Part shown: positions 1 through 64,000 of the stretch, one piece after another
How positions within the stretch are numbered: the first letter of the stretch is position 1
How the letters are laid out: every line of letters begins with the position of its first letter
Assembly: GCA_011033025.1 (NCBI GenBank)
Contig: WFMF01000059.1
Span: 372,001-436,000 of the forward strand
Reading direction: 5' to 3'
Length of the DNA: 64,000 bases
DNA from: Beroe forskalii
Lineage: Eukaryota; Ctenophora; Nuda; Beroida; Beroidae
Translations under genes and position numbers: made by a program
Notes under the pieces: generated by a model
What the model was told of the DNA's origin: nothing
Database searches by the model: none
The model's input: only the letters and a program-made list of their open reading frames with translations

Positions 1-330
1 ACGTGTTCTGCATATTTGTAACACGTAGGTTATATGTAGCTGTGGTTTGGGATGACTGTGAATAATATTCATCTTGGGGCTATGAATTACATGAGGATAC
101 AAAGAAGACGCATGATAACTTGGCATGTGAATTAGCAAAGATCTATTTTATATAATGTTGATGTAGAGAAGATATAACATTGATGCGGTGTCGGATTTAT
201 CAAATAGAGCTCATGTAATAGATGGGTTTTTCATTTAGCATCCTTATAAAGTGTATGTGAGAGACGCTAGATATCAAGGGATGTAATTCGCAGAGGAGCT
301 ATGTTAAATGTGCGTGAGACTATTATAGTT
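1..330. other. No gene recognised at the window's left edge
   Basis: AT-rich sequence with no long open frame and no protein similarity that I recognise. It leads into the AAACGTTT repeat field. Confidence 0.5.
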
Positions 331-725
331 TTTTGAACGTTTATTTTTGGTTCTGTGCGAAACGTTTCGTGAATACCAACAATAAACGTTTCGAAAAGGT
401 TTATATTTGGTTGGCAAGAAACGTTTACTACAAACCAAAAATTAACGTATTTTAAACGTTTATTTTAGGTTTCCATGAAACGCAATTACAATCCTAAAAT
501 TGTTATTATGTAAACCAAAAATAAACGTTTTCTAAACGTTTATAATTGGTTTCATATAAACGTTTTGGATGAACCTAAATTAAACGTATCAGAAACGTTT
601 ATTTTTGGGATTTCAATGAACGTTTCTACAGAAACGTTTATTAAACGTATCAAAAACGATTATCCATAAGGTTTGACGGAAGCCAAATTTAAACCAAATA
701 TAAACGTTTATTATTGGTTTATTTT
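331..725. repeat. Array of AAACGTTT palindromes flanked by TTTGGTT / AACCAAA
   Basis: About fifteen copies or near-copies of the palindrome AAACGTTT, each followed by TATTTTTGGTTT or preceded by its complement, occur in under 400 bp at irregular 20-50 bp spacing and in both orientations. The layout resembles the subterminal motif fields of DNA transposons. No terminus or target duplication is visible here, so the class is open. Confidence 0.6.
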
Positions 726-970
726 TTGGTTTGGTTTGAAAATGCCGGCTGGGTACTGTAAGCGTTCAATAGTTTATATAGTCACCTGCCCTCTGCTATT
801 TAGACTATTTGGCACGCCAACATATCAGCCTCGCCGCTCGCGGCACGACCGTTACTCCTCAGACTTAATTGTTAAATGTGAAGAGTCTAGTCGTTTGGCA
901 CAGCGCATCTTCGGAAGCGCATCTACATACATACATACTACTGTAAATCTAATAAAAGAGTCCTTAAACA

Positions 971-1590
971 TGGTTCCGGGGTATCTCTCCCATATAAACG
1001 GCTCTGAGTGACGTCACAGATCTAAACGTCAATTTTTCTGTATCCTAAACCTAACCATAACCCTAACCAAAACCCTAACCTTAATCCTAACCCTAACCCT
1101 AACAAATCTTGTCCTGACCCTAACCCTAGTCCTTAAAGCGCTAGGTGCGCTTAATTATATTTTTCTGAGTGACGTCATTGTCATAGATAATGAAGGCTCC
1201 CGTTTATATGGGAGACCTACCGGTTCCGGGGTATGTTCCCTTATAAACTCCCGTTTTACCACCTTATTTACAACTCTACCTCGTCAATAGGATATTTAAA
1301 ACGGGTAGTAAAAAGGTATCTGGGCTAGTGTCCCATATAACTCTGGGCTCTTCATTATCTATGACAATGACGTCACTCAGAAAAATACATTTAAGCGCAC
1401 CTAGCGCTTTAAGGGTAAGGGTTAAGGTTAGGATTAGGGTCAGGATCTGTTAGGGTTAGGGTAAGGATTAAGGTTAGGGTTTTGGTTTGGGGCCTTATAT
1501 AGGTTTTTTAGGATACAGAAAAATTGACGTTTAGATCTGTGACGTCACTCAGCCAGAGTTATATGGGACACATACCGGGATCTGAAACGT
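971..1590. repeat. Foldback repeat with CRE palindromes and telomere-like tracts
   Basis: Two inverted arms (about 971-1240 and 1330-1590) share, in mirror order, CCCATATAA, GAGTGACGTCAC, a block reading TTTTTCTGTATCCTAA, degenerate CCCTAA (left) or TTAGGG (right) runs, AAGCGCTAGGTGCGCTTAA and a second TGACGTCA. The loop lies near 1280. It reads as a foldback or MITE-like element; the telomere-like stretches are irregular and internal, so this is not a chromosome end. Confidence 0.65.
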
Positions 1591-1645
1591 TTTTTATTTC
1601 ACTTCAGGAAAAACTGTTTATATCTTTCTTAAGTGCTGGGACCAC

Positions 1646-1721
1646 TTGTCAGCCTTCGGCGGACGCGCGCGCTTCGCGCGCGCGCCCGCCGAAGGCGTAG
1701 GGGTCAGACAACGTCTGACAA
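1646..1721. mobile_element. 76-bp hairpin mini-transposon with 8-bp target duplication
   Basis: Begins TTGTCAG and ends CTGACAA (terminal inverted repeats), with GGGACCAC directly repeated at 1638-1645 and 1722-1729. The inside is a near-perfect GC hairpin (GCCTTCGGCGG pairing with CCGCCGAAGGC around a CG-dinucleotide stem). An 8-bp duplication fits hAT or P-like transposases, but no family can be named from this alone. Confidence 0.7.
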
Positions 1722-1755
1722 GGGACCACAATAATGAATAAATCCAAGGAAATCG

Positions 1756-2200
1756 GGTATGTCTCCCATATAAACGGCTCTGAGTGACGTCACGGATCTA
1801 AACGTCAATTTTTCTGTATCCTAAACCTAACCATAACCCTAACCTTAATCCTTATCTAGATGGATTTCACCCATCCCTAGCGCGCAACACTCGGAAATTT
1901 GGAGGGTCGTGTTGCAGAAAAATGGCGCGCGGCGGAGAAAAATGGCGCGCGGCGGAGGGTAGGGTAAAATCCTACTATCCTTATCCTAAACCTAACAAAT
2001 CTTGACCTTCCCCTAACCATGGGTGTTGGAGCAAGGCGCGGCGCGCGCGTAAAACTAGGGATCTGGTTAGACTTAGACCAAATCTTGACCCTAACCTGAA
2101 CCCTAACCTTACTATTTTACGCGCTAGATGCGCTTAATTATATTTTTCCGAGTGACGTCATCGTCATAGATAATGAAGGCTCCCGTTTATATTAGTATAG
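1756..2200 (+). repeat. Third, interrupted copy of the foldback arm
   Basis: Direct-orientation copy of the 971-1215 arm: GAGTGACGTCAC, the TTTTTCTGTATCC block, CCCTAA-like runs, then GAGTGACGTCATCGTC and GAAGGCTCCCGTTTAT. It is interrupted by unrelated GC-rich sequence (about 1858-1975, with a doubled AATGGCGCGCGGCGGAG) and disrupted at its right end next to the 40-bp element. Confidence 0.55.
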
Positions 2201-2206
2201 TGGAGA

Positions 2207-2246
2207 TTGTCAGGCGTTGCCTGACCCCCTCGCGCGCGTCAGACAA
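2207..2246. mobile_element. 40-bp mini-transposon with 8-bp target duplication
   Basis: Exactly 40 bp, starting TTGTCAGGCG and ending CGTCAGACAA, flanked by AGTGGAGA at 2199-2206 and 2247-2254. It contains the small palindrome TCAGGCGTTGCCTGA. A near-identical sequence at 28043-28083 has different flanks, which shows that this is a dispersed unit. Confidence 0.75.
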
Positions 2247-3858
2247 AGTGGAGACGCTTAGGGACAAAAAATGCAAAATGTAAAATTTTCTCTAACATTG
2301 ACAAATTTGGTACCAAAAGAAAGCTCTTGTTGAGCAGATTACGGATCCGACTAGACACAATCGAAATTTTGCGTTTGAAGTGCGCGTGCGCGGCTCAAAA
2401 GCGCGAGCGCGCGCGATGGCTGAAATTGGGTCATTACATGCATTTAATCTCACTTTTATGCTACAAATGTTACATGATCATTTTTCCGCATTTTTTGCAC
2501 AAAATCTAGTTCTAATTTGAATTTGTAACTGGTACTACAAAATTTCAGATTTTTTGGTGCGCCGCGCATAAAAGTTGCGATTTTACTGGACGCGTAAGTG
2601 TTAAAATATTTGGGCGCTAGGTGAAAATATTTGTACGAATTCTGTATGAAATTGACTTTGATGTCCTGTCGGTGCTGATTACAGTGGGTAAACTTCATTT
2701 TGATGTCATTTTATTATCAAATAATATCAATGGCTGCATTATAAAGTCATTGCTATTCTTCTTAAAGGATTGACTCCAATATGGGCTTGATGATCTAGTT
2801 TTAGTTAAATGTGATAAACAATAAACTTACTTGGCTACTATACAGATACATGATACCTTAAGTAAAACGTGTGGTATAGTTAGACATATGAATACCTACA
2901 AATTGAAGAGCTGTGTTGTCTGTTTGAGCTTGATTATTATCTACATTAAGGAATGTTGGATGACATCCTCCCTCATGCTCGCAGTAACACTAGATAAGAT
3001 TTAGATTGCTCTGTGTTCTGTAGTGCAACGGATGGTCTATAGATACTCTATAGATACTCTATAGATACTTGGAAGCGGGAAAAGCACATCATAGTCAGCA
3101 GGGACCACAGGCCCTCAAACAGTATGTAAAAACTCTGTTCAATCTCTGAATCACTGAATCACTTGTACGTCTAGTTTCTTCTTTTTCTAGCTAACTTGTC
3201 AAGCCTTAATTATCACAGGGAAGCAAGAGAATGTCATGTTACACAGGCTGCTAGGGCCACTGGCCCCTAAAATAGGCTTGAGGCTGTCAAAACTAGGACC
3301 TCAACTGAATATCTGACTGGCTCATTCTAGCTAATTCTCAAGCCTTATATTCAGGCAAGAATTTACTGGATGAAAGTTTACAAAACGGGGGCGTTAACTG
3401 CCGTAACTCTTCAGAATACTAGCGTGAGAATCGGAGGGAGTCACCGGACTTGATCGTTGGAACATGATTGGTAGATCGACGTCGGGCGAGGCCCGCCGGT
3501 TCAAAGGTTAAGTGGCTGCAGTCAAGTTCCAAATTGACACTATTGAACTTTACGAATCAGTTGTAGGATAGATGGGGCCCTGCTCTGAATAGTTGTAAAT
3601 CTCAACCAGCTCTTGCAAAACAAACAATAGTATGATGTTGTATTTAGGGTTCAAGCCCCACCTTCAACCTTAATTTTCAGACTCATCCAAGTTTGTGTGT
3701 GTGACTCAGGCATTTCAATTTGAATAGTATGATGGTAACAGTATCTCGGCTGAGCTTCAGGGAAGGGCACTCTATCCTATTCAAAGATCTTTAACATACG
3801 TAATCAACTGTCAATTAAGGCCAAAGGTGAATCAAAGCAAACGTAATTATTGCATACT

Positions 3859-3860
<2 letters not shown>
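2247..3860. other. Non-coding stretch with a weak SINE-like segment
   Basis: No protein recognised. A 13-bp unit (ATAGATACTCT-like) is repeated three times near 3038-3072. At about 3650-3790 the sequence GGTTCAAGCCC matches a pol III B-box pattern and is followed by a GT-rich tract and CAGGGAAGGGCACTCTATCC, reminiscent of tRNA-derived SINE bodies. No A box is seen, so this is only a weak candidate. Confidence 0.35.

Positions 3861-3861
<1 letters not shown>

Positions 3862-3925
<64 letters not shown>
3862..3925. repeat. (TA)n microsatellite
   Basis: About 64 bp of uninterrupted TA dinucleotides. It is one of several TA tracts next to Penelope-like copies in this window. Confidence 0.9.
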
Positions 3926-3929
<4 letters not shown>

Positions 3930-3987
3930 CAAGTTCAGGGGATACAATCCACTTGAAAGTGCTCAACTTATGAGATAAGGAGCGAGT

Positions 3988-4050
3988 TATACACAATGAT
4001 ACAACACTTTAGTGACGAACATATTGTTCGTCACTAAAGTGTTGTATCAT

Positions 4051-4058
<8 letters not shown>
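3988..4058. repeat. Perfect 30-bp-arm hairpin
   Basis: Arms 3991-4020 and 4026-4055 are exact reverse complements around a 5-nt centre, with a few more TA pairs outside. It sits between two TA tracts. It may be a foldback of a retroelement end, since GTTGTATCATT also occurs in the PLE 3' terminus. Confidence 0.8.

Positions 4059-4108
<50 letters not shown>
4057..4108. repeat. (TA)n microsatellite at a PLE 3' junction
   Basis: TA tract immediately followed by TTTCAAAATTCAACAGG, the 3' terminus (on the minus strand) of a Penelope-like copy. Confidence 0.85.
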
Positions 4109-4111
<3 letters not shown>

Positions 4112-5690
4112 CAAAATTCAACAGGACTCAAATGATACAACATTTAACTGATCTGGAACTTCGATAAATTACATCTTCTAAGGATCATACTAAAAAGACA
4201 TAAACGAATTAGTAAACACAATACAATATCAAATTTGAAAAGTCAAGTGATGACGTACGGTCAGAGCACAGTTAAAAGGTTGAATTGTTACAATTTCAAT
4301 GGATCATAAATATCTAAAAGAAAGTTTACATTATCAATGGTTAACATACATCTGAAAGAATACAATATCAATAATGATACATCATAAAAACATCAAACTT
4401 AAATACATCTGAAACTTAAATACATCTGAAACTTAAATACATCTGAAAATATAAACAAAATTCGGGTAAAATGATGGAGAAGATTGAACAATGCAAAATA
4501 ATTCAATATACCGACTGGTAGACTCCTAGTAATAAATAAAATATAGAATTGACTGATAGAAGGGATTTGGGAATGCTCTGGTGCCTATTTAAAGTCATGG
4601 GATTAATTGCCTTGTGTGCGCTTATTGGCTATTATGCGCTCATTACGGATGTTCAGCCCTCCATCTGATTCAAAAGTTTTAAGTTGGTGTTGCCAATAAG
4701 CCTCTTTCTTACTTAACTTATTTGTGATGCTTTCAGGGGTATCCCATGGCTCTGGCTTAACCTTATCTACAAGGGTGACCTTTAATTCTTGTGCTAGAGT
4801 GGCGTTAAACTGAGCCTGACTGTCTATACTAAACTTATGTGCCTTGTTTTGGTTATAATGAACTGCCACTCTACAACTGTTAACTTTTTTCTTAATGTGA
4901 CTCTTATGATTGGAAAAGCGAAGTTTCATAGTGCTATCAGTGCTACCTACATTTTGTTTATTACATACTAAATCGGTTATTACATATATTACATGTTCAT
5001 CTTCACACGAAATAGACTGATAAATATTATGGATTTGTTTGGTAGTTAGTGACTGAATTTTAACTGTATTGTCAGATAAAAAGAATTTACATAAATTACA
5101 TTTTCTACAATTGATGTTACCTAGGACTACACTATTGTCTGTGGTATTGCGTGAATAACGAGAATGAACAAGAGAATCCCCGATAGTCCTAGCCTTTCTG
5201 AAGGTCACAAAGATCTTGTCTTTGGAGACTACATCCTTCAGAGAATCATCCAAGTCTAACAGGTGTTTATGTTTATTAACAGCTCTTGAAGCACCTGAAA
5301 AACTTGGATGAAAGTCTAAGACTAGAGGGATTCTCCTGCTAGTCTCATTACTTTCAATGGTAAAACTAATTTCTGGGTCACCAATAAGATCAAGTCTGTC
5401 AAAATTATCACATTTACTAAATTCTGCAGAAATAAAATCCATATTATAACCTCTGTCAACAAAATGATTAGCATGAGAAGCTTTATGAGTGGTGTATTCA
5501 TTCTCCTCTGAACAAATACGTTTGATACGTTTAGCCACTCCCTGTGGTATGTTATTGCACACATGCTTAGGATGACAAGAGTTGGGGTTGAGATAAGCAT
5601 GCGTGTCTGAGGGCTTTGTGTAAAGAGTGGTATGAATAAAAGAGTCCTTTATATACACTCTTGTGTCTAGGTATTCAATATATATATATA
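4109..5690 (-). mobile_element. 5'-truncated Penelope-like element, copy A
   Basis: Minus-strand copy retaining the 3' untranslated end (4109-4602) and the C-terminal part of the RT/endonuclease ORF (stop near 4603, open up to the TA tract at about 5680). The coding part starts at the EYLDTRVYIKDSF segment that follows the RT core. It then runs through the CRKCNLCKFF cysteine cluster and the GIY-YIG-type region (HVIYVITDLVCNKQNVGST) to the ANKRTQGN terminus. The RT catalytic core is missing, so the copy cannot act by itself. Its 5' end is cut at TA repeats where copy B begins, giving a head-to-tail pair. Confidence 0.9.
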
Positions 5691-5699
5691 TATATATAT

Positions 5700-7205
5700 A
5701 TTTCAAAATTCAACAGGACTCAAATGATACAACATTTAACTGATCTGGAACTTCGATAAATTACATCTTCTAAGGATCATACTAAAAATACATAAACGAA
5801 TTAGTATAACAGAATACAATATCAAATTTGAAAAGTCAAGTGATGACATACGGTCAGAGCACAGTTAAAAGGTTGAATTGTTACAATTTCAATGGATCAT
5901 AAATATCTAAAAGAAAGTTTACATTATCAATGGGTAACATACATCTGAAAGAATACAATATCAATAATAATACATCATAAAAACATCAAACTTAAATACA
6001 TCTGAAAAGTATAAACATAATTCGGGTAAAATGATGGAGAAGATTGAACAATGCAAAATAATTAAATAAGTCGATTAGTAAACTCCTAGTAATAAATAAA
6101 ATATAGAATTGACTGATAGAAGGGATTTGGGAATGCTCTGGTGCCTATTTAAAGTCATGGGATTAGTTGCCTTGTGTACGCTTATTGGCTATTATGCGCT
6201 CATTACGGATGTTCAGCCCTCCATCTGATTCAAAAGTTTTAAGTTGGTGTTGCCAATAAGCCTCTTTCTTACTTAACTTATTAGTGATGCTTTCAGGGGT
6301 ATCCCATGGCTCAGGCTTAACCTTATCTACAAGGGTGACCTTTAATTCTTGTGCTAGAGTGGCATTAAACTGAGCTTGACTGTCTATACTAAACTTATGC
6401 CCCTTATTTTGGTTATAATGCACAGCCACTCTACAACTGTTAACCTTTTTCTTAATGTGACTCTTATGATTGGAAAAGCGAAGTTTCATAGTGCTATCAG
6501 TGCTACCTACATTTTGTTTATTACATACTAAATCGGTTATTACATATATTACATGTTCATCTTCACACGAAATAGACTGATAAATATTATGAATTCGTTT
6601 GGTAGTTAATGACTGAATTTTAACTGTATTGTCAGATAAAAAGAATTTACATAAATTACACTTACCACAATTGATGTTACCTAGGACTACACTATTGTCT
6701 GTGGTATTGCGTGAATAACGAGAATGAACAAGAGAATCCCCGATAGTCCTAGCCTTTCTAAAGGTCACAAAGATCTTGTCTTTGGAGACTACATCCTTCA
6801 GAGAATCATCCAAGTCTAACAGGTGTTTATGTTTATTAACAGCTCTTGAAGCACCTGAAAAACTTGGATGAAAGTCTAAGACTAGAGGGATTCTCCTGCT
6901 AGTCTCATTACTTTCAATGGTAAAACTAATTTCTGGGTCACCAATAAGATCAAGTCTGTCAAAATTATCACATTTACTAAATTCTGCAGAAATAAAATCC
7001 ATATTATAACCTCTGTCAACAAAATGATTAGCATGAGAAGTTTTATGAGTGGTGTATTCATTCTCCTCTGAACAAATACGTTTAATACGTTTAGCCACTC
7101 CCTGAGGTATGTTATTGCACACATGCTTAGGATGACAAGAGTTGGGGTTGAGATAAGCATGCGTGTCTGAGGGCTTCGTGTAAAGAGTAGTATGAATAAA
7201 ATATA
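5700..7205 (-). mobile_element. 5'-truncated Penelope-like element, copy B
   Basis: A second minus-strand copy in tandem behind copy A: 3' end at 5700 right after TA repeats, ORF stop near 6163, C-terminal endonuclease coding up to about 7200, where it is cut at another TA tract. It is nearly identical to copy A (a few substitutions such as CGKCNLCK in place of CRKCNLCK). Both copies lack the RT core. The tandem layout is typical of Penelope elements. Confidence 0.9.
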
Positions 7206-7224
7206 TATATATATATATATATAT

Positions 7225-8265
7225 CCATTAATTAGGTGTGTAGAATGAAATGTGAAATAAAATTTTGTTTTATTCTGAAACTTTTGTTTTATTCTGAACT
7301 AGTCGGTACATACCCCAGTATGCAGTACATACAGGGGAACATATCCTAACAAGTTGGCACATACTGGGATACCTATCAGGGTATGTACCAATTAGTTAGA
7401 ACATGTTCCGGGGTATGTATCACGAACATATTATCCTAACTTGTCAAATGTTGGTACATACTCCAGTCGATACATATCCATCCCATTTTTCTTAATTCTT
7501 AAGAGTTTAAGGAGATAATTGAAATGACCTAAAAACCAAATATCCAGGTGTTAAATGACAGTAAATTTCAAAAATATTAAAACCATGATCAGTTTTTTCA
7601 TGAAATTTTCTATCACATATCAAGAAATGAGCAAAATTTAAATTCATACCCCAAAAACCTACCACCCTATTACTGTAGTGTCTCAACCCTTTGAGGCATG
7701 GTATATTCTGCTGCACGTCTTGGGTACTTTTTTGAGGTGTATTGCATTAAAAGTACTTGGTGTATTGTCATGCTCTCCAAAAAAGTACCCAGGCAAGGCT
7801 TAGTATGTTATGCCTCATAAGGATTCCTTGACAAAACACTCCCTCGACAAAACAACCCCAGACAAAACAGCCCCAAAACAAAACACCCCCAGATGTATAT
7901 TATAACTATTTTAGCACATTACCAGGCGCCAGCCCTACTGTGGGTTTTACAAACAAAAGAACAAAAAACAAATCACCCCTGAACAGAAGCTTAGCCTAAC
8001 CCTAACCATAACATTAACCTTAACCCTTACTGTAACTCTAACACTGTCGAAATGAGTAATCGAGCTAACCCAGCTCACTTGGCAAGTCAGGATGCCGCAG
8101 AGAGCAGCATCCTGGCTCACTTTGTTCCCCTGTGTGAATTCAGCCTTGTGTATGTTGGGGGAGGGGATGTTTTGTCTGGGGGTGTTTTGTCCCTTCACCC
8201 AAAGCAACTTCTCAGTACCCTCTGATACTAATTTAATTTTGTCATTAATTAATGAGTTGATAAAT
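7225..8265. other. Non-coding; small inverted GGTACATAC repeats and ACAAAAC runs
   Basis: About 7300-7480 holds several direct and inverted variants of GGTACATACCCCAG / CTGGGGTATGTACC, which looks like a decayed foldback. About 7830-7900 repeats GACAAAACA(C)CCCC units, with a complementary GGGGGTGTTTTGTC near 8180. A short CCCTAA-like run lies near 7990-8030. No gene recognised. Confidence 0.4.
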
Positions 8266-8269
8266 TTCT

Positions 8270-9168
8270 TGCAGGGTGCATGTTTTCCTGATGGAGGTGT
8301 TTCATCAGTCAATATCCCTCAATGAAGATGGAGCAATGGTTATGTCCAGTGATGGAATCGATTTTCTGCATCATTATCCATTGACAAGAAGCGGGCTGAT
8401 AATTATCTCATTCTCGCCCTTTGTAGATCAGCTTTCATCATATATAGAGCCAAACGAACCAAACAAGCCTGCAAAGTATCTACTTGGCCATCTTGTGAGA
8501 CGGAAACTCATTGCAGAGCATCTCCTTCAAGATTTTTGATAAAGATATCAGTGGAATAAGAAAAGCATTTAAAGTTCTCATTTCACAGATTACTGGTGAG
8601 ATAAGTGACTGCTTTTCAACATCAGACCAAAATGCTTTGATGAGATACCAGAAATCTTTTTTTTAAGCAGAATGTATTGGAAGTTCCAAGAAAGAGCCTG
8701 CTTGATGAAACCCCAATATACCCAGATTTAGACTTGATTTCAAAGTTATAGAGACTTTAGGTAAGGGAGGCTTTGGACAAGTTTTCAAGCCCAACACAAT
8801 GGGATGGAAACATTTATGCAATTAAGCAAGTTACATGAAAGATTTCAAGAAGCCGGCCTGCAATGCTGTGAGGAGAAGTTAAGATATTGGCTAATCTTGC
8901 ACCCTAACATTGTGAGATACCATAACTGTTGGCTTGAAGCAGACTTTCCCAGACGCCCTGTTCAAAGACTTAGAAAGCTGAAAGATACATCATCAATAAC
9001 TCAAGTGACATATCCTGTAGTTTGAATTCATGGAGTGGTCGATAATGACGATTTGGAAATAGTATTTGAAAATTCATTCAATGAGGGAACAGATGAAATT
9101 GTAATGGTCTGAAGATGTTATGAAACAGGACAGTCAAACTCGTTTGAGCTAGTACCTGATCACATATA
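8270..9168 (+). pseudogene. EIF2AK1: Decayed heme-regulated eIF2-alpha kinase (HRI) copy
   Basis: Conceptual translation across frames recovers, in order, an HRI-like N-terminal segment (PFVDQLSSYIEPNEPNK at about 8418-8470), then RKSLLDETP (about 8690) and the kinase start. That start has the glycine loop LGKGGFGQVF (about 8757-8785), the ATP-lysine segment IYAIKQV (about 8810) and HPNIVRYHNCWLEAD (about 8902-8945). The intact protein would phosphorylate eIF2-alpha under heme or oxidative stress. Here the frame breaks at about 8537, near 8660, near 8805 and again before HPNIV, with in-frame stops, so no kinase can be made. No introns separate the segments, which suggests a processed copy, although TTTCTTGCAG at 8265-8274 looks like a splice acceptor. 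Sequence after 9168 is lost in the gap. GCN2 is a less likely parent because of the N-terminal match. Confidence 0.75.
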
Positions 9169-9268
9169 NNNNNNNNNNNNNNNNNNNNNNNNNNNNNNNN
9201 NNNNNNNNNNNNNNNNNNNNNNNNNNNNNNNNNNNNNNNNNNNNNNNNNNNNNNNNNNNNNNNNNNNN
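9169..9268. other. Assembly gap (100 N)
   Basis: Exactly 100 N, a conventional placeholder for a gap of unknown size. It hides the 3' part of the kinase pseudogene. Confidence 0.98.
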
Positions 9269-9870
9269 CAAAACTGTAGGAGGAGATAGATTTTAAAGTT
9301 GATTTTTGGCAAATCATGTCGAAGTTTGGCACAGCACTGTAATTACAGGCAAAATCGCGAATTGAAAATTCAAATAACTGGCTAGGAACAATATTTTTGA
9401 TGTGGTAAAATCTACTGGTAACTGGCGTTCAGCTCTATCAGAAACAACAAAAAATTGGAAATTGACCTCAGACCCCCCCGGCCCCCTTAATCGACATAAA
9501 AAGTGAACTTCAACATTTCAGGCATTAGAAATATCATTTTATTATGTGTTAAAGTTCAAAATTAACTAAATTTCCTGCTTGACTTGTTCTTTACTTCTGT
9601 CAGTCACATAACATAGTTTAAATACTTTAATCTTGTCATTAAATTCATAATCACTTGTGTAAACAATTCAATGGACATATCTTAGAAAAATTTGAAGTTT
9701 TTCGGTGGGGGTTGGTCGAATTTTGAAATTCAGGGGTGGGGTGCCCAAAAGGCCAGGTGGTGGCAGATTTTGAAAATCCAGGAGGAGGTTTGGCAAGGGG
9801 GAGTTAAAAAATTCAGGGGGGATTGGACCCAGGATGAAGCTATGCATCAACATAATGTTTACCCTCTATA
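9269..9870. other. No gene recognised between gap and microsatellite
   Basis: AT-rich sequence with a run of C at about 9474-9486 and a G-rich block at about 9705-9830. No protein or RNA gene is visible. Confidence 0.5.
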
Positions 9871-9871
9871 C

Positions 9872-10494
9872 TCATTCATTTCATTTCATTTCATTTCATT
9901 TCATTTCATTTCATTTCATTTCATTTCATTTCATTTCATTTCATTTCATTTCATTTCATTTCATTTCATTTCATTTCATTTCATTTCATTTCATTTCATT
10001 TCATTTCATTTCATTTCATTTCATTTCATTTCATTTCATTTCATTTCATTTCATTTCATTTCATTTCATTTCATTTCATTTCATTTCATTTCATTTCATT
10101 TCATTTCATTTCATTTCATTTCATTTCATTTCATTTCATTTCATTTCATTTCATCTTTTCATTTCATCTTTTCATTTCATTTCATTTCATTTCATTTCAT
10201 TTCATTTCATTTCATTTCATTTTATTTCATTTCATTTCATTTCATTTCATTTCATTTCATTTCATTTCATTTCATTTCATTTCATTTCATTTCATTTCAT
10301 TTCATTTCATTTCATTTCATTTCATTTCATTTCATTTCATTTCATTTCATTTCATTTCATTTCATTTCATTTCATTTCATTTCATTTCATTTCATTTCAT
10401 TTCATTTCATTTCATTTCATTTCATTTCATTTCATTTCATTTCATTTCATTTCATTTCATTTCATTTCATTTCATTTCATTTCATTTCATTTCA
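9872..10494 (+). repeat. (TTTCA)n pentanucleotide microsatellite, about 620 bp
   Basis: About 120 copies of TTTCA, with interruptions near 10153-10175 (CTTTT) and 10221 (TTTTA). The unit is 5 bp and lacks stops, so two long frames read repeated ISFHF; these are artefacts rather than genes. Confidence 0.98.
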
Positions 10495-10916
10495 AGTTTT
10501 GTGCTATAAAAATTAATAATTGAATTGAAATTGAATTGAAATCAAATTAGATCTCTATTTGCTCTAAATTATTTGATATTGCCTAAATTGTGCATTACAT
10601 ACATACTACTGCAAATATTCTACTCACCACATACTAAGCAAATCGAGAAAAAAAAATTTGGCAGCAGAAAAAGTGTACAAGAGATATTGTAAACCTAGAA
10701 GTCTGAAAAGCGCTATTTTCTGGTTTGAAATCTCCCTCAAACTCCAAGGTGCTAATATGGGCATGATAAAATAAAATTGGCAACGTGAGGAGCTTCCCCC
10801 TATGTAATTCAGCATCACTATCAGTTTAACCTAAAATATATTATTTTGAGCCTAAGATGTAATTTCCTGCAATTAATGTATATGTCATATGACTCAAGTT
10901 AACATCTGAATTATAA
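10495..10916. other. Non-coding lead-in to the Homer ORF
   Basis: AT-rich, with no recognisable gene or clear promoter motif. An in-frame TAA lies directly before the Homer start codon at 10917. Confidence 0.5.
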
Positions 10917-12008
10917 ATGGGGGATAGGCCTGTGTTCTCTTGCCACTGTCATGTTTTCAGGATTGATGCTACCACAAAGAAAACTTGGATTCCTGCTGCT
11001 GAAGGGCCAGTCCAAGTGTCTTTCTTCTATGACCCTTCTAAACGGGCATACAGAGTTGTTTCAATAGATAATGGGAAGCCAATTATTAATAGCACAATTG
11101 TTGCTGGAATGACATTCAGTAGAACTGCTCAAAAGTTTGGGCAGTGGAGTGATCAGCGTGCTAATACTGTTTATGGTGTTGGGTTCAGCAATGAAGATGA
11201 GCTTACTAAGTTTGCAGACCAATTTGAAGAAGCTAAGATGTGTGTGGCAAGAGACACTTTGTCTCCTGTAGGGTCTCCACCACCAATAGAACCACATGAT
11301 GAACATACACGTAAGTTAATGTCACCTGGAGTTCCTCCTGATGTACATGGTCAGCGATCAAGTAATTCACTTGATTGTGATTCTTTGAAACCTAAATCCA
11401 TCAGTGATTTAGATTTGTCAGAGGATGTTAGGATTAATGGTTCAGATAATGTTAATGAAAATTTGTTTGACAATCTAAAAATTGAAAATGAAAGGCTCAA
11501 AATGTCTCTTAGCCAATCACAAAACAATGTCAAAAAATGGGAAGTTGAACTCAACACATTAAGGACTAATAATAGTAGACTTCAAGGTGCACTGCATGAA
11601 AACAGCCGTAACATAGAAGAATGGAAGGCACAACTTCTTCAGTATCGTGAGGAGAATAGCAAGTTAAGAAATAGAAATGAAGAGCTAGAACTTGAAATAG
11701 AAAACATTACAAGAACTGGAACCAATTCTCCTAAAATAAGTAAAAAACCTGTCAAGTCATCTCTCAAATCAGAAGAAGTGGAAAGGGTGAAGCAAATCCT
11801 TGAAAAGGTGACTGCTGAGTTAGTTGAAATGAAAGAGGAAAATATGAGACTCAAAACTCAATTGCTCAATATTGATGATCAAAGTGGTCATAGGAAGCAT
11901 GTTTTTGAAAATAGCATGATTTGTCAACTTCAAGCTGACATGGAAATTAAACTGCGTGATTTGGTAGAAATGAATAGAAAACTTTTGACATATTGTCATA
12001 AAGTATGA
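10917..12008 (+). CDS. HOMER: Homer postsynaptic scaffold protein, intronless full-length ORF
   Basis: 363-residue protein. Residues 1-111 form an EVH1/WH1 domain (HVFRID, KKTW, KFGQW, RANTVYGVGF). W24, F74 and G89, which line the PPxxF-binding groove in Homer proteins, are all kept. A polar linker follows (SPPPIEP near residue 125). Predicted coiled coils lie at about 181-265, 286-321 and 330-363, matching the tetramerising tail; the length fits long Homer isoforms (about 350-390). Homer proteins link group I metabotropic glutamate receptors, IP3 and ryanodine receptors and Shank at synapses and in muscle. The start is fixed by an in-frame TAA immediately upstream. Homer genes normally have many introns inside EVH1 and the coiled coil, but none are seen here, so a retrogene is likely. 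The frame is intact, so it may be functional. An ATTAAA lies at 12584-12589. Confidence 0.92.
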   Translation: MGDRPVFSCHCHVFRIDATTKKTWIPAAEGPVQVSFFYDPSKRAYRVVSIDNGKPIINSTIVAGMTFSRTAQKFGQWSDQRANTVYGVGFSNEDELTKFADQFEEAKMCVARDTLSPVGSPPPIEPHDEHTRKLMSPGVPPDVHGQRSSNSLDCDSLKPKSISDLDLSEDVRINGSDNVNENLFDNLKIENERLKMSLSQSQNNVKKWEVELNTLRTNNSRLQGALHENSRNIEEWKAQLLQYREENSKLRNRNEELELEIENITRTGTNSPKISKKPVKSSLKSEEVERVKQILEKVTAELVEMKEENMRLKTQLLNIDDQSGHRKHVFENSMICQLQADMEIKLRDLVEMNRKLLTYCHKV

Positions 12009-12829
12009 CACTTACTACCAGCCATATAATATTGTCCAAGTTGCTTAATTATTACTTTTTGAGGTTGTCCCTTTACCCATCAGTTTTGTAGAACATAACT
12101 AGAGTTTGCAGACTAGATTTAATCCCATTAAAGCTGAGGGACTAAAATGATCATTTTACAGGCATGTGACGACGATATATCTTAACAAAGGTTGAAATTG
12201 AAAAGGTATAATTGGTTTATGAGAGGCAGAAAAGAAAAAGTAGCAAAAACTTTATGACATATGTGTCTTTTTAGCAATTACTTTCAAATTCTTTTCTTTC
12301 AATCATGATAACTTGATAAGTCCTTTTTTCCAATTTTGTCCAGTTATTATATCTAAAGTTATGCTGCTTTTTGGGAATTAGATGAAATTTTATTGCCCCA
12401 AATTGCCCAATATTGGACTTGCCCCCACCATAGAGAATGGAGATAGGGAACTAGCATGAGGAAATTGGGCCATTCATTTATTGCTAAAAGCTGCTTCTGT
12501 TATAATATTGAATGCTGTGTTGTGAATGCACTGATATATACTTGTTGAAATTTGTCAGAAATTCATGTATTGTTAGATGTTACATTAAAAGTCGTTAGTT
12601 TTTAAATCATATAGATTGGCAAAAATTTATTTTGGTGGGGAAATAATTCTGGGATCCAAATTTTGGGGCATTCAAAAATTTGATTGAACCACATTAATTT
12701 ATGTTTTGTGAGGACGTGAGTTATTCCCAATTTTAATGATCTGAATATCATAGTTGGAGTATTAATTTCAATTCAATTCAATATATTCCAGTTATATTTA
12801 ATTCTCAGTTTCCATAGGTTTATTGAAGG
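12009..12829. other. Intergenic, between Homer and the AT-hook ORF
   Basis: AT-rich with no gene. ATTAAA at 12584-12589 could be a poly(A) signal for Homer. No poly(A) tail or target duplication is evident. TTCTCAGTTTCCATAG at 12802-12817 could be a splice acceptor in front of the next ORF. Confidence 0.45.
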
Positions 12830-13315
12830 ATGGCTGATGCTATTTCAGATTCCACTGACCCCCAAGCAGTCCAAGGAGATGGTAGTAATGATAGCACAGT
12901 TGCAGCTGAGTTGAACTCGGCTGAAAATGGAACAGCAGATGTTGCTGAGGAAGCTGTGTCAGAGCCTCCTAAAAAGCGTGGTCGACCAGCTAGTGGGACA
13001 GCACCCAGGCGCACCCCTAAGAGGAAATCAAAAGAAGAGAAGCCCCCGACTCAACCTACAAGGCGCAGTACCAGAAGGTCTGTATCATCTAGATCATCTG
13101 AGGCAACAACACCTACAGAGAAGCTTGAGGAGCCCATTGAAGCTGTGGTTAAAGCAGCAGAAGCAGAAAAGTCAGATGTTGATGGAAAAACGACAGATGG
13201 AGCTCCAATTGAAACAGAAGATAAAAATGACAATAAAGAGATATCAGCTGATTCCTCTGCTAATGAGAAAAGTAATGAGTCAGATGCTACACAACAAGTC
13301 GAGGCAGAAGCTTGA
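12830..13315 (+). CDS. Small acidic/basic nuclear protein with one AT-hook
   Basis: 161-residue ORF with a good start context (A at -3, G at +4). Residues 1-45 are acidic and Ala/Ser-rich. Residues 46-56 hold PPKKRGRPASG, a canonical AT-hook with the RGRP core that binds the minor groove of AT-rich DNA. Residues 57-92 are strongly basic (RRTPKRKSKEE, TRRSTRRS), and the tail is acidic (Glu/Asp/Ala/Ser). This composition is typical of HMGA-like or other chromatin-associated low-complexity proteins. I do not recognise a specific ortholog. The codon pattern and clean frame favour a real gene. A possible acceptor at 12817 suggests an untranslated 5' exon upstream. Confidence 0.65.
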   Translation: MADAISDSTDPQAVQGDGSNDSTVAAELNSAENGTADVAEEAVSEPPKKRGRPASGTAPRRTPKRKSKEEKPPTQPTRRSTRRSVSSRSSEATTPTEKLEEPIEAVVKAAEAEKSDVDGKTTDGAPIETEDKNDNKEISADSSANEKSNESDATQQVEAEA

Positions 13316-16300
13316 GAGTGTGCAGAATTAAGTGTCATAAACTCAAATCAATTGTGGTTTCAATTACCAATTTGTTGGTTTATTATAATATTGGCATTTA
13401 TGATATTGGACAATTTTGATTGCATATCCCACATATCTTCTCATTGGTGCCTCATACTGTTCACATATCTATCGTTATGTATACCTATTATATATAATAC
13501 TTAATACTTACAGCAGAACTGTGTTGGAGTTTCAGTTTATTATTCTTAATTTTTATTCGATATTCTTATTTATTCTGATGGTGACTGTTTATGAAGTATG
13601 TTTAGTTAATTTATAAACTTATAAGGTTCACTTTATCATTTTCAGTTGCAGTGGTGCTGATAGTATGCAAGTCACAAGGGAAAATTCAGTTTCAAAGTAA
13701 AGTAGTCTTAGATCTATGAAACTTAGAATAATCAAAAATTCGGTGAAGTGGAAAATAAGAGTGACATTTTTAATCTCATTACAATATTCCACTTGTAAGT
13801 TACATACTATAATTATCAAGTGTGGTTGAATAATCAATTAATTTAATTTCGAATTTGCAACTTGCAAGATAGTGCTAATATGGATAAATTTTCTAATTTG
13901 ATTGACATACAGTTTTTGGCAGTTTGAAGTTTGAATGTCATCTCTAATAACATCATCATTCATCAGAATTAATTAGCATGCAATTGATAATTACTCTTAT
14001 ACAGTAATTAAAATTATGCTTAGAAGTAAAATGGAGCATTAATATAGGGAGCTGTCACAGTGTTACATATAATGTCATCACCTGAAGGGGGAGGGGTTTT
14101 TCAAATGCTGACAGGTGATGACAGGGGGAGAGAGGGGTTTCAAGTTTGCTGACATCAACAAAAATTTTGAATTTTCAAATCCATAGGATACGATTTGCAA
14201 ACTTTTTTTCACAATATTTTGATTTGGAGTACCCATTGACCATTGTATTTCTTCAATATTATATATATAAGATTTCCAAATTGACTGGGGATGTGACAGC
14301 CCATTGAATGAATAAAATTTTGTTCGTCTGAAGCAAGTAGAACCCCATTTTGTTTATTTTAACGAATTTAACAAAATGAATCACACCACATGTATATGAT
14401 TGATATTTCGTGTCTGCCATTTCAATCTGATATAATCAAAATAAATGCTGATGTCAGCATGGGGGAGGGGTGAGCCAATGATGACATATGGGGGACGGGG
14501 GTTGAAAAATTTATGATGTAATATTGATGGCTTCCATAAAATGTAAATGCATTATCCTAATTATGGTTTTGTTGTTAAATTGCTACATTTTATTATCCAT
14601 TTCATATTTAAACTTTAAAAGTTAGAGACCGTTCACATATTATTGCTATTATCATGTAACTAATTAAATTGACTACATTTAAACTTATTTTGCCTCTGAA
14701 GGCATAGCATGTTTGTTGTAGTGCTATTTCTTGCAATATCATTCAGCTAAATGATATGACAATGCCCTCTATTTCCCTACCTATGTAAATTTGAGCACTC
14801 CTTAACAAAAAAAGTGAGTGCAGTTAATAGAAATTTTAGTTGTTGAAATATTTAAAATGGTAAAATAATTTCTCTGTGAAATCTTAATGTTAATGATGAA
14901 TTTATCTGACTTGCTTGCCCATTCGAATTTGTTGGAATCAAATCATTTCAAAACTGCCCTTAATAAATGCATGTTCTACCTTTATCTGTGCAGCATCATT
15001 CCTCAGAATCAAAGATATATAATATATTATCAAGTCGGTTTTAAAATGCAGTCTTGATATAACGTGGTTCAATTCAGAATTGTATGGTTGCAGACAAATT
15101 AAGTGGGTGGGCTCATCTCCTAAAACTTAGAATGAATTTATCAATTTAAGGGCTGATCAATTGGCAATAAGTTCCTGCTGATGAGTCAATTTTTTGATTT
15201 GGATTTGAGCCCCCAACCCCTCTTAATACCCTTTGGCACTGCCATAGCAGTTATACACATTTTTGCCCCAAGATGGTGTTAACTTTTCAGTGTCACTTCA
15301 AAACTAAATTTTGCTCTTAAATTTCATGGAGTGGAATTTTTATTAGTGTATCAGATCTTCCATTTTACCAATGTTTGGCTAAATATGACCAAAAATCCCC
15401 AATTAGGTTTGGTAACATGCTTTTAAATTGGTATACATGAAAATAACTTGCATTTTTGTGCAATCAGGCTGAAATTTTGTATGCTTATACTGCAAGCTTG
15501 CAAGGACCATTATCTATCGAAATTGTCCTTCTCATATTGCACCTACGTTTCTTTTCAAAAAGCTTCACCATTGTGGGCAAACAGTGGCCATCGTGGTGGC
15601 ATCAAAGGTTCTTTAGGCCCAATCCCCTCAGCCATTATTTTGAAAATAAGTTTTCTAGGGTTAACACCCCTTTGAAAATTATTTCATGTTACTGTTTGGT
15701 ACTGTAGTTTAAATGCTCCTTGGAATTTGATGCTGGCTTCCATTCAGGCTTTGCTCTTCTTTCAAGTGTATGATTTTTGCAGCGCTGTGCTATATATGTC
15801 TCTTGATGCTACATAAATATTTGAATGAATAATCTACATACATTAACATATTAACATAGTATATAATATAGTCCCTTGCGAATATTATATATTTTCTTGA
15901 TCATCAACTGACGTTATATTATATAGTAATTAATTATTCAATTTACAAACTGTTGATTACTTGTGTTGAGTGTTCTTGATTTGCCAAATAAACAAATATA
16001 ATAAAAAGTCAGCGATTTTTAATACCCATGATAAAATATCGAAAAGTTATAATTTTTCATGGCTCATTGCAAATTGATTATGCCAATCCAGTGAATTGAA
16101 AAAAGTAAGGCGCATCTGCAGTTGATTGATCTTCCTTGATCTAATATCATCAAGTATTATTAATAGACTATAATCAGATCTGCTCTGCAGTTACAAAATT
16201 CATTGAGCTCTTGAGTACGTAAGCTCTTGTATGTAAGTTCATACGTTTGTTATAAAATGATTTGCATGAATATGCCACACTTTGAAAATTGGAAAAGCCC

Positions 16301-16366
16301 TGCATATAGGAGTTTAACATGCCACCGTTATGGTTATTTTAAACTATTTGAGGTATTTGAAGAAAT
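13316..16366. other. 3-kb intergenic region without recognised genes
   Basis: AT-rich. Two similar G-rich segments near 14085-14145 and 14458-14510 (GGGGGAGGGG with neighbouring GATGACA) look like paired remnants of a small repeat. AATAAA at about 14310 could serve the AT-hook gene. A hammerhead-like CTGATGAG at 15178-15185 lacks the partner GAAA. Nothing coding is recognised. Confidence 0.45.
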
Positions 16367-18616
16367 ATGGCTACTGTCACAAGAAAATGTCCTCTCATAA
16401 AGCAGATCTGTGGGTATAGACATGGTCACATGGTAAATTTGCCCGGGAATACCTGGTCCCTTAGGGACTGGGCTAAAAGACCTAAGAAGCGGTGGATACC
16501 TACCAAAGGAACAATAGGATATAAACTCGATTCTATCGTGATACCTAGTGATCTCCAGCATAAAAACGTTGATCCCATATTAAAACTGTATGCCTATCAA
16601 GTTGATTCATATCCTAAAACTGAATGCTGTGATCCAGTACATTTTCTCTGCAATTTGACGAGGACAGCTAAGCCCATATCATATTCATCTCTAAACAGAG
16701 GAAAGGACATAATCAGTGAGGCACTCATATCAGATTTCGTCAATCATGTTGAGGGATGTTGTTCTTCTTTCAACAGTTTTCTTCACCAAAAGCAGTTTGA
16801 ACTTGGTAGTAAACGGACACCAATCCAACTAGATCAACTTGCTAAACATTACTCAAGTGGATTCTTACAGAATTTCCTCCATTTCCTTTTTTCTCGTAGT
16901 GAGCTGTGTGGTCCACTCCTGATTGATTCCTATATCTCCAGCAACCATCAAACTGCTGCATTTTGGCGGCATAGTGTCCTTTCTTACGAGAAGTCTTGTC
17001 ACAACTTCCAGTTTCACAACTTCATCGACTTGATGGTCAGGAGTTCTAAGTTATTGTCATACAGAGAACTGAGGGGAATGGGGCCCCGTGAAAACAACTC
17101 TGAACATGAGTGGGCAATGCTAGAGAACAACCTCCATGATATTTGTACCAAGAGACTCGTGTTGTTCAAAGAAACTCGGCAAGTCGAACAGTATCCTGGC
17201 TTCATCAAGGAGACCATATTCCCCTACAATCACACGCTTTTCAAAGTAGGGTATGATGGGGTAAAATGGGCAGTCGGGAAAAGTGAGCAGAAATAGGGAA
17301 AAGTGGGCACTACAAATTTTCACTGATAATTCCCAATATCATGTTAGGGAAAAGGGGGCACTTTGGACAAAGGATATCAAATTCAATAAATAATGTAATG
17401 AATGCATGCTAAATTCACTGCACCTATGACCTTATGTGCAGCAACTAATGATCCGTTCATAATTTACTTCCTATTTATATCAGAAATGGCATGCCCACTT
17501 TTCCCAAACCCCAGGTGCCCACTTTTCCCTAACATGGGGTAAAGTGGGCATACCCAATTAGGATTTTAAATTGATCATAACTGGATGAAAATGTGCACTA
17601 GAAAGTTCAAAAAATATCCCAATAGATAGCCAAAAGGCTGAATGGAAAGATTATGTAAATTTAATAAGGATTTGATTTTAAATGGTTAAAGACAATAGGT
17701 TTTACTGCAAAAGTATGCCCACTTTACCCCACTTTACCCTAATTATTGCTATTTCGTTTTTGCAATGTCGTTTTCAATCATATAAATATTGATGAATCTT
17801 TCATAGGTTCCTTTTCATCATATAATTCCGTAGACTTTAAATCTTAAAATCTACAACAACGTTCACTGTGGACGTAGACTATCCATTACTTACTGTCTAC
17901 ATATCTGACATTCTTACTGTATATTACTTACTGTATATCTGACACTCCAACAGGTGGTTAGCTCTGATCTATCTGATCGTGCCCTACAAGCAGCTGTGCT
18001 GATGACTGGCTTCGGACAGACCTTGGCCACAACCCAACACAGACTTGGCTTCCCTTGCCGGGTGGACTTACTCCCAGCGGTAGAAGAGAGTGAGGCAGTC
18101 AACGTGGTTGTCACAGACGGTAACAGGTACGTGACTCTGTTTAGTGTTTCCAATGATCATATTCTCAAAGCTGCTGCTAATATGAAATCATTCGATACGA
18201 TAATAGTCACTGTTTTAGAGCAACTAAGTCAATGTTTTAGAGCAAGTAGGTCACGGTTTTAGAGCAAGCTACCTCTTTTAGAGCAAGCAATCTCTTCAAA
18301 GTTTCTAATCAATGCAACGTTTCTAGGGAATAGGGATGCAATGGTAGGTGGTCCCTTATGTGACATGATAAAGTGACTATTCACACCCTTTTTCAGGTAC
18401 TGTTTGGGAGTGTACCAGTGTAACACAACGAACACGTGTCAGACACAACTCCCCGAAACAGACGATGTTAACATGTGCGCCCTGTCCCCTGTCCAAACAC
18501 TAGTCTCACTGGGGCTACTCAATACTCACCTTCTAGCGGACCTCCTCTCATTGCTCACTGCAAATCCGGAAAACGTAGGGCAAGAGGAGACCAAACGCAC
18601 AGCAGAAATCAGTTGA
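16367..18616 (+). CDS. MRPL37: Mitochondrial large-subunit ribosomal protein mL37, three exons
   Basis: Best model: exon 1 16367-17245, exon 2 17954-18126 (acceptor CCAACAG, donor CAG|GTACGT), exon 3 18397-18616 (acceptor TTTTTCAG). The frame is kept at both joins, giving 423 residues, about the length of animal mL37. Family-like segments in order are FLCNLTRTAKP, CGPLLIDSYI, YNHTLFK, then ALQAAVLMTGFGQTLA, and across the second splice TDGNR|YCLGVYQCNTTNT. This last matches the TDGR...FQLNTTD signature of mL37. The N-terminus is basic with almost no acidic residues, fitting a mitochondrial targeting sequence. The role is structural, in the mitochondrial 39S subunit near its paralog mL65, which is the main alternative assignment. 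The exon 1 donor is unusual: it coincides with the edge of a MITE. A poly(A) signal follows at 18696. Confidence 0.85.
17249..17739. mobile_element. TA-flanked MITE in mL37 intron 1
   Basis: Ends read GGGTATGATGGGGTAAAATG on the left and CATTT/ACTTTACCCC..TTTACCC on the right, i.e. imperfect terminal inverted repeats of about 25 bp with consensus GGGTAAAGTGGGGTAAAGTG, flanked by TA at 17247-17248 and 17740-17741. Internal copies of GGGAAAAGTGGGCAC occur in both orientations. TA duplication suggests mobilisation by a Tc1/mariner-type transposase. The left end lies within 4 bp of the mL37 exon 1 boundary. Confidence 0.75.
18212..18290 (+). repeat. Short tandem TTTTAGAGCAA units in mL37 intron 2
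   Basis: Four imperfect copies of a roughly 20-bp unit containing GTTTTAGAGCAA. It resembles a CRISPR repeat by chance only; it is a minor intronic repeat. Confidence 0.6.
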
Positions 18617-18695
18617 GGTTACCTTAATCCTTTATGACCCCTTTATTAATGTTGGGGTTAACAATACTGTGCTAGTTGCATGGCGGGTTAGGATT

Positions 18696-18701
18696 AATAA
18701 A
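18696..18701 (+). terminator. Poly(A) signal AATAAA of the mL37 gene
   Basis: Canonical AATAAA 80 bp after the mL37 stop codon, followed by a GT-rich stretch (TTTTGTGATC). Confidence 0.6.
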
Positions 18702-19134
18702 CTTTTGTGATCAGTAATTCAGTAAAGTGGCATTCAATTTCAATGTTAGGTGTTATCTGAACAGTTTTGAGAAACGTCGGGAATGATTTATAAATATAAC
18801 TCCAAATAGCTGTCGAAGGGTGTATAACTGTGCGATGTGCGTCAGTATAATTTATTTTATCTTAACCACCCCCTAATTCCGCATGGTTGCTTCTCAATCC
18901 TCTCTGTAACGATAGTTTTGATCTGGTAACTTGGTACCAGGTTTGATTGTTATGAAGTTGATTTATAATAGATTTAAAGTCTAGGAATTTAGGAGTTGCT
19001 ATTCAATCATCAATGATCTGTAAATTATGTAACTATTTTTAGTGCGATTTGAGGTTAACTGATTAACTTATTACATTGTTTTACAAATTTCTATCGTCAG
19101 TGTTTTCCTTAAAATCTGTCATTGATTTATAATA
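18702..19134. other. Intergenic, no gene recognised
   Basis: AT-rich spacer between the mL37 poly(A) signal and the foldback transposon. Confidence 0.5.
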
Positions 19135-21658
19135 CAGTCAAATCTGCCTCAAAAAGGGGTAAAAAGTGGACAAATTCTACACCAAGCGATTTTGCATGGA
19201 TTCTATAGTTTTTTGCATGAAAAATCGATCTAACAACTTTCCACACCCCTCCGGAGTGTGGAAAGTGCCGAAAAATCGATTTTTAGCTGAGGCGCAGCCG
19301 ACTGATATGTAAAAAAATCGTATCTCGGCTCAGGAAGGTCGTAGAGACTTCATCTTGGGCGGAAAATGCGCAATGAACATGTTTATACAATTGTCAACAA
19401 AAAATATGCCCTCAAATGCTCAGGAACGGTTACAGGCGAAAACAGATTTTTTAGCTGACGAGTCCTAGCTTAAGGCAATTTTGTATCCATGTCCAGGAAG
19501 GTCGTAGAGACTTCACCTTGGGCGGAAAATGTGCGTGTGGCCATGTTAATATACAATTATCAACAAAAATACGCCCTTAAATGCTCAAGAACAGATAACG
19601 GGCGAAAATCTGATTTTTTGGGCAGGCATGAAGACCTGATTTAGGCGAATTTTATATCTCAGTGCAGGAAGGTCGTAGAGACTTCATTTTAGGCGGAAAA
19701 AGTGCGCAATGGCCATGTTTATACACAATTGTCAACAAAAATATGCCCTCAAATGCTCAGGAACGGAGTTACGGGCGAAAAACAGATTTTTGGGCAGGCG
19801 CGAGTCCTGCTTAAGGGGAATTTTGTATCTCAGTCCAGGAAGGTCGTGGGAACTTCATCTTGGGTGGAAAATGTGCGCAATTGCTATGTTTATTTACAAT
19901 TGTCAACAAAAATATGCCCTAGAATGCTCAGGAACGGAGTAACGGGCTAAAAACTGAATTTTAGGGCAGGTGCAAGACCTGATTTAGACGAATTTTGTAT
20001 CCCAGTCCATGAAGGTCGGCCAGAGACTTCATCTTAGCAGAATGGCTATGTTTATATCATTGACAGGCCACCCTGAGCCAAGATTTGGCTCAGGAAGGTC
20101 ATCAGAGAATTTATCTCGTGTCGAAAATGTTTGCAATGGCCATATCTGTATACGACTTGTTGATGAACATGTGCCCTAAAATGCTCACGGGCGAGAGACT
20201 AAAAAATTTGGTTTCCCGAGCCCTGGTTAAGGCGAATTACTATCTCAGCCCATGAAGGTCGTAGAGACTTAGTTTTGGGCGGAAAAAGTGCGCTATGCCA
20301 ATGGCCATGTTTATGTACGACTTGCTGATAAAAGGATAAACATCTGCCCTAAAATTCTCAGGAAGAGATGGGCGGAAGTGAAATCTCGCAACGGTTTGAG
20401 ACGGTTTGAGACGATTTTTCATATAATCACCGTCCAGGAAAGAAGACGGGTAACGGACATATGATCTCATGACATTTCATCTCACGGCACTTTATCTTGT
20501 TATATTTCAACTCCATGCAAAAGGTAAGGATCTGGTTTAGGTTAGGTTTATGGTTACGGTTAGCGTATGGGTAAGAGTTAGGGATTACGAGTAAGGTTAT
20601 AGGGTGATGATTAGGGTCAGGACAGGGAGATGAAGTATCCTGACATGAAATTTCGTACACACCTGTAGTATAGAGACTTTCGGTTGAGCAGAAATAATTG
20701 GAATGGTCAACTCAGGAAGTAGGAAGAAAGAACAATGTGTGTCTAAAACGAGGAAACGATTAACCACCATACAGGACTGGAAGAAATTTCTGGACCAAGG
20801 TAGAAAAATCATCTATATATGAGGCGTTGTTGCTGCCAAAATAAGTTTTAGCCCGTTAATCCGTTCCTGAGCATTCTATGGCATATTTTTTTGACAATTG
20901 TAAATGAACATGGCCATTGCGCACTTTTTCCACCCAAGATGAAGTTTCTACGACCTTCCTGGACTGAGATACAAATTCGCCTTAAGAAGGACTCGCGCCT
21001 GCCCAAAAATCTGTTTTTTCGCCCGTAACTCCGTTCCTGAGCATTTGAGGGCATATTTTTGTTTGACAATTGTGCTCTATAAACATGGCCATTACTTTTA
21101 TTTTCCACCCAAGATGAAGTCTCTACGACCTTCCTGGAGTGAGATATGAAATTCGCCTAAATCAGGTCTTACGTCTGCCCAAAAATCAGTTTTTCGCCCG
21201 TTACTCCGTTCCTGGGCATTTAAGGACATATTTTGTTGACAATTGTTTATTAAAATGGCCATTGCGCACATTTCCGCCCAAGATGAAGTCTCACGACCTT
21301 CCTGGACAGAGATACAAAATTCGCCTTAAGCAGGACTCGCGTCTGCCCAAAAATCTGTTTTCGCCCGTAACTCCGTTCCTGAGCATTTGAGGCATATTTT
21401 GTTGACAATTGTATATAAACATGTTCATTGCTTTTATTTTCCACCCAAGATGAAGTCTCTACGACCTTCCTGAGCCGAGATACGATTTTTTACATATCAG
21501 TCGGCTGCGCCTCAGCTAAAAATCGATTTTTCGGCACTTTCCACACTCTGGAGGGGTGTGGAAAGTTGTTAGATCGATTTTTCATGCAAAAAAACTATAG
21601 AATCCATGCAAAATCGCTTGGTGTAGAATTTGTCCACTTTTAAATCCAATTTTGACTG
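19135..21658. mobile_element. 2.5-kb foldback DNA transposon with nucleosome-length subterminal repeats
   Basis: Starts CAGTCAAA and ends TTTGACTG between TA dinucleotides (19133-19134 and 21659-21660), as in Tc1/mariner elements. The outer ~200 bp of each end are long inverted repeats (both contain TTTTGCATGGATTCTATAG or its complement and GCTGAGGCGCAGCCGACTG). Inside, a 161-178 bp unit marked by GGAAGGTCGTAGAGACTTCA is repeated at about 19334, 19495, 19667 and 19838 with diverged copies after, and in inverted orientation at about 20949, 21127, 21295 and 21463. The centre (20520-20620) has TTAGGG-like runs. No transposase is encoded, so it is non-autonomous. It ends about 230 bp before the H2A.Z start codon. 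Confidence 0.8.
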
Positions 21659-21891
21659 TATTATTAGTGAAATTGGAGGTTGTACGCCAAAATTACATAA
21701 TACCACTGATCCGTGCGACTGTAAGAACTAAGACTTACGTCAAAATCTCAAATTCATGTAATTTGTACGAATCAAGTTTCACGACTGTGAAAGTAACCTT
21801 GATTGTCGCCCCATCCTCCAGGCGTACCCCTCGAATCACCTTTACTCGTGATAAATGTATAACATATTCTCGTGGTTTTGAGTTTAGTGAG

Positions 21892-24800
21892 ATGGCAGGC
21901 AAGAGAAACATGGCCGGTGGGAAGGCTGGCAAAGATTCAAAACCCAGAGAACAAGCCATGTCAAGGTCCATGAGAGCTGGACTGCAGTTCCCTGTCGGGC
22001 GTATTCATAGGTTAGTAAATTAGTATTAGATTTTTCAAACTAAAATGTATACTGTTCTTTTCCAGTATACCTTTCGTATTGGTTTGGGTTGTACACTTAA
22101 CACTTAGTTTTGGCTGTGCAAGTTGAGTTGGTGTTGTAATGCTGGTGTCAAATTGTTACACTACATAGCTGCAACATAAAAGTGACCGCTTGACCTGTGT
22201 ATGAGCAACACCGATCAAATTACGTCTAAAACACAACGAATGTCTGGCATTTAAATTTTGTATGTTTGAGAAGTTGAGGATTTGAGAGAAACACAAACAC
22301 ACACACACCTGACGTGTTTTACACCCAATGTTTTGTTTTGTGGTTGTATAGGATTGTTAAGATGTGGTTACCTTGCTCTGAGCAGTGAGCACATATGACA
22401 TACCGCCAAAAGTAGCAGTGAGCCCAGTTACAGAAATACTTAATGATGTTTAATGTTATTTCTAGCTACAATTTCTAGTTGCTTACTACAGCAACAAAGT
22501 GAACTCGGGCATAATAATATATTTTCTGTATTCAATAGCCTTATTTTGACCCCAAAAGGATCATCCGGTTGGCCAACTTTTTGGCTGGGCTTGGAGCTCA
22601 AAACCCATTGGCGCCACCAAGGCTGACGTTTAGGATCAACCATTATCTTAAAATCGAGGTTTTAAAATCATCAGGCGTTAACCACCCTGAAGTAAGAGTT
22701 AAGACGTGCTCTTACTTAAATGAGCAATTTCCTACCCAAGAATGAAAATTTTCGCTTGACTATATGTGGTACATGATATATAGGGCCTTCCATACCTCGA
22801 AAAAATATTTTTTTGCATGTATCCTGAGTTTGAAATCACAAAACTGCATATTTTTTGCGCAGGCAAATTCTGATTTCATATAAAACAAAATTATTCACAG
22901 GTGCACGAAATCAAAATTTCCTCAGCAGCATCCTAAAAGCTGCCTGCACGTTGAGTTGATTTCTAATAAAGTGGAGTTCAGGGTCTGGGGCGGCCCCAGA
23001 AGCCAGACGTTTTCTACAAATAAATTTGCCGCCTCAATAGGATTTTAACTCTTAATTCTGTCCTGTAAGTTGAGTCGAATGATAACATGTGAAGCAGGGG
23101 TCTGGGGCGGCAGCCCCAGGCTAGACGTTTTCTTTAAATAAAATTGTCGCCTCAATAAGATTTTTAACTCTTTTTGTCCTATAACTTGAGTCGATTGATA
23201 ACATGTGAAGCAGGGGTCTGGGGGCAACAGCCGCCAGAAGTCAGACGTTTTCTATGAATAAATTTGTCGCCTCAATAGGATTTTAACTCTTAATTCTTTC
23301 CTGTAAGTTCAGTCGATTGATAACATGTGAAGCAGGGGTCTTTGGGCGGCAGCCCCCAGAAGCCAGACATTTTCCATAAATAAAATTGTCACCTCAATAG
23401 GATTATATAACTCTTATTTCTTTATTTCAGCGTAATTTAGGATCATGGTACCTTAGCAAATGTATTATGTAATGTAGTTAAGTAGTTACAATTTCTACAG
23501 AGATGAAGATTAAATTCAGTAGATTGGGATCTGGGGTCAATTTTATTCAACGTACAATTTCAAAACATGCATAATTGAAACATGCATAATTTTCATTTCA
23601 GTGCTTAAAACATGCACTTTCATTTTTACAGCTACTGACAAGAATCCCTTGATATGGAAAGTCGACAAAATACAAAAATGCACAATTTTATTTTTAAAAA
23701 TGCACATTCGTTTCTGAAATAAAGATAGAGCTCAAGTAATTTTATGCATTTTTGTCTTGGGAGTTTGAAATATCTCAAAACTGCATATTTTGAAAAGGAT
23801 TTTGCATGTATCTAGGATGGCCAGGATTAAGTTTTTTCGTGGCATGGGGCCTTCACAAATTTATTGCACATTAAAAAGAACGTGTTCCCGCCAATCTGTA
23901 TGTTACCATATTACTTATTATAATTAGTGCTTTAGGGGTCACATTATGCAGCTCAACATCCCTTGTATATGGAATGTCAATGTGAGACTATTGTATTATG
24001 TATCATTTGTGTACACGGCATAGGCGGGAGTGTACTGTTAGTAAGGACAGTGAAACACTGCATTTCATTTCATGCATGGCTGGAAATTTTACTTTTTGTA
24101 GTGAGCCTAGAACTCAGGTATGCGAAAATTTCACGAAGCAAACCCTTCGACCCGTCAGATGATAGAGAATGAAATTCGAAAGTTTGTAAGATCTGTTGAT
24201 ATGAAATACGAAGAAATATTTCGCTAAGAATGGGTTCAATTTTTCATAATTTCTTTCATAATTATAAACATTCCATAGCTTTGTTTGGAATGGGTTCTAT
24301 ACAGTAATGTAAACCCATTCACATACCAAACAAAGAATAGTTTTATAGGACTATATAACCATTCTTTGCGACTTCACGTAAAACGATTACACACAAATAA
24401 AGTAATAATCCATCATTAATAGATAGATATTTATAATTGTTTAATGCTCAATCATGTTAATTGTTATATCAATGTATTGTACGTTAAATTAATTCATAAT
24501 CGCTGTTAATTGTTAGAATACATGCCTTGGACTTGTTTGATGAGTTTCTCACGGCGTATGTAGAAACATAGAAAATAGTTCCAGCATAGCAGTATATTGA
24601 ATAACTATACGTTAAAGGCTTGGTTACTCTGTAGTTTCTTTATTTCTGTTGCTTGAGAAACAGCATTATATATAGGCTTTAAAGGTAGGCTTCAAATACA
24701 AGTATCAAGGGCCCAACTCTCACACTTCCTACAGATTCACCTAAATACAATGATTATTAGTCATGATTAGCACTAAACATCACTAGAATAATTTCCAAAC

Positions 24801-25311
24801 ACAAGGAAACCTTCTGAATACCCAGCTAAATTGTGTTTATTTGCAGGTACATGAAGAGTCAGACGACACGGAAGGGCCGGGTGGGTGCCACATCGGCCGT
24901 GTACAGTGCTGCAATCCTCGAGTACCTTACAGCTGAAGTGCTGGAGCTGGCTGGTAACGCCTCCAAAGATCTCAAAGTCAAGAGGATAACCCCCAGACAT
25001 CTTCAGCTAGCCATCAGGTAATTAATAGGCTCTCACGAATAATAGGCGGTTAAGATGTCGTCATTATCATATAGCGCAATGTAGTAAGTTGAAGAGGCTG
25101 AACCGTCTGTTTTTCACAATAATTGCAATTATATACTATACATCATATACCAATATACGAACATGTACATACACAATAGTGAGATACATCCCGCAGAGGT
25201 GACGAGGAGCTGGACACCTTGATCAGAGCCACTATTGCCGGGGGCGGTGTGATCCCCCACATCCACAAGTCTCTGATCGGAAAGAAGGAACAGTCCCAGA
25301 AATCATCCTAA
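21892..25311 (+). CDS. H2AZ: Histone variant H2A.Z, three exons
   Basis: Exon 1 21892-22010, exon 2 24847-25017, exon 3 25197-25311; both joins (AG|GTTAGT...TTTGCAG|G and CAG|GTAATT...CCGCAG|A) fall inside Arg codons and restore RIHR|YMKSQ and AIR|GDEELD. The encoded core has [50 protein letters not shown] and the H2A.Z-specific docking region [21 protein letters not shown]2A.Z replaces H2A in nucleosomes at promoters. Two start codons are possible: 21892 (134 residues, prefix MAGKRN) or 21910 (128 residues, canonical [10 protein letters not shown] and canonical length). The N-tail after DS ([10 protein letters not shown]) and loop L1 (SQTTRKGR instead of SRTTSHGR) differ from the nearly invariant family sequence, suggesting a divergent paralog. 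Intron 1 is 2.8 kb and contains a minisatellite. Confidence 0.95.
22975..23410 (+). repeat. Tandem ~118-bp repeat in H2A.Z intron 1
   Basis: Four imperfect units marked by GGGGTCTGGGGCGGCAGCCC at about 22981, 23097, 23213 and 23335, each followed by CAGACGTTTTCTA, AATAAATTTGTCGCCTCAAT and TAACTCTTAATTCT. Spacing is 116-122 bp. Confidence 0.85.
23411..24846. other. Remainder of H2A.Z intron 1
   Basis: AT-rich intronic sequence with several variants of ATGCATAATTT and AAACATGCA near 23560-23720. No nested gene recognised. It ends in the acceptor TTTGCAG at 24840-24846. Confidence 0.5.
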
Positions 25312-27013
25312 CTACTCTTCCTCCTTTCTCTCTAGCCATTCTCTCTACCTGGTACACAGTTGTTGCTGACAACATAATGACAACATTCATAACAACAAAT
25401 ATAATATTGAAATTATACTTTCACTAAAGCAACGGCAACATCCGTAACCCGCTAAATTTGTTTTACATTGTTGTTATAACTATATATGAGACTATATAAT
25501 ATATGAGACTCGAATTATTATCAAAATACGCTGTGTAATCAACCTGTTATAATGATATCATGTACATTGAAACATTTTATCTAATGTCGTAGTATATGCA
25601 TAATATAAAATCTGAATATTCAATATATTATTGCCATTAAATATTATATGAAATTAAGTGGTACTTTCAGACTCTACTATAGATGTCTTAGTACGTTTTA
25701 ACAAATGGTCTTCGATGAGTATAACACCTCAGTTTAAGTCGAATTTTGTGCAGTTCTTCGGGGACCCATCACTCCAATATTTAACGCTGTTCAATTTTAA
25801 CAACACAAATCTTGAAAATGTAATTTCAGTTAGTTTTCATGTTATTTTATGGACCCATTCAGTGTGAAACTGATTTTTGTTCCCGTTATTACTGGCCTGA
25901 AAATGTCTTCTCAAATCTCAGCAGTGTTAATTTAAGTAATATATTTACGTCTTGCCGATTTTCAAGTAACCATGCGTTAGAATTTTGCGGGGCCAGTAAA
26001 TGGTGTCATCGTATATTATGAAGATTATTGAAATTGGGTTTAATAACTTCGTTTGCCATTGTTAAAATGATGTTAAGTCTGAGACTTAAATTGTTTAAAT
26101 ATTTTCGATTCTGAAGCTAGCCTGCGTTTCGTTTGTTTTGTGGGACTTAGGTGCATTATTTACTTTTGGGTACTAGCACAAAATGGAACTTAACGTTGTG
26201 CCAAGACTTTCACATTTGCTCACAAAATTATTTTCCCGCGCGCGCGGCGCGCATATTTGTGATGGAACTGACGCGCGCGCGGGAAATGATTCACATTTTG
26301 AAAGAGAAAATTTGTAAGGAAACAGCCGATTAGGGGCCATCCAGAAATGAGCTCATCAAAAATCGGCCTTTTTCGAATATACATACATACTACCTCATCA
26401 CTTTCTCATCATTTGGAAAAGATACACATACCCCAACCTCATCTCATCATTTCAAGATTTATGTTACTACGTAATTCATTCAATATGAAAGGCTGAAGTG
26501 GCGTCACAATTGCAATTTTGGTTAGATCATCTAACTTATTTATTCAAAATTGAAAATGGTCCCGTGCTACATTTAGTGTACCGGTATGGTCCAATTTTAC
26601 AACGAGTGGTTGATGTCAAAATTTCCCTTTAGTCACTTGAAAACCCTTTCAGCACAATTCAATATGTGCATCTTTTAGGGATCGTTCGGCGAAAGTATCA
26701 TACATATCGCCAATGGTACCACTAAATGGCACCAATGGGTCTCCATTGGTACCAATGGTGATTGGTGAAATGGCACCAATGGTGCATCCTATCTCCATTG
26801 GTATCATAGGCGATCGCCATTGGATGCCAAGGGTACCATTTAAATGGTGCCATTAAGAAGCGATACTAACGTCGAGATCACCATTAGGTGGGGGGTGGGG
26901 TAAGCCATGATTACGTAATATTCTCCTAAAGAGGAGGGGGTTGGGCTTTAATTACGTTTGACTTTGATTACGAGGGGGGTTGGAAATAACCAAAAATTGA
27001 TTACGTAAAAATT
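25312..27013. other. Downstream of H2A.Z; CCAATGGT repeats and a GC hairpin
   Basis: The 3' flank of H2A.Z, with no further gene. A CG-dinucleotide hairpin lies at about 26232-26286 (TTTCCCGCGCGCGCG pairing with CGCGCGCGGGAAA). About 26695-26860 is dense in ATTGGTACCAATGG-type inverted repeats. From 26880 on, GGGGGTTGG-containing repeat-like sequence runs into the palindrome. Confidence 0.45.
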
Positions 27014-27188
27014 GACAATTTTGCGCCTCTTTATTAATATTATATCGAGCCCTCCGGTTATCGAGCGGGATGCACAATGCACTAAGGGATCGTTCACATA
27101 TTATCAATATGTGAACGATCCCTTAGTGCATTGTGCATCCCGATAGATAACCGGAGGGCTCGATATAATAAAGAGGCGCTAAATTGTC
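27014..27188. repeat. Near-perfect 83-89 bp-arm palindrome
   Basis: The left arm (27014-27102) and right arm (27106-27188) are reverse complements apart from a few mismatches and a 6-nt length difference. The centre is ATC. Shared blocks include GCGCCTCTTTATTA, CGAGCCCTCCGGTTAT, GGGATGCACAATGCACTAAG and GGATCGTTCACATATT. It could extrude a cruciform, or may be a compact foldback element. Confidence 0.9.
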
Positions 27189-28034
27189 GATTGTCAAATG
27201 GGTAAGGGTTCCCCTAACCAGGGGTTTAGCGGTTAGGGCAAATAGTATTAGGCAGGTGTCGCCACCTCGAGAAATGAGAATTATTCTGAAATTTCCGATC
27301 GCGCGGCGCCATGTACGTAGGTGAGTATACTGTTAAATCAGTATCACACGCGTACAAATTGTGGTTTTGTGGAAATTGCAGACACCGATCTCAGAGGTGG
27401 CGACACCTCAGTTACAATTACGTTCGATTTTTTTCTCCGAGTTTCAGTTTGTACTTTTTACAAATTCAAAAACCACCCCCTTCTTCTTATATTTCCCGAT
27501 CAATTTTTGGCCTATTTGGTGGACGGTTGCCACAAACGTCGATTTGACGGTTATTTCACTAAAAATCGTTAAATTTCTGACCTCAAAAATGATGAAATGC
27601 GGACAAGAGGCGTATATATAAAATGGCCGAGTTGTTCCGGACGTCCTTTTCAAACTCTGAGTATTTAGGGTCAATACGGTCAAAGCGGTGTGTCGTACTC
27701 ATAGAGGGATTGTTCACATACTATACGTGATCAATTTTTGGCCGAATTTAATATAACTGCCCCCCCCCATTAGTGACGAATTCATACAGATCAGATAATC
27801 ATGAAACTGAAAGACAAATTGAGGAATTCATTGAAGTTTGAATGTAACATTATGTAAAATACAAACCGTAAATACGTAAGCAAAGGGACAGTCCAAAAAT
27901 CTTAAATTTAGGCCAACAGCGGAGAGGGCATTTGCGTTTGAATAAGCAGATGCTTATTGAGGATGCAGGCAGCATGGACCTTACGCAATTTATACGTCCG
28001 GATTTCATGCGATGTACACTGTACCGACGGTACA
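27189..28034. other. No gene recognised
   Basis: Mixed non-coding sequence. GGGATTGTTCACATACTAT near 27705 resembles the palindrome's inner block and points to a related dispersed repeat. No protein recognised in the short frames. Confidence 0.45.
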
Positions 28035-28042
28035 GTTGATGG

Positions 28043-28083
28043 AGGTCAGGCGTTGCCTGACCCCCTCGCGCGACGTCAGACAA
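28043..28083. mobile_element. 41-bp mini-transposon, second copy of the family
   Basis: The inside is almost identical to 2207-2246 (GTCAGGCGTTGCCTGACC, CCCTCGCGCG, GTCAGACAA). Flanks GTTGATGG at 28035-28042 and 28084-28091 are directly repeated. The first two bases of the left end are AG instead of TT. Confidence 0.7.
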
Positions 28084-28091
28084 GTTGATGG

Positions 28092-28770
28092 AGCCACGCC
28101 GCCACGGCACTATTCGTAGTCGGGAAGCCGAAGAAAGGGCTTGGACTATTATATTGACAAAATTTCAATTATCAGAAGTATTTTTTATTGGACAGTCCCT
28201 TTTCATTAGAATTTCATTAATAGTTAAATGCCAACATTATTCAGGACTGTGATCAGACACACTGGCAATGTAACATCCATTGAACCCATTCATACCTTTA
28301 TTTTACTTGAAATATGATTTATCATTATGAATGACCAATCAAATGAAGCCATAGTGATAGATGCAAAAAAACAGCACATAAATATATATGTACAGATATT
28401 ATACAGAATAGATATGTTATGTTACGGGTTTCATCTTCACATCTTTGGAATGAAAATCATACTGTTTATGTCTTGCAGGGGATGTCTATTTGACGCACAT
28501 CCTAATTTTGCAGAAATGTCTTTCAATTTTTGAAATTCTAGTGAAAAATGGATGGGTTTGTTGTGTCTTCCAAAATGACACAAATTATGAAATATAACGA
28601 AGTTTTCTCAACAGATTTAATCTAGCTTGCAGCCATACACAAACACAGATTAATTATCACTAGTCGGTTCCCGTCCTACGGACGGCGAATGATGGCAGCC
28701 GCATGAGCTAACGGCCACATGTCCCTTTGACTGTGATTTGACCGTGCGAGTTTGCAGGGAAATTCGAAAC
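28092..28770. other. No gene recognised
   Basis: AT-rich spacer between the 41-bp element and the 133-bp tandem repeats. It shows no long frame with recognisable protein similarity and no structured RNA. Confidence 0.45.
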
Positions 28771-28774
28771 TCTA

Positions 28775-29360
28775 ATTTCTGCGAAAAAAAGCTTCCCACG
28801 CCCCCAACGGTAACCCAATATTGCCGACAATATTCTCAAAATCTTTACTCATCATATTCATAAGCAACTCCATAGCGAAGGAATTTTGATAAAATTCGAA
28901 AATCTTTTTTTGCGAAAAAAAGGGCGTGGCCTCCCACGCCCCTTAGGGTAACCCAATAATTCGGACAAAATTCTCAAAACTTTTATTCATCATAAGCAAC
29001 TTGATGGCGAAGGAATTTTGAAAAAAATTCGAAAGTTTAATTTTTGCGAAAAAAAGGGCGTGGCCTCCCACGCTCCTCAGAGTGACCCAATAATTCGGAC
29101 AAAATTCTCAAAATTTTTATTCATCATAAGCAACTCAATGGCGAAGGAATTTTGAAAAAATTCGAAAGTTTAATTTTTGCGAAAAAAAGGGCGTGGCCCC
29201 CTACGCCCCTCAGGGTGACCCAATAATTCGGACAAAATTCTCAAAATTTTTATTCATCATAAGCAACACGATAGCGAAGGAATTTTGAAAAAATTCGAAA
29301 GTTTAATTTTTGCGAAAAAAAGGGCGTGGCCACCCACGCCCCTCAGGGTGGCCGACAAAA
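28775..29360 (+). repeat. Tandem ~133-bp minisatellite
   Basis: About 4.5 units. Markers GCGAAAAAAAGGGCGTGGCC, CACGCCCCTCAGGGTGACCC, AATAATTCGGACAAAATTCT and GCGAAGGAATTTTGAAAAA recur at 132-135 bp spacing (about 28785, 28919, 29052, 29187 and 29319). Confidence 0.9.
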
Positions 29361-29446
29361 TTTCTCATTATTTTTCTGATTTATTATAAAGTTTTTGCAA
29401 CACGATTAAAAAATAATTTCATTGCCTACTTGAAATTGCTAACGCC

Positions 29447-29470
29447 TGCCACATATATATATATGTGGCA
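29447..29470. repeat. 24-bp perfect palindrome at a PLE breakpoint
   Basis: TGCCACA and TGTGGCA enclose a TA tract. It lies exactly where the 3' half of a Penelope-like copy begins. Confidence 0.8.
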
Positions 29471-31053
29471 GCAATGATTTTACTATAGCCTTGTGGTGCA
29501 GGTTCAAAGATGATATCTTTTGTCCGTGGATCATGGGTTTAGAAAAACTCCATGAGTTCAATGCCTGGATCAACACTCTTCATCCGAAAATTAACTTTAC
29601 AATGAACTATGCAACTAATCAATTAGAAGGCATTGAATACCTAGACACAAGAGTGTATATAAAGGACTCTTTTATTCATACTACTCTTTACACAAAGCCC
29701 TCAGACACGCATGCTTATCTCAACCCCAACTCTTGTCATCCTAAGCATGTGTGCAATAACATACCACAGGGAGTGGCTAAACGTATCAAACGTATTTGTT
29801 CAGAGGAGAATGAATACACCACTCATAAAATTTCTCATGCTAATCATTTTGTTGACAGAGGTTATAATATAGATTTTATTTCTGCAGAATTTAATAAATG
29901 TGATAATTTAGACAGACTTGATCTTATTGGTGACCCAGAAATTAGTTTTACCATTGAGAGTAATGAGACTAGCAGGAGAATTCCTTTAGTCTTAGACTTT
30001 CATCCAAGTTTTTCAGGTGCTTCAAGAGCTGTTAATAAACATAAGCACCTGTTAGACTTGGATGATTCTCTGAAGGATGTAGTCTCCAAAGACAAGATCT
30101 TTGTGACCTTCAGAAAGGCTAGGACTATCGGGGATTCTCTTGTTCATTCTCGTTATTCACGCAATACAACAGACAATAATGTAGTCCTAGGTAACATCAA
30201 TTGTGGAAAATGTAATTTATGTAAATTCTTTTTATCTGACAATACAGTTAAAATTCAGTCATTAACTACCAAACAAATCCATAATATTTATCAGTCTATT
30301 TCGTGTGAAGATGAACATGTAATATATGTAATAACCGATCTAGTATGTAATAAACAAAATGTAGGTAGCACTGATAGCACTATGAAACTTCGCTTTTCCA
30401 ATCATAAGAGTCACATTAAGAAAAAGGTTAACAGTTGTAGAGTGGCAGTTCATTATAACCAAAATAAGGCACATAAGTTTAGTAGACAGTCAGGCTCAGT
30501 TTAACGCCACTCTAGCACAAGAATTAAAGGTCACCCTTGTAGATAAGGTTAGCCTGAGCCATGGGATACCCCTGAAAGCATCACAAATAAGTTAAGTAAG
30601 AAAGAGGCTTATTGGCACCAACTTAAAACTTTTGAATCAGATGGAGGGCTGAACATCCGTAATGAGCGCATAATAGCCAATAAGCGCACACAAGGCAATT
30701 AATCCCATGACTTTAAATAGGCACAAGAGCATTCCCAAATCCCTTCTATCAGTCAATTCTATATTTTATTTATTACTAGAGTCTACTAGTTATATTGAAT
30801 TATTTTGCATTGTTCAATCTTCTCCATCATTTTACCCGAATTATGTTTATACTTTTCAGATGTATTTAAGTTTGATGTTTTATGATGTATTATTATTGAT
30901 ATTGTATTCTTTCAGATGTATGTTACCCATTGATAATGTAAACTTTCTTTAGATATTTATGATCCATTGAAATTGTAACAATTCAACCTTTAACTGTGCT
31001 CTGACCGTACGTCATCACTTGACTTTTCAAATTTGATATTGTATTCTGTTATA
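29470..31053 (+). pseudogene. 3' half of a Penelope-like element, copy C
   Basis: Plus-strand copy starting just before RT motif C (ALWCRFKDDIFCPW, from 29485). It continues through EGIEYLDTRVYI, CGKCNLCKFF and the GIY-YIG region to the ANKRTQGN end near 30702, then about 350 bp of 3' UTR. A 2-nt deletion near 30481 (KFS|RQSGSV) shifts the frame, and a 1-nt deletion near 30550 follows. The 3' end is cut at 31053. Its 5' breakpoint lies about 45 nt (in element coordinates) from that of copy D on the opposite strand, so the two probably derive from one element. Confidence 0.88.
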
Positions 31054-32762
31054 CCATATGAGCATGCATTATGTGGTCCCATAGCCATTCCATTTTTCTG
31101 AATGTAGCAACATTGTTGAAGAAAGGAAATGTTATTCTCAAAGTAATCCTAAGTAGCTTCTAGGATACTCATTAGTGCTAGGGGAACTTAACATCTCTCT
31201 GATCAAGCAACTCTTGACATGCATCAAGCCCCATTACGTTATCAATACTGGGAACATTGCTACAACATCCCAACCAAAATTATATTGTCTATCTGATTAT
31301 TTTGGCAGAGGTTAAATTTATGAATTTCATAAAGAAACTGAAGAGTCTTTCAGAACAAAGGTAACTCCACTGCTAGTTGTTTGAGATAAAAAATCAGACC
31401 AAGCAGCTAGATTCTCTGTAGGAGACCCACACCCAGAAGTAATTAAAAATGTGGGGTAATTCGCCTGGGGTTTGTGGACTTTATAATTACAATAGTCATA
31501 TCCTGAGCCGAGATTCTTCTTTAACAATCCAGGATGCAATGCGGGGACTGATATCACCTGCCTCCAACGAAAGTTTCTACCCACTTTTCAATTATTCCAT
31601 TGATTTCCTTGATCTTTTCGGAATGGGAGAATTGTTATTAGCTTCATTGATAGGGATGAATGTCTGCATCACCCAGATGTTCCATCACCTTCTGTTCGTA
31701 GTTGTCTTGGGTATCTAACACCCAGCCAGTGCCCTTATCAAAATACCTAAACACTGTGTCATCCCAACTTTGTAACTGCTTGAGAGCTTGACGATGGTTG
31801 AGTGACATATTGTCAAAAGATTTGTTGCATAGACCTATAGTTTTCAACTCTTTGACTGTCAGTTGGAGGTAAAGCTCTAGAGCCTGACTTGAACTCTTAG
31901 GAGCTTCCTTCCCAGATGGAGGTATGAGAGCAATTTCAGTGTCTCTATGAACATTGGGAGTACTGGAAGAGTGACTTTTTACTGAAGAATGAGATTCCAT
32001 CTGATTTTTGCTTACCCACTTGTCGATGTCATTATCCTCTTATCGATCTGAGGATGTGAAGGGTGGGGCAAAATCAGGGCCTAGGGTTAACACTTCTTTT
32101 TGTTCATCAGTAAGAGTCTTTCCTGACAAGTTCAGTATCATCCTGTCATTGATTTTAACTGCCTCATTACCTTTTATGAGTTTATTAAGTGTTTGTTTCC
32201 TGTTAGATCTAGGCTTGTTCTTCTTTTTCTTAAATTTTCTATTATTTTTCTTATTGTTCACACTATCAACTGAAGAATGTTCTGGATTACTGCACTGATT
32301 ATCTGAACTGATATAAATGAATTTTTCTTTCTGACTGATTAAATTAATAAGTTTCTTATGGTGATTCTGTCTCATATTATTAGTTATAGGTACAAAATAT
32401 ACATTGAAGTCTGTAATAACATTATCCACATCAGTAGAGTTGTACAAGTTCCTTAAAACATCTATCTGAGTATACATAGAGTTTCTCCAAGCTTTAGTCC
32501 TGTTCTCATAATCTGTGATGATTAGGTCCAAAGTCCTTGATTTTGTAGCTTGAAGAAGAAAAGAAATTTGTGATGAGAGATCGTGGTTATCATAACTCAG
32601 TGTAAATTGACACTGGTCATTGATACCTTGTGGGATAACGTTAGCTGTACGGCACTTCTTCATGAAATCTGACTGGCATTGTAGTGAGTACAGCCTTTTC
32701 ATACATCTAAACAGTTTCTGATACTCAGGGTTTGTACAGATTTGTTTGATGTTTTCACTCAT
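31054..32762 (-). pseudogene. 5' half of a Penelope-like element ORF, copy D
   Basis: Minus-strand ORF fragment starting MSENIKQICTNPEYQ at 32762. It retains the lysine-rich stretch (KFKKKKNKPRSNRK), the pre-RT region and RT motifs up to GPHNACSY, then stops at 31054. Frames are broken several times (near 32040, 32000-31980, 31644 and 31580-31590, and downstream), so it encodes no full protein. With copy C it would make up almost one full element. Confidence 0.88.
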
Positions 32763-32816
32763 AACACATACAAAAACAAGAGACTAAGAGACAGATAATG
32801 TACAAGTTCACAAATA

Positions 32817-35031
32817 TGGTCATGTTGAAAGCTGTCTTGACACATTTGAGGACCGATTTTTACCCATTTTTCACCTCAAAATGTTAATTACGTTTTATTT
32901 GTACTTATACTCATAATTTTGAGATGATACTTCATGACACTATTACACAGTGGTTAAAATGTCTTATGATACCAATTTTAGGTCTGTATCTCAACCACTG
33001 TGGAGCCAGTGACTAGAATTAACCAGGTTTTTGTTCACGGGATTCCAGAGAGCAGCATTAGGTTAAACATAATTTTTCAAATTGATTCACCTCTGAAATG
33101 CATTGAGAACATATTTCACCCTGGTTGAGTAACTTTGGTTACTCAACTGATGTGGAGCATCCTTATGAATGAAAGGCGATTTTTAAATGTCCACAGAATC
33201 AAAAAGTTAAGTGAATAGAGATGTCAAACCTTTGTTAAAAACTAAAACAAATATGTATGATTACAATTTTGAATGATTGAAATGTGTAACAGTCCTCAAC
33301 CAGCGTGGAGCTGCATTCTAATAAACAGAATGCTAATGGAAAAGTGCTTTCAAGTTCAATTTAAGTTGCATTTTTCAACCAGAGAGGGTCTTTGATCACT
33401 ATGGCAGTCCAGACATAGATAGAAAGTAAGTCATGTGACTCTTATAGGTATCCTCAACCAATGTGGAGCCTTTTATTCACAAGTGAAGATGTACAAACCT
33501 ATCGTCTCTTTCTAAGAAGAGGTGTGTGTCTGTTAAAGGTTTTAAATCAAACATAAAATATGATTCATTGATACTTTACATTAGACCAGCTCTGATGTGT
33601 CCTTACTCAACCATGGGAGACAATTGCGGCGCGAATTGATCATCTATAATCCAGCTTCAATACAATTTTTACTACTACTGTATTTAGAACAACAGGAATG
33701 ATCCAGAGATGTTTTGTACTGCTGTTTGAAAACATGTGAGTTGAATGGCATAAACTCAACCAGTGTGGAGCTTGCCGTCATGCAAGTCTGGGACATGATT
33801 TGTAACCTACTGGGCTAACGTGATATGTAAGAGTTTTTTTGGGTGATTTAGTGATGATGTGATTCGTTGACGTAATCACAAAATCTTGTCGTTTTGTTTT
33901 GTCTGTGGCATATCATAAAAACTCAACCAAGTGGAGCAGTCTCTAAAATATCTAAATAACTATATCTAATTACCTGCTGCAAAATCAATTAGGTACTGTT
34001 TCTGTTATTTTTGTTGCATGAGTTTTATGTGTGACTTGTTTTGCGTCTGTGTTAACAACAGCTCCACATGGTTGAGAGTCTCATTCACCTTGATTGTTTA
34101 TTATTTTGTTGTTTGAACACTATCCTCCACTATCCAAGCATGATCATCAGTTAAAAATTACAGATTTCAACCAAAGCAAGAATTAGCTGAAGATCTAATA
34201 GGAGTTGCTAATACAAACTGGAAGAGTGTCTCCACATGGAGATATTATTCAAGATAGCATCCTTTTTTGCTCGTAAATAGATACTGGATAACTTTGAATG
34301 AACATTACATTGATTTGAATATTCAACCAGATGTGGAGACTGATCTAAATTATAGATATGGGTACAGCTCCACATGGTTGAGGGCTATATCATCCAATTA
34401 GCTAACAATCATGTCAGTAAACCCTTATGGAGCAACAAAATACTAAATGAGCCTGTATAACCAACGTGTGGCTTCATAATTGATATAAATTTGATGGTTA
34501 CCTACAATTTCTCATTTTCCACATTTTAGAATTGAAGGGGTGAGAGTATTTGAAATAGTTCTCCACACTGGTTGAGGTCACTAGAGAACTTTTATGGCCT
34601 CAAACATTTGGCCAGAAGATGATGACTTCAGCTAAAATTGAAAATTCTGACTCCAAATTGGACATAAAACCCTGGTTGAGGGAATTTTAATATTTATTTT
34701 CAATCTTTCTCCACATTGGTTGAGAATAAATGTCAGAAACCTTAATAAAAAGTTGTGAAATGATGTAACCCATTAGCTACTGAAATTTCGATCAAAAAAT
34801 GTCCATCTGGAGCTGGTTGAGGGCCTTGCTCCACACGTAGCTCCACATATCATATATTAGGCTATATCTTTGGAACCAATCAAGCTTTTAATTTCGTTCT
34901 TTAAAAAATAGATGTAAAATTTCCTCGGGCAGAAGTCTCCACATGACTCAAAATGATAAATACTGGTGGAGCCCCTCAACCAAGCATTTTATGGACTATA
35001 AAATATGTCAAGACAGCTTTCAACATGACCA
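32817..35031. mobile_element. 2.2-kb non-autonomous DNA transposon with an orientation-switching motif array
   Basis: Inserted in the 5' UTR of PLE copy D. Terminal inverted repeats read TGGTCATGTTGAAAGCTGTC...TTGACA for about 26 bp, flanked by TA (32815-32816 and 35032-35033). The intact PLE at 54306-54490 supplies the empty site. The interior has no transposase. It carries roughly eighteen copies of CTCAACCAnTGTGGAGC: almost all forward at about 32991, 33136, 33295, 33376, 33453, 33604, 33755 and 33922, and almost all reversed (CTCCACAnTGGTTGAG) at about 34063, 34366, 34562, 34712, 34809 and later. Such arrays are expected for transposase-binding sites. Confidence 0.85.
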
Positions 35032-35159
35032 TAACAATACCAGTGGATTCTCCTTTGTAGGAGAATGCACAAGAGATTTCCAATCTGAACCAATTAGTTC
35101 TTGAGAGTGAATCTTAAGGAAATCCTCAAACACTGATCTGATTTCGAGCCTCTGAATCA

Positions 35160-35608
35160 TATATATTTCAAAATTCAACAGGACTCAAATGAGACGACAT
35201 TTAACTGATCTGGAACTTCGATAAATTACATCTTCTAAGGATCATACTAAAAATACATAAACGAATTAGTATAACAGAATACAATATCAAATTTGAAAAG
35301 TCAAGTGGTGACGTACGGTCAGAGCACAGTTAAAAGGTTGAATTGTTACAATTTCAATGGATCATAAATATCTAAAAGAAAGTTTACATTATCAATGGGT
35401 AACATACATCTGAAAGAATACAATATCAATAATAATACATCATAAAAACATCAAACTGAAATACATCTGAAAGGTATAAACAAAATACAGGTAAAATGAT
35501 GGAGAAGATTGAACAATGCAAAATAATTCAATACACCGACTAGTACACTCCTGGTAATAAATAAAACATAGAACTGACTGATAGAAGGGATTTGGGAATG
35601 CTCTAGTG

Positions 35609-35612
<4 letters not shown>
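35160..35612 (-). mobile_element. Upstream terminal repeat of PLE copy D
   Basis: Matches the 3' UTR of the PLE family (TTTCAAAATTCAACAGG at its 3' end, GTGACGTACGGTCAGAGC inside) and lies upstream of the copy D ORF on the same strand. This reproduces the Penelope arrangement in which the 3' end of a truncated upstream unit serves as a terminal repeat. Sequence 35032-35160 between it and the transposon is the remaining 5' leader. Confidence 0.8.
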
Positions 35613-35670
<58 letters not shown>

Positions 35671-35672
35671 TA
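35613..35672. repeat. (TA)n tract between PLE repeat and 1.9-kb unit
   Basis: TA dinucleotides with one CA. It marks the junction between the PLE terminal repeat and the first higher-order unit. Confidence 0.85.
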
Positions 35673-37590
35673 TATTGGTGATTCATCACGTTCGAAAACA
35701 TTCTGAAGTCGTTTGACAAAATTAATTGTCGCAAGTCAGTAAGGCATACTAACTACAAACTTAACGCTTTGGTTGATTCAATGAAGTAGTCAAACTAAAA
35801 CGAGAAATTGAGTGTACAACTAATTATTACGCAATCGATTTCAAGTCTTCTGTGGACTCTCATCACGGCTGGTGGTGGAAGAATTAGCGTACACTGATGT
35901 ACTATCCTGCTCTTCTATTTATACGACGTTGCAGTGTTGCACGTGCTGCCTTGGTAACGAATTTCTTGCACGTGCAGATTTTGATCTGGAGTCTTGCCGA
36001 GTTGTCATCTTTCCGAGCTGGAATCTTTCCGAGCTGGAATCTTGCCGAGCTGGAATCTTGCCGAGCTGGAATCTTGCCGAGCTGAATTCTCGTCTGTACT
36101 CCGGTCCGAGCTGGAAACTATGTCCTAGCTGGCCTCGTCTTTGATCTGGTCCGAGCTGGAAACTATGTCCTAGCTGGCTATGTCTTTAATCCGGTCCGAG
36201 CTGGAAACTATGTCCTAGCTGGCCTCGTCTTTGATCTGGTCCGAGCTGGAAACTATGTCCTAGCTGGCTATGTCTTTAATCCGGTCCGAGCTGGAAACTA
36301 TGTCCTAGCTGGCCTCCTCTGTAATCTGGTCCGAGCTGGAAGCTATGTCCTAGCTGGCCTCCTCTGTAATTCGGTCCTAGCTGGAAACTATGTCCTAGCT
36401 GGCCTCCTCTGTTATCTGGTCCGAGCTGGAAACTATGTCCTAGCTGGCCTCTTCTGTAATTCGGTCCTAGCTGGAAACTATGTCCTAGCTGGCCTCCTCT
36501 GTAATCTGGTCCTAGCTGGAATCTATGTCCTAGCTGGCCTCCTCTGTAATCTGGTCCGAGCTGAAACTATGTCCTAGCTGGCCTCGTCTTTAATCTGGTC
36601 CGAGCTGGAAACTATGTCCAGGCTAGCCTCGTCTGTAATTCGGTCCGAGCTGGAAATTTAAATGTCCTAGCTGGGGCCTCGTCTGTGATCCTTTCCGAGC
36701 TGGAAACTATGTCCTAGCTGGCTATGTCTTTAATCCGGTCCGAGCTGGAAACTATGTCCTTGCTGGCCTTGTCTGTAATCCGGTCCGAGCTGGAAACTAT
36801 GTCCTAGCTGGCCTCGTCTGTAATTCGATCCGAGCTGGAATCTTTGTCCTAGCTGGCCTCGTCTTTACTTCGGTCCGAGCTGGAAACTTTGTCCTAGCTG
36901 GCCTCGTCTGTAATCCGGTCCGAGCTGGAAACTATGTCCTGGCTGGCCTTGTCTGTAATCTGGTCCGAGCTGGAATCTTTGTCCTGGCTGTCCTCGTCTG
37001 TAATTCGGTCCGAGCTGGAAACTATGTCCTGGCTGGCCTTGTCTTTAATCCGGTCCGAGCTGGAATCTTTGTCCTGGCTGGCCTTGTCTGTAATTCGGTC
37101 CGAGCTGGAAACTATGTCCGAGCTGGCCTTGTCTGTAATCCTGTCCGAGCTGGAATCTTTGTCCTAGCTGGCCTCGTCTGTAATCCGGTCCGAGCTGGAA
37201 ACTATGTCCTGGTTGGCCTTGTCTGTAATCCGGTCCGAGCTGGAATCTTTGTCCTGGCTGGCCTTGTCTGTAATCCGGTCCGAGCTGGAAACTATGTCCT
37301 GGCTGGCCTTGTCTGTAATCCGGTCCGAGCTGGAAACTATGTCCGAGCTGGCCTTGTCTTTAATCCTGTCCGAGCTGGAATCTTTGTCCTAGCTGGATGG
37401 CGTCGTAGAGTCAGGTATAGTACACATTGTGTACTGTAGTCTTCTGCCTTCTCCAGTCGACTTGCTCTCACTGCTAAGTATTTAATAGTGTGGGTGACTA
37501 TCCTGTCCGAAAACATGAAGTCGTTCTTTAGTTGAAACTAAAGGAGGAAACGTCTGGAGACCGAATCCCGGCATAGCAGAGGCATTAAAT
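35673..37590 (+). repeat. Higher-order repeat unit 1 (about 1.9 kb, 45-bp minisatellite core)
   Basis: Three parts: a single-copy head (35673-35995) with a TATA module on the minus strand; an array of about five ~16-bp CCGAGCTGGAATCTTG units and then about 29 45-bp units (GGTCCGAGCTGG, AACTATGTCCTAGCTGG, CCTCGTCTGTAAT); and a tail (37395-37590) with the near-palindrome AGTACACATTGTGTACT. The 45-bp period is a multiple of three, so frames such as SELETMSWLALSVIR stay open; these frames are shifted by indels between units and I do not regard them as genes. Confidence 0.9.
35915..35975 (-). promoter_or_regulatory. Putative TATA promoter with two E-boxes and an X-box
   Basis: Read on the minus strand: GCACGTGC (35968-35975), X-box-like GTTACCAAGGCAGC (35945-35958), GCACGTGC (35939-35946), then TATAAATAG (35915-35923). 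The same module recurs in the other units (e.g. near 37850, 39720, 41840 and 46630). CACGTG is bound by bHLH-Zip factors (USF/MYC type) and the X-box by RFX factors. The 45-bp array lies upstream in the sense of transcription. Promoter activity is an inference from motif spacing. Confidence 0.5.
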
Positions 37591-39465
37591 ATATTGGTGA
37601 ATCATCACGTTCGAAAACATTCTGAAGTCTCTTGACAAAATTAATTGTCGCAAGTCAGTAAGGCATACTAACTACAAACTTAACGCTTTGGTTGATTCAA
37701 TGAAGTAGTCAAACTAAAACGAGAAATTGAGTGTACAACTAATTATTACGCAATCGATTTCAAGTCTTCTGTGGACTCTCATCACGGCTGGTGGTGGAAG
37801 AATTAGCGTACACTGATGTGTACTATCCTGCTCTTCTATTTATACGACGTTGCAGTGTTGCACGTGCTGCCTTGGTAACGAATTTCTTGCACGTGCAGAT
37901 TTTGATCTGGAGTCTTGCCGATTTGTCATCTTTCCGAGCTGGAATCTTTCCGAGCTGGAATCTTGCCGAGCTGGAATCTTGCCGAGCTGGAATCTTGCCG
38001 AGCTGAATTCTCGTCTGTACTCCGGTCCGAGCTGGAAACTATGTCCTAGCTGGCTATGTCTTTAATCCGGTCCGAGCTGGAAACTATGTCCTAGCTGGCC
38101 TCGTCTTTGATCTGGTCCGAGCTGGAAACTATGTCCTAGCTGGCTATGTCTTTAATCCGGTCCGAGCTGGAAACTATGTCCTAGCTGGCCTCCTCTGTAA
38201 TCTGGTCCGAGCTGGAAGCTATGTCCTAGCTGGCCTCCTCTGTAATTCGGTCCTAGCTGGAAACTATGTCCTAGCTGGCCTCCTCTGTAATCTGGTCCGA
38301 GCTGGAAACTATGTCCTAGCTGGCCTCTTCTGTAATTCGGTCCTAGCTGGAAACTATGTCCTAGCTGGCCTCCTCTGTAATCTGGTCCTAGCTGGAATCT
38401 ATGTCCTAGCTGGCCTCCCTCTGTAATCTGGTCCGAGCTGAAACTATGTCCTAGCTGGCCTCTCGTCTTTAATCTGGTCCGAGCTGGAAACTATGTCATG
38501 GCTGGCCTCGTCTGTAATTCGGTCCGAGCTGAAACTATGTCCTAGCTGGGGCCTCGTCTGTGATCCTGTCCGAGCTGGAAACTATGTCCTAGCTGGCTAT
38601 GTCTTTAAATCCGGTCCGAGCTGGAAACTATGTCCTTGCTGGCCTTGTCTGTAATCCGGTCCGAGCTGGAAACTATGTCCTAGCTGGCCTCGTCTGTAAT
38701 TCGATCCGAGCTGGAATCTTTGTCCTAGCTGGCCTCGTCTTTACTTCGGTCCGAGCTGGAAACTTTGTCCTAGCTGGCCTCGTCTGTAATCCGGTCCGGA
38801 GCTGGAAACTATGTCCTGGCTGGCCTTGTCTGTAATCTGGTCCGAGCTGGAATCTTTGTCCTGGCTGTCCTCGTCCGTAATTCGGTCCGAGCTGGAAACT
38901 ATGTCCTGGCTGGCCTTGTCTTTAATCCGGTCCGAGCTGGAATCTTTGTCCTGGCTGGCCTTGTCTGTAATTCGGTCCGAGCTGGAAACTATGTCCGAGC
39001 TGGCCTTGTCTGTAATCCTGTCCGAGCTGGAATCTTTGTCCTAGCTGGCCTCGTCTGTAATCCGGTCCGAGCTGGAAACTATGTCCCATGGCCTTGTCTG
39101 TAATCCGGTCCGAGCTGGAATCTTTGTCCTGGCTGGCCTTGTCTGTAATCCGGTCCGAGCTGGAAACCATGTCCTGGCTGGCCTTGTCTGTAATCCGGTC
39201 CGAGCTGGAAACTATGTCCGAGCTGGCCTTGTCTTTAATCCTGTCCGAGCTGGAATCTTTGTCCTAGCTGGATGGCGTCGTAGAGTCAGGTATAGTACAC
39301 ATTGTGTACTGTAGTCTTCTGCCTTCTCCAGTCGACTTGCTCTCTACTGCTAAGTATTTAATAGTGTGGGTGACTATCCTGTCCGAAAACATGAAGTCGT
39401 TCTTTAGTTGAAACTAAAGGAGGAAACGTCTGAGACCGAATCCCGGCATAGCAGAGGCATTAAAT
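37591..39465 (+). repeat. Higher-order repeat unit 2
   Basis: Near-identical head-array-tail copy of unit 1 in direct tandem. It differs by scattered substitutions and short indels (for example a 1-bp insertion in CTCCCTCTG near 38417 and a shortened repeat near 39085). Confidence 0.9.
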
Positions 39466-40396
39466 ATATTGGTGAATCATCACGTTCGAAAACATTCTGA
39501 AGTCGTTTGACAAAAATTAATTGTCGCAAGTCAGTAAGGCATATCAACTACAAACTTAACGCTTTGGTTGATTCAATGAAGTAGTCAAACTAAAACGAGA
39601 AATTGAGTGTACAACTAATTATTACGCAATCGATTTCAAGTCTTCTGTGGACTCTCATCACGGCTGGTGGTGGAAGAATTAGCGTACACTGATGTGTACT
39701 ATCCTGCTCTTCATTTATACGACGTTGCAGTGTTGCACGTGCTGCCTTGGTAACGAATTTCTTGCACGTGCAGATTTTGATCTGGAGTCTTGCCGAGTTG
39801 TCATCTTTCCGCTGGAATCTTTCCGAGCTGGAATCTTGCCGAGCTGGAATCTTGCCGAGCTGGAATCTTGCCGAGCTGGAATTGTTGAGCTGAATTCTCG
39901 TCTGTACTCCGGTTGACTGGAAACTATGTCCTGCTTCTAGCTGGCCTCGTCTTTAATCTGGTCCGAGCTGGAAACTATGTCCTAGCTGGTCTTTAATCCG
40001 GTCTTTGGAACTATGTCCTGGCCTCCTCTGTAATCTGTCCTAGCTGGAATCTGTCTTTAATTCGGTCCTAGCTGGAAACTATGTCCTAGCTGGCCTCGTC
40101 TGTAATTCGGTCCGAGCTGAAACTGTGTCCTGGCTGGCCTCCTCTGTAATCTGGTCCTAGCTGGAATCTATGTCTAGCTGGCCTCTCTGTAATCTGGTCG
40201 AGCTGGAAACTATGTCCTAGCTGGCCTCGTCTTTAATCTGGTCGAGCTGGAAACTATGTCCTGGCTGGCCTCGTCTGTAATTCGTTGAGCTGGAAACTAT
40301 GTCCTAGCTGGGCCTCTGTGATCTGTCCGAGCTGGAAACTATGTCCTGGCTGGCCTTGTCTTAATCCGGTCCGAGCTGGAACTATGTCCGAGCTGG
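39466..40396 (+). repeat. Higher-order repeat unit 3, shortened and degenerate
   Basis: A complete head followed by an array with many deletions inside the 45-bp units (e.g. 39840-40390). It ends at an abrupt switch to the complementary orientation at about 40396. Confidence 0.85.
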
Positions 40397-42115
40397 CCAG
40401 GACAAAGATTCCAGCTGGACAGGATTAAAGACAAGGCCAGCTCGGACATAGTTTCCAGCCTCGGACCGATTACAGACAAGGCCAGCCAGGACATAGTTTC
40501 CAGCTCGGACCGATTACAGACAAGGCCAGCTAGGACAAAGATTCCAGCTCGGACCGATTACAGACAAGGCCAACCAGGACATAGTTTCCAGCTCGGACCG
40601 GATTACAGACGAGGCCAGCTAGGACAAAGATTCCAGCTCGGACAGGATTACAGACAAGGCCAGCTCGGACATAGTTTCCAGCTCGGACCGAATTACAGAC
40701 AAGGCCAGCCAGGACAAAGATTCCAGCTCGGACCGGATTAAAGACAAGGCCAGCCAGGACATAGTTTCCAGCTCGACCGAATTACAGACGAGGACAGCCA
40801 GGACAAAGATTCCAGCTCGGACCAGATTACAGACAAGGCCAGCCAGGACATAGTTTCCAGCTCGGACCGGATTACAGACGAGCCAGCTAGGACAAAGTTT
40901 CCAGCTCGGACCGAAGTAAAGACGAGGCCAGCTAGGACAAAGATTCCAGCTCGGATCGAATTACAGACGAGGCCAGCTAGGACATAGTTTCCAGCTCGGA
41001 CCGGATTACAGACAAGGCCAGCAAGGACATAGTTTCCAGCTCGGACCGGATTAAAGACATAGCCAGCTAGGACATAGTTTCCAGCTCGGACCAGATTAAA
41101 GACATAGCCAGCTAGGACATAGTTTCCAGCTCGGACAGGATCACAGACGAGGCCCCAGCTAGGACATAGTTTCCAGCTCGGACCGAATTACAGAAGAGGC
41201 CAGCCATGACATAGTTTCCAGCTCGGACCAGATTAAAGACGAGGCCAGCTAGGACATAGTTTCAGCTCGGACCAGATTACAGAGGAGGCCAGCTAGGACA
41301 TAGATTCCAGCTAGGACCAGATTACAGAGGAGGCCAGCTAGGACATAGTTTCCAGCTAGGACCGAATTACAGAAGAGGCCAGCTAGGACATAGTTTCCAG
41401 CTCGGACAAGATTACAGAGGAGGCCAGCTAGGACATAGTTTCCAGCTAGGACCGAATTACAGAGGAGGCCAGCTAGGACATAGCTTCCAGCTCGGACCAG
41501 ATTACAGAGGAGGCCAGCTAGGACATAGTTTCCAGCTCGGACCGGATTTAAAGACATAGCCAGCTAGGACATAGTTTCCAGCTCGGACCAGATCAAAGAC
41601 GAGGCCAGCTAGGACATAGTTTCCAGCTCGGACCGGATTAAAGACATAGCCAGCTAGGACATAGTTTCCAGCTCGGACCGGAGTACAGACGAATTCAGCT
41701 CGGCAAGATTCCAGCTCGGCAAGATTCCAGCTCGGCAAGATTCCAGCTCGGAAAGATTCCAGCTCGGAAAGATGACAACTCGGCAAGACTCCAGATCAAA
41801 ATCTGCACGCAAGAAATTCGTTACCAAGGCAGCACGTGCAACACTGCAACGTCGTATAAATAGAAGAGCAGGATAGTACACATCAGTGTACGCTAATTCT
41901 TCCACCACCAGCCGTGATGAGAGTCCACAGAAGACTTGAAATCGATTGCGTAATAATTAGTTGTACACTCAATTTCTCGTTTTAGTTTGACTACTTCATT
42001 GAATCAACCAAAGCGTTAAGTTTGTAGTTAGTATGCCTTACTGACTTGCGACAATTAATTTTGTCAAACGACTTCAGAATGTTTTCGAACGTGATGATTC
42101 ACCAATATATTTAAT
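40397..42115 (-). repeat. Higher-order repeat unit 4, inverted
   Basis: The same 45-bp array now reads as its complement (CCAGCTCGGACCGGATTACA...). It is followed at 41790-42115 by the inverted head with its TATA module. Here one E-box is lost (CTGCACGCAAG). Confidence 0.88.
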
Positions 42116-42757
42116 GCCTCTGCTATGCCGGGATTCGGTCTCCAGACGTTTCCTCCTTTAGCTTCAACTAAAGAACGACTTCATGTTTTCGGACAGGATA
42201 GTCACCCACACTATTAAATACTTAGCAGTGAGAGCAAGTCGACTGGAGAAGGCAGAAGACTACAGTACACAATGTGTACTATACCTGACTCTACGACGCC
42301 ATCCAGCTAGGACAAAGATTCCAGCTCGGACAGGATTAAAGACAAGGCCAGCTCGGACATAGTTTCCAGCTCGGACCGGATTACAGACAAGGCCAGCCAG
42401 GACATAGTTTCCAGCTCGGACCGGATTACAGACAAGGCCAGCCAGGACAAAGATTCCAGCTCGGACCGGATTACAGACAAGGCCAACCAGGACATAGTTT
42501 CCAGCTCGGACCGGATTACAGACGAGGCCAGCTAGGACAAAGATTCCAGCTCGGACAGGATTACAGACAAGGCCAGCTCGGACATAGTTTCCAGCTCGGA
42601 CCGAATTACAGACAAGGCCAGCCAGGACAAAGATTCCAGCTCGGACCGGATTAAAGACAAGGCCAGCCAGGACATAGTTTCCAGCTCGGACCGAATTACA
42701 GACGAGGACAGCCAGGACAAAGATTCCAGCTCGGACCAGATTACAGACAAGGCCAGC
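42116..42757 (-). repeat. Higher-order repeat unit 5, inverted, first part
   Basis: Inverted tail (42116-42300) plus about ten 45-bp units. It is cut at 42757 by a retroposon insertion and resumes at 45654. Confidence 0.88.
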
Positions 42758-45653
42758 AGAGGGGGGCGGTTGCCTAGTACTGCGACATGGCGCAGCCAGT
42801 CTCAGTCAGACCGTCTCGTGCAAGCCCCTGTCGTAGCAGATGATCGAGAGTCCATGCGGGCTCCCCATCGTCGATCTCTGGTAGGTAGACTGGGTATGGG
42901 AGTTGGCTCCCGTACCCAGTGGGGTCCCTCTGCGGCGGGACTGCTGCTGATGTCCCATGGCAGCCGGAATGCCCCAGATACAGCCTAGTCCATAGGGGGA
43001 CATAGCACCAGCGTGCACCAGAGTCCAGATCTGGACTCTGGCCAGACAACCTTGCCATAGCGGCAACAGTCCCGAGTGGACAACTTCCATATTCCATAAC
43101 CCTTGCCATTGCGGCAAAACGGATTGATACCCATCTGATCCACTTAAAAAACACATAATTCCCAATAGACATCAACTCACCACATCAAATTGCCACATCA
43201 ACTCAAAGGTCACACTCAAGGGATCTGAAGCCCCATAGCGGGATACCAGTCCCACCCTTACCAAGGGTTCTGAAGCCCCAAGCGGGATACCAGTCCCTCC
43301 CTTACCAAGGATCTGAAGCCCCAAGTGGGATACCAATTACCAGTCCTTCCCTTATCAAGGATCTGAAGCCCCAAGCGGGATACCAGTCATTCCTTACCAA
43401 GGATCTGAAGCCCCAAGCGGGATACCAGTCATTCCCTTACCAAGGATCTGAAGCCCCAAGTGGGATACCAATTACCAGTCCTTCCCTTACCAAGGATCTT
43501 AAGCCCCAAGCGGGATACCAGTCCCACCCTTACCAAGGGTTCTGAAGCCCCAAAAGGGATACCAGTCCCTCCCTTACCAAGAATCTGAAGCCCCAAGTGG
43601 GATACTAATTACCATTCCTTCCCTTACCAAGGATCTGAAGCCCCAAGCGGGATACCAGTCCTTCCCCTTATCAAGGATCTGAAGCCCCAAGCAGGATACA
43701 AGTCCATCTCTTATCAAGGGTTCTGAAGCCCACAAGCGGGATACCAGTCCCTTAGTCTGACTCTAGCCTCAGTTAAGATGCTTAAAATCCTGAAACTTTT
43801 TCGGGTATATGCTTACAATCTTGACACTTGTCCCACGTTTTTTTCTTCAAATACACTCTGTTCTGCTTTCTGAAGCAAATACCAGGCATCGTACGGATAT
43901 TGCATCATTAAATACACTTTCTAAAAAAACATATCTTACAATTATTTGAGTACCTAAGACCGCCTTGGAGCCGTCATAAATGCCAAAAAACAAGCATAAA
44001 CGTGTGGAAACCTGACCCTAACAACCTATCAACAATGTCAATTCATCGTCAAGACATACCTATAACAACTTAATGACTGTCCTGGTTAACTCTGGCCTCA
44101 GTTAATATGCATATGCAATCTTGACACTTTTAGCGCATATGCTTACAATCTTGACACATTTTAAAATACACTTGGTTCCACTTTCTGATGCGATTACCAC
44201 ACTTCGTACGGATACTGTATGATTTGATATACCTCCTAGAACATTATATAGCAACATTTGAGTACCTATGACTTACTTGGAACCGTCAGAAACTCCCAAT
44301 TTGTGGCATAAAACTGTTTTTCAATTCAATGTCTCTATACTCTATTGTCTATATCTATATCATCATCATCATGAATTTAACCCAGATCTAAATCTGGCCT
44401 CAGGTTATATGCTTACAACCCTCACTCTGTTTCCGTATATGAGTATATTATTGACATTTTACTCCTTTTTTGTGGCGACACCATAGGGGCAGCCTGAGCC
44501 TAAAATCTCCAAACCTATGTGAGAAGGAACATACATGTCTACAAACCAGAACTGCCTAATTAACAGCAAGAGCAAGAGGGACCCAAACTCCTCCCCCTTT
44601 ATTTTAACACTGTCCCGGAGTTAAGGAGACCTTAGATCACTTCTGTGGGGAGTGCCTTGCTTACTCCCATACTAGCATAAAAGGCAGCTGATTTTTTGGC
44701 ATCCTATGCAAAGCCTTACACACAGAAATAGGACCAAGCAGTCATTCACTAAAGATTTTACCTCCCTATAGTCATATTATAGTGTCAGGACATTATGATC
44801 CCCCATCCTGCCATGATGTAGTCATGATGACCGTCATGATGTCATTATGGCCATCCCATGGGGACATATCATTCTGTTCTCACTAAGTTTCTCAGCAGGC
44901 ACCACAAACTCTGGAGTAGATAGCAACCCACCTATCAAGAGATAATTGACATGACAATCAGCTGACCCCGAATCAACAAGTCCCATCCCAGCTCAACAGA
45001 GTCGTGCCACTGAGCGCAGGCGCACATTTATTTTCTAAACTAAATAACACCACACAAAGCAGGAAGGAGACGCCCCTGCCGTAGATTGTAGAAAACCAAC
45101 TCTTCTGTAATAAAAATGAGTAAAACACACCAAACTATTACAACATATATACATACTACAAACACAAGTTAAAAGCCGGTCCCACCGCTTCTCAACAGAG
45201 TAGTGCCATGGAACATTTTAAAGCACATCACATAAGCAGGAAGGAGAGGCACACGTGGCACGTGCCGGCATATAACTAACTCCTCCGCAACAAACGACGG
45301 CAATTGCGAACATACAAACCCAACACACCATACAAATACTCTACAATAACAATAAATCTTAAACCAGCACAACTCGCCATCAGAGCCATAGAAGTCGATG
45401 GTTGTAGGTTAAGGCCCAGGAGGCCACTTACCACAGGGACCAAGGTAGTCAATCTCCGGAGGGGCGCCCCCCGACTCAATTGGCATCTGTAAAGATGCCA
45501 TCATCTATGGCATCCCAGGTAAGGGTACTAGTCAAACTAGTAGTGCATGCCAGGTGGGTTCCAGCAGAGCTCTCTGCTATGGAGAGCTGCCAACTCCCCA
45601 CCGGCGTGGCGGGGGAGGCGGACAGTGAACATTGCAACAAAAAAAAAAAAAAA
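42758..45653 (+). mobile_element. 2.9-kb non-autonomous poly(A) retroposon with internal VNTR
   Basis: Starts AGAGGGGGGCGGTTGCC and ends in about 16 A (45638-45653), with the 13-bp target duplication AGACAAGGCCAGC at 42745-42757 and 45654-45666. An uninterrupted paralogous array at about 40799-40900 matches both flanks and serves as the empty site. No RT or endonuclease frame is visible. Layout: GC-rich 5' part (to about 43200), tandem VNTR (43215-43745), two diverged ~320-bp repeats with CTTACAATCTTGACAC (about 43745-44480), another duplicated segment with GCAGGAAGGAGA (about 45000-45290), GC-rich 3' end and poly(A). The composite plan resembles hominid SVA in concept only. Confidence 0.8.
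43215..43745 (+). repeat. 43-53 bp VNTR inside the retroposon
   Basis: About eleven imperfect units of GGATCTGAAGCCCCAAGCGG plus GATACCAGTCCTTCCCTTACC; some carry an extra AATTACCAGT that lengthens the unit by about 10 bp. Confidence 0.9.
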
Positions 45654-46993
45654 AGACAAGGCCAGCCAGGACATAGTTTCCAGCTCGGACCGGATTACAG
45701 ACGAGGCCAGCTAGGACAAAGTTTCCAGCTCGGACCGAAGTAAAGACGAGGCCAGCTAGGACAAAGACTCCAGCTCGGATCGAATTACAGACGAGGCCAG
45801 CTAGGACATAGTTTCCAGCTCGGACCGGATTACAGACAAGGCCAGCAAGGACATAGTTTCCAGCTCGGACCGGATTAAAGACATAGCCAGCTAGGACATA
45901 GTTTCCAGCTCGGACAGGATCACAGACGAGGCCCCAGCTAGGACATAGTTTCCAGCTCGGACCGAATTACAGACGAGGCCAGCCATGACATAGTTTCCAG
46001 CTCGGACCAGATTAAAGACGAGGCCAGCTAGGACATAGTTTCAGCTCGGACCAGATTACAGAGGAGGCCAGCTAGGACATAGATTCCAGCTAGGACCAGA
46101 TTACAGAGGAGGCCAGCTAGGACATAGTTTCCAGCTAGGACCGAATTACAGAAGAGGCCAGCTAGGACATAGTTTCCAGCTCGGACCAGATTACAGAGGA
46201 GGCCAGCTAGGACATAGTTTCCAGCTAGGACCGAATTACAGAGGAGGCCAGCTAGGACATAGCTTCCAGCTCGGACCAGATTACAGAGGAGGCCAGCTAG
46301 GACATAGTTTCCAGCTCGGACCGGATTAAAGACATAGCCAGCTAGGACATAGTTTCCAGCTCGGACCAGATCAAAGACGAGGCCAGCTAGGACATAGTTT
46401 CCAGCTCGGACCGGATTAAAGACATAGCCAGCTAGGACATAGTTTCCAGCTCGGACCGGAGTACAGACGAGAATTCAGCTCGGCAAGATTCCAGCTCGGC
46501 AAGATTCCAGCTCGGCAAGATTCCAGCTCGGCAAGATTCCAGCTCGGAAAGATGACAACTCGGCAAGACTCCAGATCAAAATCTGCACGTGCAAGAAATT
46601 CGTTACCAAGGCAGCACGTGCAACACTGCAACGTCGTATAAATAGAAGAGCAGGATAGTACACATCAGTGTACGCTAATTCTTCCACCACCAGCCGTGAT
46701 GAGAGTCCACAGAAGACTTGAAATCGATTGCGTAATAATTAGTTGTACACTCAATTTCTCGTTTTAGTTTGACTACTTCATTGAATCAACCAAAGCGTTA
46801 AGTTTGTAGTTAGTATGCCTTACTGACTTGCGACAGTTAATTTTGTCAAAGGACTTCAGAATGTTTTCGAACGTGATGATTCACCAATATATTTAATGCC
46901 TCTGCTATGCCGGGATTCGGTCTCCAGACGTTTCCTCCTTTAGTTTCAACTAAAGAACGACTTCATGTTTTCGGACAGGATAGTCACCCACAC
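45654..46993 (-). repeat. Higher-order repeat unit 5, remainder, and start of a sixth
   Basis: The array continues after the retroposon to about 46530, followed by the inverted head with its TATA module (CTGCACGTGC, TATAAATAG near 46636-46644) and the start of another tail (46880-46993). The tail is cut at CACACTA, where TA repeats and the hammerhead array begin. Confidence 0.88.
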
Positions 46994-47040
46994 TATATAT
47001 ATATATATATATAGTTGGTTCTAAGATGTTAATCCTGACG

Positions 47041-47115
47041 GTTGTGTGTTTGGCTACCGTGACGCGTTTCGTCCCTGCCAAGGGTACTCATCAGACGGCT
47101 TCTGTGCTCCACAAG
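47041..47115 (-). ncRNA. Hammerhead ribozyme, unit 1
   Basis: Minus-strand order: UUGUG and GCCGU (stem I, 5' side), CUGAUGA, stem II (GU, bulged A, CCC / GGG, AC with a short loop), GAAA, minimal stem III ACGCGU, then GUC and the stem I 3' side ACGGU and CACAA. Predicted cleavage falls between 47061 and 47060. All core nucleotides are canonical. A stem III of two pairs is expected to work best as a dimer. Confidence 0.88.
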
Positions 47116-47443
47116 GATCTTCTGGGAAAATCTTCTTGTAGTCCTGACTGGAATGTCTAAAGAACGCACTGAATTGGTTTGAGGTATCCTGATCTTGTGA
47201 CAAATCAAAATACTACAGTCTCATCCGGTCACATCAGAACCAAGCATCATGTGTTAAGAAACACAGATACCAGGTCACTGATAGACTTAAGGTTCCTAGT
47301 TATGAGACCAACTACCAGAGGGATGTTGGTTACAGTAGAAGGTCCAAGAATGAGGTCTTTGTCTTTGAGAGGAACTCATCGGAGAGTCTGAACAGGATTG
47401 AACATAACTATATATAGTTGGTTCTAAGATGTTAATCCTGACG

Positions 47444-47519
47444 GTTGTGTGTTTGGCTACCGTGACGCGTTTTCGTCCCTGCCAAGGGTACTCATCAGAC
47501 GGCTTCTGTGCTCCACAAG
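47444..47519 (-). ncRNA. Hammerhead ribozyme, unit 2 (core insertion)
   Basis: Same as unit 1, but with one extra A next to the GAAA box (GCGTTTTCG on the plus strand), which would disturb the catalytic core. This is either a true mutation or a homopolymer sequencing error. Confidence 0.7.
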
Positions 47520-47847
47520 GATCTTCTGGGAAAATCTTCTTGTAGTCCTGACTGGAATGTCTAAAGAACGCACTGAATTGGTTTGAGGTATCCTGATCTT
47601 GTGACAAATCAAAATACTACAGTCTCATCCGGTCACATCAGAACCAAGCATCATGTGTTAAGAAACACAGATACCAGGTCACTGATAGACTTAAGGTTCC
47701 TAGTTATGAGACCAACTACCAGAGGGATGTTGGTTACAGTAGAAGGTCCAAGAATGAGGTCTTTGTCTTTGAGAGGAACTCATCGGAGAGTCTGAACAGG
47801 ATTGAACATAACTATATATAGTTGGTTCTAAGATGTTAATCCTGACG

Positions 47848-47923
47848 GTTGTGTGTTTGGCTACCGTGGACGCGTTTCGTCCCTGCCAAGGGTACTCATC
47901 AGACGGCTTCTGTGCTCCACAAG
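47848..47923 (-). ncRNA. Hammerhead ribozyme, unit 3 (insertion at the cleavage site)
   Basis: Same motif with one extra C at the GUC cleavage site (CCGTGGACG on the plus strand). The core is otherwise canonical. Confidence 0.7.
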
Positions 47924-48251
47924 GATCTTCTGGGAAAATCTTCTTGTAGTCCTGACTGGAATGTCTAAAGAACGCACTGAATTGGTTTGAGGTATCCTGA
48001 TCTTGTGACAAATCAAAATACTACAGTCTCATCCGGTCACATCAGAACCAAGCATCATGTGTTAAGAAACACAGATACCAGGTCACTGATAGACTTAAGG
48101 TTCCTAGTTATGAGACCAACTACCAGAGGGATGTTGGTTACAGTAGAAGGTCCAAGAATGAGGTCTTTGTCTTTGAGAGGAACTCATCGGAGAGTCTGAA
48201 CAGGATTGAACATAACTATATATAGTTGGTTCTAAGATGTTAATCCTGACG

Positions 48252-48326
48252 GTTGTGTGTTTGGCTACCGTGACGCGTTTCGTCCCTGCCAAGGGTACTC
48301 ATCAGACGGCTTCTGTGCTCCACAAG
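48252..48326 (-). ncRNA. Hammerhead ribozyme, unit 4
   Basis: Canonical core and stems identical to unit 1. Confidence 0.88.
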
Positions 48327-48654
48327 GATCTTCTGGGAAAATCTTCTTGTAGTCCTGACTGGAATGTCTAAAGAACGCACTGAATTGGTTTGAGGTATCC
48401 TGATCTTGTGACAAATCAAAATACTACAGTCTCATCCGGTCACATCAGAACCAAGCATCATGTGTTAAGAAACACAGATACCAGGTCACTGATAGACTTA
48501 AGGTTCCTAGTTATGAGACCAACTACCAGAGGGATGTTGGTTACAGTAGAAGGTCCAAGAATGAGGTCTTTGTCTTTGAGAGGAACTCATCGGAGAGTCT
48601 GAACAGGATTGAACATAACTATATATAGTTGGTTCTAAGATGTTAATCCTGACG

Positions 48655-48730
48655 GTTGTGTGTTTGGCTACCGTGACGCGTTTCGTCCCTGCCAAGGGTA
48701 CTCATCAGACGGCTTCTGTGCTCCACAAAG
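48655..48730 (-). ncRNA. Hammerhead ribozyme, unit 5
   Basis: Canonical core. The unit differs from its neighbours only outside the core (one-base changes near 48730 and a two-base loss near 48780). Confidence 0.88.
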
Positions 48731-49057
48731 GATCTTCTGGGAAAATCTTCTTTGTAGTCCTGACTGGAATGTCTAAAGAACACTGAATTGGTTTGAGGTA
48801 TCCTGATCTTGTGACAAATCAAAATACTACAGTCTCATCCGGTCACATCAGAACCAAGCATCATGTGTTAAGAAACACAGATACCAGGTCACTGATAGAC
48901 TTAAGGTTCCTAGTTATGAGACCAACTACCAGAGGGATGTTGGTTACAGTAGAAGGTCCAAGAATGAGGTCTTTGTCTTTGAGAGGAACTCATCGGAGAG
49001 TCTGAACAGGATTGAACATAACTATATATAGTTGGTTCTAAGATGTTAATCCTGACG

Positions 49058-49132
49058 GTTGTGTGTTTGGCTACCGTGACGCGTTTCGTCCCTGCCAAGG
49101 GTACTCATCAGACGGCTTCTGTGCTCCACAAG
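49058..49132 (-). ncRNA. Hammerhead ribozyme, unit 6
   Basis: Canonical core and stems identical to unit 1. Confidence 0.88.
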
Positions 49133-49459
49133 GATCTTCTGGGAAAATCTTCTTGTAGTCCTGACTGGAATGTCTAAAGAACGCACTGAATTGGTTTGAG
49201 GTATCCTGATCTTGTGACAAATCAAAATACTACAGTCTCATCCGGTCACATCAGAACCAAGCATCATGTGTTAAGAAACACAGATACCAGGTCACTGATA
49301 GACTTAAGGTTCCTAGTTATGAGACCAACTACCAGAGGATGTTGGTTACAGTAGAAGGTCCAAGAATGAGGTCTTTGTCTTTGAGAGGAACTCATCGGAG
49401 AGTCTGAACAGGATTGAACATAACTATATATAGTTGGTTCTAAGATGTTAATCCTGACG

Positions 49460-49534
49460 GTTGTGTGTTTGGCTACCGTGACGCGTTTCGTCCCTGCCAA
49501 GGGTACTCATCAGACGGCTTCTGTGCTCCACAAG
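49460..49534 (-). ncRNA. Hammerhead ribozyme, unit 7
   Basis: Canonical core and stems identical to unit 1. Confidence 0.88.
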
Positions 49535-49862
49535 GATCTTCTGGGAAAATCTTCTTGTAGTCCTGACTGGAATGTCTAAAGAACGCACTGAATTGGTTTG
49601 AGGTATCCTGATCTTGTGACAAATCAAAATACTACAGTCTCATCCGGTCACATCAGAACCAAGCATCATGTGTTAAGAAACACAGATACCAGGTCACTGA
49701 TAGACTTAAGGTTCCTAGTTATGAGACCAACTACCAGAGGGATGTTGGTTACAGTAGAAGGTCCAAGAATGAGGTCTTTGTCTTTGAGAGGAACTCATCG
49801 GAGAGTCTGAACAGGATTGAACATAACTATATATAGTTGGTTCTAAGATGTTAATCCTGACG

Positions 49863-49938
49863 GTTGTGTGTTTGGCTACCGTGACGCCGTTTCGTCCCTG
49901 CCAAGGGTACTCATCAGACGGCTTCTGTGCTCCACAAG
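49863..49938 (-). ncRNA. Hammerhead ribozyme, unit 8 (stem III insertion)
   Basis: One extra base in stem III (GACGCCGTTTC on the plus strand) breaks the ACGCGU palindrome; CUGAUGA, GAAA and GUC remain. Confidence 0.7.
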
Positions 49939-50266
49939 GATCTTCTGGGAAAATCTTCTTGTAGTCCTGACTGGAATGTCTAAAGAACGCACTGAATTGG
50001 TTTGAGGTATCCTGATCTTATGACAAATCAAAATACTACAGTCTCATCCGGTCACATCAGAACCAAGCATCATGTGTTAAGAAACACAGATACCAGGTCA
50101 CTGATAGACTTAAGGTTCCTAGTTATGAGACCAACTACCAGAGGGATGTTGGTTACAGTAGAAGGTCCAAGAATGAGGTCTTTGTCTTTGAGAGGAACTC
50201 ATCGGAGAGTCTGAACAGGATTGAACATAACTATATATAGTTGGTTCTAAGATGTTAATCCTGACG

Positions 50267-50341
50267 GTTGTGTGTTTGGCTACCGTGACGCGTTTCGTCC
50301 CTGCCAAGGGTACTCATCAGACGGCTTCTGTGCTCCACAAG
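50267..50341 (-). ncRNA. Hammerhead ribozyme, unit 9
   Basis: Canonical core and stems identical to unit 1. Confidence 0.88.
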
Positions 50342-50666
50342 GATCTTCTGGGAAAATCTTCTTGTAGTCCTGACTGGAATGTCTAAAGAACGCACTGAAT
50401 TGGTTTGAGGTATCCTGATCTTGTGACAAATCAAAATACTACAGTCTCATCCGGTCACATCAGAACCAAGCATCATGTGTTAAGAAACACAGATACCAGG
50501 TCACTGATAGACTTAAGGTTCCTAGTTATGAGACCAACTACCAGAGGATGTTGGTTACAGTAGAAGGTCCAAGAATGAGGTCTTTGTCTTTGAGAGGAAC
50601 TCATCGGAGAGTCTGAACAGGATTGAACATAACTATATAGTTGGTTCTAAGATGTTAATCCTGACG

Positions 50667-50741
50667 GTTGTGTGTTTGGCTACCGTGACGCGTTTCGTCC
50701 CTGCCAAGGGTACTCATCAGACGGCTTCTGTGCTCCACAAG
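50667..50741 (-). ncRNA. Hammerhead ribozyme, partial unit 10
   Basis: The ribozyme is complete although the unit stops at 50779, where TA repeats lead into the PLE 3' end. For minus-strand transcription from the PLE side this would be the first ribozyme reached. Confidence 0.85.
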
Positions 50742-50776
50742 GATCTTCTGGGAAAATCTTCTTGTAGTCCTGACTG

Positions 50777-50778
<2 letters not shown>

Positions 50779-50808
<30 letters not shown>
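50779..50808. repeat. (TA)n tract joining retrozyme array and PLE
   Basis: About 30 bp of TA between the truncated tenth unit and TTTCAAAATTCAACAGG of the PLE 3' terminus. Confidence 0.9.
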
Positions 50809-50810
<2 letters not shown>

Positions 50811-53800
50811 CAAAATTCAACAGGACTCAAATGATACAACATTTAACTGATCTGGAACTTCGATAAATTACATCTTCTAAGGATCATACTAAAAAGACAT
50901 AAACGAATTAGTAAACACAATACAATATCAAATTTGAAAAGTCAAGTGATGACGTACGGTCAGAGCACAGTTAAAAGGTTGAATTGTTACAATTTCAATG
51001 GATCATAAATATCTAAAAGAAAGTTTACATTATCAATGGTTAACATACATCTGAAAGAATACAATATCAATAATAATACATCATAAAAACATCAAACTTA
51101 AATACATCTGAAACTTAAATACATCTGAAACTTAAATACATCTGAAAAATATAAACAAAATTCGGGTAAAATGATGGAGAAGATTGAACAATGCAAAATA
51201 ATTCAATATACCGACTGGTAGACTCCTAGTAATAAATAAAATATAGAATTGACTGATAGAAGGGATTTGGGAATGCTCTGGTGCCTATTTAAAGTCATGG
51301 GATTAATTGCCTTGTGTGCGCTTATTGGCTATTATGCGCTCATTACGGATGTTCAGCCCTCCATCTGATTCAAAAGTTTTAAGTTGGTGTTGCCAATAAG
51401 CCTCTTTCTTACTTAACTTATTTGTGATGCTTTCAGGGGTATCCCATGGCTCTGGCTTAACCTTATCTACAAGGGTGACCTTTAATTCTTGTGCTAGAGT
51501 GGCGTTAAACTGAGCCTGACTGTCTATACTAAACTTATGTGCCTTGTTTTGGTTATAATGAACTGCCACTCTACAACTGTTAACTTTTTTCTTAATGTGA
51601 CTCTTATGATTGGAAAAGCGAAGTTTCATAGTGCTATCAGTGCTACCTACATTTTGTTTATTACATACTAAATCGGTTATTACATATATTACATGTTCAT
51701 CTTCACACGAAATAGACTGATAAATATTATGGATTTGTTTGGTAGTTAAAGACTGAATTTTAACTGTATTGTCAGATAAAAAGAATTTACATAAATTACA
51801 TTTTCTACAATTGATGTTACCTAGGACTACACTATTGTCTGTGGTATCGCGTGAATAACGAGAATGAACAAGAGAATCCCCGATAGTCCTAGCCTTTCTG
51901 AAGGTCACAAAGATCTTGTCTTTGGAGACTACATCCTTCAGAGAATCATCCAAGTCTAACAGGTGCTTATGTTTATTAACAGCTCTTGAAGCACCTGAAA
52001 AACTTGGATGAAAGTCTAAGACTAAAGGAATTCTCCTGCTAGTCTCATTACTCTCAATGGTAAAACTAATTTCTGGATCACCAATAAGATCAAGTCTGTC
52101 TAAATTATCACATTTATTAAATTCTGCAGAAATAAAATCCATATTATAACCTCTGTCAACAAAATGATTAGCATGAGAAGCTTTATGAGTGGTGTATTCA
52201 TTCTCCTCTGAACAAATACGTTTGATACGTTTAGCCACTCCCTGTGGTATGTTATTGCACACATGCTTAGGATGACAAGAGTTGGGGTTGAGATAAGCAT
52301 GCGTGTCTGAGGGCTTTGTGTAAAGAGTGGTATGAATAAAAGAGTCCTTTATATACACTCTTGTGTCTAGGTATTCAATGCCTTCCAATTGATTAGTAGC
52401 ATAGTTCATTGTAAAGTTAATTTTCGGATGAAGAGTGTTGATCCAGGCATTGAACTCATGGAGTTTTTCTAAACCCATGATCCACGGACAAAAGATATCA
52501 TCTTTGAACCTGCACCACAAGGCTATAGTGAAATCATTGCTATTGTTAATGATCCTATCAATAGGGTGCATGGCTATGTCCGCATATGAGCATGCATTAT
52601 GCGGTCCCATAGCCGTTCCATTTTTCTGAATGTAAGCAACATTGTTGAAGAAGGAAATGTTGTTCTCCAAAGTAATCCTAGTAGCTTCTAGGATACTAGT
52701 GGTGCTGGGGAACTTAACATCTCTCTGATCAAGCAACTCTTGACATGCATCAAGCCCCATGACGTTATCGATACTGGGGAACATTGCTACAACATCCCAA
52801 CTTACCAAAATAATATTGTCTATCTGATCATTTTGGGTAAGGTTAAATTTATGAATTTCATAAAGGAACTGTGAAGAGTCTTTCAAAACATACGGTAACT
52901 CCACTGCTAATTGTTTGAGATAAAAATCAGACCAAGCAGCTAGATTTTCTGTAGGAGATCCACACCCAGAAGTAATTAAACGCCCAGGGTAATTCGCCTG
53001 GGGTTTGTGCACTTTGTAATTACAGTAGTCATACCCTGGCCGGGATTCTTCTTTGACAATCCAGGATGCAATACGTTTACTGATATCACCTGCCTCCAAT
53101 GAAGTTTCTACCCACTTTTCAATGATTCCATTGATTTCCTTGATCTTTTTCGGAATGGGAGAAGTGTTATTAGCTTCATTGATAGGGATGAATGTGTCTG
53201 CATCACCTAGATGTTCCATCACCTTCTGTTCATAGTTGTCTTGGGTATCCAACACCCAGCCAGTGCCCTTATCAAAATACCTAAATACTGTGTCATCCCA
53301 ACTTTGTAACTGCTTGAGAGCTTGACGATGGTTGGGTGACATATTGTCAAAAGATTTGTTGCAGAGTCCTATAGTTTTCAACTCTTTGACTGTCAGTTGG
53401 AGGTAAAGCTCTAGAGCCTGACTTGTACTCTTAGGAGCTTCCTTCCCAGATGGAGGTATGAGAGCAATTTCAGTGTCTCTGTGAACATTAGGAGTACTGG
53501 AAGGAGTGACTTTACTGAAAAAATGTGCCCATCTGATTTTGCTTACCCACTTGTCGATATCATTATCCCTCTTATCAATTTGTGGATGTGAAGGAGTAGG
53601 GGCAAAATCAGGGCCTAGGGTTAGCACTTCTTTTTGTTCATCAGTAAGAGTCTTTCCTGACAAGTTCAGTATCATCCTGTCATTGACTTTAACTGCCTCA
53701 TTGCCTTTTATGATTTTATTTAGTGTCTGCTTCCTGTTAGATCTAGGCTTGTTCTTCTTTTTCTTAAATTTCCGATTATTTTTCCTATTATTAACTGAAG

Positions 53801-54490
53801 AAGTATTAACAACTGAAGAATGATCCTGATCACTGCACTGATTAACTGAACTGATATACATGAATTTTTCTTTTTGACTGATTAAATTAACGAGTTTCTT
53901 ATGGTGATTCTGTCTCATATTATTAGTTATTGGTACAAAATATACATTGAAGTCTGTAATAACATTATCCACATCCGAAGAGTTGTACAAATTCCTTAAG
54001 ACATCTATCTGAGTATACATAGAGTTTCTCCAAGCTTTAGTCCTGTTTTCATAATCTGTGATGATAAGATCCAAAGTCCTTGATTTTGTGGCTTGAAGAA
54101 GAGTTGAAATTTGAGATGAGAGATCAGGGTTATCATAACTCAGTGTAAATTGACACTGGTCATTGATACCTTGTGGGATAACGTTTGCTGTACGGCACTT
54201 GTTCATGAAATCTGACTGGCATTGTAGTGAGTACAGCTTTTTCATACATCTAAACAGTTTCTGATACTCAGGGTTTGTACAGAGTTGTTTGATGTTTTCA
54301 CTCATAACAAATACGAGAACAAGAGACTAAGGAACAGATAATGTACAAGGTGACAAATGTCAAGAACAGTGGATTCTCCTATGAAAGGAGAATGCAAAAG
54401 AGATTTCCAATCTGAACCAATAAGTTCTTGAGAGTGAATCTTAAGGAAATCCTCTAACACTGATCTGATTTTGAGTCTCTGAATCATATA
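50809..54490 (-). mobile_element. Full-length Penelope-like element (copy E)
   Basis: A 3.7-kb unit: 5' leader (54490-54306), one intact ORF (54305-51303), and a 3' UTR (51302-50809) ending at TA repeats. A partial upstream unit with the same 3' end (54484-55104) lies head-to-tail, giving the Penelope pseudo-LTR arrangement. It is the only copy here with an undamaged complete ORF, hence potentially active or recently so. Confidence 0.92.
51303..54305 (-). CDS. Penelope-like reverse transcriptase with GIY-YIG endonuclease, intact
   Basis: 1000 residues. Region 1-170 is unassigned. Residues 171-192 are highly basic (KFKKKKNKPRSNRK), a likely nuclear/RNA-binding segment. The RT core spans about 420-650: YKVHKPQANYPGRLITSG, SWDVVAMFPSIDN (motif A, catalytic D504), GTAMGPHNACSYADIAMHP (motif B), WCRFKDDIF (motif C, DD at 602-603) and EGIEYLDTRV. 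A cysteine cluster, CRKCNLCKFF (833-842), precedes the GIY-YIG-type nuclease (871-905, HVIYVITD, NVGST, LRFSNH with R896), ending in KEAYWQHQLKTF (conserved Glu968) and DGGLN. The order RT then GIY-YIG defines endonuclease-bearing PLEs, which prime reverse transcription at nicked chromosomal DNA. The usual second Tyr (YIG) is Asn here. M1 is the first Met after an AT-rich leader. Confidence 0.95.
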   Translation of the reverse strand: MSENIKQLCTNPEYQKLFRCMKKLYSLQCQSDFMNKCRTANVIPQGINDQCQFTLSYDNPDLSSQISTLLQATKSRTLDLIITDYENRTKAWRNSMYTQIDVLRNLYNSSDVDNVITDFNVYFVPITNNMRQNHHKKLVNLISQKEKFMYISSVNQCSDQDHSSVVNTSSVNNRKNNRKFKKKKNKPRSNRKQTLNKIIKGNEAVKVNDRMILNLSGKTLTDEQKEVLTLGPDFAPTPSHPQIDKRDNDIDKWVSKIRWAHFFSKVTPSSTPNVHRDTEIALIPPSGKEAPKSTSQALELYLQLTVKELKTIGLCNKSFDNMSPNHRQALKQLQSWDDTVFRYFDKGTGWVLDTQDNYEQKVMEHLGDADTFIPINEANNTSPIPKKIKEINGIIEKWVETSLEAGDISKRIASWIVKEESRPGYDYCNYKVHKPQANYPGRLITSGCGSPTENLAAWSDFYLKQLAVELPYVLKDSSQFLYEIHKFNLTQNDQIDNIILVSWDVVAMFPSIDNVMGLDACQELLDQRDVKFPSTTSILEATRITLENNISFFNNVAYIQKNGTAMGPHNACSYADIAMHPIDRIINNSNDFTIALWCRFKDDIFCPWIMGLEKLHEFNAWINTLHPKINFTMNYATNQLEGIEYLDTRVYIKDSFIHTTLYTKPSDTHAYLNPNSCHPKHVCNNIPQGVAKRIKRICSEENEYTTHKASHANHFVDRGYNMDFISAEFNKCDNLDRLDLIGDPEISFTIESNETSRRIPLVLDFHPSFSGASRAVNKHKHLLDLDDSLKDVVSKDKIFVTFRKARTIGDSLVHSRYSRDTTDNSVVLGNINCRKCNLCKFFLSDNTVKIQSLTTKQIHNIYQSISCEDEHVIYVITDLVCNKQNVGSTDSTMKLRFSNHKSHIKKKVNSCRVAVHYNQNKAHKFSIDSQAQFNATLAQELKVTLVDKVKPEPWDTPESITNKLSKKEAYWQHQLKTFESDGGLNIRNERIIANKRTQGN

Positions 54491-55104
54491 TATTTCAAAA
54501 TTCAACAGGACTCAAATGATACAACATTTAACTGATCTGGAACTTCGATAAATTACATCTTCTAAGGATCATACTAAAAATACATAAACGAATTAGTATA
54601 ACAGAATACAATATCAAATTTGAAAAGTCAAGTGATGACGTACGGTCAGAGCACAGTTAAAAGGTTGAATTGTTACAATTTCAATGGATCATAAATATCT
54701 AAAAGAAAGTTTACATTATCAATGGGTAACATACATCTGAAAGAATACAATATCAATAAAAATATAAACAAAATTCGGGTAAACAGATGGAGAAGATTGA
54801 ACAATGCAAAATAATTCAATACCGACTGGTAGACTCCTAGTAATAAATAAAATATAGAATTGACTGATAGAAGGGATTTGGGAATGCTCTGGTGCCTATT
54901 TAAAGTCATGGGATTAATTGCCTTGTGTGCGCTTATTGGCTATTATAAGCTCATTACGGATGTTCAGCCCTCCATCTGATTCAAAAAGTTTTTAAGTTGT
55001 TGCCAATAAGCCTCTTTCTTACTTAACTTATTTGTGATGCTTTCAGGGGTATCCCATGGCTCTGGCTTAACCTTATCTACAAGGGTGACCTTTAATTCTT
55101 GTAT
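54484..55104 (-). mobile_element. Truncated upstream PLE unit acting as pseudo-LTR
   Basis: Repeats the family 3' UTR and the last ~60 codons of the ORF (with small indels near 54988-55000), then ends at TTCTTG before a TA tract. It sits directly 5' of the full-length copy in the same orientation. The gap in the 3' UTR near 54758 shows that it is not simply identical to the 3' copy. Confidence 0.85.
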
Positions 55105-55150
55105 ATATATATATAAACTTTACAACACTACTTTATACAATCAAATTTGA

Positions 55151-55231
55151 GTATGATCCTTAGAAGATGTAATTTATCGAAGTTCCAGATCAGTTAAATG
55201 TTGTATCATTTGAGTCCTGTTGAATTTTGAA
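55151..55231 (+). mobile_element. Isolated PLE 3' terminus, plus strand
   Basis: About 80 bp matching the last part of the 3' UTR (AGTATGATCCTTAGAAGATG to GTTGAATTTTGAAATATATA), inverted relative to copy E and leading through TA repeats into copy F. Confidence 0.8.
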
Positions 55232-55256
55232 ATATATATATATATATATATATATA

Positions 55257-56435
55257 TTCATGGGTTTGGAAAAACTCCATGAATTCAATGCCTGGATTAA
55301 TACCCTTCATCCAAAAATAAAATTTACCATGAATTTTGCTGAAGACCCTGCTGTAGGCATTGAATACCTTGACACAAGAGTGTACATCAAAGACTCCTTT
55401 ATTCATACAACCCTGTACACCAAACCCTCAGACACACATGCTTATCTCAACCCAAACTCTTGTCATCCCATGCATGTGTGCACTAACATACCTCAAGGTG
55501 TAGCCAAGAGGATCAAAAGGATTTGTTCAGATGAATCTGAATATACCAAACACAAACTTTCACACACTGAACATTTTGTAAATAGAGGTTATAACAGGGC
55601 TTTCATTTCTACCGAATTTGATAAAAGTGATAATTTAAACAGATTAGATTTAATAGGTGATCCAGAAGTAAGTTTTAATGTTCCGAATGAGAGAAAGGCC
55701 AGGAGGATTCCCCTAGTGTTGGACTTTCATCCAAGTTTTGCAGGTGCCACGAGAGCTGTTAACAAACATAAGTACCTTCTTGACTTGGACGATAATCTGA
55801 AGGATGTAGTCTCCAAAGATAACATCTTTGTGACCTTCAGGAAGGCCAGGAATATCGGGGATTCTCTTGTCCGTTCTCGATATTCACGTGAAAGCCCAGA
55901 AAATAGTGTAGCACTAGGTAATATAAATTGTGGTAAATGTAACCTCTGTAAGTTCTTTTTATCTGAAAATTCTGTTAAAATTCAATCCCTGACCACTAAA
56001 CAAGTACTTAATATTAACCAATCTATTTCATGTGAAGATGAGCATGTAATTTATGTAATAACTGATTTAGTCTGTAATAAACAGAGTGTGGGTAGTACTG
56101 ATAGCACCATGAAACTAAGGTTTTCAAATCATAAGAGTCACATAAAGAAGAAAGTCAACAGTTGTAGAGTAGCAGTTCACTTCAATCAGAATAAGGAACA
56201 TAAGTTTAGAATAGATAGCCAGGCCCAGTATAATGCTACTCTGGCATTAGAATTAAAGGTCACCCTTGTAGATAAGGTTAAGCCTGAGCCATGGGATACT
56301 TTAGAGAGCATCACCAAGAAATTGAATAAGAAAGAGGCTTATTGGCAACATCAACTTAAAACTTTTGAATCAGATGGAGGGCTGAACATCCGTAATGAAC
56401 GTTTAATTGCCAATAAGCGTACACAAGGCAACTAA
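55257..56435 (+). CDS. Diverged Penelope-like copy F, C-terminal RT/endonuclease part
   Basis: 5'-truncated, starting just after RT motif C (MGLEKLHEFNAWINTLHPKI) and open to the family stop at 56435. It keeps EYLDTRVYIKDSF, CGKCNLCKFF and the nuclease region (HVIYVITDLVCNKQSVGST, LRFSNH). It differs from the other copies by many mostly conservative replacements (for example NVPNERKARRIP against IESNETSRRIP) and in its UTR, marking a separate subfamily. The frame is undamaged over about 390 codons despite the divergence. It lacks RT motifs A-C, so it is not autonomous. The open frame extends back into TA repeats, which do not provide a credible start. Confidence 0.85.
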   Translation, partial: FMGLEKLHEFNAWINTLHPKIKFTMNFAEDPAVGIEYLDTRVYIKDSFIHTTLYTKPSDTHAYLNPNSCHPMHVCTNIPQGVAKRIKRICSDESEYTKHKLSHTEHFVNRGYNRAFISTEFDKSDNLNRLDLIGDPEVSFNVPNERKARRIPLVLDFHPSFAGATRAVNKHKYLLDLDDNLKDVVSKDNIFVTFRKARNIGDSLVRSRYSRESPENSVALGNINCGKCNLCKFFLSENSVKIQSLTTKQVLNINQSISCEDEHVIYVITDLVCNKQSVGSTDSTMKLRFSNHKSHIKKKVNSCRVAVHFNQNKEHKFRIDSQAQYNATLALELKVTLVDKVKPEPWDTLESITKKLNKKEAYWQHQLKTFESDGGLNIRNERLIANKRTQGN

Positions 56436-56875
56436 TCCCATGACTATAGATAGGCACTAGGGCTTCCCATAATCCCTCCTATCAGTTAATTCCTATACCC
56501 TAGTTATTATAAGATTATAGGCAATCTGTTACTCAGATCTATTATGTATTTTACAATTGCTTTGATTCATATTTTTATCCGATTTCGTTTATTTTTCTAT
56601 GATGTTTGCAGATTTTCCAATGTTTGATGTTTTCAGGATGTATTTATTATTTGATATTGTACTCTTTCAGATTTATGTAAATCATTGATATTGTAATTTT
56701 TCAGCTTTAATATGTAGGAATTCATTGATATTGTTATGATTTTTAATCTGTGCTCTGGCCGTACACCATCACTTGACTTTTCAAAATTTGATATTGTATT
56801 CAGTTATACTAATTCGTTTATGTATTTTAGCTGTTGATCCTTAGAAGATGTAACTTATCGACGTTCCAGATCAGT
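56436..56875 (+). mobile_element. 3' UTR of PLE copy F
   Basis: Diverged version of the family 3' UTR (CTGTGCTCTGGCCGTACACC, TTAGAAGATGTAACTTATCG, TTCCAGATCAGT). It is truncated before the terminal GAATTTTGAAATATA. Confidence 0.75.
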
Positions 56876-58550
56876 CACTTGTAACACTGAATAGTCTGGG
56901 CAATTACTTGACTGCGATATATCCATTATCCAATACCTATTCATTCTCGGGAGCTTTTTTGAGCTATTTGCTCTTCTAGAAAGGAAATGATGAAAGTTTG
57001 AGTATAAATCTTCAAAGAATTTTAAAACGAACAGTAAGTTCTTGTAGCAAAAAATGACTATCCAATGCAAGAGCGGGGTTCGGAGAAATAACAGCACTAT
57101 TAAGCTATTATATCACTATTAACATGGATTGAACACTGAGTTCGACTTTAAATCGTAAATCAGGAACATGACATGTATTGATGACTTGTGGCAGCTTGAG
57201 CTACGAAGTACGAGCCCGACGGCCAAGTTCAAGCTCGTTACTGATATGTATCTTCATAAATCATAGGTCAGAGGCATCAGATTGTAAAAAAAGTTGAAAG
57301 TGCAAAAATGGCTCAAGAAAGATCCTCAGTGGCCGGGTAATTGCATATATGGTGGTTTTAATCTACAAGAGAAATAGGGAAATAGGTAGAAAAAACATAA
57401 GTATTTGTTTATTCTTGTAGAGAAAATCCTCCAAACTGGGGCTACAGCCTACGGCAAATTACTTAAACTGTTACTTTCGACCAATGAAGACCCATAAACG
57501 TAAGAGCTAAGGCAGTCACACAAGCTTTATAAAAGAGTAAAGGAGCAAGGGTGCTTATAACGTTTGAAACCAAGCATGGTTACACTTTTTGACCCATAAC
57601 GTTCTTAAAACAACGTTATGATTGCATCACTTTACTTGGGCCCGAATGTGCAAATTCTGATTCATTAAAACAACCATAATAAAATTCACAACGAAACATC
57701 TGACATTTGTTTGAAATGATGGAAGGGTAGAATGGAGGGTAGCATCGCACACAAATAATAAGTCGCACACGAACAATATGCCCCTGACACTGACAGTGAC
57801 AGTATCAATTCTTGCGCCTATTGTTCGCGCGCGACGCATAACATGCCCGGGCAAGTTCAGCGGCAGTAAGGGAAATGTCGCGAATGTGTCATTGGTTGCG
57901 TAAGAATCCTTCATTTCGTTGCATTACAGTAAGTTCATTGCTCATACGGCCCGTGCACTTATCTCCATCGCTTTCATGTAATTCGACCGTACGTTCATCT
58001 TATTCACCTTTATGTCTTTATGTGAAAATGCAAGAACTCGAGAAGCATAATTTGGCTGAATTGGCATCTCTTTGCCACGTAGCCCAGTAAATTCGCCCGG
58101 TAAACTTGAATGAATTGATACCGAGTGGGACAATTTCCGAATTGATTCGAGTGTAGTCCGAATTGGAGTCATGTCATTTTGAGACTAGAACACGGATGAC
58201 GATGATACTGATAATACAAACATAAGTTTTAGTAAATGTTATAACTTTAAACACCAATTCATGAGTTATATAGTCAAACATGAATGATAACTGACCTGTT
58301 GGCTTTGCACTGCAAATAATTTTCTCCATTACAAATTGTGAGTTGCATTTCATTTTGTTGCAAATTAAGGGAATAACATGATTAACTATAATGATTAATT
58401 GTAGTATATTGATGATATTGATTATATTATATTGATATTGTATCAATTACTTATTGTAACCGTATAACCTATTTAGGGGTAAATGTCTTAACCTGAACCT
58501 GGAAGTATAACTTGTTATTCTGATTCCCTATCTACCTGGAAACGTATCAA
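56876..58550. other. 1.7-kb stretch without recognised genes
   Basis: AT-rich sequence with no recognisable protein. CGCGCGCGACGC near 57829 and TGACACTGACAGTGACAGT near 57785 are the only notable short features. The last 70 bp may be LTR or leader sequence of the gag remnant that follows. Confidence 0.4.
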
Positions 58551-58700
58551 ATGGCGACGAGGACAGCTTTGGATCCATGGAATGGGCAAGCAAACTGCCT
58601 TGACAGCTGGTTGGAGAGGTTGGAGGAGTATTTTGTAATGGAGGACATTGATGATGATAGGAGCGTGTAGCAACTTTGTTATCATACATTGAACCCTTAA
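58551..58700 (+). pseudogene. Ty3/Gypsy-like gag N-terminal remnant
   Basis: ATG at 58551 opens a 39-codon frame reading LDPWNGQANCLDSWLERLEE then YFVMEDIDDDRS, and after a frameshift VATLLSYIEP (about 58669-58700). This order (WLERLEEYF...DD...ATLLSYIGP) is characteristic of the gag start in Mag-like Gypsy elements. ATGGCGACGAGGAC at the start resembles the primer-binding region/ATG context of that group. Nothing of pol is visible downstream, so it is a fragment. Confidence 0.55.
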
Positions 58701-59117
58701 ATCTAAAAACTTGAATCAGAAATTTTAAATAGATTTAAAATTTAACAACTTTTCCCAATGGACTACAATTTTTTACAAATACAGTAGAAGAATGATATTT
58801 GTTCGGTCAGGATTTTGAAATTGAAGTGTCATTGATTATCATTCACTTTCACCCGAACTGATTTAGTTTCCTTTGTTAAATTTCCTTTTTTAATTTGTGT
58901 TAATCTTCCATATTCCGTCAACGTATCTTTTATAAGTTAAAAAGTGAGTTAAGACGTAATTCTATACAATGCACACTCGTAAATTGACACTTGCCAGACG
59001 TTGTCTGTCCCATGTCTCCATCATGTCTCTGTCCCATGTGTCTGGTCTGGGCCTAACCAGATCCCTAGTTTTACGCGCCCTGCTTGCCAAACCAGGGCTC
59101 TATTTCTGGCCAGTTAG
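58701..59117. other. Non-coding; shares a dispersed repeat with 2.05 kb
   Basis: CTAACCAGATCCCTAGTTTT followed by ACGCGC at 59051-59078 is the reverse complement of 2044-2070. No gene recognised. Confidence 0.5.
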
Positions 59118-59153
59118 GACATTTGGCACCAGTCTAGACTGGTGCCAAATGTC
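59118..59153. repeat. Perfect 36-bp palindrome
   Basis: GACATTTGGCACCAGTCTAG and its exact reverse complement overlap at the central CTAG, with no loop. Confidence 0.92.
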
Positions 59154-59319
59154 AAAACTTCACGCACTGCGAGTCCGATTCAGTAAAAACCCTGCGAAAC
59201 CGCCAATTCTTCGGCACTGGATAAGCTTGAGTGTAAACTAATGTTATGTATTGTGCAGTGTATTGTTGTATTGTGCAGTGTATTGTGCAGTGTATTGCTC
59301 CCAGTCCCTCTGTCTGCTG

Positions 59320-60825
59320 TCGAGCCATGTTTAAACATTAAATTGCTTTGTGAAAACATGTTTCATCATCAATATCAGTTTGCTCTTTCCTTACTTCCTT
59401 ACCTGTCATCAATCGAGATATCATTTTATCATGTCATTTATGAGTGGTCGAGTAGCTCGGATTAATTCAACTCTTACTTTCATTCGACAGTTCTATCCTG
59501 CAATTATTAGTATAATTTGTATGTTGATGCCTAACCCAAATTATAATGCTTCCTTGTCGAGCCATATTTACAGTGTTTTAATATTCAACTTAAAACATTA
59601 AATTGCTTTGTGATATTCCTATTGTGACTTTGTGATAAATAGTTCATGTTTTCATGCTATCAGCTTGTTCCTTCCTTGTACCTGTCATCAATCGAGACAT
59701 CATCGTTTCATGATCAGCTAACTGGCATGAAGTCAACCCTTACTTTCATTGCCATCGGGCAGTTTTAGTGCTGTGATATGTGTAACATTTCTTGATGCCT
59801 TCTATGTATAACCCAAATTATTACACTTCCTCTGTCGAGCCATGTTCAAACTTTTAAACATTAAATTGCATTAATGTGTTTCATGCTATCAATATCAGTT
59901 TACTCTTTTCTTACCTACAATCATTCGAGATGTAATTTTATCTGCCATGTGTGAGTTATGAGTAGCTTTGATTAATTCAACTCTCATGACTTTCATTCAA
60001 CTGTTTTATCCTGTTATTATTTGTGATATCTTACATGCACCAACCCAAATGTTTCAACAATAAATTGCTCTGTTAAATAGTTACTAAGTTATATTGTGAT
60101 AAGTAACATGTTTTCTTGGTGCTTGCTAATATGCATATTAGTTTGCCCTCTCCCACCATCAATTGAGATATCATTTTATCATGCCTTAATGTGATTGTGA
60201 GTAGCTCAAGCTGGGATTAACTCAACTGTTTGTTATTTCTTGATGCCTTGTAGGCATAACTCAATTGATTATAACTCTATTTCACTTCCTCTGTCGAGCC
60301 ATTGCTTTGTGATATTCATATTGTTATGTGATAAATAATGTGCATTCATGCTATCCATATCAATAACAGTTTGCTCTTTCTTTACCATCTATCCATCAAT
60401 CGATCAGATATCATTTTATATGCCTTGTGGGCAACTAAGATTAATTCAACCCTTTCTTCCAGTTTCATTATTTCTTGATGCCTTGTATGCATAACCCAAA
60501 TTATAACACTTCCTCTGTCGAGCTATGTTTAAACTTTTAAACATTTAATTGCTTTGTATTGTGATGAATAACTTGTTTTCATGCTATCAATATCAGTTTG
60601 CTCTTCGAGATGTAATTTTATCTGCCATGTGTGAGTAGCTGGGATTAATTCCTTAATTCAACCCTCATGAATTTCATTCAACTGTTTTATTCTGTTTTAG
60701 CCTATAATTTTTTATAGGCATTTGTGATATTTTGCTTGCACGACCCAAATTATGTCTAAACATTAAATTGCTCTGTTGTATTGTGATGAATTAGTGTTTT
60801 CATGCAGCTTGCTAACATATCAGTT
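59320..60825 (+). repeat. Diverged ~200-270 bp satellite, about six units
   Basis: Markers ACATTAAATTGCTTTGTG, ATGCTATCAATATCAGTTTG, CATCAATCGAGATATCATTT, GATTAATTCAACTCTTACTT and CTTCCTCTGTCGAGCCATGT recur in the same order. AATTGCTTTG-like starts lie at about 59341, 59600, 59868, 60064, 60302, 60548 and 60768. The units are too diverged and uneven for recent amplification. PLE copy G interrupts the last unit. Confidence 0.8.
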
Positions 60826-63073
60826 TTGGGTAAGCAAAATCAGATGGGCACATTTTTTCAGTAAAGTCACTCCTTCCAGTACTCCTAATGTTCACAGAGA
60901 CACTGAAATTGCTCTCATACCTCCATCTGGGAAGGAAGCTCCTAAGAGTACAAGTCAGGCTCTAGAGCTTTACCTCCAACTGACAGTCAAAGAGTTGAAA
61001 ACTATAGGACTCTGCAACAAATCTTTTGACAATATGTCACCCAACCATCGTCAAGCTCTCAAGCAGTTACAAAGTTGGGATGACACAGTATTTAGGTATT
61101 TTGATAAGGGCACTGGCTGGGTGTTGGATACTCAAGACAACTATGAACAGAAGGTGATGGAACATCTGGGTGATGCAGACACGTTCATCCCTATCAATGA
61201 AGATAATAACACTGCTCCCATTCCGAAAAAGATCAAGGAAATCAATGGAATCATTGAAAAGTGGGTAGAAACTTCATTGGAGGCAGGTGATATCAGTAAA
61301 CGTATTGCATCCTGGATTGTCAAAGAAGAATCCCGGCCAGGGTATGACTACTGTAATTACAAAGTGCACAAACCCCAGGCGAATTACCCTGGGCGTTTAA
61401 TTACTTCTGGGTGTGGATCTCCTACAGAGAATCTAGCTGCTTGGTCTGATTTTTATCTCAAACAATTAGCAGTGGAGTTACCGTATGTTTTGAAAGACTC
61501 TTCACAGTTCCTTTATGAAATCCATAAATTTAACCTTACCCAAAATGATCAGATAGACAATATTATTTTGGTAAGTTGGGATGTTGTAGCAATGTTCCCC
61601 AGTATTGATAACGTCATGGGGCTTGATGCATGTCAAGAGTTGCTTGATCAGAGAGATGTTAAGTTCCCCAGCACCACTAGTATCCTAGAAGCTACTAGGA
61701 TTACTTTGGAGAACAACATTTCATTCTTCAACAATGTTGCTTACATTCAGAAAAATGGAACGGCTATGGGACCGCATAATGCATGCTCATATGCGGACAT
61801 AGCCATGCACCCCATTGATAGGATCATTAACAATAGCAATGATTTCACTATAGCCTTGTGGTGCAGGTTCAAAGATGATATCTTTTGTCCGTGGATCATG
61901 GGTTTAGAAAAACTCCATGAGTTCAATGCCTGGATCAACACTCTTCATCCGAAAATTAACTTTACAATGAACTATGCAACTAATCAATTAGAAGGCATTG
62001 AATACCTAGACACAAGAGTGTATATAAAGGACTCTTTTATTCATACTACTCTTTACACAAAGCCCTCAGACACGCATGCTTATCTCAACCCCAACTCTTG
62101 TCATCCTATGCATGTGTGCAATAACATACCACAGGGAGTGGCTAAACGTATCAAACGTATTTGTTCAGAGGAGAATGAATACACCACTCATAAAGCTTCT
62201 CATGCTAATCATTTTGTTGACAGAGGTTATAATATAGATTTTATTTCTGCAGAATTTAATAAATGTGATAATTTAGACAGACTTGATCTTATTGGTGACC
62301 CAGAAATTAGTTTTACCATTGAGAGTAATGAGACTAGCAGGAGAATTCCTTTAGTCTTAGACTTTCATCCAAGTTTTTCAGGTGCTTCAAGAGCTGTTAA
62401 TAAACATAAGCACCTGTTAGACTTGGATGATTCTCTGAAGGATGTAGTCTCCAAAGACAAGATCTTTGTGACCTTCAGAAAGGCTAGGACTATCGGGGAT
62501 TCTCTTGTTCATTCTCGTTATTCACGCAATACAACAGACAATAATGTAGTCCTAGGTAACATTAATTGTGGAAAATGTAATTTATGTAAATTCTTTTTAT
62601 CTGACAATACAGTTAAAATTCAGTCATTAACTACCAAACAAATCCATAATATTTATCAGTCTATTTCGTGTGAAGATGAACATGTAATATATGTAATAAC
62701 CGATCTAGTATGTAATAAACAAAATGTAGGTAGCACTGATAGCACTATGAAACTTCGCTTTTCCAATCATAAGAGTCACATTAAGAAAAAGGTTAACAGT
62801 TGTAGAGTGGCAGTTCATTATAACCAAAATAAGGCACATAAGTTTAGTATAGACAGTCAGGCTCAGTTTAACGCCACTCTAGCACAAGAATTAAAGGTCA
62901 CCCTTGTAGATAAGGTTAGGCCTGAGCCATGGGATACCCCTGAAAGCATCACAAATAAGTTAAGTAAGAAAGAGGCTTATTGGCAACACCAACTTAAAAC
63001 TTTTGAATCAGATGGAGGGCTGAACATCCGTAATGAGCGCATAATAGCCAATAAGCGCACACAAGGCAATTAA
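60776..63073 (+). CDS. Penelope-like RT plus GIY-YIG ORF lacking the N-terminus
   Basis: The frame is open for 765 codons; family-homologous sequence starts at about 60826 (VSKIRWAHFFSKVTPSS) and runs without damage to ANKRTQGN. All RT motifs are present (SWDVVAMFPSIDN, GTAMGPHN, FKDDIF), as are CGKCNLCKFF and the nuclease motifs (HVIYVITD, LRFSNH, KEAYWQHQL). The first ~17 residues come from the flanking satellite, and any start codon is fortuitous. Missing are the N-terminal ~253 residues with the basic stretch, and the 5' leader. The intact long frame points to recent insertion. Confidence 0.9.
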   Translation: MYCDELVFSCSLLTYQFWVSKIRWAHFFSKVTPSSTPNVHRDTEIALIPPSGKEAPKSTSQALELYLQLTVKELKTIGLCNKSFDNMSPNHRQALKQLQSWDDTVFRYFDKGTGWVLDTQDNYEQKVMEHLGDADTFIPINEDNNTAPIPKKIKEINGIIEKWVETSLEAGDISKRIASWIVKEESRPGYDYCNYKVHKPQANYPGRLITSGCGSPTENLAAWSDFYLKQLAVELPYVLKDSSQFLYEIHKFNLTQNDQIDNIILVSWDVVAMFPSIDNVMGLDACQELLDQRDVKFPSTTSILEATRITLENNISFFNNVAYIQKNGTAMGPHNACSYADIAMHPIDRIINNSNDFTIALWCRFKDDIFCPWIMGLEKLHEFNAWINTLHPKINFTMNYATNQLEGIEYLDTRVYIKDSFIHTTLYTKPSDTHAYLNPNSCHPMHVCNNIPQGVAKRIKRICSEENEYTTHKASHANHFVDRGYNIDFISAEFNKCDNLDRLDLIGDPEISFTIESNETSRRIPLVLDFHPSFSGASRAVNKHKHLLDLDDSLKDVVSKDKIFVTFRKARTIGDSLVHSRYSRNTTDNNVVLGNINCGKCNLCKFFLSDNTVKIQSLTTKQIHNIYQSISCEDEHVIYVITDLVCNKQNVGSTDSTMKLRFSNHKSHIKKKVNSCRVAVHYNQNKAHKFSIDSQAQFNATLAQELKVTLVDKVRPEPWDTPESITNKLSKKEAYWQHQLKTFESDGGLNIRNERIIANKRTQGN

Positions 63074-63486
63074 TCCCATGACTTTAAATAGGCACAAGAG
63101 CATTCCCAAATCCCTTCTATCAGTCAATTCTATATTTTATTTATTACTAGGAGTCTACTAGTCGGTATATTGAATTATTTTGCATTGTTCAATCTTCTCC
63201 ATCATTTTACCCGAATTATGTTTATACTTTTCAGATGTATTTAAGTTTGATGTTTTTATGATGTATTATTATTGATATTGTATTCTTTCAGATGTATGTT
63301 ACCCATTGATAATGTAAACTTTCTTTTAGATATTTATGATCCATTGAAATTGTAACAATTCAACCTTTTAACTGTGCTCTGACCGTACGTCATCACTTGA
63401 CTTTTCAAATTTGATATTGTATTCTGTTATACTAATTCGTTTATGTATTTTTAGTATGATCCTTAGAAGATGTAATTTATCGAAGC
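60826..63486 (+). mobile_element. 5'-truncated Penelope-like element, copy G
   Basis: Begins within the ORF at GGGTAAGCAAAATCAGATGG (residue ~254 of the full protein), contains the complete RT and endonuclease coding region and the 3' UTR, and ends at TTTATCGAAG, about 70 bp short of the family terminus. It is inserted in a satellite unit, and no TA tract is seen at its left end. Confidence 0.92.
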
Positions 63487-64000
63487 GAGCATTGGACAAC
63501 GGACCCTAACAGTCTGAGGGCCGAGCCCCGGCCAGCCCGAACCCGAAGGGTCCGAGGGCGAGCATTGACAACTATTCTAACAGTACACGAGCCTCCGAGC
63601 ATCGGGAGTGAGTTTTCTTAACTTTGCTTGCCAGCCCCCAACTATATGTTTTCATGGATTCACCATATTTCACGTTGAAATTTGAGCAAGTTCCCATTGC
63701 CGAAATCGCACCAAAATTTGAACATCGCATGTTTAGAGGTCAAAGGTGCAACTGTCAAAATTTCAGGTCAATCGGATGAAAAATGACCGAGTTATTACAA
63801 CTTGAATATTGCCAAAATCGAAGGTGTTCTTGTTAAATTGGGTTACGACCATATATATACATACATACATATAGAGGTATATACATATACGAGAGATGGC
63901 TTTAGTGCGAGAAGTATACCCTATTTAAACGGCGATATCTCGGGAACCATAAAGATACAGAGCTCATCGACCAGCGTTGTAAAGTAGAAAGATAGAACTT
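63487..64000. other. Right edge: short GC-rich repeat, no gene
   Basis: 63487-63610 holds two variants of CGAGCATTGnACAAC followed by CTAACAGT and a GC-rich block. The rest is AT-rich with TACATACATACATA near 63857. No gene recognised. Confidence 0.4.

What the first reader, a model, noticed from the sequence alone, without database searches (positions are those of the whole stretch)
47014..50779. Tandem array of ten hammerhead ribozymes: a probable animal retrozyme locus
Every ~403-bp unit carries on the minus strand CUGAUGA, a stem II hairpin, GAAA, the minimal palindromic stem III ACGCGU, and a GUC cleavage site, with stem I formed by GCCGU/ACGGU plus UUGUG/CACAA. Seven of ten cores are fully canonical. 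Unit size, tandem layout and type I fold match what is known of retrozymes, i.e. non-autonomous retroelements that yield self-cleaved circular RNAs. The specific 403-bp family and its setting may be undescribed.
Basis: partly seen in the sequence, partly recalled or inferred. Interest (0 to 1): 0.92.

Follow-up and report, generated by a model that had tools for sequence, protein, structure and literature searches.

The report
Ribozyme repeat inserted at TA microsatellites
A 403-base DNA repeat carrying a self-cutting RNA motif sits as short tandem runs inside TA-repeat tracts of an animal genome, with ends that look copied from a circular or repeated RNA by the same kind of machinery that inserts neighbouring Penelope-type jumping genes.

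Summary
In detail: 47006-50780 is a 9.4-unit array of a 403-bp repeat with ten type I hammerhead cores on the minus strand, seven of them canonical. Helix III is one A-U pair closed by palindromic CGCG, the weak 'dimeric' form described for amphibian retrozymes. The 216-Mb host assembly shows four arrays, three independent. All four start at the same point of the ribozyme-strand RNA (CCAAC|UAUAUAUA, joined to host (TA)n) and end 5' at three different points. The start lies about 50 nt 3' of the cleavage site, so a self-cleaved linear monomer could not give these inserts; a circular or multimeric template with internal initiation could. No ~50-bp solo copy was found (17 of 17 matches lie in arrays). 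Two Penelope-like element (PLE) families end in (TA)n at 29 of 30 and 20 of 20 loci examined, and three PLE types carry UAUAUAU at their tandem junction. I conclude: a non-LTR retrozyme, probably copied by TA-targeting PLEs. Self-cleavage, RNA circles and the helper are untested.

The parts
47006..50780 (-). tandem array of the 403-bp retrozyme unit, 9.37 units; 3' end of the ribozyme-strand RNA at 47014/(TA)n, 5'-truncated end at about 50778
47061..47094 (-). hammerhead core CTGATGA...GTC, unit nearest the RNA 3' end, canonical; cleavage between 47061 and 47060
47464..47498 (-). hammerhead core, one extra A (GAAAACGCGTC)
47869..47902 (-). hammerhead core, one extra C at the cleavage site (GTCCACGG)
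48272..48305 (-). hammerhead core, canonical
48675..48708 (-). hammerhead core, canonical
49078..49111 (-). hammerhead core, canonical
49480..49513 (-). hammerhead core, canonical
49883..49917 (-). hammerhead core, one extra G in helix III (ACGGCGTC)
50287..50320 (-). hammerhead core, canonical
50687..50720 (-). hammerhead core, canonical
47409..47416 (-). example of the internal TATATATA between units (nt 48-55 counted from the cleavage site), the point at which all four arrays found begin
46994..47013 (.). (TA)10 tract joined to the RNA-3' end of the array
50779..50807 (.). (TA)n tract between the 5'-truncated end of the array and the 3' end of a Penelope-like element on the same strand
50808..54485 (-). 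Penelope-like element PLE-A, one full unit; its 3' end TTGAAA joins (TA)n at 50808
54486..54492 (-). internal TATATAT at the PLE-A tandem junction (TTGAAA-TATATAT-GATTC)
51303..54305 (-). intact 1000-aa PLE-A ORF with reverse-transcriptase-like and GIY-YIG-like motifs (motif names recalled); candidate helper
54493..55101 (-). 5'-truncated second PLE-A copy in partial tandem, bounded upstream by (TA)n; same insert layout as the retrozyme arrays
4110..5677 (-). 5'-truncated PLE-A copy with (TA)n at both ends
5701..7200 (-). 5'-truncated PLE-A copy with (TA)n at both ends

Best explanation
This is a non-autonomous, non-LTR retrozyme. Its ribozyme-strand RNA self-cleaves (probably best when two hammerheads pair through ACGCGU) and is circularised, or is used as an uncleaved multimer. 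The UAUAUAUA inside each unit pairs with nicked (TA)n target DNA, and reverse transcription starts there and runs round the circle (or along the multimer) for 1.8 to 9.4 units until it stops at a variable 5' point. The enzyme is probably supplied by co-resident Penelope-like elements, which use the same target and show the same internal (UA)n start and partial-tandem layout. Shown from sequence: the repeat, the hammerhead cores, one fixed and one variable end, (TA)n at both ends, and the PLE ends. Inferred: self-cleavage, the circle, target-primed initiation, and PLE supply in trans (PLEs were already proposed as the likely helpers in PMC7229834).
For: The four arrays found (three independent; two share a duplicated locus) all begin at the same unit position, CCAAC|TATATATA next to host (TA)n; their 5' ends fall at unit positions 310, 140, 140 and about 325 (in C552 the aligned part starts at 328 after a 13-bp repetition). 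The start lies about 50 nt beyond the cleavage site, yet every array crosses that site; no solo ~50-bp insert was found (17 of 17 matches lie in arrays). In the window array no variant is shared by neighbouring units; one C-run deletion occurs in two separate units. (TA) of at least 8 nt follows the 3' end of PLE-A at 29 of 30 fetched loci and of PLE-B at 20 of 20, against 763 of 20,000 random positions in the same loci. PLE-A, PLE-B and PLE-E carry TATATAT at a tandem junction, as the retrozyme does. A448 against A439 shows a PLE-A copy inserted in a (TA)n that is empty in A439. Long open PLE frames exist.
Against: No Rfam hammerhead hit at gathering score or E<=10; the genome scan with RF00163 was also empty, though it scored only 73 of 27,947 candidates. 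Only 10 of 17 hammerhead copies are canonical. In the minimum-energy fold of the circle the stem I strand ACGGU pairs elsewhere, and in the 83-nt hammerhead stretch another fold (-20.0) beats the hammerhead pairing (-12.8). The retrozyme shares no detectable sequence with PLE-A or PLE-B beyond TA (PLE-E not tested). No convincing hammerhead was found in the PLE sequences held, unlike PLEs in the literature. The start hairpin is significant for PLE-A and PLE-B (p about 0.01) but not for the retrozyme (0.15) or PLE-E (0.18) alone. The PLE-A query contained TA, which favours copies with TA; the PLE-B query did not. The ORF gives no significant Pfam or PDB match. The retrozyme copy number is very low.
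Confidence: 0.72

Rival explanations
1. A narrower version of the best explanation: the template is always an uncleaved multimeric transcript of an existing array; no circle is involved and the ribozyme is dispensable for insertion.
For: Any multimer contains UAUAUAUA with further units on its 5' side; the window array could supply such transcripts. In the anole PLE, hammerhead mutants did not change insertion in vitro (PMC11167929, parts 1-2 of 4 read). All four arrays cross the cleavage site. The predicted circle does not form the hammerhead.
Against: Published animal retrozymes accumulate as circles (PMC7229834). A canonical core in 7 of 10 window units and 10 of 17 overall suggests that the ribozyme mattered until recently.
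Confidence: 0.3
2. Ordinary satellite DNA: the array grew by unequal crossing-over or circular-DNA reintegration, and the hammerhead is a relic.
For: Head-to-tail array; units differ mainly by indels; three of the four arrays found lie within 30 kb of one contig.
Against: One end is fixed at the same 8-bp TA run in all four arrays while the other varies, which is the asymmetry of reverse transcription with 5' truncation. One array lies on another contig. No variant is shared by neighbouring units.
Confidence: 0.12
3. A retrozyme mobilised by some other reverse transcriptase (a LINE, for example), with the shared (TA)n target being a coincidence of TA-rich DNA in this genome.
For: (TA) of 8 nt or more is found at 183 of 20,000 random window positions and 763 of 20,000 in PLE loci, so the tracts are common; no shared sequence with PLE-A or PLE-B.
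Against: (TA)n lies at both ends of all four arrays (and window). The 5' end of each array lies next to a PLE 3' end in the same orientation (PLE-A, PLE-E, PLE-B). The fixed start at UAUAUAUA mirrors three PLE types.
Confidence: 0.15
4. Not a functional ribozyme: a chance hammerhead-like sequence in a repeat.
For: No Rfam match; no covariation evidence, because the copies are nearly identical; the hammerhead pairing is not the minimum-energy fold.
Against: The core pattern is expected about once in 17 Mb, and stems I and II are also present. The one-pair helix III with palindromic tetraloop is the form reported for axolotl HHR_Amex1 (PMC7229834).
Confidence: 0.08

Closest known systems
Metazoan non-LTR retrozymes (Cervera & de la Pena 2020, PMC7229834, parts 1-4 of 6 read)
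   Same: Type I hammerhead, 150-450 bp head-to-tail unit, low GC, dimers to multimers, co-resident PLEs; helix III like the axolotl HHR_Amex1. The paper already proposes PLEs as strong helper candidates and tandem cDNA from a primed circle.
   Different: Very few copies (four arrays found); (TA)n at both ends of every array; a definable internal start site UAUAUAUA. A review of the same group (PMC7761336, passages read) states that animal retrozymes show no conserved motif pointing to their helper. The exact core was not found in IMG/VR.
Penelope-like elements (anole Poseidon PAc, PMC11167929, parts 1-2 of 4 read; Adineta vaga Penelope, PMC3846280, passages read)
   Same: 5' truncation, partial tandem copies, reverse transcription starting inside the RNA, AT-rich targets.
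   Different: The retrozyme has no long ORF. In PAc the start is an AC-rich stem-loop not homologous to the target; here the start is UA-repeat sequence homologous to a TA-repeat target.
Plant LTR retrozymes (PMC4918200, seen in the search listing only)
   Same: Hammerhead-bearing non-autonomous retroelements with circular RNA intermediates.
   Different: Type III hammerheads, LTRs, PBS and PPT, about 700 bp between ribozymes (features as restated in PMC7229834).

Membership tests
Metazoan non-LTR retrozyme | Type I hammerhead in each unit | tested here: met
   17 core copies in four arrays, 10 of 17 fully canonical; ten in the window. By motif and stems only
Metazoan non-LTR retrozyme | Head-to-tail units of about 150-450 bp, dimer to multimer | tested here: met
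   403 bp; 9.37, 1.79, 1.79 and about 2.35 units (the last is 1.71 + 0.63 across an insertion)
Metazoan non-LTR retrozyme | GC below about 45-50%, no LTR/ORF | tested here: met
   43.4% GC; no ORF of 120 aa or more in the array; units only head-to-tail
Metazoan non-LTR retrozyme | Dispersed by retrotransposition | tested here: met
   Fixed RNA-3' end and variable 5' end in four arrays, three independent; an inference from ends, not an observed event
Metazoan non-LTR retrozyme | Loop 1-loop 2 tertiary contacts of a canonical type I hammerhead | tested here: inconclusive
   Internal loop in stem I and a 6-nt loop II are present, but contacts were not modelled; unconstrained folds prefer other pairings
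Metazoan non-LTR retrozyme | Self-cleavage in vitro; linear and circular unit-length RNA | not testable with these tools
   No RNA data or bench assay
Metazoan non-LTR retrozyme | Co-existence with PLEs in the genome | tested here: met
   54 protein match rows from 46 of 521 candidates scored, several with long open frames; PLE label rests on motifs and layout
Rfam Hammerhead_1 (RF00163) | Score above gathering threshold | tested here: not met
   No hit in the window at gathering score or in the array at E<=10; none in the genome, where 73 of 27,947 candidates were scored; no short-helix-III positive control was run
Penelope-like element (neighbouring ORF) | RT motifs A/B/C plus GIY-YIG endonuclease motif | tested here: inconclusive
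   Conserved SWDVxAMFP, AMGPHxxCxYADIAM, DDI and VIY...VGST in two families (motif names recalled); no significant Pfam or PDB match
Penelope-like element (neighbouring ORF) | Partial tandem copies with 5' truncation | tested here: met
   50808-55101 in partial tandem; truncated copies at 4110-5677 and 5701-7200

The most novel reading that the evidence does not exclude
Circular ribozyme RNAs act as templates for rolling-circle, target-primed reverse transcription by Penelope-like enzymes. A UAUAUAUA in the circle serves both as the primer-pairing site on TA microsatellites and as a mimic of the PLEs' own UA-containing start hairpin, so the retrozyme parasitises PLEs without detectable hammerheads through a shared start signal and not through shared ribozyme sequence. 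The clustering of indels just 5' of the ligation point could be a trace of the enzyme crossing the joint.
Probability: 0.4. Interest if true: 0.8.

Novelty: new variant of a known kind. Interest (0 to 1): 0.62.

Why it matters
Which enzyme moves animal retrozymes, and how a circular RNA is primed, are left as proposals in the papers read (PMC7229834, PMC7761336). This locus gives a definite start site, a definite target and candidate helper elements in one genome, so the question can be tested directly. Library searches for PLEs with microsatellite or TA targets and for retrozymes with target-primed reverse transcription gave nothing on this point in their listings (listings seen; PMC3846280 and PMC8969392 looked into by passages). 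It would also extend retrozymes to a probable ctenophore: 'ctenophore' + 'hammerhead ribozyme' gave 0 papers, 'Mnemiopsis' + 'hammerhead' + 'ribozyme' gave 1 (not read).

Tried and rejected
Rfam scans for a hammerhead: negative. A genome-wide core pattern for other hammerhead families: 14 of 26 matches lie outside this family, like the control of 13, so no second family is claimed. Hammerheads in the PLE sequences held: 9 descriptor hits at 5 places outside the family in 684,628 bases counted over both strands, none convincing. Retrozyme derived from a PLE: no local similarity above shuffles for PLE-A and PLE-B. A pre-insertion empty site for the retrozyme: none found, because the flanks are themselves repeats, many ending in TA. 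Exact core in IMG/VR: 0 matches. PLE identity by Pfam or PDB: no significant match. CpG-linked sequencing error as the whole cause of the indel hotspot: not excluded (outside the hotspot 1 event near CpG against 1.7 expected; duplicated flanks 13 against 8.3, p 0.07).
Full report
OBSERVATION. The array is real. Tandem Repeats Finder gives 47006-50780, period 403, 9.4 copies, 99% matches. On the minus strand ten CTGATGA cores lie one unit apart. Seven of ten read GACGAAACGCGTC^ACGG; three carry one extra base. In the 216-Mb assembly the core pattern has 26 matches: 12 in this family and 14 elsewhere, like the 13 of the reversed control. Rfam finds no hammerhead at gathering score in the window or at E<=10 over the array; RF00163 gives nothing in the genome, but only 73 of 27,947 candidates were scored. 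Helix III is a single A-U pair capped by palindromic CGCG. Cervera & de la Pena 2020 (PMC7229834, parts 1-4 of 6 read) describe this form for the axolotl HHR_Amex1, which cleaves poorly as a monomer and well as a dimer. I think this explains the Rfam miss, but I ran no positive control. In the minimum-energy circle (-110.9; shuffles -94.6, z -3.1, 60 shuffles) the hammerhead is not formed, and in an 83-nt stretch another fold (-20.0) beats the hammerhead pairing (-12.8).

GENOME COPIES. The unit occurs in four arrays: the window (W, 9.37 units), C680:439.4k (A439, 1.79), C680:448k (A448, 1.79) and C552:91.8-94.5k (1.71 + 0.63 units, split at TTAA by a 1,813-bp insert with inverted ends). The first look gave 5 candidates, all scored; the tool warns that counts are lower bounds. 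A439 and A448 lie in duplicated DNA (flank substitutions 13 of 1,006 and 45 of 2,035) and count as one insertion, leaving three independent ones.

ENDS. In ribozyme-strand orientation all four arrays end at the same base, CCAAC|TATATATA, running into host (TA)n. The 5' ends are at unit positions 310, 140, 140 and about 325, each also at (TA)n with a 2-nt AT/TA overlap (the C552 alignment starts at 328, after a 13-bp repetition). Position 1 is the first base after the cleavage site, so the start (nt 48-55) lies about 50 nt past the cut. A self-cleaved linear monomer copied from there would give a ~50-bp insert. All 17 matches to the tail lie inside arrays, and every array crosses the cut. The template was therefore circular or multimeric and initiation was internal. 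The fixed 3' end with a variable 5' end argues against DNA recombination. In W no variant is shared by neighbouring units; one C-run deletion occurs in two separate units.

PENELOPE-LIKE ELEMENTS. Beside the array on the same strand is a PLE (PLE-A) with an intact 1000-aa ORF, 51303-54305. It and a 37%-identical family (PLE-B, L093) share reverse-transcriptase-like and GIY-YIG-like motifs (motif names recalled). Pfam and PDB searches give nothing significant, so the PLE label rests on motifs and layout. I fetched 30 PLE-A loci of 82 match rows (40 of 122 candidates scored) and 20 PLE-B loci of 48 match rows (40 of 790 scored). At least 8 nt of (TA), counted from 2 nt before the end, follow the 3' end in 29 of 30 and 20 of 20; the miss is L052. 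Random positions: 763 of 20,000 in the same loci, 183 of 20,000 in the window. Cautions: the PLE-A query itself held TA, the PLE-B query did not; some loci report a neighbour's junction (L027/L035, L040/L047, L044); L049 and L068 are tandem junctions; L056 and L065 are flanks of the C552 array. Truncated PLE-A copies in the window have (TA)n at both ends, and A448 against A439 shows a PLE-A copy inserted in (TA)n. PLE tandem junctions read TTGAAATATATATGATTC (PLE-A, two in the window), AAGAAAATATATATAACTC (PLE-B, L068) and TTAAATTATATATCTACC (PLE-E, L077 and L079; assigned to PLEs by adjacency to PLE ORFs on C236), so each RNA holds an internal UAUAUAU. Each retrozyme array has a PLE 3' end directly upstream in the same orientation: PLE-A (W), PLE-E (A439/A448), PLE-B (C552). 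With three independent cases, same orientation alone has chance 1/8.

START HAIRPIN. The UA run lies in the upper part of a predicted hairpin in all four elements. Arm complementarity against random centres gives p = 0.012 (PLE-A), 0.0105 (PLE-B), 0.15 (retrozyme) and 0.18 (PLE-E), combined 0.0015, but the test was chosen after seeing the pattern. By folding energy only PLE-B stands out strongly (z -5.8; the others -0.7 to -2.0). The anole PLE starts in an AC-rich stem-loop not homologous to its target (PMC11167929, parts 1-2 of 4 read); here start and target are homologous.

AGAINST. No shared sequence between retrozyme and PLE-A or PLE-B beyond TA; no convincing hammerhead in the PLE sequences held; the folds above; very low copy number; no RNA evidence.

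UNEXPLAINED. Of 18 merged differences from consensus over 6,161 compared bases, 7 fall in the 11 nt just 5' of the cleavage point (binomial 5.6e-7 before correcting for the choice of window; next best window elsewhere 2). This CpG-dense stretch could be an assembly-error hotspot, a DNA mutation hotspot, or a trace of reverse transcription across the ligated joint. A439 and A448 differ there although they appear to descend from one duplication, which speaks against the last. Outside the hotspot neither array shows a substitution from consensus, while their flanks differ by about 1.9%, suggesting conversion or later insertion.

HOST. Contig C1134 (13,339 bp, 82.5% AT, no tRNA found by aragorn, COX1 with four in-frame TGA; AGA read as Arg at positions that I recall as conserved) resembles ctenophore mitochondrial genomes, which lack tRNAs (PMC6991124, passages read). 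The host is therefore probably a ctenophore.

VERDICT. [quoted passage not shown] PLE help had been proposed before (PMC7229834); what is new here is the insertion signature, not the ribozyme.

Noticed in passing
unit nt 393-403 (e.g. window 47061-47071) in four arrays: 7 of 18 differences from consensus cluster in the 11 nt just 5' of the cleavage site; cause unknown, possibly assembly error in a CpG-dense palindrome.
   Followed up: partly
L021 and L022 (C680:439k and 448k): Duplicated loci: flanks differ by 1.3-2.2% substitutions, while the arrays show substitutions only at the hotspot.
   Followed up: partly
C552:92017-93831: 1,813-bp element with AGGGGTAGT...ACTACCCCT ends inserted at TTAA (piggyBac-like target, recalled) inside a retrozyme array.
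   Followed up: partly
window 35667-42757 and 45654-46996: Large inverted and direct copies of a 45-bp-repeat element, 82-99% alike in the rows listed, whose end TATAGT[G/T]TGGGTGAC also abuts TA tracts on other contigs.
   Followed up: partly
window 9875-10494: 620-bp TTCAT pentanucleotide run of about 125 copies.
   Followed up: no
window 10917-12008: Single-exon 363-aa ORF with a WH1 (EVH1) domain, Homer-like (the Homer name is recalled).
   Followed up: no
G000:C1134: 13.3-kb contig resembling a ctenophore mitochondrial genome: TGA in frame in COX1, no tRNAs found, all ORFs of 80 codons or more on one strand.
   Followed up: partly
L034, L053, L071 and the C552 array: PLE-type 3' ends face each other across one shared (TA)n tract at several loci.
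   Followed up: no
window 1044-1103 and 1412-1481: Short imperfect CCTAAC/AGGGTT telomere-like runs inside the contig.
   Followed up: no
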